A stretch of DNA of 64,000 nucleotides. It comes from Rhytidiadelphus loreus (taxonomy: Eukaryota > Streptophyta > Bryopsida > Hypnales > Hylocomiaceae). This document shows positions 1 through 64,000 of this stretch, one piece after another (the first letter of the stretch is position 1; every line of letters starts with the position of its first letter). Where the stretch lies: assembly GCA_947034895.1 (NCBI GenBank), contig OX344764.1:20460001-20524000 (forward strand), in the 5' to 3' direction. Position numbers and translations under genes: made by a program. The notes beneath the pieces were generated by a model. That model was given only the letters and a program-made list of their open reading frames with translations, searched no databases and was not told the origin of the DNA.

Positions 1-948
<948 letters not shown>

Positions 949-1012
949 TTGGGGGTTGGGGGGGTAAGACATTCTAAAAATTTTCTCGTTCTTATGTTGT
1001 CAAAAATATTTG

Positions 1013-1062
1013 TTCAAAATGTTGTCCAGAATGTTGTCCAAAATGTTGTCCAAAATATTTGT
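1013..1062. repeat. 12-bp minisatellite (AATGTTGTCCAA)
   Basis: About four tandem copies of a 12-base unit near AATGTTGTCCAA. Because 12 is a multiple of three, it gives a periodic peptide in a short open frame, which I do not regard as a gene. Confidence 0.85.
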
Positions 1063-1189
1063 TTTCCCTTGGAATTTCTTCAAAAGCTTGATCATGAACA
1101 AACATTTCACAAAAAGAACAAAAATGGGTCTTATGGTGGATTAAAGTTGTCGTTTGTCAACATGCCAAGCCAAGCTCAGTATATATGCC

Positions 1190-1378
1190 AACAAGGCCCC
1201 ATGGTCATAGGTCCATGGTCATAGGGATGAAAATTAAAATCAAAATTTTGAAATGTCTCCATTTTTTCTTTGTTGGCCTCAAAAATTTCAAGTTTTTTTC
1301 AGTTGATGCTTTAGGCTCACAAAATGAACATTCATAGCTCCTAAACTCATGCTTTTAGGCTCACAAACTAGCGTCATT
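1190..1378 (+). repeat. Right terminal region of a MULE family element
   Basis: The copy begins with a doubled CATGGTCATAGG motif and continues through T-rich DNA. It ends in repeated GGCTCACA / GCTCATAG words, with the terminus reading CTCACAAACTAGCGTCATTG. The same organisation recurs at 30.8-31.0 kb and 19.9-20.1 kb, and inverted at 10.26 and 16.41 kb, where target-site duplications mark it as the end of Mutator-like elements. The rest of this element would lie left of the window. Confidence 0.6.
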
Positions 1379-3539
1379 GCACTTGTATTTCGTTTTTGCC
1401 AAATTCGTTGGCATTGTTTGGTTTGGGTCATTTTCGCCAAAACCACTTGTTTTGCTATCAAAATTCTTGACTAATTGTTGTGTTTTTAAGCTCCTTCCAA
1501 AGGACATTGAGGTCCCTTTGGAAAGCGTTGCCTTGCATGAATACTTTGCCTTTGCTACTAACTAACACATGTTTCTTTTGTAAGATTGTTAGAATACCAA
1601 CAACCTTTATTTGAGGTTGAACTTTTGGTGTTAAGTACTAACCTTGACAAGCTTTTGTGAGAGATTTCTCAATTCTAAGTTTTTAGAAGATGTTTGGAGA
1701 GTCCGGAAGTCTATGAGTTCCCAACTTTGAAATCTATCCTAATCGCATAGAGAACATTCCTAGCTGTGCAATCTAACGTGGTAGAGATAGTGCCACATCA
1801 TTTTTTGAAAAATAAAAAACTTTTTTTTTCAACTTTTTTCATGATTTACAAATTAATTTTTTTTTTCAAATTTTTTTTTGACCGCGCCGCATTCTTTTAT
1901 TGCCATGGGAACATCATTGGGAACAAGCTTGAAACGGTCTTTTTTTGCCTCAAATCCCCTCTAATGTAGAGAAAATCCCCCATTAGGAAAAATTTGAGCC
2001 TCAATAAGGTTGTTAAAAGTTTATTTTTGGCAACATGATGGTGTAGTGACAAAAAAATAAATTTATTTATTAAAAAAAAAAAGATTTTTGTTTTTGTTTT
2101 TAAAATCTCTTTTTTTCAAAAAAAATAAATTTAAAAATTGTGCAATCTATTGTGGCACTGCTGCAATAGTGTGGTGGCACTAATATGGCTCTATTGTGGC
2201 ACTAGTAGTACCTCATCATTCTACAATTGCACCATTTCTGCTCCGGGGGGTCTAAACTTGCAGCCCTCTTGGAGCTTCAAATTTTTCCTAATGCTTTAGT
2301 CTTAACTCAAGTGTTTGAATTTAAATGTTGGTGTGGCTTTTGGATTCCATCTGAACTCTTTTGGCGTGGAATTCTACACTTTTGTGCTACAAATCCCCCC
2401 TAGAGCCTTGACAAAGGAATTTGTAGTCTTAAAAGTGTTATTATGTCATATTGAGAAGTTTGGGTGGGAACCAAACCTCACAAGTTCATACTAAAAAAGT
2501 GTGGAAATTATCCAAAAATTAGCGTTTAACTTGCCATATGGCGAAGCTTTGTCGTCAGATATAATTTTCTTTTAAATTATTTGTGTGTTTTTTGTGCTTT
2601 AAAAACAAGCTTAGCACCTTGGATGGCAGAACTTTGTTCTTAAATATAATTTACTCTGTGTTTTTTTCTGTTAAAAGGGTCCCTATACTGAGATCCCCAA
2701 AAGTAGCAAGCAATGACCAGTTGGAATTGTTTGGGATTAGAAAAAATCCCCAAAACTCAGAAGTGAGTGACTAGCTAGGCCTCAAGTAACCTAACCAAGC
2801 CTAGCAACCCAGCCAGGTCGTATTGGCCTAACTAGGTGGTTGTATCTTAGTGACAGCACATGCTTGTATCATATACATCATTTCCCAAAAGACCAAAACA
2901 TAGAATGATGCCTATGAAACAAGGTCCCTTTTTTTTTTTTAAATCATTATTTTGAACACCAAGCTTAATTCTTTAACGTCCAAACTGTGAGAGGAAATCT
3001 TTGGCAATTATTTCCAAAATCAAACCAAAGTAAGTCCAGATCAACCAAAGTAAGTTTAGAACCAGTCAAGAGTTGTATCAACATTGAAAAACCAGTATAT
3101 CTAGTTACTAATTGATGCTTGTGCAAACACGTTATTCCAGCACCCTCTCATCTTTGTTTAAGCACGTCTAAGCTTTGATTTCACTCATATTTTGGTGCAA
3201 TTCCAAGTCCTAAAAGAGGTATGATCGAATGCCAAGCACGCTTCAAAACCAAAGAACAGAGCAAAGCAAGTGAAGATTAGAATTAGATGTTAGCCATTTG
3301 AGATTCAAATAGGAAAAAATAAGACTAAGAGAAGGTTAGCCATTCATTAGGAATAAGTTGACAATTGTTTAAGGTTTGACTTTGTATGTAGGACAAATAA
3401 AAATGGACAAAAGAATGGAATATTAGCCTTTGGGGATATTCTAGAATTTAATTATTAGTTGGAAGAAATTAGGGAGGTTTGTTTTAAGCCTTCATTTGAT
3501 CTCTAAACCAGATTAGTAAGCATTTAGAGATTAGATTTG
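1379..3539. other. Intergenic, nothing recognised
   Basis: AT-rich DNA with only short, unsupported open frames. Around 2,140-2,215 a few copies of TATTGTGGCACT-like words occur close together. No homology to a known gene or element was recognised on either strand. Confidence 0.5.
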
Positions 3540-4640
3540 ATAAGATTTTATTCCACAAAAATATCTAAAAGAAAAAGAAAACACCAAAAAGAAAACATCA
3601 AAAGGATAAAGATTAGAAGAAAAAGAAAAAGGACGTGGAAAGAAGGGGTTTAATGTATTTCAATTGGCGTAGAAGTGCAAAAATACAACATACAGAAACC
3701 AGAAATTGGAGATGGAAGGAGTGCATGACAACATGCGAATTACAATCAACACCAATGGAATTTTGGACAACACAGAAGTCGAAGTTAGTTTTTACCCAAA
3801 ACTTCTTGAATTTCCATAAAAAAAGAGTTTACATTAGCATTGGAAGTTAAACTTAGGATTAATTCATAAGACCTTGGAAAAGCTAAAAATAGGCTTAGAA
3901 GTAGTTAGAAAATTACCATAGCCATCAAAAATTATTCAACTATCAAAATAGTTAGAATTTATACAAAATTACTTTGGATGAAAAGTAGTAGTAAAAGTAG
4001 GTTAAAAAAATAGAAAGTTATCAAAATAAATCTTTTAAGGAATTTTATAATCTAGAGTAAAAATAGGTGTCAAAGGATAAAAGTAGAAGTAACTTTTTAT
4101 TTCTACAGTAAAAAAGAATTATAGAAGAATTTTGATGAATCGGTCAATGGTCTAAATTCATCTGTAAATTTTTTTTACCAAAGAAGGTCAAAAGTAAGAA
4201 GTTTTTATCTTTTAATAAAAATAGAAGTAAAACCTAAAAAGATAAAATCAATTAACTATACAAGTAGAAGTAAAACTTCAATTTACTCAAATAGTAAGAA
4301 ACGGTTAAAGATTTTCCAAGTAGGTTAAAAATATTTGTAAGGAAAAAGTCATAGGTAGAATTTTGAAGAGGATATTCTTAGGATTCTAAAACTAATTTTA
4401 TCTTTAAAATTGGATAAAAATTGAGAGACTTAGAGTAGAATGAAGTTTTCAACAGAAATAGAATTGATTTGGATGAAAGTCAACCAAAATTAACCAAATG
4501 AAGTCAAAAAACAAAATTTAGATTAGAAGATAAAAAATAGAAAATTTTTCAAAAATCGAAAGCAAATTTCATTAGTTAGAACTCTAGAAATCAACAAATG
4601 AAGTTTTAGAAGGTAGTTTTAGTGTTAAACTTCGTCCGCA
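3540..4640. repeat. Purine-skewed low-complexity stretch
   Basis: The plus strand is strongly enriched in A and G for about 1.1 kb, with scattered returns of words such as AAAGTAGAAGTAA and AAGTAGGTTAAAA. It looks like a decayed simple-repeat-derived region. No gene is supported. Confidence 0.5.
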
Positions 4641-7600
4641 AATATTTTTTGGATATATAGTTCAAATTTCAACTTCTTTATGATTTTGGAAAGGGTAAAA
4701 TCATCCTTCAAACTTAGGCTACTTAACTTTTCTGCTTGACTAACCCCATTGGCCTTGAGTTTTAGTTGTCATAGCCAAAACGTGGTCTTAGGTACTAATG
4801 TGGTTTGATTTGGTTATTTAGCCATTGCTATTAGGAAAGTAAGGTAGGAACAAACAACAAAAGATCCATTGATTGGAGGATGTAACTAGATCACTCATTG
4901 CTAGACACCCACTAGGAGTTTATTAAAACAAGTTAACTAAAAACCTGGTTGTATACCATGTATTCCAAGGGTGGGAATAAAACGCCCACAACAGGCGGGC
5001 ATGCTTTAATCTGGAGAAGAAGCACTTAATTTTCACTCATTTAAGAATTGTTAAGTAGAGTTGTAGAGGTAGGTCCAACATTGGAGCAAAAAAAAAATTG
5101 CTAATAGGTCTAAAATGGAATTGAATTACAATAATCTGATAAGTGAGATTGTTTTAACAAACAATTTGAACCCGGTCTAACAATTTGTTTCAAAAAATGG
5201 TAAAAAATGCATTCAATAAGACAATAAATGCTTCTATAAGTTATTTTTCAAGAAGATGCTAAGATTGCCGAAAAAACTAAGATTGTTCATACCTTTCTCA
5301 TTAATAGTTCAAATAGAATGAATCAAAGCTTCAAATGTAGACAAAATTATAATATTCCAAAAAATAAAATTTTGGCTTCTTCTGATTGTATTTGTACTAC
5401 CCGCAAAATTCCATTTGAGGAATTGGCATTTTTCCATTCCATAAATAAAATGTGAACGATTTAGGATTTTCAATCATTCTCTACTTCTTTTTACTTACTA
5501 ATTTCCTCCTATATATTGTAATATTTCTAGTGATCTAACATTTTACGAGCATGTAGCCAAATTGCCTCGAGGAATGAATCCAAAGAATTACAACCATTTT
5601 GAACATTTTCTCATAATAATTAGTCCATGTAAATGGTGTGATGATGTGAAGTAAAATTGGCCAAATTTCTATAGGGCCCCCCAAAAGGAATATTGTCATT
5701 TCAAACGCTAATATAGTAATATTTTGCAATCTAGATGATTACATGGTGGAAATTTTTGAAATTCTTTCCTTATAACTCAAACCAACGTACCGTAAGATCC
5801 TATGGTCATTTTTGTCTAAAATTGTTCATTGCTTTTAAATTTGGTGCTTGTACTAGAATTACCAATTGGGAGCATTATTAGAAAAACATACTATAAAACA
5901 ATTTGGCATTCTGAAATGTGCATTCGTTGGTCTAATGCCGACCATTTTTTTTGTGAGGCTAAACATTGACTTGTTGTACTTTACATTTGTACACTTCATA
6001 AGCTATTGTCAATAGTACATGTAGTCATATGAAGTTTAAACAATTTTTCAATTTGTCTTTTTAATGTTTTATGTAAAGGTCAAGTTGTTTCTCTTCAATT
6101 GTGAAGAGACATGTTGCCATCTAATTCATGCTAAAGTAAAAAGGGCTTGTTGTAGATTTGAAAAGGGTAAATTGTCAAGGTTAGAAGGGTGGCTAGATGG
6201 TTCAATGACTCTTTAAATCAAACATTTGACAAGTCATCTTGTAACCCTTGGCTATGTAGCTAGGTCTATTAGTTTTTGTTTTTCAATTTATATTCAAGCT
6301 TATTGACGATTTTGTTATATTAATATATTCCTTCAATCGATTCTTATTTTCAAAATTGTGTAAGTGTAATTGTGAGATAACAAATTGCCTTCCTTCAAGT
6401 AATTGTTGAATGTAAAACTCCATGTTGTTTTGAAATTGTTTGCCTTCCTTCAAGTAAGTAATTATTATTATATATATTTGTTTATTGTACTTTGTTTTCT
6501 GTCTGTCTATGTGTATTCTAGTTAGGGTTCAATTTCTTTGTTAGTATGTGTGAGATTTGGAGTAAAAATTTAGAATGTTGAGAGTTGTTTGAAAACAAAA
6601 ATTGGACGGAGAATTTGTGTCTGCAAAGAGTGGAAGAAAGTGAAGGGTCAGAATTTGGATTCTTAGGAAGAGCAAAGTTTGTATGAGCCCGACCTGTCCA
6701 TACCATTCATCAATCAAAATTTCAATTTTTGTTATTTGCACACCTATGATCGATTTTACCAACATTAGACCAAGCGAAATTGAATCTTCGAGCTCCAAAC
6801 GATTGGGGGTGCACTTACAAGATTTGGGAATCTTGGGAAGAATCCATATCAGCAACAGTGGTGCTTGAAATTTTCCTTTTCTGTAAATCTCAAAGTGTTG
6901 GCTGCCTCGATAGTTTGACTCGACATAGAGACAGAGAGGCAAGAAGGAGTAATCCAAATGGTGTGAGGATCAAGAGTTTTGAACGTTGGGAAGATTGCAT
7001 CAACTCGAATTAACACATAAATTTTGGATTGTGAACGAGAAATTGGAATCAAGATCAAGATTTCAAGAATTTGTGACCATCTGTAAATTTTTTCAATCTG
7101 GAAGCAATCTCTTGGACAAGGATGGATTGATCGAAAAAAATGGTGGAATTTGGCTGATTCAAGGCGGTTGCGATGTGAAGGCCGAAAAATTGCAGATAGA
7201 GGTGTGGATAGACTGAGCAGTAAGAACATTTGTGGATTGGTTGTTCATTCAAGAATTGTGATCAAATTAGCGTTTGAATCACCATTCACCGCCAAATTGA
7301 AGTTGGATTCTTGATTTTGGGATAGATTTAGACCAAATGGCTTCCACTTGGAGGTGATTTTAGTGCCTATTCTGGTTGGCTAAGGATCAATTGAGAGAAT
7401 GCGTACGAGATTGAGGAGATTTGAGACTTGTGTGAAGATTTTAGGAGTTTGTAGTCAAGTTCAACGCTCAATTCTTTGAAACAAATTAGAGATCAAAATT
7501 GACCTTGAGTGCGAGGATTGCAACAGTGTGTGATTGTTTGTGATCAATCTCAAAAAACTTGGGAGAATTGCAATTGGATGTTTGGAATTATGTTGAGAAA

Positions 7601-9984
7601 TTTGGCATAGGCACGCAGTCGCAATTCACAACTCTTGGCCGAATTAGGGATTTGAGCACAATTATAGGGTCAATGCATGGCTTTAGGGCTCATATCGCGC
7701 AGTCATGGGGATCAGATCTCGATTTTAGGTCTTGTGAATGATTTTAGGGGCTAAATATCCAATTTTAGGGTATTTTCTTATTATAATTTTGAGTATTGAT
7801 GTCCACGGGTTTAGGTTCTTTGTTTTAATATGATTTTAAGTGTGGTTTTTGATAGTTATAGGGGCTGAAATCCATGGCCATAAGTCTATAGACCACAGTT
7901 TTAAGTATTTGGTTTTGGGTATTATTTGTTATGGTTTTCGATTTATTTCTTGAGCAAACATGAAAATTGAATCAATGTTTTATTGCATGTAGGTACTAAC
8001 TTGTGGTCATTTGGATCATTTCACCTGGAATAATTTGACCACAAGCAAAAGCGGGAGAAAAAGAAATAAGAAAAATTTGACTATTGGTAAATTCAAAAAT
8101 CAGCATACTTTGCAAAACTGGGACCAATTTGACATAGAATATGGAATTGCTAGACATTCTTGCATGAACTAGATTGACTGAACAATTTAACCTAAACATA
8201 AAAACAAATAATTAATGAATTATGTAAACTATTTTATAAGTATTATCTTGTTATGATTAAGTCCTAGAACATGCATCATATAAGAATCATTTGACCAAAC
8301 TTGATTTATTTGATAAAGAATGATTTGACCTCCTTTTAGAACACTATACAAGACTGAGACTTCATACATTGTATCACATACATTGGTAAATGACTAAATG
8401 GTAATGGACTGGCCAAACAAATTTCACACATGGGAATATGAGTGTTTTAATATTATTCTAAACTTTTAAATAAAAATCTATTTAAAAGTGACTTTAGTCA
8501 CAAAACGCTAGACTGATTAAACCTTTCCCTAAACAAAGAACCCCTATACTATTGTTCCCTGAGTTGTGGAAGTGCTAGAAGACCAAGGCGGCAATAGAAT
8601 CAACTAAAATCCATTATCTTGTTTTTCATTATTTCTTAGTCAATCTTGTAGAATAAAGTACATTCTTTAAGTCTTTATATCATTACATCTAAATCTTTAT
8701 GTATTACAAGGTTTAATTGATTTTTGAAAGTACTTAAAAATACAACAAACAATATAATTTGTCATTCTCAAAAATTAATAACTTCTGTGTAATAATACTT
8801 TTCTATGTTCAAATGTTTTTTCTTGAATTGTAGTATATTTTATTTATAAATATGCTTATTTTTTTATTTCTAAAGTATTAGTGATTATCTATTGAAGGTT
8901 AAAATAGTTTGATTAATAATTAATCTTTACTTTCTTTTCCTTCAAAGGAAACAATATAAGGTCAACAATGACTCAAATGAGCATTACAAGGTGGTGAATT
9001 CTAATTTTCCATACATTTTTTTCAATGTATTTCCACCAAATGTTGGTGGAAATTAATGCTTTGAGGTATCATTGACTTTTTGCATGAGTGGATTATAAAG
9101 ATGTTCTTTTAGTGTCATTGGTTGTTTCTAGCTCTTTCTCTAGATTTGATATTTAACCTTGTAAGGATGAATTATTTGCTCCATCTTTCTGCTGTTTTGG
9201 GGGACTCCTGCAATTGAATCTTCTAAGCCATCAACAATTCAAATATGCCTCAAATTAACCCCTAAATGCCCAAGCCTTTTGAAGGTGTTTTTCCTGTGAA
9301 AAAAGAACATGTGCTTATAGTTATCTCTAATGAAGCAAACTGATTTTTTTCTCAAAATTTAACCATCTACAATGATAGACAAAATCGAGTACAAAGTTGA
9401 AACATTTTCATTCAAACAACCACACAATAAGCATCAATGGACAAAGTCCAAAAGTACATATACAAAAGTTGTAGTGTATGACATAATACACGTTATCATG
9501 GAAGTTTGAAGAAAATACTATTTGTGATTTGAAAGAAAATCAATTTCAAAGTTAGCCATGTCAAAAACTCAATTTTGTTCAACATGATTTGGAATTACTT
9601 TATCTTTTGCCAAATTTTTCTTAAGACTCCAAAAAAGCTTTTTGTGCCTTGGCATATTGGTATACATTATTTCAGATTGTTGTACACAAAAATTGAAGGA
9701 AATTGACATTTATAAATTAAAAATAAAAATAGTTAAACAAACTTGCAAGTGGTATTGGTCTTGACAATACTTGAATTCTTTTTGAATTGGGAGCATGGGA
9801 TAGCATTAGCCATTGTAGAGAGAGTATAAGTTGCAATATGGACCATTGTTACATCTTAATGCACTTGCATTTGAGACATTTGTTGAAATGGGAATGCATT
9901 CAATTTATAATTCATAGCCATATAATTTGTTTTTAAGTTCCATCTTATTTTTCAAAGACTATAGTTCATGATGCACATAATTGA
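4641..9984. other. Intergenic, nothing recognised
   Basis: About 5.3 kb without a supportable gene. Between 6,500 and 7,750 the composition is less AT-rich and several short frames overlap on both strands, but none has a recognisable motif or consistent splice sites. I treat them as chance frames. Confidence 0.45.
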
Positions 9985-9997
9985 TTTTACAAATTCA

Positions 9998-10122
9998 AAA
10001 TAAATAAATTATCATTGTCAATATTGTCAAAAAAACGAGAATTGCCAAAAATTACACTGATCTTCATGAAATTGGGATTTTTTTTTATGATATTGACAAT
10101 GATAATATATTTATTTTTAACC
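9998..10122. repeat. Short imperfect inverted repeat (hairpin)
   Basis: The left arm contains ATTATCATTGTCAATATTG and the right arm the complementary ATATTGACAATGATAAT, each extended by TAAATAAAT / ATTTATTT. The arms are about 30 bases and the loop about 60. It resembles a small foldback MITE, but no target duplication was identified. Confidence 0.6.
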
Positions 10123-10247
10123 CCACATCCCCAAACCTCAACTATATTGTGTAGTGTGAAACTGTGAATACAGTACTAGATAAGATTTGGACTCTGGATT
10201 TGGAAACCAAAATGGATGCGGAGTTGATGTTGTGGTCTCTATCCAAA

Positions 10248-10256
10248 AGACTGAGT
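10248..10256 (+). repeat. Left target-site duplication of giant MULE
   Basis: AGACTGAGT directly precedes the left terminus at 10,257. AGATTGAGT follows the right terminus at 31,010-31,018. Eight of nine bases match, and the difference is a C/T transition. Confidence 0.5.
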
Positions 10257-10681
10257 TGGGGGTGCTATTTTGTGAGCTTGGGAGCGTGAACCCGAGAGCC
10301 TAAGAGCCTATTATTTTGGTTGTAATTTTTAGATCTTTTGGTGCTGAACCTATGACCGTGGATTATAGTTTAGTGTAAATTTAGGTTGATCAACACAACA
10401 AAGGATGTTAATTTGTTCTTCATAAATACAAAATTGGCAAAGTTATATCATTTAGGATTCAACAATACAAGACTTGAAGCATTAGGAAGACATGAGAACT
10501 TAAATGAAAAATTCATTGAACTAAAAAAAATTGAAGTGACAATGATATTTCTATTGAGTCTTATTGATAAATAGAAATAGCCAAGATAATATATGTAGGT
10601 AGAATAACATGGGTGATGTTAATCACTCAATAAACATTAGAAATATAGGAATATAATGCAAGTAGGGATCATGCTTCATCT

Positions 10682-13600
10682 TCAGAGAGCACTAGTAGAG
10701 GATCTGGATGTTGAACTATAGGTATTAACTGAATGCTCGCCATCTGATTCTATTGCAGAGTCATCTATAAACTTGAAGACATGAGGGTTTACTAAGTGGG
10801 CCTTAGAAGTTTGTTTAGGGTCATAAATCTCAAATTGTTTTGCAATTGCCTCTGCATAGAATGGAAGCTGAAATGATGTAGGAGGACTTTGGAAGAAAGT
10901 TGGATCTACAAAAAACGGTTGATGTTTCGATTTCTTCATTTCCTTAGCTTGCCTACAAAATAAGCACATTATATATAAGTTATGAGCATTGTAAAAAACA
11001 TTCAAATTGGCATTACAAAGTTGATGGGTTCACTTACTGAATTTGGATTTCTTCACGATTGTTCGGGGCACAACTTCCTCTTCATCCAAATCAATAGCAG
11101 GATCTATAGGTGCTTGTGATGGTGTTGCATCCACTACCACCCTGCGGACAAGGGGAGCAAGCACAACATTGAATATAGACTTGTCTTCTTCCAATGCGAC
11201 AATATGGCGACCAGTAGCCCTACAAGCATAGATACTAGAACCTGTGAACATAGAAAAATTCATATTAGAGTTTATAGTGAAGTAAAATGATTAGAGAATT
11301 ATTGAGTTGGAAGAAATAAAATAGTGGGACAAACCTGTCACTACGGTGCAATCCATAATGACATCACCAGACAAAGTAGTAGCCTCAATCAACATTTGCA
11401 TAAAAGGCCGAGCCTTCTCACGAGGCCCTCGCCAAGGTTTGTTTCCATTCATTGTAACGTCATCCTTGCCACAAAAGTTTTGAAGAATGTCGTCGCGGCC
11501 AACATTCACTCCAACTGCTTCATGAGCTGGAACTGCTTGAAAAAAAAATGTTGAAGAAGGTCGTCCAGCTTTGACATATAGAGAAATTGAAAACCTCATA
11601 GTCTGCACACTACAATACGTTAGGATCCATTACAATAAACCAAGTGAAATGGTCATGTAGAATTGAAGTGCTATAGGATATGTCTTACCGTAGATGAAGG
11701 GTTTGTTGGCGATGTCAGATGCAACATGTTCATGCCCCACCAATCCTTCTTTAATTGAAATCCAAATTGACCCATAAACCCCAGAAGGTGTGACTTAATG
11801 TCACGGGGAAAAGGGTACATTACAAGTAACCCACCACCGTCATGGATATAAGTCTCTGAAAAGTCAAAGATGGCTTGTAACCAATCCTCCAAGAACTTGT
11901 TCCATTTAGGAATGGATGCAGGTGGATTGGATACGGTAGGAACAGGCAAACCTTCTGGAACGTCCACTATCAATAAGTCCACTGCTTCATCTTTGCTCAA
12001 TACACCTTTGAAGAAACGGTCTTTGTCGGATGAATGTTGTGTACAGACAATTATGTTAGAAATTGTGAATGAAAACATAAAAAATGAATGCAACATCAAT
12101 AAAATTTCTAATTGAATAGTAAGGTATACCGTGTCAAGAAACTTCATGATGTCGTTGTAAGACTGTGGAAAAGAACCCTCGTCGGCACTAAGTAAATCAG
12201 ACATAGATACATTTAGAATGATTTCCTCAATGGTAGGCTCCAATACCAAGTCAAGAATTTGGGGTGGTAGGCCATGCAACAACCGCTCTTACATGAGTGA
12301 GAAACTAGATGATGTGTCCATCGCACCCTCACTCGTTGCTTGTTTGCCCACTAGTGCATATGCCTTCCTCTTCTTACCCTTCCTTTTCTGTAAAGCCTTT
12401 TGTTCACGCTCTTGCTTCCTCTTCTCTTGGTTTTCTTCGGCCCTCTTCTTTGCTATTTCTTGTTTCTCCACTTTCTTCTTATCTCATGCTCCTCTTCTCT
12501 TTAAGGCTCTTGCTTTCACCTCGGCATCCAACCCGGCAAACTCATTAAATTTGGACTCAATGACTGCACTGTCCTTCAGAGATTGGAATAGAGCAGCCTC
12601 TTCAAGAGGTGCAAAACCTTGGTTGCACTCCAAGTACCACGGACCGGCTTGAAGGTGGACACTTGTCCAATTCTTCATTTGTGATGGAAAAAACATACAA
12701 TCAGCGGAAGACCTGTCCAACCAAGTATGTAGGATTTGTAGGAAGGGATGCAAATCTGCCTTTGCAATGGCCTTCTTTGCATATAACTTGGATTTGAAAT
12801 ATCTATAGATAGAAATAACATCATTAGTAGAAATTCTCATATTCTATTCATACACTCATTACAAAGTGAAAAATTACTAGAGATTAAAAGAGACAATCAA
12901 GTACCGATAAATGACCCGCTTCACAACGAGGTTTGAGCCCTTGAATTCCTTAAAGGAATCAGACTTCTTAAATGCATCTACTCCTTTGAAGACACCTATG
13001 TAAGCGTGCTCCCACAATTTCATCCGCCAAGCTTCCATATACTCAGATAGTGACTGCGGCTCATCTAATACCTCCATGTTGATTGGGATGCTATCGGACT
13101 TCATGATGTTCTCATACATCTCAAGTGCAGCATCTTCAATCTAAAAATGAAAAAGAGAAGGTCAAAATTATATAGGATGACATGGTCAAAAGTGGATGAA
13201 GAATATGCAAATGAATATAAGAATTTTGATGATACAAATCAAACACAAATGATTGAGAATTCTTACCCCAGCATACCAACACGCTCTCGAAAGGAAAGCA
13301 TCAAGCTTGTCATTGTTTACTGGACGCGGAGGAAAACGACGTGCCTCACGAGTTGGTCCAGAGGCATTCAACCACTTCACTTTATGGCTAGTATGGACAG
13401 TGGCAGTTGCAATCAATTGCAACTTGTCCAAGGTTAGTTCTTAGACCGCATACAAACTCCAGTGCTTTTTAATCTGTATTATCAAAATAGAAGCACATTT
13501 AGTCATATAAACAACTAAAAGAACTAAAGAAAAATTATCTTTGAATTATTGAAGTATTACCTCTTCCAACCATTCATGACCTAAGGCAAGATTGGCAACA

Positions 13601-14858
13601 ACTACAATTTTGGACAACTTCTTGTACAACTTGTCCGTTGCCTCTTTTGTGCTTGATTTCATCATTTCATGGATGCAGCAACCCCAACATTGTTGACCTC
13701 CTCTAAAGGGGTATCTTCATGATATTTTCTAACTGTAGCATCGGCAGCTGTAGCAATCTCTTGCTACAAAAAGACAAGTAGTAGTCACCATAATTAGTAC
13801 TTGAAGTTACCCTTTTCCAAAGTATAAGATACAAGTGCACTGATCCATATTAAGGACAAGAAATAGTCAAAAATATAGAATACTTACTTGAAAAATAAAA
13901 GAAGTGAACACTTCAAGTGGCATGGAGTACCATGTCTTTCGAACATTTTGCTGACAAGTTTTGACGTCCTCAGGGCTTAGTAGTTCATTAAACTTGTCAA
14001 TTGTCATAGAACCATACTTCCGGACTCAATAAACAGTGTGAACCAAATTTGTTTTGACATGGGAGTTCTTTGTCTGCCTGCTCATACCAAAAAAAAATCA
14101 ATAGCGTCAACTTTTAAATCATGGCTTTGCAAGAGTACATTAAAGGTTAACTTTTGAAAATCATAACGACAACAAGAAAAAAAATTCACTTACTTGTTGA
14201 TGGTGTGCATCAATTGCATGGCAAGTCCTATTCAACCTTTTGTATCAAGGATGATGGTGTCAACTGAAATATGCCACACCAGTTCATTGTTGTAGAGACG
14301 CTTGATATGGTTCATCCAAGTGAGTCGGCGATGATTGCTGTCACAAACATAGAATTTTTTATCCACCAAATGTTTCAGCTCTACTTGAGCGTTGAGCTCA
14401 ATGTTAAATTGGTTGTTCACAAAGTTCCACAAGTGCCCCCATTCGGCCTTATCAGATTCTGTGAAAACCCCTGACTCACCTTGTTCATCTGAAATTGAAA
14501 CGTAGAACACCCGTGCACCCTCATCGTATCCATGGACAAATTCCTACTCCAATTTTGTTAAATCACATGATAGTGTTGGTCTTACCATTGCCATTGGCAC
14601 CAACCTGCAAAGGGGGATTTTCATCCAGGAAAGAGCAATTGGTTGAAGCCGCAAATTGGAGATGGTCGAAACAAAATCAAGTTTTTGATTCTTTTGTATG
14701 TCATCTTCTAATAATTCTTCACCTCCATCAACATTGGCATTGGACATAGCACCATTTGCATCCTCAACATATAAAATAGCAGGCTGCAAATTGTCATCTG
14801 AATGTTTAGATGACAAAGATTTTGTTGGAGAACTAATGCCAGCTATGACAAAATCGCT
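10682..14858 (-). pseudogene. ParB-like / beta-class DNA methyltransferase-like gene, 10 exons, decayed
   Basis: Ten exons can be traced on the minus strand: 14858-14194, 14077-13888, 13763-13561, 13473-13267, 13140-12905, 12802-12130, about 12046-11689, 11602-11335, 11241-11037 and 10952-10682. Most junctions have GT..AG sites and compatible phase. Exon 1 encodes KKFYVCDSNHRRLTWM, resembling the ParB/sulfiredoxin DGxHR motif. Exon 6 has a highly charged K/E/R-rich stretch. Exon 7 has LLIVDVPEG, resembling motif IV (DPPY) of amino-methyltransferases. Exons 8-9 join into SGDVIMDCTVVTGSS, resembling AdoMet motif I. Motif IV before motif I is the beta-class order, and ParB plus DNA methylase fusions are common in bacteria and phages. 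Lesions: stops at 14,544, 14,232, 14,026, 13,441, 12,484 and 12,289, a frameshift near 13,700, and no clear acceptor for exon 7. The exons before 14,858, if any, were not found. The function is inferred from motifs only. Confidence 0.6.
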
Positions 14859-15039
14859 CTGAATTGATAAGAAAGTATATAGTTAGTTCAGACAAACCAT
14901 ATGGATGTGCATAAAAGTATAACAACAATCAATTAATCATTGTTGTAGTCATAATATAATTTTTGTCACTTATCAAATCAATTGAAGAATTCAAATGAAT
15001 CGAGACTCCTTAAATTTAAAACAAATTTGACACCCTTAC

Positions 15040-16260
15040 CTATGAGGGGCCCTCTCGTCACCGAAAACCCCTCGAGTGTTGTTATCTTTTGGAACAATAG
15101 TGAAATAAATAATATGTAACATTGATTTGAGAGAGATTCAAATTTATATTGAATCACAACACCTGGGCTTGGAAGGGGCCCTCTCGTCACCGAGAGTCCC
15201 TGTTGAGGTCCTTTCCATTGGGAATTTTTAAACACAAATTTTTGTAGCTACAAAAATGGGACAAGTGAAGAAGGTATTGCGTGTGCCAAATTCAACAGGA
15301 CTATCCCGACCTTCGGGCTTGGCAAGGGCCCTCTCATCACCATGAGACTTACTAGGGGTCTTAACCTTTGGGACATCCACTTCATATCTAAGCGCTTTGT
15401 TCATAAAACAACAAAACACAGGCACAACAAAAGGTAGACATAAATTGACCAAATCTTGGCCAAAACCTCGCCATGTACATCATCATGAAACTTATAGGCT
15501 ATGTCAGCCCCCATAATCTCAAATAAACATATCGTAAACTTTTTAAGACTCCGAATGATTGACCACGTTGATCTTCTCTCGTCATCGAGAGGTTAATCTC
15601 TAGACAGAGGGATTGGGACTTTTTCAATGAACTGGGACAAGATCTAAAAGCAATCAGGCTCCAAATTGCAAGACAAATGTTGAAATAATACTCAAAGTTT
15701 GCAAAATTTACAATCCACAAGGATTGTTTTATCACTGAGATAGTGTTTTCGTGAGATCAGAGTTGAGATAGTTCCACTATAATATTATCTTTGTTTTAGA
15801 TCTTGTGGTATAATGTTGCATTTATACCAAATATGTTGAATTCTTTCTTGGACATCCCAACATCTTGATGAAGAAGTCAACTTATTCATAAAAATCACAA
15901 AAAAATGGTTGATAAAGGACAAACAAAACTCTTAAGCATTGATTGAATCTGAAGAAGAACATTCAATTATTTCTATCCCGCGGGCGCTACTTACTTATGA
16001 TAGATAAAAATAAGATAAAACTTTGGCCTTTTTGAATCTCCATGCGTATAAAAAAACTTACAACGCCCTCACTCTAATGGCATTGTCAAGCACTGGATAG
16101 AGTGCTAGACCTGTCTACTAAACGCATAGTCAAGCAAAGTCAAGCATATAAGTTTAAAAAAATTGTATACTGTTCAACCGCATGCATGATTTGAATTTAC
16201 ATTGATAAAAAAATCCCAAGACTCAATTGTTGTTGCCTCTCTCTCGTCACCGAGAGCTAC
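15040..16260. repeat. Dispersed CTCTCGTCACCGAGAG hairpins
   Basis: A short palindromic motif near CTCTCGTCACCGAGAG recurs at about 15,052, 15,182, 15,333, 15,577 and 16,241. The first three are often preceded by GGGGCCCT or GGGCCCT. Related forms occur near 20,215 and 20,632. No gene is recognised in this stretch. Confidence 0.65.
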
Positions 16261-16394
16261 TTCCTAAGTACTACAAATTGGAACAAGAAGAAGAGGTTCC
16301 TATAATTACTACTTGCCTAATCACCTAAAGTTGAACAATTGGTATTCATAAAATATGTTCAAAAGAAACGGCCTTCAAAGGATGCTGCCTCCAT

Positions 16395-16405
16395 GATAAT
16401 AATAG
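16395..16405 (+). repeat. Left target-site duplication of nested MULE
   Basis: GATAATAATAG, identical to 20,098-20,108 on the other side of the element. Eleven bases match; the canonical MULE duplication is 9-11 bp. Confidence 0.85.
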
Positions 16406-17689
16406 CGGGGATGCTAGTATGTGAGCCTAAGAGCATGAGCCTGTGAGCCTCCAATTTTTTTTTCTTCTTTTTAGAAATTATAAATCCATTGAGGACCTAT
16501 GACCGTAGAATTAGATGAAAGGATGTATAGTCCGACTAAACAACAAATGAATATGCTACTAATGATTTTGTACCAAAACATTGAACCACGGGCCTTTATA
16601 TAAATTTAAAGGATGAAAATGGTCCACCTATTTTATTTTATTTTTTTAACTATGCTTTAAATTTTTTAGAAATATCTTGAATATGAAAAAAATAAAATGA
16701 ACATAGTAGATATATATTATACACCAAATAAATGTATTAACCCTTAATTTTCTAAATGACCATTTTGCTAATTGATGTCCCTTTTTTTTAACTATCTTTA
16801 TTTAAATTTTATTTATTTATTAAATAAAAAACATTTTTAATAAATAAAAAACATGATTAATTCAATGGAAGTAGTTTAATTGAATTCTAAGTTAAATTTC
16901 ATTTTCTAGAATTTCATAAATTTCAATGGTGGAGTGTGATTTAAGATTCATGTTTTATTGTTCAATTTGGGCACAGGATGAAGTTTTAGGCATTGAATGA
17001 AATTGTTGCTTCATCATACACAGGTCAATTCAATTTGAGAAACAAGACAATAGAAATCAAATATCAAATCATGAAAATAAAGCGATTAATGGCTGGAGGT
17101 AGTAAGGTGAAAATTTCAGCATGCAATATATGGATTCTACTATAGGTGAAAGATAAGATTAGTGGAAAATAATTATTTTGAAGTATGCGGAAAAATAAAT
17201 AAAATGAAGAGAAGAAATTGTCGAATTCAACAAGAATTAATTGACCAAATTGTTGTAAAAAAATAATTTTTTTAATACAAGTCGAAATGTTCAAAGATCA
17301 TGTACAATCAAATAAATTCTCGATGAAAACCTAAAGGAAATTTTACAATGATACTTTGTGAGGATGGAGGGTAAAGAAGTGGTTTTATAATGAAATCCAT
17401 TGTTCCTTATGAACCTTCAAAGGATATGGGATAATTTGAAGATTAAACTCCTACTAATCTTAAAGATTAATATATCCCACATGTGTTGCTTCACTTCCTA
17501 CCATCCAATTTGTATAAAATCTTATCTTCTTCAATTTTACAAACATCCAAATAAGTGACTCTTGAGGCTTTGTGATGAACATTTTGGATTTTATTCAATA
17601 TAATGTTGAATTTCCAAAATATTCAACATGAAAGTGCCAACCTTGTCCTTTACTTATGGTGGTATGTAGAAAAAAAATTGTGGTCTTTC

Positions 17690-18770
17690 AAACCCCTGTT
17701 GTTAACGGCGGGGGTAACAAGGTCCATACAAGAAGCGAAGTTGGATCCTTTGAAAGCGTAGCCGTTAATGGCGGGAGGTAACAAGGTTCATAAAAAAAAC
17801 AAAGTTGCATCTCCAAACCCTCCGCTGTTAACGGTGGGGGGTAACAAGGTCCATAAAAATATAAAAAATTGCATCTCCAAACCCCCGCCGTTAACGGCGG
17901 GGGGTAGCAAGGTCTATAAAAAAAGCAAAGTTGCATCTCCAAACCCCCCGCCGTTAACGGCGGGGGGTAACAAGGTCCATAAAAATAAAATAAAATTGCA
18001 TCTCCAACCCCCCGCCGTTAACGGCGGGGGGTAACAAGGTCCTTAAGAAAAACAAAGTTGCATCTCCAACCCCCCGCCGTTAACGGTGGGGGGTAACAAG
18101 GTCCATAAAAATAATAAAAATTACATCTCCAACCCCCCGCCGTTAACAGTGGGGGGTAACAAGGTCCATAAAAATTAAAAAAACTGCATCTCCAAACCCC
18201 CGCCGTTAACGGCGGGGGATAACAAGGTCCTTAAGAAAAATAAAGTTGCATCTCCAAACCCCCCACCGTTAACAGCGGGGGGTAACAAGGTCGATAAAAA
18301 AAACAAAGTTGCATCTCTATATCTCCTGCCGTTAACGGCGGAGGGTAGAAAGGTCTATAAAAAAACAAAGTTGGATCCTCTAAAAGTGCAACCGTTAACG
18401 GCAGGGGGTAGCAAGGTCCATCAAAGAAGCGAAGTTGGATCCTCAAAAAGCGCAGCCGTTAACGGCGGGGGGGGGGGGGGTAGTAAGGGCCATCGAAGAA
18501 GCGAAGTTGGATCCTCTAAAAGCACATCCGTTAACGGCGGGGGGTAGCAAGAGCCATCGAAGAAGCGAAGTTGGATCCTCTAAAAGCACAACTGTTAACG
18601 GCGGGGGTAGCAAGGTTCACTGAAGAAGTGAAGTTGAATCCTCTAAAAGCGTAGCTGTTAACAACGGAGGATAGCAAAGAATACATGAACTATAGTGTTT
18701 GACTAAATCTTAACATTTGTTGCCCTAAATTGCAACCCTGAAAATTGCACCCGTCAACGATTGGGGGTAG
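17690..18770. repeat. Palindromic minisatellite, about 17 units of ~63 bp
   Basis: Each unit contains GCCGTTAACGGC flanked by a run of C on the left and of G on the right, forming a nearly perfect 24-base palindrome. A spacer near GTAACAAGGTCCATAAAAA and TTGCATCTCC follows. Centres lie at about 17,700, 17,763, 17,826, 17,890, 17,950, 18,015, 18,080 and onward to 18,656, with a diverged last unit near 18,751. From about 18,350 the spacer changes to a GAAGCGAAGTTGGATCCTC type, so the array has two subtypes. Open frames across it are periodic artefacts. Confidence 0.95.
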
Positions 18771-19039
18771 CAAGGCACCTTAAAATCTTTGAAATCTAAA
18801 CATTTCAAGCTAAATTTCAGGATGCTATTGTAGTTTTGAGGTTATAAATGACTCAATATGCATCCGTTTTTTATATGCTATATACCGTTGGAATCGTGCT
18901 TTCAAAGTGCAAGAAATGATATAAAGTTTCAAAATTTGTCTTTAACAAAAAATTACACATACATTCAAAGTTAATATCAATTGGGGTAATTATTTCCTTA
19001 CTATCTTGTTTGAACTTCTAGCATGTAGGTGCTATTATT

Positions 19040-19290
19040 ATATTTTGGTTTGGTACAAACCCTAACCAGAAGGTTTATAATATTACACTTTGCAATTTTC
19101 CATGAACTTGTACTTGTCCTCATTATGGAAATATAAATGAGGCCTCTATTGGAAAACGTGACATGTACATAAATTACAAACACATTTATTATATCTTTCA
19201 TTATTTGTGTAAATTTGATTATAAGATAGACACATTCATCTACGCTCCTACCTTCAACTTGGATGAAATAAAGCAAGTAATTGTTGTTGC
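19040..19290 (+). pseudogene. MULE transposase C-terminal remnant (SWIM region)
   Basis: The plus strand aligns by eye with 29,990-30,220, the C-terminal SWIM zinc-finger region of the transposase at 27-30 kb. It preserves the order TTTGCAATTTT, then TATTGGAAA, CATAAATTACAAACA and TTATATCTTTCATTA, ending in an APTF-LDE-like segment matching APSFSMDE. The cysteine and histidine context is partly lost and no frame is open. It lies about 0.8 kb from the right end of the nested MULE, the same relation as in the larger element. Confidence 0.75.
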
Positions 19291-19525
19291 TAGAATCATC
19301 AAGACGTGTGAGTATTCAAGTTAGTTGGTAGATAATAGCATAATATGAAGTAGATACGTAGTATCAATATATTATCTTCAAAATCTCTAAATTCAAGTAA
19401 AAAAGTATTATTTTCATATTCCAATATGTATTCTTTGTTGCAATGAAAGAATATTTTATTATGTACACAATGCTCTACATCCTACAATATTTTCACTGCA
19501 TTTGTTTTCCTCTTATCTTTAGAAT

Positions 19526-19763
19526 CACTAGAAGAAAGCCTTGTTTAATTGGATGTTCTTGCATCAAAGTTGACGGATTTTCTTAAGCATCCAATGTAAC
19601 ATCTTCATGTGTTTATGTCAACAATGACATCCAATGTAACATCTTTATGCTACATTGGATGTCATTGTTGACATAAACACATGAAGATGTTACATTGGAT
19701 GCTTAAGAAAATCCGTCAACTTTGACGCAAGAACATCCAATTAAACAAGGCTTTCTACTAGTG
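19526..19763. mobile_element. CACTA-type foldback MITE (238 bp)
   Basis: A nearly perfect inverted repeat over its whole length. The arms start CACTAGAAGAAAGCC and, from the other end, CACTAGTAGAAAGCC, and each arm is about 110 bases. Flanking 3-bp AAT repeats at 19,523-19,525 and 19,764-19,766 fit the CACTA target duplication. There is no coding capacity. The high arm identity suggests a recent insertion or strong hairpin-templated correction. Confidence 0.92.
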
Positions 19764-19889
19764 AATTCACTATAAATTATATGTAATCTCACTTGATCAA
19801 TCCCCCCTCAAACAACCTCTTAGAATGTAATACGAGATGTAATATAAACTTCAAAACATGCAATAGCACCAACTTCCCAAGCTTTTAGA

Positions 19890-20097
19890 TATAAAATCCA
19901 CGGGCATAGGTCCCATGGTAATAGGTCATTTCTTCTCTAGACATAGCAATTTTGGTGAAAAAAAATCAGTCTTTTAACTTTTTAATCAAAAATATTTACA
20001 AATTACATCATATTTTACATTTCTAGGCTCTAGGCTCACACAATCCCTGCTCACTGCTCTTAGGCTCACGCTCACACGCTCACATGCTAGCGTTGTT
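19890..20097 (+). repeat. Right terminal region of nested MULE
   Basis: It starts with CCACGGGCATAGG / CCATGGTAATAGG and continues through T/A-rich DNA. It ends with four GCTCACA-like words and GCTCACATGCTAGCGTTGTT directly before the target duplication. Confidence 0.8.
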
Positions 20098-20510
20098 GAT
20101 AATAATAGTTACCAAAATGTTTGGATTATTGGACCAATAGGTGCATCCTTTGTATCAACAATGAATATGGTCAAGTGGATTTGAAGTTATACAAGCCAAC
20201 GACCCATCTAAGTCCCTCTCGGTCTCAAGAGACTAATTTTGTTCATATGTGCTTGGAGTTATTCTAAGAGAAACTTCTAAAGTTGAGTTTCCAAGACAAT
20301 TAAGAGGTTTACATTTAGTGTTACATTTCATTTACAGATTTCAGATTTCAGATTTTACATTTAGTGTTTACATTTAGTGTTACAAAGGCGGCGCATTGAA
20401 GTTTAGCACTACACTAATCGTCCTAAAATTGACATTTAGTGTAAGGTCAAGTAGGGTGGTAATTACACTAAATGTAATCCAATACTAAATATCCTTTTTA
20501 GTGTACCTAC

Positions 20511-20815
20511 TAGAACTCATTCAAAAAAAATTTGAACGTTCTTAGTAACCTCTTACAACAAAGCATGTCTCACTAGAACTCATTCAAAAAAATTTGAACG
20601 TTCTCAGTAACCTCTTACAACGAAGCATGTCTCGGTCCCGAGAGACTGATTTCACTCACTACCAACTGGAACTCATTTAGAATTTTTCAAAACGATCTCA
20701 TTAACTTCCTACGACAAAGCATCTTGCACACTTTCATATCCGCAAGTAATATTACATTTTCACTAACCTCCTATGATGAAGCATCTTGCACACTTCTATA
20801 TCCATAAGTAATAGC
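20511..20815. repeat. Tandem ~65-70-bp repeats
   Basis: Two close units contain ACTAGAACTCATTCAAAAA, then TTTGAACGTTCT, CAGTAACCTCTTACAAC and AAGCATGTCTC. Two more diverged units carry TAACCTCCTATGATGAAGCATCTTGC-like text and CTT-CATATCC-TAAGTAAT. A CTCGGTCCCGAGAG hairpin separates the pairs. The preceding 20,300-20,510 has several ACATTTAGTGT words. Confidence 0.8.
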
Positions 20816-20829
20816 AAATAGTAAGATAC

Positions 20830-22841
20830 TTGAGGTTGGATGGTTGGGCCTGCTTGATTTGAAGCCTCGCCTCCTCTAGCGCTTGTTTGGCAACGCCGTG
20901 GCCTCAAACTTTGGCCCTCCATTTCAATCGTTTTTGTTTCCTCCACTCCAGAGATACCAAAAAACAAGAACAAGATGGTTGCGATGAGCCACTTCGAGAA
21001 TAAAATGGGCAGTACTTGCATCGATGACGATGGTCAGGTGCAAGACAATCTAAAGACTATAGCCAAGGCGCGTCAGCCGTCAGGTGAGTTGTTCCTGTAG
21101 TCTCTTGTCCACTGCATGTAAAACAATGCTTTCTAATTATGGAACATTACGTGACTTGCATTCAATGCTTGCATTATGGGAAAGTCCGCAATTAATGGCA
21201 ATGCATTGTAACTGTGCTATTGTGGGCTCTATTCAGATTTTAGAAATCTGTCTATTAATGACTAAATCCTTCAAAATTCAAATCAATCTCTCTACATTGT
21301 TGTTATGCCCGTCCATTATTGAATCCAAGCATTTTGTCATTGGTAAAGCGGACGTAGATGGTACTTTTTGATTTAAAATCTCATGAACAAAGATAATGGA
21401 ATTCATAGTCATACATGTGAAGGGATACTCTATAAAGTTATGGTTCCTTAAATTCAAATGCTCCTTCAATATTCACAAATACAACTTCTTAACCTTTAAA
21501 GGATGCTAATAGATGACTTGACCGTTTCAAAGATGTTGATGGCCACCTATTAGTCTAATAATCCAAGCATTTTGGAAATTAATTTAGACTTGGAATGCCA
21601 CATCCTTTCAAGATTTGTATGTAGTAAAACATAATTTTAAAATATTCATGACAATTTATTGAAAAATGTTGCTAAATTTTTTTAATTTTCCATTGTTGGA
21701 CAAGAAAGAAACACTCCTCATAATTTGCAATTGAATTCCAAAAATGTATCACCAATCAATTTCACCCTAAAATTATGATTAGTACATGTTTATATTTTTA
21801 GAGATTAGAATAACTTATTATATGATTCATTGGATTTGAATGCAAATGAAATTTTAATTATGGTAGATAGAAAATATAAGTTGTATCTTATCTTAAGAAA
21901 ATTCTTGTGAATGGCACAATAGGAAATTCAATTGATTATAGGACCTTTCTATATTGTATTGGTACATTTAAGAAATAATGCGTCAATGATTGTATGCAAC
22001 TCCCATATTATATGGTCCCCATTAAAATTACTTACAATGCATTTTAGTCCAATCTTAAAGAATATGATTTGTTCTAATGTAGAAAACTCTTGTAGCCCTT
22101 TCAACAATGAATCCAAAAATGTAATTATATATATGAATTGAGTATTCTTGAGGACAATAATAGCATTAAAAAACTAATTATACGAGTTTTTTTAATACAT
22201 GTATCATAGTCCGAGCTACCCAATTTTGGGGTCTTTCTAATAAAAATTTAAGATTTTTTTATTATAAAGAACACACTAAAAATAAATTTTAATTTTAATT
22301 GGAAGGAACTTTTTGTATGGAGTTTTTAGAACTATGCATAAGTGTTTAAATTCTTCATATATTTTGCTAGTTTTTTTCTAATATGTCTGCAACCCAACAT
22401 TTTTTGCAATTATTTAAAAAAAAATTGATATTCACCTAACTATTTTGGCCTTTTTTATTTGATGTAATTTTTTCAAAAGCTATATTCTAAGTCATTTTAA
22501 TGCCGATGAACCCTGGAGTGCATATAATACAAGAGTTACGTACCTGGGCTTGAGACATCTCTCCATAAATATGTTTGTTCATAGTGACGCCTCTTTATAT
22601 TTTGGTGCACTGCCTTTGATAACTTTACATAAATATTAAATGTACCTGTCAATTATGCCGCCTCCATTGTACCTCAAGCAATTAAGACAAACTCTGCAAT
22701 GTAGAATGACACATATTTTTGGAAGATTGAGAATGTATATAGCCTCTTCATGAATCTTTAATTGTCACTTCTATTTTGTAGTTGTGATAATCTGTTTCAA
22801 TATTCTTGCATTTCCACCTTTAGTCATGCCCATCGTTAAAT
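20830..22841. other. No recognised gene
   Basis: AT-rich DNA inside the proposed giant MULE. Short open frames at 20.75-21.47 kb and 21.93-22.14 kb show no recognisable motif or splice structure. Confidence 0.45.
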
Positions 22842-23270
22842 ATGGCATCTATTAGAGCTAACGGACATGAGGTGCCAGTTCTTGTGCAAGTGAATGATGA
22901 TGGGCTTGCAGAAGTTCCCATACATCTTCTTCACGTTTGTTATGGATTCATTCAGTCCTCCATCTATTTAGAAGAAGAGATCATGTCCGAGTTGGGAACT
23001 TTATTGGAGTCAATTCTCATGTCTAAGACTAGGCATGAGCATGGTCACTATTGGCTTCTACCTACAGGTCGTTATAGAGCGTACGGGTTGTTAGTCGATT
23101 CTAGGCTGATTTCAACGGAAATCTTGACTCCCCAGTCTAATGCTTCTATAGCACAAGTCCCTCTTCTCAGAGCAATGAAAATTGAATCTGATGAACCTTT
23201 GGGTACATACGGTCATAATAATTGTGGCAATATGAATATGTGTAGGCGCTTATTTACCCACCCTTGGTAA
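22842..23270 (+). CDS. Hypothetical protein, 142 aa
   Basis: An ATG-initiated frame of 142 codons that I do not recognise. The product is mixed hydrophobic/charged with no signal peptide, membrane segment or known motif, and it ends in a short Cys/His/Asn-rich tail. It is longer and less biased than chance frames nearby, and its base composition is higher in G+C than the surrounding AT-rich DNA. It lies within the proposed giant MULE, about 4 kb upstream of the transposase, so it could be an accessory gene, an exon, or a remnant of another insertion. No flanking exon was identified. Confidence 0.35.
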   Translation: MASIRANGHEVPVLVQVNDDGLAEVPIHLLHVCYGFIQSSIYLEEEIMSELGTLLESILMSKTRHEHGHYWLLPTGRYRAYGLLVDSRLISTEILTPQSNASIAQVPLLRAMKIESDEPLGTYGHNNCGNMNMCRRLFTHPW

Positions 23271-26200
23271 ATCGGCGAACACAACCAGGTTCTAGTCCTA
23301 TGATAGTTTTCTACTCTACCGGGTGTTTAAGCATCAATCCATTGTGCCTTCCAAGCAATAGATCTTTTTTGCTAGCTCGCTAATCGTGACTCTCTAATGG
23401 TGGTCCTAATTGATTCCTATAGTGATTATCTTGCTACGTCATGTTTTGTGGTTCCTATTTCTAAAGTTTACTCTATTATCCTAAATGTGGGAGATCATCT
23501 CACGCCGTTTCTAAAAACCTAAGGCTCGTTCAAATTGGACTCTCTAATCACCCGCCATGGGCGGATGAAGTTTTGACTGCGAAGCTCTCAAACTTCATCC
23601 ATGGTTTCCTACGGGCTTCCCAATTCAATTGAGGGTGAAATTTTACCTAAAGACCTGACTCCCTACTTTCTAGCTAAATCCTAAGTTTCTACTTGTTTGG
23701 ATGAAATCTCCACGATTTCATTCGTTCCGGGTCCTAAACTTCATCCGTTAATATCTCGGTCGTCCTAACTCCGATTCCTAAGTGTCTTATGTTTTTGGAA
23801 ACCTCTCGGAGTCTACTCTAAGCCTATCTACTCTAATCTGACCTGACTTGGACCTAGCAACATCTAGCTCTTGGCCTTCCTATGTCTTTGGCCCCGCCGG
23901 GAGGTGGGGGAATAGTTAGTAGTTTACCCCGGCGTGGAAGTCCGTCTCCAAGCTTATTGCACCTCCCCCTTTCTCCATGGCAAGCGGTGAAGGGCGACCT
24001 CCTCCTCCAAACTAGTGAGAGCGGTTATTGATCCTAGTGGCTGAAAGATGAACCGTCCTCCTTGAAGGAATTCTTTTTCCTTCTCTTCTTAGTCCTCCTC
24101 AACCCGTGTGCCCCATTAAAGGGGGTCAGTTGGGGCGCACCTCACTTGTTTTGAAAAGTCAAAGGGCCGGTTAACTACCACTTACGCCCGGAGAAAATGC
24201 CGTGCTCGTAAGTTTTCTCCTAATGGAGGGAGGGATTCCCCCCTTATCTCCACTATAGTCTCTTCTTCCTATCTAAGCTTTCATCACCTCCTTTCTTCTT
24301 CCATTCGAAGGTGGTTGCTCGTGGTTGTTTTTGCAAGGGAGTGGTAGTGTTGCTATGGCGTTGGCGTGACTCCTTGGCCTTGACTAGCTTTTAGTTACCC
24401 CATGCGTGTAGGCAAGCCTTTGTATTGTCTTCTCCACCCTATGCCTCCACCCTTGTCTTCCTATCTCCTCGTTAGTTTCTTTTTTCCCCCTAGCTAACTC
24501 TATCTTTTAGCTTAGGGCCGCCCGATTTGGAGGGCTGAAACCCAACCCCGCAAGCTGAGACCCCTCCCCTGGCAGCTGAGACCCAACCCAACAGACTGAA
24601 CCCACCCCGCAGCAGGACCCCTCCCCGGTGACTGAACCCAACCCCGCAAGCTGTACCCTCTCCTCCGACTGAACCCCACCCGGTAAACTGAAACCCCACC
24701 CAACAGACTGAGACCCTCACCCGGCAGACTGAAATCCTCACCCGGCGGACTGAGACCCCTCCTCGGCAGTTGATACCCCGACCCGGCAGACTGAGACCCC
24801 CTCCCCGGCAACTGAGCCCTCTCCCGGCGGTTGAGCCCTTCCCCGTGGACTAAAACCCCACCCCGACAGACTGAGACCCTCCCCGGTGACTGAGCCCTCT
24901 CCCGGCGACTGAGCCCTTCCCCATGGACTGAGACCCCCCAACCCGGCAGACTAAACCCACCCCGCGAGCTGGACTTCTCCCTTTGGACTTTTTATGAACT
25001 ATCGAAGCACAATGGCTATTACTAAATGGACGGTAGGTAGACTCTCCTAGACTTGAGTGACCGTTTTTTGGACGCTAAACTTTGAATAGTTCCCAAATGT
25101 TTGGGAAACTAAACTTTGGAACTGGCCACGAGGGGGGTGCAAGACTTCGCCGTCAATTTGGTTTTAACACCAAATTTAGGACTGCCGCTCCCTAGAGGTT
25201 CAAAGCTCCGCCGTTTGGTGAACGTTTAATACACAATTTAGGACTGAACTTGGACAAGGAAAGGTGGGGTTTGGTTGCCCCGGGGGGAACTACTCCACTC
25301 TTTTCCAAACACAACGAAAAGACTTGGGGCAATGCGAAATAAGAGACTTGGTTAGTAATGGAAGTAACGCGTGGTTAGTAAAAGGAAGGTTAGTATAACA
25401 TGGAAGACATAAAACTAGAGGCCCACCAAAGCGGCATCACCAAGGTACAGTGGAAGGTGGCTCTAGGGTTAGTAAGGGACATGCAAGAAGGACAATTGAA
25501 GATACTTGGGTAGAAGTAAGGCCTTCAAAGAACACGCAAGAGTTTACAAAAGCAAAAGGGGAAGGGCCTCCCACGGACCTTCAACACTAACAATGGAATA
25601 ACAACAAAGAAAGGAGCAAAGTGCTCCAAAAACACCGTGGGGAGTTTTGGCAAACACCAAAACATAAAAAGAGGTCGGACCCACAGACCCAAAACAAGTA
25701 TTAGGGGTGTTTTGGGAGAGAGAAGGGCCCCCTTTTATAGGTTTCCAAGGGCCCACTCCCCCCCTCGACGAGTAACCTCATCCATCCGAATTTTCATCCA
25801 AATTTGAGATTTTCACCTAATTTTGGATTTTACGCTGGTCCTAACTTCTAACTTTTGGAGTTTAACTCGAAATTGCAAATGGATTGCGCCAATGGCTTCA
25901 GAATGCCATTTTTAGCCTAAAGGCCCCCTACCCCCTATTTCTATCACAAAAAAACCATTGGAAACTAGTGCCAACTGGGACCAATTAAAAGGGTAAAAAC
26001 CTAACTTTGGGGGTTTACCTCTTTTGGCCTGGGTAACTAGCTAGGGTTGTTGGGGAGACTCTAGGGAGTAAGAAAAAACTCCTTGATGTCTTCGTTCCGA
26101 CTTCATACGCTCCCGGGACGCCGGTCAACCCCGCAAAGATCCTACCGTAATTATTAATTGGGGGAATCTTGTCAGTTTCGGCTGCCTCCCGCTATTGGAA

Positions 26201-27001
26201 CACCATGAATTTGTCGGGGCTCGTTATTAACATAAAAGATGCTAGTCTAATTTTTAGTGAGATTTTACCGCGGCCTGGGCATTTTCTATGAATTTCCCAC
26301 CGTGGCCTTTGGCGGTTGACTGCTCGGAAAAAGATCCTTTGAAGATCAGAAAAAAACGAGACTTTTTGGGGAACCTCTCATGGAGTTCCCCAAGCCACGT
26401 GCCAAGTCTTGAGCTAATCTGGCACACAGTCGGTGGCGAGGTGAAAATTGACTTCGGTTGAATCACCGGCAGTCAGGGAATCTTTCACACGTGAGGGAAT
26501 CTTGGCGAACGGATTTTGCTGTGGATACCCCGACATGTTCCATATCCAAGAACACTATTCGGCGGCTGTGGATTCCTCCATGCGGCCTGTCTGGGACAAG
26601 TAACACTTGCAAGCTAGTAATTTGGATTCCCAACGTTTCGTCGATGGAATGGGGAAACTAGAACCTATCTTTGGAGATTTATGTGGAGATCTTCCTACCT
26701 CTCCGAAGACCAATTTAGCCTATCATGGTTACATGCACTGGGTTTGGGCTATTTTGGGTAAGTTCCCGGTAGCCCTATTGTTTTCCACTATTTTACGGGT
26801 TCTAACATATATACAAGTGGGTTTTGTGGGTAATCTATGGATAAAAGGCTATTTATGACCAAATACTATACTGGTACGTGACATACCTATTTTAGTTCTA
26901 CACTCCTTTTTGGGCTTTTTGTAGTATTTTATGCCTTAATTTGTAATAAACTAAAAAAAAGAAAACAATGAGTCCCAAGTGACAAATTTGGGGCTCACAA
27001 T
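23271..27001. other. GC-richer non-coding stretch, unassigned
   Basis: Base composition is distinctly less AT-rich than either side, and the sequence contains a C-rich minisatellite. No long frame has a recognisable product. The composition and sharp edges suggest a separate insertion, for example a decayed retroelement, but I found no paired long terminal repeats, primer-binding site or reverse transcriptase motif to prove this. Confidence 0.4.
24525..24970. repeat. C-rich ~20-bp minisatellite
   Basis: About twenty loosely conserved units resemble GACTGAGACCCCYCCCCGGCA. Typical words are CTGAGACCC, CTGAACCC and CCCCGGCAGACTG. Glycine/serine-rich open frames on the minus strand across it are repeat artefacts. 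Confidence 0.85.
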
Positions 27002-30000
27002 ATGCCTACAGAAAAGCTCTTAAATCCAATTGTTGAGTTATCTAGCGACTCAGAGGATAAGACACCTAGACTTAGTCATCATTCTTCTACACCCTCGTGC
27101 CTTCCACAAGCATCTAGAATGGTGTCTACACCCCAATCCACCTATGTGTCTTAGAGCAGTCCTTCTACTTCTCATTTATCACACCTTCCTCTCTATCCAA
27201 TAGATTGTGATGTTTCTAGTGTAATGAAGTGTCTTTGTAAATTATCTTCTATTTGAAGGTGCCAAAATGAGCTTGCTAATATAGACTTTGAGTGTATCAA
27301 GTTCCAAAAGGTCCAATATCTTTCATCACATTTTAATGGCGACATTGTTTTTGAATTGCCACCGTGTCGCTCATCATCTTCCTCGTCTTCTTTTAAGAAC
27401 ATGAATGGAATGGACAAGCACTATAATGGTTACACGTGGTGTCGTACGATTACATCTAATATTCACAATGACTTAGGTCTGAAGTTCAGAAAATCAACCT
27501 GCGTAGGTCACTTGGCATGCATTAACCCTGCGTGCGATTATTTGAAATTAAAGATCATCAAAACGAAATGAGACAGAGTGGATGGGTAACACAACGACTC
27601 CATTTCACCTTGGACAAATTCCTCCAAAAGACTCTACTTTAGCTTGCAAGGTTTGTAAAATATCTCTTGCTTGCATCAATTTTTGCGAAGGTAGAATTTA
27701 GTATGTCTTCGTTGGCTCATATATGATAAGGGCTTGCATTCATCTAGGTAGTCACATGCACCCTGTTGCAGATGGTCTATGTAGAAAGTCCCTAGACACC
27801 ATATCAAGTCTTATTGCACGGGAGGTAGAAAAGACACCTATTGCTAAAGTATCGGCCATTGCTTTAGCAGCTAGCAAAGAATTCCTGGACACATTTCTCA
27901 TCAACATGGGTGATGAACCTAAATAGATGCTATGGGGTAAGGCTCTAGATGACGTTATGGATAAGTTTCAAGTCCTTAGCTCTCCAAATATTCAAAATAT
28001 CATTGCTTCCTTTCGTAGTAGCGGGATTGGAGGAGGGGAGATTGATTGCCTACTTGCAATGAAGAAACAAGCAAAGATTGAATTCATTCATGACAGCGTA
28101 TTTCCTGGCCAAGGACAGAAAAAAGTATACCTTTTCAAGATGCTAGTTGATGGACCTGGAAGTGGGGTGGATCTTGTTCAGCGAATGCAACCGGGTGGAC
28201 ATCTTAAGAATTGTTGGATCATGTTTGACCATGTCAAACGTGTGAAGAATTGGACCACTATTGCTTGCCAAGTATACAATTCTAGCTATTGCAAGGTCAT
28301 GACCATTGCAGTGTGCAATATGCAATTAGAAGACACTACAAGACAAGTCATCATGTGGAGATGTTTGAACAAAGTGATGGAGGAAAACGGTGTGCCTCAA
28401 CCAAATTTCAAAGGCTTCATGGCGGACAGTGCTCAAGCCAATTGGAATGCTGTTCGAATTGTTTATGGCTCTGGTGATCCATCCATGAAGATGAATGATC
28501 GTGAACGCACTTTCCTCTTTCATTGGGCTACATCAATGAAGCAACATACAGAGAGGCTCATCAAACGAGAGTTCCAAAGACAATACATCAAACTTTGCAA
28601 AGACTACAAAGATGCAAAGAATTTAGAAGAAGCCGAGAGCAGATACTTACAGATCAAGGCATGGTAGTACTCCTCCAGTGCAACAACGGTGGAATCCCTT
28701 CGTGAACTTGACTTGTGGTTGGCATTTTGGCATTTTAGGTATCGTCAATGGGGCGGTTTCATAGAAATTGTAAGTATTCTAAACTTTTGTGTTTTAATTC
28801 ATATTGTAAGGAAACTCTATTTAATGTTAATTTCATCAAATCTTTCTAATATCGCATCTTCCAGGATTTGTCATTGGAGGAGTTGGCGGATATGCCGTCT
28901 TGCAACCTTTCGGAAACCATTCACAACAAGTGGCTTCAAGCGTCTGGAAAACATGGCACGGACTTATATGTGGCAACATGTGATGATTGGATTCGAGCTT
29001 TCATGCAAATGACAAACTATCAGTTGTATCTCAATGGTGGCCCTTTGGGATTTGGACCATTCCGCCATGACTTGAAACTAAAAAGAGCAGTTGCTTCAAT
29101 GGATGGTAAGAAAATTACAAATGCTCTCTGCAGTATACCCGGTACTAAAGATGTTTGCACGAGAATTCCCCACTTGGAAAGGGAGGACGTTTTTGGTTCA
29201 TCAAAGTGGAAGCTTGACCTACCCATTGGTTCTAAAGGTGATTCTCATCGCCCGGACAAGGTGAACTTTTCACATCTATGAGTGCAAACTAGATCTGTTG
29301 AAATTTCAGTACCCAATATGGTAGATGTCGTGGTAGATGCCACTTTGCCAACAACACATGTGAAGTATGTTTTAGAAACAGACTCTGACACCTCTGAATG
29401 GCACATTGCTCGTATTTCTGTGAAGCCAAGGAGAAAGTGCCATGCCCTTCAAGCACAGACAGAATTGAAGTGTACAATGTTCATAGTTAGGGGCTCTAAA
29501 GCCACTGTTGCCCCAACATATAAGGACCAAAAGCGTGAGTTCAAAGGCTCAACAATAGAGACGGATGAATTTTGGTTCTATCCGGATGATATCACGCGTT
29601 GCGTGATGGGTCCAAAAAGGTCTCACATTCTTAGTCGGCCCTAGATTCTTCATATATGGCCTGTGTTTATTGGTACTAAGCTTACTACCAATGAAATTAT
29701 ACTCTTTGAAAAAGCAAGGTTCCGCCTCCAAGAACAACCATCCTTGTCTCTACGATGCCTATTCACATCTTCAAAAAAATTTGAGCCTTTGGTTTGGACT
29801 CACCCAAGACCACCTCATGCTGATAAACCTCCGTGTATTCACAATGGGAAGGCCATTTGTAGGAATGACAAGGTGCCCACAGATGATCACCGCAACCAAT
29901 GGGAGAGTACTAGGAATGTGACTGGAACCATTCTTGGAGTCAACATTCTACCATATCCAGGACTTGGGGCTATCATTACTCTACAATCAGGGGTGGAACC

Positions 30001-30245
30001 TGACCACAAGGTATATAGAATCACTCTTTGCAATTTTTCAGCTTGCACATGTTTGTACTTCACCAGCATGGCATCTGCATCTATTGGAAAGCGAGTATGT
30101 GAATTGCAAACATCTCTATTATATTTTTCGTTATCTTTGCAAGGTGGACTACAAGAAAAACAAGTTTATTCATGCTCCCAGCTTCAGTATGGATGAAGTG
30201 ATGAAACTTCTTGAAGATGCCGGAATGATTACAAGTAATGCTTAG
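27002..30245 (+). pseudogene. SWIM-type MULE transposase, decayed
   Basis: The frame starts at an ATG at 27,002 and runs to 30,245, with one intron (28,770-28,864; GTAAGT..CCAG, phase 0). Visible blocks are: an acidic/Ser-rich N-terminus; a KSTCVGHLACINPACDYL zinc-binding segment; VFPGQG; a core with WIMFDHVKR, MTIAVCNMQ and FMADSAQANWNAVR, whose conserved acidic residues fit a DDE transposase; DLWLAFWHFRYRQWGG; and a C-terminal SWIM finger (CTC, then VNCKH). Stops lie at 27,152, 27,254, 27,699, 27,924, 28,665, 29,279 and 29,642, with frameshifts near 27,560 and 30,095. Every stop can be explained by a single C-to-T or G-to-A change. It sits 0.76 kb inside the right terminus of the giant MULE. 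The superfamily assignment is strong; the finer family is from memory of similar plant transposases. Confidence 0.85.
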
Positions 30246-30819
30246 TAGTGCAAATTGATTTTCAAATAGCACTCAGATATAATATTTAGATTTTCTATAC
30301 TTATATATATATAATACTAGTGATTGCATTTAGGTAGTATTCCTTCATGCAAATCTGTACTTTTGATGAAGAGTACATTTATAAACCAAAATTTGCAAAT
30401 TATAAAATTACATTTGAGCAATTCTAATTTTCTTTTTAGTATGACAAAAGCTTCATTTGTGTAGATTTATACAAACTAAATCTTAGAACTTGCATAATAA
30501 AAGAATGGATTCTTCACGATCAGCTTAGTAAATGACAAAAGCCAATACAGTTAACGCAACCCAAAACTACTATGCATACAAATTATTTCTTCACTATTTC
30601 TAATTTTTTTTCTATACATTGTGCTAAACTTATGCACCTTCATTTGGTTTCTCGGTACCAAGACCACATTTGGAGTTCACAATTCTTGCAATAGAAAAAT
30701 TTAACAGAGCTCTAGGATTGGGCAAAAATAAAGTTCGAATTTTTTTAGGGCTTGGAATCACATTGGAATCACAACTTGGAATCACAATTTGGCTCATAAG
30801 TTTTGCAGTCATAGAAAAA

Positions 30820-31009
30820 GAGGGTTATATGGTCATAGGTTCATGGTCATAGGACTGAATGTTTACTATTACAACTAAATATTAATTTTTTTTTTCTTTC
30901 TATGGCCCCCCAAATTTAAGTTTTTTTCACAAATGATGCTTTGGGCTCACAAAGGGTATGCTCATAGCTCTTAAGCTCACATTTCTAGGCTCACAAACTA
31001 GCGTCGTTG
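30820..31009 (+). repeat. Right terminal region of giant MULE
   Basis: It opens with GGTCATAGGTTCATGGTCATAGG-like text split over 30,829-30,852 and continues through T-rich DNA. It ends in GGGCTCACA, GCTCATAGCTC and GGCTCACAAACTAGCGTCGTTG. The flanking 9-mer AGATTGAGT follows at 31,010. Confidence 0.7.
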
Positions 31010-31018
31010 AGATTGAGT

Positions 31019-33700
31019 CAATAAAATTACAATCTAGGGGGGATAGGCTCTTTACATGATGCCCATTATGGCCTCCACCTTCTTTTCTAAAACTTGCCCC
31101 CTCCAAAGTCAACAAAATTTTGGTAGTCGAGCTTATCCCTAGAGTTGAATTTTGCCTTAACCCCTAAGCGCTTGAGTGACCATTTTATAGTCACTGCCCG
31201 ACTTCGGGCAGAAAAAAACTTTTATTCAATTTATTTTTCTTAAGAGATTGGATTGTCTTTCAATATGTATATTCAAAACTAAGATTGCTTCGGTCAAACA
31301 TAAATTATAAGAGATATAGCACAAAGAGTCTAGAATTGGCTAGTGTTGAAAAACTTACTATTTGGAAAAAGTGTTGATGTTCTTATTACTAGATCTTATG
31401 AATTTTTTCACAAATCAATAGAAACCACAATTTTGACCAATCAAAAAGAAATTCAAATGCTAAAGATAAAAATTGTATTTTTGGTGAATTTTTGAAGTTA
31501 TATCTTCAAAATTCATTTGAAGAGAATCTAAAAATAATTTTTAATTTTTAACGATATAGATACTTTCTACTTTCATGCCTCACATTATCTTCTTTGATGC
31601 AAACTTCAGAAAAGTTATAGAACTTATATTTTATAATACATTTGTGTTTTGTTCAAACCCCTTGGGCTTTTAGGGGTTAAACAACTTAAAATAGCCTATA
31701 ACTTCTTCACCCAAAATACAATTGAAATATAAATTGTATATTCACAAAGTTCTTGTAAAACTACACACCTTCAAAAAGTTTCAACAAAACATGATATAAA
31801 TTGAGACAATAGTAACCTACCCAAATTCCAAATTGTCTGTCAAAGGGACAATGGTCCTTTAGGGGTTAAAACACAATAGTAGCCATTTTCTATTGCACTT
31901 GCTTAAAACATAGACTCACAATAATTGCTTAAAAGAGTGAGTCTTCCATTTCACAAACTACCATTAGTACATTCAACTTCATCAATCTATTGCAAAATGC
32001 AAACCTCCTCAATTGCTTATAGCAATTCTCTATTATTTTGCTCAAGGGCATTTGACAATTTGCTCTAAAAGAGTCTATTTATCCAATTCACAAACAGTGT
32101 AAACAATTGCTTTAAACAAGACATCACTAAACATTACCAATTTTTTTAGGAAATTATGCTTATAGCCTTCAATTCAAGATTACAATAGTCTATGTTATAA
32201 TTTCTTGAAGCATCCACAATCACAAGGTTATATCAATCTCTAGTATCTTGCATACATACTCTCTTCCTTAATATTGATTTCTTCAGGCTAGCAATGCTAC
32301 AACTTAAAGCTATTTAACACATAATTAAATTATCCAATCCTTGCATAAATTCACAACTCGTTGAAAGTACCCAATCTTTGGGATTTCTACACACATATCC
32401 ATTGTAGTCTAATCTACTCATTCCTTGAGTATTTCCCCGCATTCAATTACAAGCTAGAAGCCACAAGTTAATCTCCTCAAGTATAGTTCTAAGCTTCTTC
32501 TCCTATTACACTCAACCATTGCTTAATGCAAATACGACAACACTAATTGCTTTAGAGCTTGCTATCCAATCACACATATTATTTGTTTCAAGCATAAAAA
32601 ATAACACATATTACTTCAAATATTACATAGACTATTACATTGATTTAATCAATAACAATAAAGACACATGCATCCGATTAAAGAGATTAACCATAGTGAT
32701 TTCTCTCACAAAAATTTGCATAGAACCATCAAATGTTCAATCACTTTAACAAACAATCTCATGCATTCAACATACAACCATTCAACATACAATTGCCCAA
32801 TCACTAGGACTTTTACAGCAATTGGAAATAAATACTTCAAGCTTTAATCTACCAACTTAGCAAAAACAAGTATAAATAAGAATTCTTGGAAACTAGCATA
32901 GCTATTGCTCTTAGACAAACGCAAGAAAGAGAAAAGGAAATGAGTCACCCTCAACTATATATATATATACTTCAATTGACCTTCTATTTCTACATTAGTT
33001 TAACTGTTTTAAAATTCAATTGCTTAAAGCTACTTTGATCCCAAAATAATTCTTCAAGTCAATTAACAAGCAAGCAATCATTTAGTCATTATCACTTACT
33101 TCTAAAATCAATAGGAAAGTACCTGAGCATATTATAGTTGAAATGTACCTCTTAACATATACCAATGCCATTACCAACTCAAGGTACTTGAGCATGTTCA
33201 AGTACCTACATTAATCAAGGACAATCTCATAGACATTCTCTTAAATATATGAGATTTTTGGGCTAAATAGAATGAATCTCATAAATATATGAGATTATTG
33301 AATCTAAACATTTCAACTTTTGTAACCTTAAAACAACGTAGTGTCGTAGTTTATTGTTTCAAAAATCAAGAACAGACTTACTTACAAACTCTTAACTTGC
33401 AAATATGATATGATGATTAGAATGTACCTTCATGGCTCGTATGCTCCATGCCTCCTATTTCCTTTACAAACTACCTTTCTAGTGGAGGTAGGGATTTTTG
33501 TAGAAGCTTGTGCTCCTACTTACAGTCTGATACCAATCGCACTGGCAAACTCCAAAAGAAATGGTTCCAAATATGTCTCAATGAAACAAGTTCCAAACTT
33601 TTGGATGTGCTTTGACAAGCACCAATAGTGGTATATACGTCTACACTCCATGCTGACAAAGTTGTTGCAACTGTACCAGTATCCACAAAAGAGGCACGCA
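31019..33700. other. Intergenic, nothing recognised
   Basis: AT-rich DNA. CTTTTAGGGGTTAAA / CCTTTAGGGGTTAAA words recur near 31,668 and 31,855. No gene or element boundary was recognised. Confidence 0.45.
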
Positions 33701-33729
33701 TTGAATAAGTGCACCTTAAAGATTGGAGA

Positions 33730-34340
33730 TTTTTAATTTGAAAAAATGGGTCTAGGATAAAACATATTGCCACCTCCTTCTTGCATTCTTTGTAGCATGA
33801 TTCTAAATATATCTAGCATAATATGCATGGAAGAAACTTTGTCACTTACAAACTTGTGCCGTTTTGAGCTTTCTAGCAAGCGTGTCTCCATGTTGGATAT
33901 AGTATTCTGACACTCTAACACGACCTTGGTGGAAAGAGAAATCGTTCGCTTATGAAACCTCTTACTTATAGCAATCTCAACCTACTTTTCAACTAAAACA
34001 TCAAACAAGCTCTACTCCACTCCCACCAACGAACAACTTTTTTCACTTGGTCCACTCTCTAGTAGTGTCTCTTCCTCACCTAGTCTTTGAACCTTTACCT
34101 TTGCCTAATCCAACAAGGTCAATCAATTAGACAATAATGTTTGTGCTCTTCTTACCTCTACCTCCAATCTTTCCTTTTGAAGACAATGCTCTTCGAGTTT
34201 TCTCTGAAAATTACAAACGACTTTCTCACAATCTGCAATGCCGACTACCACATCATTGATCTCTAAGGTTGTCCAAATAGAAAAGAAATTACCTAACTCT
34301 AAACGCTTTTTACAGCCTCCACCCTTTGGTACTACGATCC
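33730..34340 (-). pseudogene. Possible decayed coiled-coil coding sequence
   Basis: Read on the minus strand, this stretch keeps long runs of Glu/Lys/Leu/Arg-rich codons with heptad-like spacing, such as RKLEEHCLQKERLEVEV and MLECQNTISNMETRLLESS. Several stops interrupt them. Such composition in AT-rich DNA is unusual by chance and resembles a coiled-coil region of a structural or gag-like protein. I cannot identify the family, and no start, splice sites or end are supported. Confidence 0.3.
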
Positions 34341-36483
34341 AACCCCTTCTTGCTCATCTCCAACTTAGTCCCAATCAAATCCTCTTTGATTGTAAGCTTG
34401 AACAAAGATAGTGGTGTCAAAACACTACATTGACATTTACCCAATACATAAATCTTAGCCCCACTAGACAAGCTCATATCCTCACTAATAGCTATTTTTT
34501 GACTTCCGGTTGCTTTTTTAGTACAACCGGTCCTATTTTGAAATTTCTTCTAATCCACAACAAACTCCACCCAATTGACAAGCTATCCTGGGATTGCAAA
34601 ATCAAACCTCTTGCAAATTGGAGCAATATCTCCCTATTGGGCATGAATCGATCGGTATATATTACTGCCATAGGTCATATATTGTTATTGCCTCTTTTAG
34701 AGTCTGCATGCAGTCATACTTCTAGCCACTCTTATTAGACTTCTTGCCAAAGTATGCTATGACCATACTCTCAGGAACCTCATCCTTCCCAATATTATCA
34801 ATACAAGCGTCTCCGCCAGTAGGAAAGACACACCTATACTTTTCATAGAGTTCTTTGTCACTAAGACATCTTTGGCTAAGTAACACCCCCAGCCATCTCA
34901 AAATGAAACCCTAAATACTCAAAATAGTTCTAACAAGCTCCTCTCGACCAGTCCTGACAACTACAATAAATGCATCACAACATTTATTGCACCATATAAA
35001 TAGTGATTTGCAAGGGTTAGTGTCAAAATTGATCTTAAGCGAGGTGATAGTAGGTGCTATACAAATTGGCACTAAAATAACATTACAAAAAATTTCAAGC
35101 CAAAACAAGGCTATTTAACTTTCAAACCCTAGTGCAAATACATGACAAATAAAATTAAAAAATTATTATTTTAATAAAAAAAAAATTGAAAAAATATTAA
35201 AAATTAATTAATTTTTTTTAAATCTCCAAACTTGTGCCACGTTAATTCTTGAAATTTTATTTTATTTAGTAAATTTTAATAATTTTTAAAGTTTATTTGC
35301 ACTAACTACTAGCTGTCTTTTGAATTCATTGCCACCAAAAAAATTCTGGACAAAGGAACAGAGCTAACATGGCCAACAAATGAGCCAAGTCATGCCTAGC
35401 TACAAAGGTATCCTTTCCGGAGTCTTGGTATTCCAGTAAGGGATACCCTAAGTGAACTTATGCCCTAATGGAGTGATTAGTAACCTCATTAGGAACTTCC
35501 AACTTTTTGGTGTAAATTCATGGTAAGAATTGACTTCTTAGGCCTTCCATATTAGAAAATATTATGACTACTTTAGGTGAACAAGATGAGCATCATAGAT
35601 TCAGATTTTGTTGGTTCTAGAGGAGTCTATAGATTGTTTTGAGCCATGATGCATTAAACACTTCAAAAATTCATAGTAAATTCATACTTTGTCAAAAAAA
35701 AAAATACAATTTGAATTGCTCTTGGTGTTTCTCACCCTTCTCTTTGTGGGAAAAAAATTGAAAAATTTCAACAACATGAGACCAAACTACTAATTCTGAA
35801 TACAGTGGGCTATTTTACGTTAACGACATGACCACTCTAATAATAATAATACTAATAATAGGAATTATTACTAACATTATTAACAGTATGTATGAATTAA
35901 TAATAGGAATTATGATAATAGGAATTGGCAAAACGGTAACTAAGGCTCTTACCCACATGCAAGCTTTCTTCGATAGCCTTGGCCATGTCTCCAAGGGGCG
36001 CACTTGTTGTCTGTATCCGCGTGGCCGGCCTGCTTAGTAGAACTTCCTTCCTTCAATTCAATGGACTCTTCCTTCTTGTTGGTCGTAGAATCAGAGTTTT
36101 AGTTGTTGTTGTTCTTCTCCTAGTTTTGTGATTCTTGTGATGACTGAGATTTTGCTTCCTATTGAAATTCAATGCATGCATGTATGTGGTAGGGTAGAAT
36201 CAGACTTTTAGTTGTTGTTCTTCTTCTAGTTTTGTGATTTTGTGATGACTGAGATTTTGCTTCCTATTTTGCATGCAAGTATGTGGTAGGGAAGTAGAAA
36301 TCAGTGAAGCTGTTACGTTATTAACTGCAGCCTGTTGGTCAAAATAGAAGAGGAATAGTTTCGTTTTGAAGACCAAGCAACTGGATTTCCTATGCTCATG
36401 ATTGTACCGCCCTGTTCTTCTTCATTTCAAAGGGTATCATATTTTTGGTAATTCGAGTTTTCTTCCTGTGGCCATTGTTATAC
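34341..36483. other. Intergenic, nothing recognised
   Basis: No supported gene. A TAATAATAATA/ACTAATAATAGG-rich simple tract lies at 35,836-35,925. GTAGAATCAGACTTTTAGTTG-like text is duplicated at 36,084-36,145 and 36,193-36,260, together with a following TGATGACTGAGATTTTGCTTCC motif. Confidence 0.5.
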
Positions 36484-36799
36484 AGACCTTGGTGAAAGCT
36501 CTCAATCATTTAAATTAGGCTATCGTTTCAACAAGAGACCAGTGAGAGTTTCCTCTTCTCCGTCACACTCTAATTCTGATGTCTCAACAACAGATGAGGA
36601 CAATGACAGGAAGCATGATGTTTTCAATAGGGATGGCAATCCCATGGATTCTCCTCCTCCTTACAACGTCACCCACATAGTTCCGAACGGCAGAGAGCAA
36701 GATCCCGTGGACATCTTAAGCCAAATTATGACAGGCGCCATCACTGTGCATTGTAGGCCACTGGACAATGACATGGGAGCGCACATCCTAACTTAAGCT
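36484..36799 (+). CDS. Possible terminal exon of an unknown protein
   Basis: A frame of about 100 codons follows a plausible acceptor (TTATACAG at about 36,483) and ends at a stop near 36,796. The product has a Ser/Asp-rich stretch (SSSPSHSNSDVSTTDEDND), a PPPYNVTHIVP segment and an acidic/hydrophobic tail. Codon usage looks more gene-like than in the flanks, but I do not recognise it and no upstream exon was found. It may be a partial gene or a chance frame. Confidence 0.3.
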
Positions 36800-37429
36800 T
36801 AGCTCCTGGTCAAAAGTACCACTTCAGATTCCACCGTAATTTCTGGCCGGGGCACCACCTTAATTAGTATGGTGCACGTTCACTTCGCAGGCAGGCAGGC
36901 AGGCAGAAGACTCGGCAAGTGTGGAGCGCAACTGTGATGAAGCTGAATCCAGATGCTATGGCAAATGTTTTTGGTATGTCATTATTATTATTGGTATGTT
37001 GCGGAGGAGGGTTTCTGGCTCAGCAGGAATGGTCACTTTAGCCTGTCTTGATAAAAAAATCTAGGAAGACACACCTTATAGTATATATTTATACCACGAA
37101 TCCAAATTTGGAATCAATGAACCAAAGTTTTCTCTGAAAGATTCCACATGGAGATCGTCACACGATCATTCAACCACCTTTGTGAGAGTGGTCAATGGAC
37201 CATTCATCACACATAGCTGTTGTAAAGAAGCTCCAGCCGTGAAAGTTACGAACTGTACAAATTGTCGCCACCAAGGCCACTTTCCATGTACACAAAGACA
37301 AGGCAACCGAAGAGTGTAACTCACCAATATCCGACCTGCAACGTTGCGGCTGTCCAAACTAGCGAGAACTCGTTGGTTGAGAGGCAAAACACCACCAAGC
37401 TTCTCAGTCACAACAGGCTGATTATTAGA

Positions 37430-37640
37430 CATTTTGGACTAATGTGGCCAAATGGACCTAAACTTCGACCAGAAATGGTGGATTGCTACAGAAAAATGGG
37501 AATACAAGAATATTCGACTTAAATGGAAGCACGTTTTGGACTAATTTGGCCAAATGGAACACAATTTCGACGATAAATTGGTGATTGCTACAACAGATGT
37601 GAATACCAGAGTTTTAATTTGAATTGAAGCACATTTAGCA
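37430..37640. repeat. Tandem duplication, ~107-bp unit x2
   Basis: Both units contain TTTTGGACTAAT, TGGCCAAATGGA, TTCGAC and GGTGATTGCTACA or its variant. They end in a run near GAATAC..GA..TT and a GAAGCAC motif. The copies have diverged at many sites. Confidence 0.8.
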
Positions 37641-38187
37641 ATAGTTTCAGCAACTTGATCGAGCTACTTACGGAAATCAAATTCGATCGGGACCACTGAA
37701 TGGGAGTCGATCACAGCATTACTGTCCTTCAAGAATAAGGATGTCATAACAAACACCGTTGATAAGTGGTGAGGAACTGCGAACGTTACCTGGAGAGTGC
37801 ACATACTACTGATGTCTTCAGGGATCGGAGAGAGAGCACTCTACAGAACGTTTTCCTTCGACGTCTCCAAAAGGCTTTCCGAAAGGCACACCCCATCCCA
37901 AATTAGCCAATTCTGGAAATTGGTCAGCCTAATTTGCAGGTTTTTTACGAGAATTCTCAGCTTCGATTCTCACAAAATGGAGACATCAGTATACAATACT
38001 GAACGAAAGCAATATATTCACGGTTTAGAACATTGGCGAACACAGCCAGGTTGGGTGACAAGATCAGCGGCAGATTAGGGTTGTAATATCAGATAGATTA
38101 GGGTTCCTTGACGTTGTATTAATTTCGGCTGCAGACATCTTGTTTACATAACATTCATTCCTAGTTCTGATGCCATCTTCTGAACCA
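37641..38187. other. Intergenic, nothing recognised
   Basis: A 93-codon open frame at 37,797-38,078 has no recognisable features and is not called. Confidence 0.4.
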
Positions 38188-38433
38188 ATGGTCAATTTCG
38201 TTAAAATGGCGGTATTCCGCATGCCATTTTAATGGAATATCTTCTACAAATGGAGAATAATTGTGCCACGATAGGGTCATACATGTGCCAATTTTATGCC
38301 TAGCACATTCAAATCACTCCTAGTTCACGCATTTCCACTCCCCTCGGACAATCTTTCCATTGTTTTCATTCTTTTAGTGGTTTCATTTTGTGCCATTTTA
38401 ATGGAATACCGCCATTTTAACGAAATTGACCAT
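38188..38433. mobile_element. MITE with ~31-bp TIRs (246 bp)
   Basis: The left end reads ATGGTCAATTTCGTTAAAAT followed by GGCGGTATTCC. The right end is its reverse complement, with a short internal extension of ATGGAATA/CATTTTAATGG in both arms. Flanking ACCA repeats occur at 38,184-38,187 and 38,434-38,437. There is no coding capacity. The superfamily is undetermined because a 4-bp duplication is not diagnostic here. Confidence 0.85.
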
Positions 38434-39139
38434 ACCAGGAATATGATCCTAGAGAACCAATCATCTTCTATATGAGCCAAAGAAGCCATGACACGCTCAT
38501 CCCTTGGGAAAGAACATTCCTTACAGAATTCCTAAAGTTTCCTTGAATCCAAGTGGAATTTTGCAGCCCTTCAAGAATGTAATCTAGACTGGTGTCGAAT
38601 ATGTAAGAGAATCATATTCAAATTTTAGAATACATTATAAAATTATGTTGTCTGTGCGACAAATAACGGGACTATTAGACGTCATTTTGAACATACAGTA
38701 CTAGATGCCATGTCTGTCTGTTTGGGAAGACAACGTAACCCTAGACTGTAGCTGTAGGTTAGAATTCAGGCAAATAGTTTCAATTCAGTCACAAGATGAA
38801 TTACAAGATACGGCGGAGTTCTCAACTATGAACATACCAGATTTGCGAAGAATCGCAGGCTGACGGAATCACTCGCTTACAAATTAACTCAACCGCAACT
38901 GCCGCAACAAGAATTAATGGCCAACGTCAGAGTGAACAAATTTTCCATGAAACGGAGTTTCGATTCCATAGTGAACCGAATCGCATTTTCATACAACATC
39001 AGGAGTTGCTAAATTTCTTGAGTTTTAAGCTAATGTAAAACTCAAGGTATTGTAGTCAATGTGAAACTCTGTTTTTGAAATGTCGAAATGTAGCAACTCC
39101 TGATTTCGATATTTAGAAACTCCTTCGGATTGAACATAA

Positions 39140-39265
39140 TTGAAACTGCATGATTGAAACTACATGATTGAAACTGATAATGAATAAACATGATTGAAAA
39201 GAATAATGAATAAACATGATCGAAAAGAATAATGAATAAACATGATTGAAAATAATAATGAATCA
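39140..39265. repeat. Tandem ~27-bp A-rich repeat
   Basis: Three to four copies of ATGATTGAAAAGAATAATGA with a trailing ATAAAC. They are preceded by shorter CATGATTGAAACT units. Confidence 0.9.
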
Positions 39266-39501
39266 AATATGCTGGGAATGTCAATTTGTAAGAGGAGGTC
39301 ATCAACTAAGCACTCTTTGTGAAAACCGGTGAGCACCTGGTCCACATTCCATAAAACTTAAACAAAACCAACTGATTAGTAGTTATTCTTGCATGATCAA
39401 AAATGTGAGGAACTCGCTAATCTAGTTTACATCCTGGCTAGGGCGAATGTCAGTAATCTATCCTGCATAATCACGATCAGCAACCCATTAATTATTGACC
39501 C

Positions 39502-39815
39502 ATTTCAACATCTTCTCAAGGAACGTGCCCAAATGATTGAGCAATATCCTATTTTCTCTGGATACATTTTGAACACGCCATCTGATTCCATTCCATTCGG
39601 GAAGAATCCAATCGATCATCTCTTTCAAGCTGAGGACTTCCAATTTCCCATGAGACTCTCGCACAACCTGATTCCAATTTCCCATGAGACTCACGCACAA
39701 CCTGAATCCAATCATAATCCAATCTCAATCCAACTTCAATCACAAGTGACGTTCTGCAGCTTATATTACGCCATCCCTGCGAGCAGAATTCAATAGACAA
39801 TAGAAACCTGGCAAG
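39502..39815 (+). repeat. Left arm of inverted repeat flanking the shc island
   Basis: This stretch is related to the reverse complement of 43,651-43,928. Shared words include CAACATCTTCTCAAGGAA, TTTCTCTGGATACATTTTG, CGATCATCTCTTTCAAGCTG and ACTTCAATCACAAGTGACGT. It contains a local tandem duplication (39,638-39,705) of TTCCAATTTCCCATGAGACT plus CGCACAACCTGA. Its inner edge is about 100 bases from the bacterial DNA. Confidence 0.85.
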
Positions 39816-39913
39816 TCCAAAAGGTGACTGAATTGCATGCATTCAGTTGAATGTCCGACCAGACTGCATGAATGACTGAGGCTGTTGTTTGCAACTGAAG
39901 ATTGAAGCAAAAG

Positions 39914-40045
39914 TCGGGCAATCCTTACCTTAGCGGAGATTGGAACGACAAGGGCTTGCCCGCAACCATCGAAGGTGCCAACCGGTCCGGCAACACATCA
40001 GCCGAATTTGTGCTGCATTCCAGAGCAACAGAAACCGTAAGATGA
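39914..40045 (+). pseudogene. hpnE: 3' end of hpnE (squalene-associated FAD oxidoreductase)
   Basis: Read in the frame ending at the TGA of 40,043-40,045, this gives NPYLSGDWNDKGLPATIEG followed by an RSG-like stretch and a short tail. That matches the conserved C-terminus of bacterial HpnE, which in this family reads as a GDW..GLPATIEG..RSG motif closing the FAD-binding fold. HpnE completes squalene synthesis in the bacterial HpnC-D-E route. Only about 40 codons remain. The upstream DNA is AT-rich and plant-like, so the break lies near 39,915-39,930. The stop codon overlaps the shc start as ATGA, a typical translationally coupled operon junction. The remnant is too short to be functional. 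Confidence 0.78.
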
Positions 40046-42012
40046 CCGATACCTTGACAATGCTGGCCCCGGCACGCACCGGCACTGAGAGTTCGCTGGA
40101 GGGGCATATACGCGCCGCGACCGACGCCGTCCTCGCCGAGCAGAAGCCGGACGGGCACTGGGTCTACGCGCTCGAGACCGACGCCACCATCCCCGCCGAA
40201 TACGTGCTGCTGGTACACTACTTCGTGGAGACGCCGGACCTCGAACTGGAGCGCAAGATCGGCGTCTACCTGCGCCGCATCCAGGGCGCGCATGGCGGCT
40301 GGCCGCTGTTCCACGAAGGTGACTTCGACATGAGCGCGAGCGTGAAATCTTACTTCGCGCTCAAGATGATTGGCGAAGACATCAACGCGCCGCACATGAA
40401 GCTGGCGCGCGAAGCGATTCTAGCGCGAGGTGGTGCGGTCAAATCGAATGTATTCACGCGCGCGCTGCTGTCTCTCTGGAGCGTGATCCCGTGGAAGAGC
40501 GTGCCGTTGATGCCGGTGGAGATCATGCTGCTGCCGCGTTGGTTCCCGTTCCACATCGACAAGATATCCTACTGGGCACGCACCGTGATCGTGCCGCTAC
40601 TCGTGCTTCAGGCGCTCAAGCCCAAGGCGCTCAATCCGCGTGGTGTCACAATTGACGAGCTGTTCCATGAGGACCCCAAGACGGTCGGCGCGCCAGTGAA
40701 GGCGCCGCACCAGAAATGGTCCTGGTTCATCGGCTTCCGCACCATCGACATCGTGCTGCGTGCCCTTGAGCCCTACATGCCGAAGGACTTGCGCAAGCGC
40801 TCCATCAACAAGTGCGTCGCGTGGGTCACCGAGCGTCTCAACGGCATCGACGGGCTTGGCTCAGTCTACCCGGCGATGGAAAATTGCGTGAAGATGTATG
40901 CGGCGCTTGGGTTTCCGCCGGATCACCCGAACCGGAAGATCGCGCGCGCCGCGCTCGACAAGCTGCTTGTCATCACGGACGACGAGGCCTACTGCCAACC
41001 AAGCCTCTCGCCGGTGTGGGACACCTGCCTTGTCGCGCATGCGCTGCTTGAAGCCGGCGGCGAGAAGGCGACCGCAGCAGCGAACCGCGGGCTCGATTGG
41101 CTCAAACCGCTCCAGATTCTCGACGTGAAGGGCGACTGGGTCGTGCAGCGCCCGAACGTGCGACCCGGCGGCTGGGCGTTCCAGTACAACAATGCGTACT
41201 ATCCCGATCTCGACGACACGGCCGTCGTCGCGATGGCGATGGACCGCGTGCGCGGGGAGCGCGGCAAGACGTTCGACGAGTCAATTGATCGTGCGCGCGA
41301 ATGGATCGTCGGACTGCAGTGCGAGGACGGCGGCTTCGGCTCCTTCGATGCCGACAATGCGTATCACTACCTCAACAACATCCCGTTCGCGGATCACGGT
41401 GCGCTGCTCGATCCGCCGACGGCAGATTTGACCGGACGCTGTCTTTCGCTGCTTGCACAACTTGGCGAACGTCCCGCAACATCAGAACCCACGCGGCGTG
41501 CAATCGAATGGCTGCGTCGCGATCAGTTAGCGGACGGAAGCTGGTACGGCCGCTGGGGCATAAACTACATCTACGGCACCTGGTCGGTGTTGTGTTCGCT
41601 AAACGCTGCGGGCGTAGATCCGAGCGATTCGATGGTGAGAAAGGCCCGCGATTGGCTGCTTTCCATCCAGAACCCGGACGGCGGCTGGGGCGAGGATGGA
41701 ACGAGCTACAAGCTCGACTACCGGGGTTACGAGCCTGCGCCGAGCACGGCGTCGCAGACGGCATGGGCCTTGCTTGCTCTCATGGCGGTAGGAGAGGTGG
41801 AACATGCGGCTTGTGGACGCGGCGTCGCATACCTCGCTCAGACTCAAGGCAAAGATGGCCTGTGGTCTGAGCAGCGATTTACGGCCACAGGATTTCCGAG
41901 TGTTTTGTATTTGCGATATCACGGATATCATCGGTTCTTCCCTCTGTGGGCGATGGCGCGCTATCGCAACCTGAGGAGCGGAAACAGTCGGGTGCTGTCC
42001 TTGGGTATGTAG
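40042..42012 (+). CDS. shc: Bacterial-type squalene-hopene cyclase, intact and intronless
   Basis: The product is 656 aa from the ATG at 40,042, a normal length for bacterial SHC (about 630-680). It cyclises squalene to hopene/diplopterol as a membrane-associated enzyme. Visible hallmarks: an N-terminal QW-type repeat with DGHWVYALETDATIPAEYV; the catalytic DxDD motif as DLDDT at residues 389-393, with the general acid Asp present; QCEDGGFGSFDADN; WYGRWGINYIYGTW; QNPDGGWGEDG; and the family C-terminus TGFPSVLYLRYHGYHRFFPLW. No stop, frameshift or intron is seen. The start is chosen because it overlaps the hpnE stop. A longer frame upstream to 39,940 is only the open overlap with hpnE and lacks an ATG. 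G+C is far above the surroundings, and the codons are of GC-rich bacterial type. The closest resemblance from memory is alphaproteobacterial SHC. No plant promoter or polyadenylation site could be assigned, so expression is unknown. Confidence 0.95.
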   Translation: MTDTLTMLAPARTGTESSLEGHIRAATDAVLAEQKPDGHWVYALETDATIPAEYVLLVHYFVETPDLELERKIGVYLRRIQGAHGGWPLFHEGDFDMSASVKSYFALKMIGEDINAPHMKLAREAILARGGAVKSNVFTRALLSLWSVIPWKSVPLMPVEIMLLPRWFPFHIDKISYWARTVIVPLLVLQALKPKALNPRGVTIDELFHEDPKTVGAPVKAPHQKWSWFIGFRTIDIVLRALEPYMPKDLRKRSINKCVAWVTERLNGIDGLGSVYPAMENCVKMYAALGFPPDHPNRKIARAALDKLLVITDDEAYCQPSLSPVWDTCLVAHALLEAGGEKATAAANRGLDWLKPLQILDVKGDWVVQRPNVRPGGWAFQYNNAYYPDLDDTAVVAMAMDRVRGERGKTFDESIDRAREWIVGLQCEDGGFGSFDADNAYHYLNNIPFADHGALLDPPTADLTGRCLSLLAQLGERPATSEPTRRAIEWLRRDQLADGSWYGRWGINYIYGTWSVLCSLNAAGVDPSDSMVRKARDWLLSIQNPDGGWGEDGTSYKLDYRGYEPAPSTASQTAWALLALMAVGEVEHAACGRGVAYLAQTQGKDGLWSEQRFTATGFPSVLYLRYHGYHRFFPLWAMARYRNLRSGNSRVLSLGM

Positions 42013-42034
42013 CAGCCGAGGGGTAGGGGACGGA

Positions 42035-42083
42035 ATGATCATTGTGGTGGGAGTGGCCTTCAAGGCACGCATCGCCTCGCTTC
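42035..42083 (+). pseudogene. hpnG: Probable 5' end of hpnG
   Basis: An ATG 22 bases after the shc stop, preceded by a purine-rich GAGGGGTAGGGGA stretch that would serve as a ribosome-binding site in bacteria, opens MIIVVGVAFKARIAS. This resembles the N-terminus of HpnG-type hopanoid nucleoside phosphorylases (VVVG..FEARIA). Sequence from about 42,086 on (TGGGAATATTTTCAGCTC) matches a plant repeat at 44,648, so the bacterial DNA stops within the first 15-18 codons. Identification rests on a short segment and on the known shc-hpnG order, so it is moderate. Confidence 0.6.
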
Positions 42084-42085
42084 GA

Positions 42086-42345
42086 TGGGAATATTTTCAG
42101 CTCATTTCTCATACAAAGAGAAATAGATGCAGAATGTAACACAAGTTTTTTCATATTTTTCAAAGCATTATTGAATTACTCATGAATTTCAAACGAGTTG
42201 TGACCCAATGTCTTTCATAAACTATTCACTTGCAACTTGTAAAGAGAAATTGGGAAAGCAAGGAGAATGGTTGGCTCTTGCAATAAATAATACGGAGTAC
42301 TTTTTTTCTCAATCCATTCAATGACTATAGAAGTCAATTGAAGGA
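42086..42345 (+). repeat. Dispersed direct repeat, copy 1
   Basis: A diverged copy of 44,648-44,905. Shared text includes GCTCATTT, CAAAGA/GAAATAGAT, CATTCAATGA, AGAAA-TGGGAAAGCAA and GGTTGGCTCTT / GATTGGCTCTT. It begins at the right edge of the bacterial island. Confidence 0.8.
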
Positions 42346-42427
42346 CCATCTCATGTCCCGATTTCAGAGCTAATTATAGGGGCAATTCTAAATACACTTT
42401 GGTCCAAATACACTCAAATTACAAATT

Positions 42428-42695
42428 GATAAGTGTTAGGAGCTTCTTTCAAGAATGTAGTCACAAGTCAGTTGTACGGAATTTCAGGCCTTGATGACCA
42501 GGAATAACATTCAGATGAAGTGTCAGGAGCTCCTTTCAAGAATGTAGTCACAAGTCAGTTGTATGGGATTTCTAGCCTTGATGACCGGGAATAATATTCT
42601 GATAAAGTGTCAGGAGCTCCTTTCACAAGAATATAGTCACTGACATCAGTTGTATGGAATTTCGAGCCTTGATGACCAGGAATATTATTCAGACA
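42428..42695. repeat. Tandem ~89-bp repeat x3
   Basis: Three units carry GTGTCAGGAGCTCCTTTCA, AGAATGTAGTCAC, AGTCAGTTGTATGG and CCTTGATGACCAGGAATA. Starts lie near 42,428, 42,518 and 42,607. Confidence 0.92.
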
Positions 42696-42699
42696 CACA

Positions 42700-43650
42700 C
42701 ACATTTCTTAGGATAGAAAATTACATGGAGTGGCTGATGAGGTCAATTGCATTTTCGTGGCGAAGAAAATCATCAACATTCACTTGCTTCTTCTCATTTT
42801 TCTTATCTGTTTGTCCAAGGCATTCACGTATATGAGTGAACTCAGTACGTGCACAATGAAGCACACCTAATTATGTCCTTAAAGTGACGGTACTCCGGAT
42901 CATCCGCACAAACAGCGATGATCTTTCTCACCCTGTGAATGCGTAAGAAGGTGCAAAAGCATCAGTAAAGATCAATCCCACAGCGGAACGCCATGTTGTT
43001 AGACATGCCAATTATTCTGAGGATCCACTCACTACCTGCACACCAACTGTGCAGAACGGCAAGAAATGTTCGTTCATATTTTAAGAAAGTTGTTTCCCTT
43101 TCTGTCAATTAATTCAAATATTCATTGATAGAAGTGCAAATTTATTAAGACAGACTTCTTCTCTTTCCTTTAGGCATATGAAAGCACCTTTGTGAAGCTA
43201 ATGTGGGGTGAAGGGAAAGTGTTTTAACGGCCATCACCAAATCCACCATGAATCACGAGATATGCATGAACCATTTTTCTTGTGGAAATCTTAGACTCAA
43301 TTATCGATGGTTGAAAGGAGTTTCAAATCATTTGCCACAAGTTTGAACTTGCTAAGCCACTTTAAAAATGTGGGGTATGCAGTCAATGGCACGTGAACCT
43401 CACGAACTGTGGGCAAAACATATTTCAGCGACCAAAATAAATACCTGAATTCAACTTGCAACACTGAGCTTCATGAAAGTGCACCTGATCAACCATAGGC
43501 ATAAGACCAATGGTTTTTGCTCGCAAGAAGCATCCAGGAAGAACAGGCATATTTGGGAGGAGATTTTAAATATGGGTAGCAGGTTACAAATGTAACAAAA
43601 CAAATACAACATTGAGAGAAGGTCTTCCTTTTCGCTACTTGGGTTTATCC
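42700..43650. other. Intergenic, nothing recognised
   Basis: Short frames only; no motif, splice structure or element end recognised. Confidence 0.45.
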
Positions 43651-43928
43651 CTTGCCAGGTTTGCTTTGCAGGGATGGCTGACCAAGCCAGCAAGGCGTAT
43701 TATAAGCTGCAGAACGTCACTTGTGATTGAAGTTGGATTGAAAGACGGAGTCAGGTTGTGTGTGAGCCTCATCAAAGTTTTGGGAAATTGCAAGACCAGC
43801 TTGAAAGAGATGATCGAATGGTTTCTTTCCCGAATGGAATTCAATCAGTCGGCACTTTCAAAATGTATCCAGAGAAACTAGGATATTGCTCAAACATTTG
43901 GGCACATTCCTTGAGAAGATGTTGAAAG
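43651..43928 (-). repeat. Right arm of inverted repeat flanking the shc island
   Basis: Reverse-complement relative of 39,502-39,815, with substitutions and small indels. It lies about 1.6 kb beyond the bacterial DNA, so the island is not centred between the arms. Confidence 0.85.
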
Positions 43929-44647
43929 CAGGAAATAGTATTGAGCCACGTGCCAGTAAGGAAAACACATGCAATACTCTAATCTAGTGGAATTGAAAAC
44001 AACAGTTGAGCACTTGCGGTGGCTTCAAATCTGCGAATGCAATTGGTTGATGCTTCATTGTGAACTCCAATGGAGTCTCGAATACAGATAATGACAGAAG
44101 CTTTCAGTTCAATGACATCATGTCTTCCATTATACAACATTATTTTGAACTTGGACGTTGCTTCTGTCAATGCAGGCATGCCAGGAATGTGCTCGTATAT
44201 TCGCAACCGGGCCAAGTGAACAAGATGTGGTTAGCTCTGTCGAAATCCCGTTTGCTTTGTTGCTCTTCACAAGCATGTGCATTGCAAGCTGCATATTTCC
44301 AAATACCTGGCAGAAGCGTCCCTAAGAAATTCCTAGTCGCCTTCTTATCATAATGTCCTAAGCATTGCAATTTTCCTCTTAATTTTTGAAGTAGCTAGCT
44401 GTCTACAATCACATAATCTCTATTGAATGGAGCACCTGCCGGTGAAGGTCAACGCCTCAATTGTGCTGGTCAAACCTTATAATCTGCACAGGAGCTACTG
44501 TTTTGTTCTACTTTCTTGCAACTGCTGACAATTGCGATGCTGATCTCAGAGATCCTACGGTTACTTCTTCCTTGCAACACACCAATTTCATTAAGGTAGG
44601 AGGCTCTGAAAGTGTGCACTTAAGGGCTGGTTTGCCTTTTTCATGTC
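43929..44647. other. Intergenic, nothing recognised
   Basis: No supported gene or repeat. Confidence 0.4.
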
Positions 44648-44905
44648 GTTTCTTGTTTGGGATTATTTTAGCTCATTTTTCAGACAAAGAAAAATAGATT
44701 TTGATTGTAATCCAAGTCGTTTTGTGTTTTTTGAAGCATTTTTCAATTACTTATGAATTTTCAAACAAGATGAGTCATAGGTCCCTATTTTTGACCATAG
44801 GTCTTCCATAAATCGTTCACTTACAGCTTTTAGAAAGAAATGGGGAAAGCAAAGCAAATGATTGGCTCTTACAATTAATAATATTTTTTTTATTGATCCA
44901 TTCAA
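44648..44905 (+). repeat. Dispersed direct repeat, copy 2
   Basis: Diverged copy of 42,086-42,345, ending about 25 bases before the CACTA transposon. Confidence 0.8.
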
Positions 44906-44928
44906 TGAGAGTAGAAGGCATTAGAGAA

Positions 44929-44931
44929 AAT
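44929..44931 (+). repeat. CACTA target-site duplication (AAT), left
   Basis: AAT immediately before CACTACAAG, repeated at 57,719-57,721 immediately after CTTGTAGTG. Three bases is the standard CACTA length. Confidence 0.9.
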
Positions 44932-45855
44932 CACTACAAGAAAAAGGGGTCTTTCACAACCAACTAAACAATGAGTTCCTGTCCTAAATGACTGCCAAGC
45001 AACTGGGACTCTGTAAATGCACCGGCAGTGCGAAGTTAACATAGAAGTAGTTTCTTTGCAGTCATGGAAATGACTGAAGGATGAGGATTGAACGATCGTA
45101 TGCCAAAGACTGCATTCATCCACGCATTTCTCGATGAAGAAGCCCTGATAACTATGACGTGGACCTCAAAAACTAAACGTAGGAATGAACTTAGTTGTAC
45201 ACTAGTGTAGCATGCAGAATTTGTTGAACATGTATGACTCTAGAAATTAGTGCGGTTTTACAAGAAATGGAGTAGAAGATGATTATATCAACAACTTTGT
45301 GTACAAGATTGTGTGCATCCGTGCCTTTTCATTGATGAAGCATCTGTAGTGAGGACGTGTAGGTTACTGTTTCAGACTTTGAATTCACGCAGTTGTAGAA
45401 CAGTAGAACATCTCTATGTTCACCATATATGACTCCAGAAATGACTACAATAGTACTAGCACATATATAATTCCAATGTACATTGGAAATGCAGGCTTTG
45501 TTTATTGTACGTGCAATTGTTGTTTGTTTTAACATTACTTAACATTTTAAGTTTGAATGAACAATGACTAAAATTGAAAAGTCTTTTCAAATATATCAAT
45601 GCATATGTGGTTTAGGCAGTGTAAGCTAACATGGTTGCACCTACAATGTCTCTTGTTCATGACTACACTTAGAAACACACATGGTCCTTTTTTCGTCAGT
45701 CTGTACATGGTGTTGCATATAATAGAACCTAGTTTGTCCAAACATAAAATACTCTACATATACAGAGGGACAACAAGTTCACGCTTTTGATCAGAAGTCA
45801 TTTTATATAGCAAAATTGAAGATGTTCTTCAGAGTCTCTATACGACGAAGTTCTT

Positions 45856-48800
45856 TCAATACTTTGCATGTGCTAATAAATTATCCTCTGCAGAAAGATC
45901 TATGGCACCAATTAAAGAGGCTACTTGTGGTGGGGGAAGCACAACCTCCGGAGCAATTAGACCAGAAGTCTCCATTGTTGTGGTTATGAAAACATTTGAA
46001 GTGTCTACGACCTCCCTCTTTGCCCGAGCTTCTTTTGATAATACTACTTTCCAACCAGGTTTCCTAGGTACATCTGAATAGAAGACTTGTGTGGCTTGAT
46101 TTGCAAAAATGAATGGCTCTGACATGCGTGATAATTTGTGACGGAAATTCACAATCAAAAATCCAGCGTCGTCACGGATGTATGTTGCATTACCTCTATT
46201 GTCATGTGTCTTGATCCATTCACATCGGAAAAGAATAATCGGCATATGCAGTGGTCCATAATCAAGCTCCAATATGTCTTTTAGAACGCCAACGTAGTTT
46301 ACAGAAACGTCCCAAGCACCCGTAGTTGGAACTTGGAAAACTGAAGCTACGCCACTATTGTATGTTTGGAATCGACTGCAGTCTCCATCGTCTACTCGAA
46401 AATGGTTCCCATAAGCTGTCATTCTTGTGTACCGAGTTGCTTTTTGTGAAGGTTTCGTACTCAATAATAATCTGTCCATCTCTTTCTGGTTTGTTACATT
46501 GAAATCTGAGTTCCGTACCACATTCTGCACCCACTCTTCTAATGGTTGAATGTTGGGATCATCGTCATGTTTGGACTTCCAGTTCCTGCAGGTACCAATG
46601 CAATCACCATCAACAAATATAGTTCACTGCGTCTTTAACTATATTTCTATTAGGGAAGACAATATTGGACCTCTACAACACCCTTCCTCAGTGGTGCACT
46701 CCCCTGACAATTACTTTGATATCACTGGCAGTTTGGTACAAGTCATTTTTCAGTCACTATTTAGTTCTATGCAGTTCATTGGCCTTCCACGCTGACTACA
46801 GACAATCTTTTACAAGACAGTTGCAACAACACTGAGCACTACTATTCCACTTCGGGCTTTCTCTGTAGCAAAAATGTACTCTGCTGCAAGTGTTGATCTA
46901 AAATTGAAATAGTCCTATACATGCCTTGTTAAACAGTATACTCTCCCCATCCAACACTTACAAAAGGTAGAACTACGACTTACACATAGAATTCTTGCAT
47001 ACAAGATATGTTTGACAACACATAGCGATGGGCTTCGTCTCGTAGTGCTGGGGTCATGACATATGGTTTGCCTGCACCTTGTAAGACCTCCTCTGCATCA
47101 CCATATTCTTCGTCGGCATCCCACACACGGCGTTCTGTGACATCAAATGTTTGTAGGTACTCTGTAATGAATCCAATGCATTCGTCCTTGAGGAATCCCT
47201 CCGCCATACATGCTTCAGGCCTAGCATAATTCCTCACATAGTTCTTCAATGTCTTCATGTATCGTTCGACTGGATACATCCACCTTGTACTAACCGGCCC
47301 ACATAAGTCTAGCTCCTGCACAAGATGATAAGGGTGATGTGTCATGATGTCAAAGAAAGAGGGGGGGAACTCCATCTCTACCAGTGCCATGCTCTCCGCG
47401 ACATCAGCTTCGAGGGATGCAAAATCAGTTGGATTGTATACTTTAGTGCATAGTCGACGGAAAACTTTGCTCATTCTCATGATTGCCATCCTTGGTCCTG
47501 GCTTCATCAAATCTCTAAGTGCTAGTGGCAGTATTTGTTGCATTAGGATATGATAATCGTGTGACTTTAGTCCACCGAAGTTCTTCTTCCGTATGTGCTT
47601 GCCCAAGTCTGATGAATAGCCAGTCGGAGTCTTCAATGACTCAATGCAGTTAGCAAAAATTTCGAATTCTGCATTAGAGAGCACGTATGATGCTTTTGGT
47701 TTCACCATTTTTGCAGGATTCTTTGGATGTGGGGTCAACCACAAGTGCCCGGGGAGGACACTCCCTATGTTTTAGCAACCTACGTGCGGCAGAAAAAGTA
47801 AAACAAGTAATACACCTTAAAATTTAATTTCTTTTTCAAAAAAAAAATTATGGATAGATTTTACTACTTTAGAAGTTTATGTTTTGAATTATTGGTATTT
47901 TTTTGTGCTAATAGTAATTAGTTATAAATTTTTGAAGAAAAAAGATACACTGTAAAGCTGAAAATAACTTTCACACCTCTATATTATATAAGAAAAAAAT
48001 TTTGAAAAATGAAAAAAAAATTATATAGAATAGCTTTCTATTGAAAGTTTATTTTGGTTGAATATTTATGCAATAGTCATCTTCATGTGAGCTCTATAAA
48101 TATTTTAGTTGGAGAATATGCCATTTTAGTTCATTTTTCAACCCTTTCTAGACAATATATCTTATGTTATTTGGAATTGAATTTTTTGTCAATAGAAACC
48201 TTTAGTCATTGTTAAACAAAGCTCAAAATTTTAGAATGAAATTATAGTTTATTCAAGGTGAATTACATGTATTACTTTTTCCACCGCCGCACGTAGGTAC
48301 CCCAAATGTAGTGAGAGTGTCCTCCCCTAGCACAAGTGCTTGCGTATATTACGCCTTTGTAAGTCGCGTCTAACTTTCACTGTGTCTTTTTTCCCAGTGA
48401 TGGTCTTCAAAAAAATTTTGGACAAATTCATTTCGCAATGCATAGGGTCTAATGTGTTGCGAATGAGCAAGTCCTGCACACACTACAACAAAAGCATCAG
48501 GATTTTTATCAACATACATGCGTCCTGATTTCACTGTCATATACTACCTCATATGCTGAAGTCCATGCCTTACAAGCAAACAATGAATGAGTCCTACACA
48601 TCTACTAGTTCCGTTACAGTCATCCTCATCTGTAGTAGACCTATCTTAAGACTACAAAATAACTTCGTCCTAGTTTCATGTTAGTTGTGTAGTCACATTC
48701 TAGTGATATGAGAGTCTCTCTATCCACCTATATCACTGACTGCCTCACATCCTTGCAAACGAAGTGTGGGCTTGAAAGACACTCTTTCCACTATGCAATT

Positions 48801-50676
48801 TTTTTAACCTTGACATTCATTGAAACACCCACATGCAAAGTTCAACCTTGTATTCAATAAACTTTAAGAAACAACATTGACAGCAAAGGATGAAGTCAAT
48901 GTTCCATGCCACCTTCCAATAAGGCAATGTATGTAGGATGCTTGTACGCTTGACGCCATGTACTTTGGATGGGTCCCCTAGTGCACCTTCTCGATTTCCA
49001 GCTTGTTTCCACGCCTTATACTCCTCTGCATGTTGAAGTTGTTCATCAACTGTGACCGCTCTTGGTTTTGCACGATTCTCCATGAAACCATTGAAATTAT
49101 CTTTCATTTCAGGTGACCTGTAGTTGTGACCTGTAGGCAACCACCGCCTACTTCCACCAAATGTTTGTTTTCCCAGCTCCACTGAATGCTCTGTGTCTAG
49201 GTCTGACCCGCAGCAAGGACAAGCAGCAAAACCTTGATGGGAAAATCCTCCAACCATGCCATACCCTGGAAAATCATGTATAGTCCAAATCAACATTGCT
49301 CGTAGTACAAAAGCTCTTTCATTGACATCCTTTGTAATGTCATATGCCTGAACTCCTGTCCACAACTGCAAGAACTCCTCCACAACAGGCTCCAAATATA
49401 CATCGAAGACTTCGCACGTCACTGATTGTTTTCCCGGAATTAACAAGGCCAACATGACAAAAAAATTCTTTGTACTCAACCATGGTGGCAAATTGTAATT
49501 CAGTAGTAGTACAGGCCATGTGGACCACGACGATCGATTTTGTTTGAAAGGGTTGACTCCATCGGCAGCCAAAGCAAAATGAACATTGCGAGGGTCATTG
49601 CCAAAAGTGGGATCAACATTGTCGTGGAAATGCCGCCAAGCCTTGGAGTCACATGGATGACGGACTAATCCATCTCCACCTTCTTGGTCACTCCTGTTCT
49701 CGGAATGCCACAACATGAGTTTCGATATACTAGGGCTCCTGAACATTCTTTGTAGTCGTGGTATTATTGGAAAATGCCTCAGCACTTTGATTGGGAATTT
49801 TTTGCGCTCCTCATCTTTATACCTTGGCCCATTACACTTGGGGCATTGCATCATGTCCATATACTTGCCTCGGAAAAGCACGCATCCTCTTTCACAGGCA
49901 TGTATGGTATTGTATGCAAGGCCCAACTTCTGTGTCAATGACTTTGCAGCATGGTAGTTCTTTGGCAAGCAATTCTTCTCTGGTAGAAGGTGACCACATA
50001 AGATGGTGAACAACTCATCAGCAAAGGCATTACTCACACCATGTACCATGCAAAGATTCATAAGCAAGATGGTAGCAGCCAATTTTGTGCACCTCGCCCC
50101 ATTGTACAGTGACTGAATTGCCTCCTCCAACTCACGAGGATCATAGTTTTGGTCTTCCGGCATTCTTTCACCACTTTGGAGAGGAGTTGGTTCATCATCT
50201 CCAATGTCTTCACCCTGGTCATCATTGCCCATCAGTCCGGCGCTGCATTCTTCATGCACTGAATCGCCTGCCATGAAGGCATCAGCTACTTCCTCCCGAA
50301 CTCTATGCTCTATAGTTTCCATATCCTCCTCTTGCGTGAAGGCATTTTCCACCATCCCCCGCGTGTCAACATGGACATCTACCTGCACATTGTGATTCTC
50401 ATTCAGACCCCAATATGCTTGCTCCCACTCTTCATCAAAAGAGTCTCGATTTCCAGGACCCCTCCACACCCTGAACTCTGGATGTCGGCCATTTTGGATC
50501 AGGTGCTCCTTCACGGTCTTTATGAGGAATCTCTTGCGCCCTTGGCATGCTATGCACGGGCAATGCAATCGTGTGATGTTGAATTGGCGAGCTCTCTGAA
50601 GCTCTCGAATCCAAAGGCGATCATCTCGGAGACGTTCCCTACGCAAATCCGACAAGGGTAGGCGTGCAGGTAACAT
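45856..50676 (-). pseudogene. CACTA TNP2 transposase, interrupted by a MITE
   Basis: Exons on the minus strand: 50676-48913, 48473-46984 (interrupted) and 46585-45856. Intron 1 is GTGGCA..GTGCAG, phase 0; intron 2 is GTAAGT..CTGCAG. Excluding the inserted MITE and one copy of its target duplication, the reading phase is consistent throughout and would correspond to about 1,130 aa. Domains in order: Transposase-associated (DDRLWIRELQ..HCPCIAC), TNP2 (CPKCNGPRYKDEERKKFP, then LMLWHSENRSDQEGG), exon 2 with DLLIRNTLDPMHCEMN, DUF4218 (GGLKSHDYHILMQQILPLAL; MYPVERYMKTLKNYVRN) and DUF4216 (PFIFANQATQVFYSDVP). This is the standard plant order. The start is the first ATG in the open frame. Its product would bind and cut the element ends. 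The insertion splits exon 2 just before HLWLTPHPKNP, so this copy is probably inactive. Confidence 0.93.
47749..48330. mobile_element. MULE-like MITE inside the TNP2 gene (582 bp)
   Basis: Identical 9-bp flanks CACAAGTGC lie at 47,740-47,748 and 48,331-48,339. The ends read CCGGGGAGGACACTC and, inverted, CTAGGGGAGGACACTC. A second shared block, ACCTACGTGCGGC then AAAAAGTAA, gives TIRs of about 60 bases. The interior is AT-rich and non-coding. The 9-bp duplication and long TIRs fit a Mutator-type MITE, of a family different from the GCTAG-ended MULEs to the left. Confidence 0.93.
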
Positions 50677-52109
50677 TTGGTCCTTCTTGGTCAAAGCTGA
50701 ATTTCAATTAGACGTCCTCCACAGATACACTTGAAGGTGGTCCTCTGCACAGAACTTTGAAAAGACAACAAACCACAAATCAATACATGTGAGTTGGATG
50801 GCAAGAAAAGTTTACAGTTGTTACTACTTTGGAAAAGTAATATGATGGGTGGTAGGCGCTAAGTATTCATTGGCTACCTAATGCAACTAGACTATGACTG
50901 TAATGACTAATATTGTAGTCATTGTATACAATCTATATTCACTAAGGTATGACTCCCTTCAATCATACATCTCTTATCATCTGACTCCGTTTGCCAATGG
51001 AGCCATAAAAGTGTTAGAGTGTCCCAGATATTGTGGACATTGATAAGCACACCCAATAAAAGAAGTCTAACTGGAAAATACAATATGTACGAAAACAAAT
51101 AGCACATATGCAACAAATGAATTACAAATGTGATGAAGCAATGAATGTGCAACTAATAAAACGGACCTAGCTATACATGCCCCTGATGAAAGGCAAGTTG
51201 CAGAAGATGCAAGAGAACATAGAACATATTCTAAGTGCCATGAAAAGAAGATGTTTTGGCAGCAAAAGGACCATAGAAGACCATGATGACATTGTGAACC
51301 ACCTATTTGCAAACTAAGAAGATGTAAAAAAACCATTTTGATTTTCCACAAAAATGATCAAAGAGGTAAGAAAATGAAGAAGGAAGGAAAGAAAAAATTG
51401 AATGTAACTCATTTGCATATACGAGGAAAAGGACAATGTGTTAGAAATAGGAAGATCTAGACCACAAACTCCTTCACTATAGCCATGAACAACAAATGTC
51501 TTTCACGGAAAAGAATAAGGCAAAGCAAGAAATGCATAGGGAAAATTGAATACTATTGCTGTAGTATTCTGAAGATACCTAAGGTTACAACATTAGTGGC
51601 AATGACATTCCATTGTTGCTCATAGGTCATGCAGTTTCCTTGCCAAATTCAGCCTCCTGGAACAATGGTTTGATGAAAGAAATGTGTTCTGAAGTTGTAG
51701 TTTTGATGTATATTTTCTGCAAAATGAGCAAAATCGAGGCAGAATCGTATCCATAACAAGATGGAAGATCTGCATGAACAAGAATGTCCCATCAACCATG
51801 ATAGGCCATTAATTGCAATATCTGCAAGGAGATTTGGGGCCGTCTTCCTCTCACCTTCATATTGAAAACTATTGCCTCCCTTGGCATAAGTAGGGAAACC
51901 GTGTCCACTATAGAAGCATGCCCGTGACCCATAAAAACCCTATTAAGTCTCCCCACTTTGCAAAACAGCGTCTCCGAAACCCTGGCCCGCGGACATCCTC
52001 CGTGCTTTGTGCACCAACGTCATAGTAGAGTGGTAGCTACTCCTTGTCTAGTGAATAGCAACGCGTCCCTGTAGAATAGCCACATTAGGGCACAAGGGAT
52101 CACATTGAC
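50677..52109. promoter_or_regulatory. Central divergent promoter region of the CACTA element
   Basis: About 1.4 kb between the two divergent start codons. It must contain the 5' regions of both genes. No TATA box or operator can be assigned with confidence, and short frames in it are not gene-like. Confidence 0.4.
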
Positions 52110-55100
52110 ATGGAAGAGTGCGATGTGCAAGACGGTGAGGAAACGAAGACATCATATGAGCTTTTCAGAGACCAGTGTGTAGCTGAGGTGAAGGAGGCCG
52201 CCAAGCCCGCTGAAATCGCTGCAGCACATTTGTAAGCATTCTCCTCCAAATCCGTAGAGAGAATGCGTTTCTTGCAAATGGTGGCGTCTGTACAAGTTTC
52301 TAGTTCAAATAGTGCATTTAATTCAATAATTCCGTTAAAATGGTGATGTAGTCATATTGCAGTAGTTTCCCCTTTCTTTGGCAGTCAAAGTATATGACTG
52401 TAGAGAGGGCTATAGTTGCCTGTCAGTAATTATCTAGTTATAGAACTTGAATATTAGAAGGAGGAGTCATTTTTCTGGACAAGTGACCTCGTACTCGACA
52501 CGTAGCAGTAGATAGGGCAGGAAGACGTACCTACGCCGTCACTGGCGGCAATAGGAACCCTAACTTCTGTGTTTACGATGGGGAGCCACTCGTATCGCGC
52601 AGTCCGTCTCTTCTTTCGTAGTGTGTATCCAAATTGTTGATGCTTCATACTCTCGCATGCTTGATTGTATTTAGTGAATTGTACATTCTTGCTTGCACAG
52701 AAGGAAGTCTCTCGCACCACGGAAGCAGTTCAAAGACGTTGTGAAAAACAAACCCGACGGCCACAACGTACGAAAGAGTTCTAGGTTGCATGCTGGAAAT
52801 CGGCTTCGTGAAGGATTGAGGGGCAAATGCAGCGACGGGAAACAACGTCCTACGCAGACAAGCAAAATGAGTATTGACGCCGAGTCTGTCTCCGCAGACA
52901 CGAAGACCAACGAGGAGGCCATTGCAGCAGGTATGGTGAATCTAGCAATAGTATGTGCAAATGTTCAAAGGAATGCGACCTCGGAGGTCATGCTTGCAGG
53001 TAATTTGACAACTCGTAGTCCTTGTGACCTTGTGAAGTTGTCCTAAGTTTAGGGTAGGGATTTAGCCCTCTAACTTGGTAGTCTCCAATGCCAGTGCTCA
53101 CATTCATGGAACACTTCCATAGTATGCTGGGAAGTTAGATTTGTGGTTTCTTAGTTGTACTATAAAGTTTCCAATCAAAGTACAATGTGATGGAATAGAA
53201 TTATCGAATGCCGCATGCATTTCAGAGCAATGGATGAGAAATTCTTGCGGGTGTGATTGTAGGGAAAGTTGGTACAAAGGAGAAAGTTTTCGACTCTGAT
53301 GACGATGACTTGGAGCCTGTGGAGGCTTCCTGTGACAGTAGGCAGAAGCGGAAGACAGCGTCAATAGCCATCAGATCCCCGACTAGAACTCCTCTTTGTC
53401 ATGCAGGTCCATCGAGTGGGGGGAGCTATGGAAACTCTTGGCATTGGGTGCCTGGTCAATGGATGCCACAACCGGCCTTGCAACCCCCACCATGGGGCAT
53501 GGGAGCACCTCCGCCGGCTATAGCTTACACAGAGAGGTGGCCGTCAGATTCGCAATGCCACGATGGAAACCCTACAGCCGAATTGTCTCCAGATAGTGCA
53601 ACCAGAGCATGTCGACGTTACAAGCAGATGCAGTACGAACAAGGTAGCCGTGATCGGGATAGAAGGGGGAGAAAGCCACACCGCATTACTGTTAATGCAT
53701 CTGGAGAAATTGACGGGGGTTGTGAGGGCAAGAACGCATGGGACACTTCAGTGCGTTCATATGTGCCAAGGATCCTTGACATGAGTGTCATTGATTGGGA
53801 GAAGCAGAAGCCCGAGTCAGTGAAAAAATTGAGAGACACCTTGGATAGAGACTTTGAATACATTGGCCATTCGTTGAGCATGCTTGGGTTCAGAAATGCC
53901 ATCAAGAGATTTCTGAAGACAGAGAGGTCAAGGCTGAAAGCACATTTCCTAAGTGGCAATGAAGATTGCCCAATTCATGTGGACCCGCATCAATGGGAAG
54001 ATCTGCAGGAGTATTGGCAAACAGACCAACAACAGAAGAAATCTGCAACAATGGCACATGCAAGGAGGCAAGTAAAGAATTATTCAACTGTCGGTAGAAA
54101 AGGAAAAGCAGGGAAGGAAGCGCTATTGGTAAGCAATCACCCGGCTAGTACTCTTGCTTGAAGTCATCGGAACCGTCCCTATGACCTTCAACTTGCATTG
54201 CTTCTTGGAAAATGTATAGTGTTGAAAACAGTTTTTGTTGACATCTTCTAAACGCAGGTGCACCAGAAACAGGGGAAGGACATCAGCCCAGGAATTACTG
54301 AGGTAGCCGAAGCAATGCAATTGTCGGAAGCCCATGTGGCACAAGCATCAGTAAGTTCTTCATTTGTACCTTTGCCATCTAGCTATGTTGTATTTCTTAT
54401 ATTATAGTATCTTACACTAACGCCACCACACTATTAATAGTAGATCTAGAATTATATATATCACGGACGAAGCCACAAAGGTGGTGCTTGCTATAACATT
54501 TCTAGATTACATATACTAGTACAGAAACCCTGCAGTTGTTACTCATGTAGTTATGATGCAGTAGTGACTAGTAGGACTCCAGAAGTATACCGTCATATGT
54601 TAGTTGTATTACAGTGACGTAGTCATTCCATAGTAGTGTTGTACTCTCATCAGTCACCGATGAATACTTCGTAAGTACTGACTTTGTGCGCGCGTTGTTT
54701 TGGTTGTTGGGGACATTAGGTTCTAACTGTAGGTGATTCGGCAAGAATTTGTACCATAGAGAAAACACAAACTGACCTTCTGGCAAGCACAGCAGCTAAC
54801 AATCGTGCACTGGAAGAGCTCAAGTCTATGTTTAGTGCTTACATGGGGAGATTCAAGGGTATTGATTATGGCTGCCCGTCAGTGTCAAAGTCTACCTTAG
54901 AAAATGCAGTTCTTGTCGAAAACCAAGCAGAGGTGGAGGCCGCCCAAGTGATGCCCGATTCTTCTCCAGAACTTCTTGCAATAGATGATGTTGTAGCCGA
55001 GCACGGACCTATACAAAACATGACTCCAAGTAACCTTCCGTTGGAATTGGAGATGCATGATTGTGCCTCAGCTGCAGCCCCTAAAGAAGAGAACGTAGGT

Positions 55101-56946
55101 GAAGAGATGCAACGAGCTTCAGAGGGAAGTTCAGCTCAAGATTGTAGGCTTGCCGCGCCTATCAGGTCTATTGTCAACGTTTTGCCAGTGGAGCCCACCG
55201 TAGTCGCCCCTCTATGCAACGCTGAAGTACATGTTGAGGTAGTCAAGGACCTGTCTGAGCCTGACAATGCAGCCCCTCCTTCAAGTGACGGCAATATGAA
55301 GAAAGGCGAGGTAGATGCAAAAATCAGACCAAGTTATTCAGAGAATCCTTATTCTCTAGGAGGGAATGTGGAGGGCATCATAAATACTTCGGGGAAGCGC
55401 ATAGAGGCTCAGAGTATGGAACCCAATCCTTCACCAAAGAAACAGAAGAGAAATCTGAAATCAGCCAACGAGGTAAATGCCCGAGCAGTAGTCCCTCTTA
55501 GGTCGGATCAAACAACAGTCAATGGAAAAAATTTCACTTTGAAAGCACCACATACAAGGGGAAGGGAGAAATTGCTCATTTTCAACGTTCATGGAACCTT
55601 ATTGGATTGTAGCCTACATGTAGACAGGAATCCAAATCCCAAAATTAGGCCAACCTTGAAAACTAAGACACGACGAGTAGTATTGCGGCCTTGGTTACAA
55701 CAATTTCTATCACGGTGTTTCATTAAGTTTGCAGTGGCATTTTGGGGTAGTAAGAGTCAGTGTTACATGGATGAAATTGTACCTACAATGCTGGAAAGGC
55801 AGAAAGGAGGCCCACAGTTATCTCCATTATTTGTATGGTCAGCCAAAGATTGTGAGGTTGTAAACTTTGAAGATGGAACACCATTATTTGGGGGAAAACC
55901 ATTATCTAAAGTGTATGGACAGTGGCCCTGTTTTAGCCCATCGAACACCTTAGTCATTGACAATAAGGGATGTAGAGTGGCTTGCAACCCGGCTGCAAAT
56001 GTAGTGATTAGCACTCCATTTTATGTGGAGCATTTGGCGAAGTTAGGTGATGACATGAACTACTTGAAGTGTTCATTGTGGCCAATGCTGGAGGCATTGC
56101 ACGCATCTACAGATATTGCACATTTTCGATCACAGAGTTCCGAAACTATTCATCATTCTGTGACTACAATGCATGAATTGATTGGGAATGAGGCCACAAT
56201 TGACAATTCGGACACTGTAGAAGGTGAGGGGATTTGCGACCCAAGTGGTTCCACTTTGTGGATGTCCCCTCACCTTCATTTGAATTGCAAATCTGACATG
56301 GAATTGTTGTGCTTGTAGAAAAAAGCGGGGAGGCGGGATACAAGGTCGAAGACCACAGCGGTGGAGGAGAAGAAATCTGAAGCAGGTGCCCAGAAGGTAA
56401 AAACCTAAACCAAAACCCTGTAGAAATAGGAGTGTGCACTGAATTAGAAGATTTTTATGGTATTCTTGGCAATATCATGGAGATACCTCTTAACTATAAG
56501 TCTCTTTTTCGGAATGACTAGGCAGTCAATACTTTGACTATACACAGTCATTGTGGAGTCATATTTCAATTACTACTATTCCAAGTGAATGCATTAACGA
56601 CTAGCCAGTTAAGCATGCATTTTGAAATTCTGTATTATCCATTGAGCTAACCCTCTAAAGAAATATTTGTGTGGTACAGTTCTGCATGGGAGATGAAGTT
56701 TTCCTCATGAATCCTCGCTCCATTAGGCAGAAAGTGGCTATGGGCAACATTAGTGGCATAGGAGGGGTGGACAAGTTCCACTTCATGGACATCCCAGATT
56801 CATGGTTCAAGGTAGATGTAAGGGAGGTTCTACAGCCAAATGTGCAATTGATGTTCCCCAACGAGGATGCAGAGCAGGTAAAAATGGAAGATGTGAAAGG
56901 CAGCAACGCATTGTGGGACCAGAAGTACATGAAATTCACCACCTAA
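52110..56946 (+). CDS. TnpA-like CACTA protein with embedded degenerate FCP1/NIF domain
   Basis: Seven exons: 52110-52231, 52701-52999, 53263-54128, 54258-54350, 54720-56223, about 56319-56396 and 56680-56946. Most have strong GTAAGx donors and matching phase; the exon 5/6 join is ambiguous by one or two bases, and the acceptor at 54,719 is chosen because it keeps the frame open. Product about 1,075 aa. Exon 3 resembles plant Transposase_24/TnpA (SYVPRILD..W, then VDPHQWEDLQEYW and a basic GRKGKAGKE). Residues ~745-920 form an FCP1/NIF-type HAD domain: VVLRPWLQQFL, AVAFWGSKSQ, PLFVW, KPLSKVYG, NTLVIDN. The nucleophile motif DxDxT reads NVHGT at 749-753, so both catalytic Asp are lost. The last ~89 aa (GDEVFLMNPRS..) match the C-terminal domain usual in TnpA-like proteins. 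Likely a DNA-binding partner of the transposase; the role of the pseudo-phosphatase is unknown. Confidence 0.85.
55540..56100 (+). other. Degenerate FCP1/NIF (HAD phosphatase) domain segment
   Basis: This sub-region of exon 5 encodes the HAD-like fold within the TnpA-like protein. In active FCP1/SCP enzymes motif 1 is DLDET-like, with the first Asp as nucleophile and the second as acid/base; here it is N-V-H-G-T. A conserved Lys (KPLSK) and a motif-4 Asp (VIDN) are still visible. The frame is open, so the change is not simply decay. The protein may bind a substrate or partner without catalysis. Confidence 0.75.
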
Positions 56947-57718
56947 TGTTCAATTACTGAAGCTGTAGGTATACGGTAGTTTTGGTATTGCTAGAAGTGG
57001 TCTCGTAGAAGACAGCATAATCTGAGTTCAGTAATTAGTAGAGGGTCCTTTAATTTTGGTTTCATGAGGACAAGACCCCCAGGAGTTTTTTTTAGGGAAA
57101 TGACTCTACAAAACTAGTTGTAGTCATTTACATTTGCGCTCATGTTCTTGGTAGTTGTATGTAACTAAGGCAGTAGCTAGTCTATTACCTATATATTACA
57201 TCAGCATGCTTTTTGCTTGAGAGCGCTATGAAAGTAAAACTATTATATTACTCATGTCCAACTATATTGTTACCTCTTTGCAAAAATAACTTCATGAATG
57301 ACTTTGTCACAACCAACACTATACTCCCTTCTGACTACATGAAAACTACAGAATACTTGCATTGAAATCCAGACGCCAGCCTATCAAAAATTGCCACGTA
57401 TGTCTGTCAAAGTGGGACCCACTAAGAGTCATACTGAAAGAAAAAACACATATATGACTAAAATAAAACTGAACACCAAAAGTGCCAAGTCAAATAGCCA
57501 CTGCCACGTAGGCTACTACCTTTATGCCACATAGGCAAACTCTGTTGATGAAGATCCATGTAGGAAGATGGATTGTGACATTAGAAACGTAGTCATTTCA
57601 ATAAAGGACTTGTCCACAATGACTACAGTGCTCAAAATTCTGCAGAAGTCATTTGTGTCCACAATGACTGAAAACTTAGTCATTTACGTAGTCAAAAAAC
57701 CCTGAAATTCTTGTAGTG

Positions 57719-58327
57719 AATGTGGACTCTCCAGAGGGCCACTAAGAAGTGCCAGAAGGGACCCTGGTTTCTTTTTATTTTGCATTGGCAAGAGTTTTTC
57801 CCCTATTGTTGTGGTGCACAAGTGTCATCCCTATACTAGTGCAGCCAAATGTCAGAACTTTGGTTCTCGTGCACTTGTGATTCATTGGAAAAGGAAATAA
57901 GAAAGTGATAGTCCTTCACGAAGTTCACACAAGTTGACACAGCATCTCTGACAGAGATGCCGTCCTTTTTGTAGCTCGGTAGGACTCCCGATATAGATTG
58001 GTTGTCAAACCCTAGCGGCCTTCTGGAGAGTCCAGATTTTCTTTAATGTCCATTTGAAAACCACTTCAAGTCCATTACATGTGAGTCTACATGAGCGGTT
58101 CTAAATGACCCTCCAACATTCGAGCCTCCTACCTTACATTGTTCTTGCAAATGTTTTCACTTTGTAGGGCTCGTTGCACTCCTGCAATGAGTCTCGACAC
58201 TTCAGGGTTAATATGTATTGTTTGTGCAAGATTTTTAGTATTTAGAATTCATGGATCTTGGGTCCTTAATGCAAAATGCCATGATCTTTCTTTAGTACAC
58301 GATGTCTTGAAAATGTGGTTTTATTTA
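57719..58327. other. Intergenic, nothing recognised
   Basis: Plant flanking DNA to the right of the CACTA element. No gene or repeat identified. Confidence 0.45.
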
Positions 58328-58757
58328 AGGTAGCCGACCTCTTTCCAATCACTTAAGCAATTCAACATATTTGTCATATGGATATGGTGAGGGGAAAAAT
58401 TTCCCCGTTTATAAAAATAGATTTCAAAGTGATTTCATATTTTCTTACATTTTTTTCCTCAAAAACAAAATTACCATGAATTCTTTTTTGTGAAGATTCC
58501 ATTCAACCTATTCTCATTACGTAGGCCACCATGTTCCCAACCATAGACTGATTACAAATGCAACCATGCTTTAATGTAGGTCATAATTGTGACTTCCAAT
58601 GTACATCTTTATGATCTTTGTATGCTTTCAATGTACACCTCCCCAACATTTGTGCTACATGAGCTGTCACCTAATCACGTGAGCTCTCACCTACACCACA
58701 ATTGATCGAAAACATGTCAATCTAACTGATGAAAGATCAAAAAGAGGTCGGCTACCT
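58328..58757. mobile_element. MITE with 17-bp TIRs (430 bp)
   Basis: AGGTAGCCGACCTCTTT at 58,328-58,344 is perfectly inverted at 58,741-58,757. The interior is AT-rich and non-coding. No convincing target duplication was found, so the class is open. Confidence 0.75.
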
Positions 58758-59462
58758 CATGCGAAAGCTCAAGTGCATTTGTGTTGTGTACGTAAATGGA
58801 TTCTTTGTGCATGCATCTGTAAGAAGCCACTTGTTCCTTTGGCAGGCCCGGAAGCCCTGCTGGTCTTCAAGTGTGTAAAGTCAGAATCATGCCTATGGTT
58901 GATATAGCCATATCACCAATTTCACCGGCCAAGTTATGACAGACGAGACTGTGGAAACTTGGATTGGAAAGTCAGGATTTACTGCCAAGAGTACCCAACA
59001 AGAAAAAGCCTGCTACTGGTCTATGCACTATCCAACATCTGGCAACCCACAAGACTGTACATGAAACAACCCTGCAAGGTGGGTACACCCAAAACCGTCA
59101 CTTTTTACTACTGAGCCTAGTTGCTATTATGAAACAGGTCAAATCTTCACATATTCATGTTGGCAAGTGAAAGGAGGTTCCAACGCACCAAAGAACGCCA
59201 CATTTGGATATTGTATGCAAAAGTTATTAAGGGTCAAAGTTCGTTTTTGAAAGCGCTCCATCCAAATAGGTACATAACTGAAATTCGAAATGTACAAACC
59301 TTCTAGATGGCGCTTTAAGGTCAGGTGCCATTTAACAGCATACTACCTTACATGAAACAACCCAGAATCATTCTTGTAAAACCAGAATTTCCAACTGAAT
59401 ATGAATAAATAACTTAAAGAAACAGGACGGACACGGTCTTATCAGTTAGGAAGAAAAAATCA

Positions 59463-61135
59463 TCACAACTTTGGTTTTGATGTTGGTGACAACTTGGATT
59501 GCAGCTCCTCTGCAACAGCGTCGATGAACTCTTCAAGCATCGTTGACATAAGCCTCTCTGCTGACCATGCAGTGAAGAGCAAAACATTCAGAAACTTGCA
59601 AACAACTCAATTACCTGAAATGCATTGCGAAGACCAGCACTTCGCTCGGAAGGAAAAAATCGATTTAATGGAGCCGAGCCGAAGAGGGCATATATATGGA
59701 GGAGACTTTCCATGCATCGACTGCCTGCGCTAGACTCTCTCGCCATCCCGTCATAACTTCCTTGGAGAACTTCCTTGGGACCATGGGTCAAAATAGCAAG
59801 GTATTTGGTCATCGTTCCACCCTCCACAATACCAATACACGCGGCTTCCATCTTCAATCTCAGCAAACTCTTGAAGCTTCGCATTGCCATCCAACAAACC
59901 TCTGAAGAAAACACGCAAACACTTAGGAGTCGGTGGACTCGGAACGATCAAGATTCGCATTGAATTGAAGCATCTGAACAAATACTCACCACGCCGAGAA
60001 GATATGCAAACCAATTAAGTGTACTAGCAGGAACTGCTGTGATGATCACGTGGAAGAGAATTCTATGGAATTCTGATAGATCAAGGTTGCTTGAACTCAG
60101 ATAGAAAGACGAAGGCTACGACCAATATGCAGCTCACAGGCAAGTCAAAAATCATACCTATGGCCCAGGGCCTCGACTCCAAGCGAAAATAGAAGCAATA
60201 CTGTTGGTGCTGGTTTCACCACCTTTCTCGTGCACTCGGAAGTGCCTGATCACAGTCCCATGAGCAGCTTCGGCTTCAATGGTTTTTTCATCTGGATAAA
60301 TCTGAAGACTAATCACAACACGTGCTGCACAGTAAGGGATTGTAAGTTCGTAGTGCGGAGGCAGGATGACAAAATCTGCGTGGTCATGACCATTGTCGAT
60401 CGACCCAGAGTGAAACCCAAATAGCATAAAAATCAGAGCAAGAGCTGCAAGGGCATGGTGGACGCACAGACAGTGCAAAGTGGAAAGCTTTAGACATGTT
60501 TTCAGATGTAAAAAGTCCAGCAAATGCTTCAAGCAGCCATGCAAGACATACCAGCACAGAAGTCATGAGGCCAAGCGATCCAAAACCTGCACACAACAAG
60601 AAAGGAGATGGTCCGGGGTTTCAGATCTTCGGAACTGAAAAATGCAGCATACCAAACCATCTCATTGTGCCACGAAAGAAAACTTCAGAAAAACGAGGAT
60701 CAACGAACATCTGGAAGCGAAAGACATTGGGGTCTTATGAAAAAAGAAAGGGGGGTTGGGTAGACTGAGGCACCTTGAGCAAGCATGTCACTTTGGACAT
60801 CCCCATCGTAGTTCTTACAGGCCCAGACGTATTCACCCTCACTCTTGAGGGCATATGCCACCATGTCATCGATGAGCCGGTGCTCATACCTATGATAATC
60901 AAGGTCCTCAACTCAGGATCAAAAAGGACGAAGTCACAACACATACGTACAGCAGCAATCGGAGATCCAAAAAACCCTGAGGTGGATCAGAATCCGCAAG
61001 GAGGAGGGCAATGAACCGCTGCATACAAGGAAGAGCTCAAGGTCATACACAAACTTTTACCTAGATTCCAGCGTCTTTGAACTTAGCCTCCCATCCCTCA
61101 TTCTGGTAGATTTCCAGAATGATATCCTTGAACCT
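59463..61135 (-). pseudogene. NADP-isocitrate dehydrogenase, 3' exons only, broken
   Basis: Exons seen on the minus strand, in order: about 61,130-61,057 (FKDIILEIYQNEGW.AKFKDAGI); 60,889-60,774 ([20 protein letters not shown], then [18 protein letters not shown]); 60,586-60,552 ([12 protein letters not shown]); ~60,290-60,164 ([20 protein letters not shown], then [16 protein letters not shown]); ~59,930-59,770 (LDGNAKLQEFAE.., then EAACIGIVEGGTMTKYLA); and ~59,560-59,463 (EEFIDAVAEELQSKL). They match the C-terminal half of eukaryotic NADP-ICDH, which oxidatively decarboxylates isocitrate. Introns are retained, so it is a genomic fragment and not a cDNA copy. The N-terminal half is absent, except for a possible short trace near 61,230-61,260. 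Damage: a frameshift within the LDGN..EAAC exon, and a TAG where the Trp codon TGG is expected at the first junction. Confidence 0.82.
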
Positions 61136-61860
61136 GAACCAAATGCGCACCAGGTAATTAATAAGCTAGCTCACGATGTGGACGAGCTTATCACAATTAT
61201 ACACGGTGCTTATCACAATTATCCACCAGCACCGTCATAGTGGTAGACATCCAAGTCAACAATCTCTCCACCATTGTCGGGTTATCAGTAGTTTCGGAAT
61301 CAAGACTTCACGAATTACAAAGCGACATAACGTTTTGCAGCTACACCTAAAGACAACTTGAATAGAAACCTTCAGAACAAAGAACAGCTGGAGCAGATTC
61401 AACTCATAATAGGGTCATGAACACAGCGTCATGCCTACCGATGCAAATGGGCTTGGTCCAGCCTGCAAACTATCTTAGACTATAAGTGCTCCGACAGATA
61501 CGAACACCTCTCAGCACAAAAAGCAAAGCCATCAGTCTCCAAGTACGAAGCAAAAAGAGGACCACAGGGTTTTGGTGCATAACAAAAACAAGGCGGGGAA
61601 TGTTCTTGCACAAAATCGACTCACGAAACACAGTCCCTGCCAGTTGAAAAGCAACACTTCAACACTGCCAATATAAAAAAAATCCAATATCAAATGAGAC
61701 CCTACTCGTACTTATCAATGGTGTCCTCATATCCCCTACTTGAATTCACTTCAGTGGGATCGCCCACACTCGAACTTCACTTCCATTGACTATATGGAAG
61801 CAATCACTCCATTTCTCTAAGTTCCCCTCTTTGTCTAAGCTGCTCATGATAAGGAAGCTT
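61136..61860. other. Intergenic, little recognised
   Basis: On the minus strand, 61,230-61,260 encodes EIVDLDVYHYDGAG, weakly like an N-terminal ICDH segment (F-ELD-KYYDLG). The resemblance is too short to call an exon. Nothing else is recognised. Confidence 0.35.
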
Positions 61861-61879
61861 GTGCTAATTTGGTATGGTG

Positions 61880-63435
61880 CATTTTAGCTGTAATTCAAAA
61901 AAATTGTAGGATATGAAACTCCCTTCTTTTTGGTATTATGGTAGATGAGTCTACTAATATTAGTGTCACTAGACATTTGCTACAATCATGAAAGAGGATT
62001 TGCTTGTCACTGTGTTTTTAGGTTTGCTAGAAATTAAAGGTGCAAAAAAGGATGTTATAATTTTTGATACTCCCATATGTAATCTAAGGAAGTAGAGACT
62101 TGATTTGTGCAAGTTTGTAGCGTTTGGTAGTGATGGTGCAAGCACTATGGTGGGCGCTCACGGTAGAGTTGCTACTCAAATGAAGGGTCAAGTAAAGCCT
62201 TTCCTACTTTCTTACCATTGCATTGTTCATATGATAAATTTGGCAGTAGTAGATGTTGCAAAAGTGCTGCAATATAAGGTTACATTTGACCGTGTAGACT
62301 CCTTGCTGAATTCAATTTTTTCATTCTTGAACAAGTTTAGTAAGTACAAACATGTGCTTATAGCCTTGCAAGAAGTCTTTGATGCAAAAAAGACAATGAA
62401 GTGCTACCACATAATTAGGTGGCATAGTAGATAGGAAGTTGTGATTTCTTTTTGTAATTTATTGGAATCAATTTTGTGTTTTTTTCAAGATTTTGAAGAC
62501 AAAAACTTAGATCAAGTAAAATTTATCTCAAGTAAATTGTCATAGTTTAAGTTCAATTACATTTTGTAATTCTTTGTTGATATTTAACATTCTTTGGCCC
62601 TCTTGTCTAAGGTCTTTCAAAACAAATTTGTGGATGTTACTACTATTGGTAGCATTATGAGATTTGAATTTGCTCAAATTAGGATGATGTTTATTATTGA
62701 GTCTACGGATTTGAATGCTACAAGCCTACAACATTTAATAAGGATACGGGGTACCATGTCATTCCAGAGTATGGTCCTTTGGGAGGTCATTTGACGAAGC
62801 TACAGTTGAGATGCATGGGAAAATGTCCCATGGTTTTGAAATGGATTGCTCTAGCTAGGAATAGATCTTGAAGAAGCATTGAATTTTCAACATACATTTG
62901 CAGAGGCTATGTATACAAGTTTAGATGCTTGGTTTAACGAACAATGACATCATATCTTGTTTCAAAATCCTAAACCCTTCAATCTAATCATGCTCCCAAT
63001 TGGTAAATTGGGAGTTTCAAATTAGGGTGTTGCAAATTTAAAGAGCTTGCTAGCACACTACGGAGTATATCGCTTCCATGCAGGTTTTACTTTACCTCCT
63101 CTTGTGAATGTAACAACTTACAAGTGTGAATTCTTGGCCTTCAAATTACAGTGTAGTACCAAATGGGGGACAAGAATTTCAGAGATCTGGGGGGTGACTA
63201 TATGAAATCTTTTGTTGTAAACTAGATATTCTAACTTGCTTGTGCTTGCTAAATTGGCTAGAGTGCAATGTGTGTCTACTACAACTTGTTATCTGAGAGT
63301 GTTTAGTATGCAAAATTTGATGAAAACGCGTATTAGAAATAGGCTTGGTAGCAAGAATTTAGAAGGTATGCTTAGCATTGCATTAGAAGGACCAAATGAG
63401 AAGTTTGATCATGTCATTGATGATGCCATCTAGGG
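61880..63435 (+). pseudogene. hAT-superfamily transposase, decayed
   Basis: Scattered in-order fragments of a hAT-like protein (DUF4371 / zinc-finger-862 type): GIMVDESTNISVT near 61,940; CKFVAFGSDGASTMVGAHGR and CIVHMINLAVVDVAKVLQY at 62,105-62,275; IRWHSR near 62,415; and LARVQCVSTTTC, FSMQNLMKTRIRNRLGSKNL and MLSIALEGPNEKFD at 63,240-63,430. The last group is the C-terminal hAT dimerisation region. Stops and frameshifts separate the blocks, for example at 62,092, 62,432 and 62,792, and no intact frame remains. No element termini were identified. Confidence 0.85.
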
Positions 63436-64000
63436 TTGCCAAGCCATCTTGACATCTAATATCACATCGAGACATCCTGTGTTCATTGTCCACTACCCTC
63501 TGGATGTCCCTTGACATTCAAAAATTAAAAATTTACTAGGTGTGGTAAATAAAATTATTCATTTGCAAACATGGATAGCGTGCATTTGCATTAGCTATCC
63601 ACCCCAACTACCTTTGTTTGCCTTGTCATCCGCCAGATCCAACAGCCATGACTGTACAAACTGCTAGGCGTTTCTTTGATTGACGATTGGATTGTAGTTG
63701 CACTAGCTATCTGCCCTTACTACACTTGTCTATATCTTTGTCCACCAACCTGTCCGTAAGCCCATCCACCAAGAAATTCCAAACAATCTTCATTCAAACT
63801 CATGAGAAAAATGTAAAGTACAAATAAAATAAAATAGCTACATATTTCAAATATAGCTACATATTCCATTTTGCTATAAACATAATTTTTTTTAAATAAC
63901 AAGGAACAAAAAAATGGACCCATTGTTGTACTTCAAGAAATAGGAAATTCCAAATAATTCCTATTCACATACATAAAAACAATTGTAAGGAAAAAGGATA
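63436..64000. other. Intergenic, nothing recognised
   Basis: AT-rich DNA to the window end. No gene or repeat boundary identified. Confidence 0.45.

Follow-up and report, generated by a model that had tools for sequence, protein, structure and literature searches.

The shc gene and the remnants of its operon neighbours

We analyzed a window of 64,000 nucleotides from Rhytidiadelphus loreus (C4:20,460,001-20,524,000, in a searched assembly of 407,041,205 bases and 489 contigs), which carries on its plus strand an intact squalene-hopene cyclase gene, shc, at 40042-42012. The encoded protein (SHC) is 656 amino acids long and bears the DLDD motif at residues 389-392. Against the TIGR01507 equivalog model, it scored 741.4 bits (cut-off 431.1) over residues 20-645, as a full-length SHC does, and both SQHop_cyclase domains were found with Pfam; the two-domain alpha-barrel fold of class II cyclases and the catalytic motif are kept. 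The GC content was 0.62 in 40,001-42,000 compared to 0.36-0.40 in the adjacent kilobases. The intact frame, the model score and this GC contrast bear out an earlier note on this DNA, which had described an intact bacterial SHC gene in a GC-rich island of AT-rich plant DNA. Bacterial loci used for comparison included L001 (VBAH01000022.1) and L002 (PLJS01000142.1), to which the DNA of the window shc is 80.7% and 78.9% identical, together with L003. Named bacterial relatives were at most 81% identical and a metagenome protein, P0001, was 86% identical.

On both sides of shc, we observed pieces of its operon neighbours. The 3' end of hpnE and a spacer occupy 39914-40041 (plus strand), with the frame at 39917-40039. 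Read across 39,911-40,045, this frame matches the last 31 positions of HpnE (400-430 of the 430 in TIGR03467) with an E value of about 2.9e-9, in agreement with the HpnE C-terminus that had been proposed 5' of shc. The score of 36.7 bits lies far under the cut-off of 283 for a full-length gene, and this piece is a relic, no gene. On the other side, the bacterial shc-hpnG spacer at 42013-42034 (plus strand), aligned to L001 and L002, is followed by the 5' relic of hpnG at 42035-42079 (plus strand). Compared with the DNA after shc, MIIVVGVAFKARIAS scored 56 (L001) and 54 (L002), and none of 2000 shuffles reached either score, which upholds the claim of about 15 codons of an HpnG start with an ATG at 42,035, after a gap of 22 bases. 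In both L001 and L002, the gene 3' of shc passes the TIGR03468 cut-off and is HpnG; the same model gave no match on the 28-residue window translation, in which about 15 codons align, well short of a full-length HpnG.

The alignment with alphaproteobacterial hpnE-shc-hpnG DNA covers 39,911-42,080 and spans both intergenic gaps (39,910 to 42,075 for L001, 39,913 to 42,079 for L002), while L003 matches the window only in 39,957-40,016 and in shc itself. Among the best 80 of at least 592 confirmed bacterial shc loci, an HpnE tail was present upstream of shc in all 80, the lowest score being 84. An HpnG-like start 3' of shc scored at least 30 in 74 of 79 of these loci, of which only nine exceeded 36, the score of the best shuffle. 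The earlier note had made its operon claim depend on the flanks matching hpn genes, and the two flanks are the HpnE tail and the HpnG start.

The bacterial match ends at 42079 and a dispersed plant repeat begins at 42085/42086, so the right junction falls within 42080-42085. This repeat (42086-42341, plus strand) is 72% identical to 44658-44925 and has further copies on C4 and C3 that begin at or near the same point. To the left, plant DNA adjoins the insert at 39828-39913 (plus strand). After 39,872, the first ATG is the one at 40,042, and an AATAAA is present downstream of the insert at 42,282. Plant-type open reading frames near the insert were recognized with Pfam as Transposase_21 (tnp2), DUF4218 and DUF4216, which lie within 45,856-50,694 in minus-strand orientation; a further frame, at 54,828-56,318, is of the NIF-type phosphatase kind. 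These transposase-related pieces and the phosphatase frame are enclosed by 44932-57718, which has CACTA-type ends flanked by matching 3-bp AAT; 13 of 20 end bases are alike, no better than in other listed pairs, and the segment is possibly a gene-carrying CACTA element. Elsewhere in the window, GC-rich minisatellites stand in AT-rich DNA at 17689-18677 (units of 63-64 bp) and 24572-24964 (units of 18-78 bp), and a frame of 246 amino acids at 27927-28667 gave no Pfam match. The window contained no Rfam match at the gathering score and no tRNA.

Three copies of shc and tests for selection

A six-frame search of the genome with the window protein gave six matches among 10 scored candidates. Three are intact full-length SHCs: the window copy, a second one on the same 75.1-Mb contig (C4b, C4:19,900,734-19,902,701, 90% identical) and a third on an 84.8-Mb contig (C3, C3:23,029,214-23,031,181, 88% identical); the remaining three comprise a broken, distant one at C4:15,900,286 and two short ones. 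Each of the three intact proteins is 656 amino acids long, with 65 residue differences between window and C4b, 77 between window and C3 and 72 between C4b and C3. For the same pairs, the share of differing sites between the genes is 7.4, 8.4 and 7.5%, and all three alignments are free of indels over 1971 bp. All three copies carry the DXDD acid motif as DLDD, in an invariant alignment column. When residues were mapped on the SHC of Alicyclobacillus acidocaldarius (AacSHC, 1sqc), which is 37% identical, its F605 corresponded to Leu in two of the copies (window and C4b), and Y609 to Phe and D313 to Asn in the C3 copy.

The surroundings of the copies are shared in part. The plant DNA that adjoins the hpnE tail on the left is common to the window and C4b (39828-39923 matches C4:19900468-19900562, 96 bp at 82%), and further blocks from 37,062 onwards are common to both. 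The window and C3 have a common right edge, formed by the hpnG remnant (reduced in C3 to about 11 aligned bases) and then one and the same plant repeat. In the locus alignment, C4b has no hpnG piece, and C3 carries unrelated DNA left of the equivalent of 39,952, within the hpnE tail. A stretch of 54 bp between the plant flank and the hpnE tail of C4b is missing from the window; as a candidate for further hpnE sequence it was not significant, 130 of 500 shuffles being as good. The HpnE frame of the two paralogues is closed by a TAA located 17 bases (C4b) or 18 bases (C3) ahead of the shc ATG. The window copy has lost this ancestral stop, and its frame continues to a TGA that overlaps the ATG. 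The ATGA overlap of hpnE and shc reported earlier thus exists in the window, but it is not an inherited operon feature, since both paralogues keep the earlier stop.

The plant block at 38,434-39,129 differs by 6.5% between the window and C4b, with 10 gap events, which is less than the third positions of shc. The divergence of the shc copies and their different relic losses do not support a very recent transfer; the earlier note had proposed a recent one.

As a separate observation, the first of the two short matches, at C4:20,535,302 and about 33 kb right of the window shc, reads as an oxidosqualene cyclase exon (TIGR01787, 5.9e-20; best solved relative, lanosterol synthase). The second, at C4:19,914,742 and about 12 kb right of the C4b shc, falls within a duplicate of this oxidosqualene cyclase block (94.7% over 5.3 kb), the block being inverted. 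This exon and shc could possibly form a triterpene gene neighbourhood.

To evaluate selection, we fitted a purpose-written codon model (not a standard package) on 655 codons, with L001-L003 as bacterial relatives. The omega value after duplication was 0.243 compared to 0.106 elsewhere, and omega=1 was rejected (LRT 101.6); as omega is 2.3 times the bacterial value, constraint is relaxed. Relaxed selection along the whole window branch was seen only with the paralogues and not with distant relatives (omega 0.092 versus 0.11). Taken by copy, omega was 0.19 for the window, 0.31 for C4b and 0.24 for C3, and omega=1 was rejected for each (LRT 44.7, 15.3 and 21.2, respectively). Among the differences between the window and C4b genes, 41, 26 and 79 fall in the first, second and third codon positions (79 of 146 in the third).

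The hpnE relic was compared in the same way. Over the 89-90 bp of relic and spacer common to all three copies, we observed 13.5, 11.1 and 9.0% of differences, and the C3 relic (94 bp) has two small insertions versus no indel in shc. A faster decay of the hpnE relic than of shc is thereby weakly shown; a stronger figure (12-22%) was withdrawn, as the C3 stretch had included unrelated DNA. At alignment columns invariant in the 80 bacteria (the best 80 of at least 592 loci), the window copy departs in 4 of 16 for the hpnE tail and in 11 of 223 for shc, ranking first of 81 for both, which we take as a sign of residence outside bacteria. Such changes are more frequent in the hpnE tail than in shc (p=0.012; with looser thresholds, 0.030 and 0.037). 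As only L001 and L002 are close among the 80, part of these changes could already have been present in the donor group.

We also observed an elevated rate of change in the protein. In relative-rate comparisons with P0001, 46-61 changes were found in the window only and 18-25 in P0001 only (p from 1e-6 to 0.013, with 10 of 10 outgroups); among 10 other sister pairs, an imbalance reaching about 2 to 1 was likewise seen in two, P0047/P0006 and P0048/P0044. Among 199 full-length proteins, the window copy has the largest number of changes at invariant columns (6 of 159; rank 1, or rank 4 at the 95% threshold), and it is second of 52 in the closest group. Where at least 98% of relatives agree, 30 columns differ in one copy or more, including D313N in C3, and some SHC copies may be impaired.

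Several signatures of nucleotide change were considered. A methylation-type CpG decay, which would have marked residence in a methylated genome, looked positive on a first count (21 of 288 CpG versus 3 of 155 other C) and disappeared on counting both strands alike (34 of 394 versus 26 of 389, p=0.35; the range given by 69 controls includes this result); the three copies together also gave no CpG decay (39 of 1231 versus 41 of 1699, p=0.25). The GC3 of the window shc is 0.772, compared to a mean of 0.830 in the 80 bacteria (best 80 of at least 592 loci). An AT-ward drift was not retained either, the share of GC-to-AT changes placing the window only 14th of 70 lineages, itself included. Over 40042-42012, the window lineage has the highest G-to-T change rate of 70 lineages.

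The raised omega, the changes at conserved columns and an hpnE relic only slightly more diverged than shc are what would be expected if the copies were dead insertions drifting to pseudogenes. Such a fate is nonetheless unlikely, given the rejection of omega=1 for each copy, the third-position excess and the lack of indels in the three pairwise comparisons. Purifying selection thus appears to hold all three copies: with an omega of 0.24 and neutrality rejected copy by copy, shc would be domesticated, whereas the earlier note had taken it not to be an anciently domesticated gene.

Origin of the insert

A local inverted duplication surrounds the insert, with a left arm at 39503-39815 (plus strand) and a right arm at 43651-43927 (minus strand). 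These arms, the CACTA proteins at 45856-50694 and the presence of shc copies on two contigs would be compatible with a shc cassette spread as cargo of a plant transposon, either bounded by the arms or lying inside a CACTA element. We regard this as very improbable, since no significant target-site duplication was found at the arms (57 of 400 random flank pairs were as good) and the right arm has no separate counterpart beside C4b in the 40 kb compared. In addition, among the eight best CACTA-type end pairs, the one with the 3-bp duplication (44932/57718) excludes shc. Terminal inverted repeats with target-site duplication were not found around shc, and a TIR transposon carrying it was rejected.

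Trees were calculated from 72 of 201 aligned rows, from 37 rows and from 26 rows, selected as close relatives and outgroups. In the 26-row tree, the three copies form one clade (100/99), apart from the 23 other rows. Its sister is P0001 (96/91), inside a group with the alphaproteobacterial L001; we took P0001 as bacterial because its branch is short. The window gene stands on a plant scaffold and is nested among bacterial sequences, as a nuclear SHC acquired from bacteria would be. Three separate transfers from related bacteria could leave copies on two contigs with no single flank common to all three, as observed. The single clade and the plant-side sequences shared on the left (window and C4b) and on the right (window and C3) make this reading very improbable. 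These same shared flanks and this clade suggest that one insertion, followed by duplication to three copies, is likely.

Next to no weight can be given to an assembly chimera or a contaminant contig joined into the plant scaffold, a worry of the earlier note that the abrupt edges of a GC-rich bacterial island in AT-rich DNA would feed, as it is strongly contradicted by two further diverged intact copies in the same genome sharing its plant-side junction sequences; moreover, the window copy leads the 199 proteins compared in private changes at invariant columns (rank 1, or rank 4 at the 95% threshold).

The right edge of the insert coincides with the fixed end of the dispersed repeat. Since the other copies of this repeat begin at or near 42,085/42,086, the edge may mark the place where the repeat landed in hpnG before the duplication, and the insert may at first have contained more of hpnG.

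Overall, the end of hpnE, shc and the start of hpnG aligned through both gaps, among plant-type transposons, sustain the earlier proposal that contiguous bacterial genomic DNA was inserted. We consider it highly probable that one contiguous piece of an alphaproteobacterial hopanoid operon was inserted once in a plant nuclear chromosome, and that duplication of shc then gave three intact copies, which appear to be held by purifying selection and would cyclise plant squalene to a hopene-type triterpene. As portions of three genes came in together with the two gaps between them, the entry would have been as DNA and not as RNA. The donor would have been a bacterium living near the plant.

Possible role of the cyclase and comparison with known systems

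Since squalene is already made in plants for their sterols, SHC alone is enough to form C30 hopanoids. The product of hpnG acts on the hopanoid side chain. If the plant SHC is expressed and uses the plant's own squalene, hpnE and hpnG would be useless to the plant and hence cut to pieces, and shc was probably retained for an enzyme useful to it. Passages of PMC5462960 assign hpnE to squalene synthesis. The changes at and near the active site (F605 to Leu, Y609 to Phe, D313 to Asn) could change which products are formed and allow differences between the copies.

The transfer of a bacterial SHC into ferns, mosses and liverworts is already published (PMC6786969). Passages of that work describe the SHCs of these plants as possibly separate bacterial transfers (Li et al., 2018) and report hopene, diplopterol and tetrahymanol in Salvinia. 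On the same passages, the present case is similar in having a bacterial-type SHC in a plant nuclear genome, with squalene as the likely substrate. It differs in that parts of both operon neighbours survive here, that three diverged copies exist and that the nearest relative found is the 86% identical metagenome protein in an alphaproteobacterial group. With the alphaproteobacterial hpnE-shc-hpnG loci (L001, L002), the insert shares gene order, spacing and about 80% DNA identity over shc, but of its neighbours the tail of HpnE and the start of HpnG are left, its shc evolves faster and it is embedded in plant DNA. Another eukaryote with a horizontally acquired SHC is the fungus Schizosaccharomyces japonicus (Shc1), where, according to the abstract, hopanoids mimic sterols; this abstract mentions no operon relics (PMC11976957). 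Our literature search, covering titles and the starts of abstracts, found no plant SHC with operon relics.

The distant match on C4 is a GC-rich relic at C4:15,900,229-15,901,220, two stretches of which show 29-39% identity to the window protein (E values of 1e-18 and 5e-6), with two weaker stretches nearby (0.015 and 0.18), stop codons and frame changes. Its two pieces score 49 bits each against TIGR01507, compared to 23 and 44 bits against TIGR01787, so that the SHC model is well above for one piece and only narrowly for the other. A reasonable reading is that this relic represents an older SHC, which would have decayed once the newcomer was in place. More tentatively, an older broken SHC might have been swapped for the one from the alphaproteobacterial operon, which grew to a three-member family whose active sites diverged for different triterpenes, the torn neighbours marking a single DNA insertion; we regard this fuller account as possible but doubtful. 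If an older SHC was replaced, plants would have taken up the same bacterial function repeatedly.

Reports of bacterial genes in plants usually concern the bare gene, and its route of arrival is guessed. Here, the relics of both operon neighbours and their differing states in the three copies would constitute an internal record of the insertion, in which contiguous DNA entered, the useless parts were lost and the useful gene was kept.
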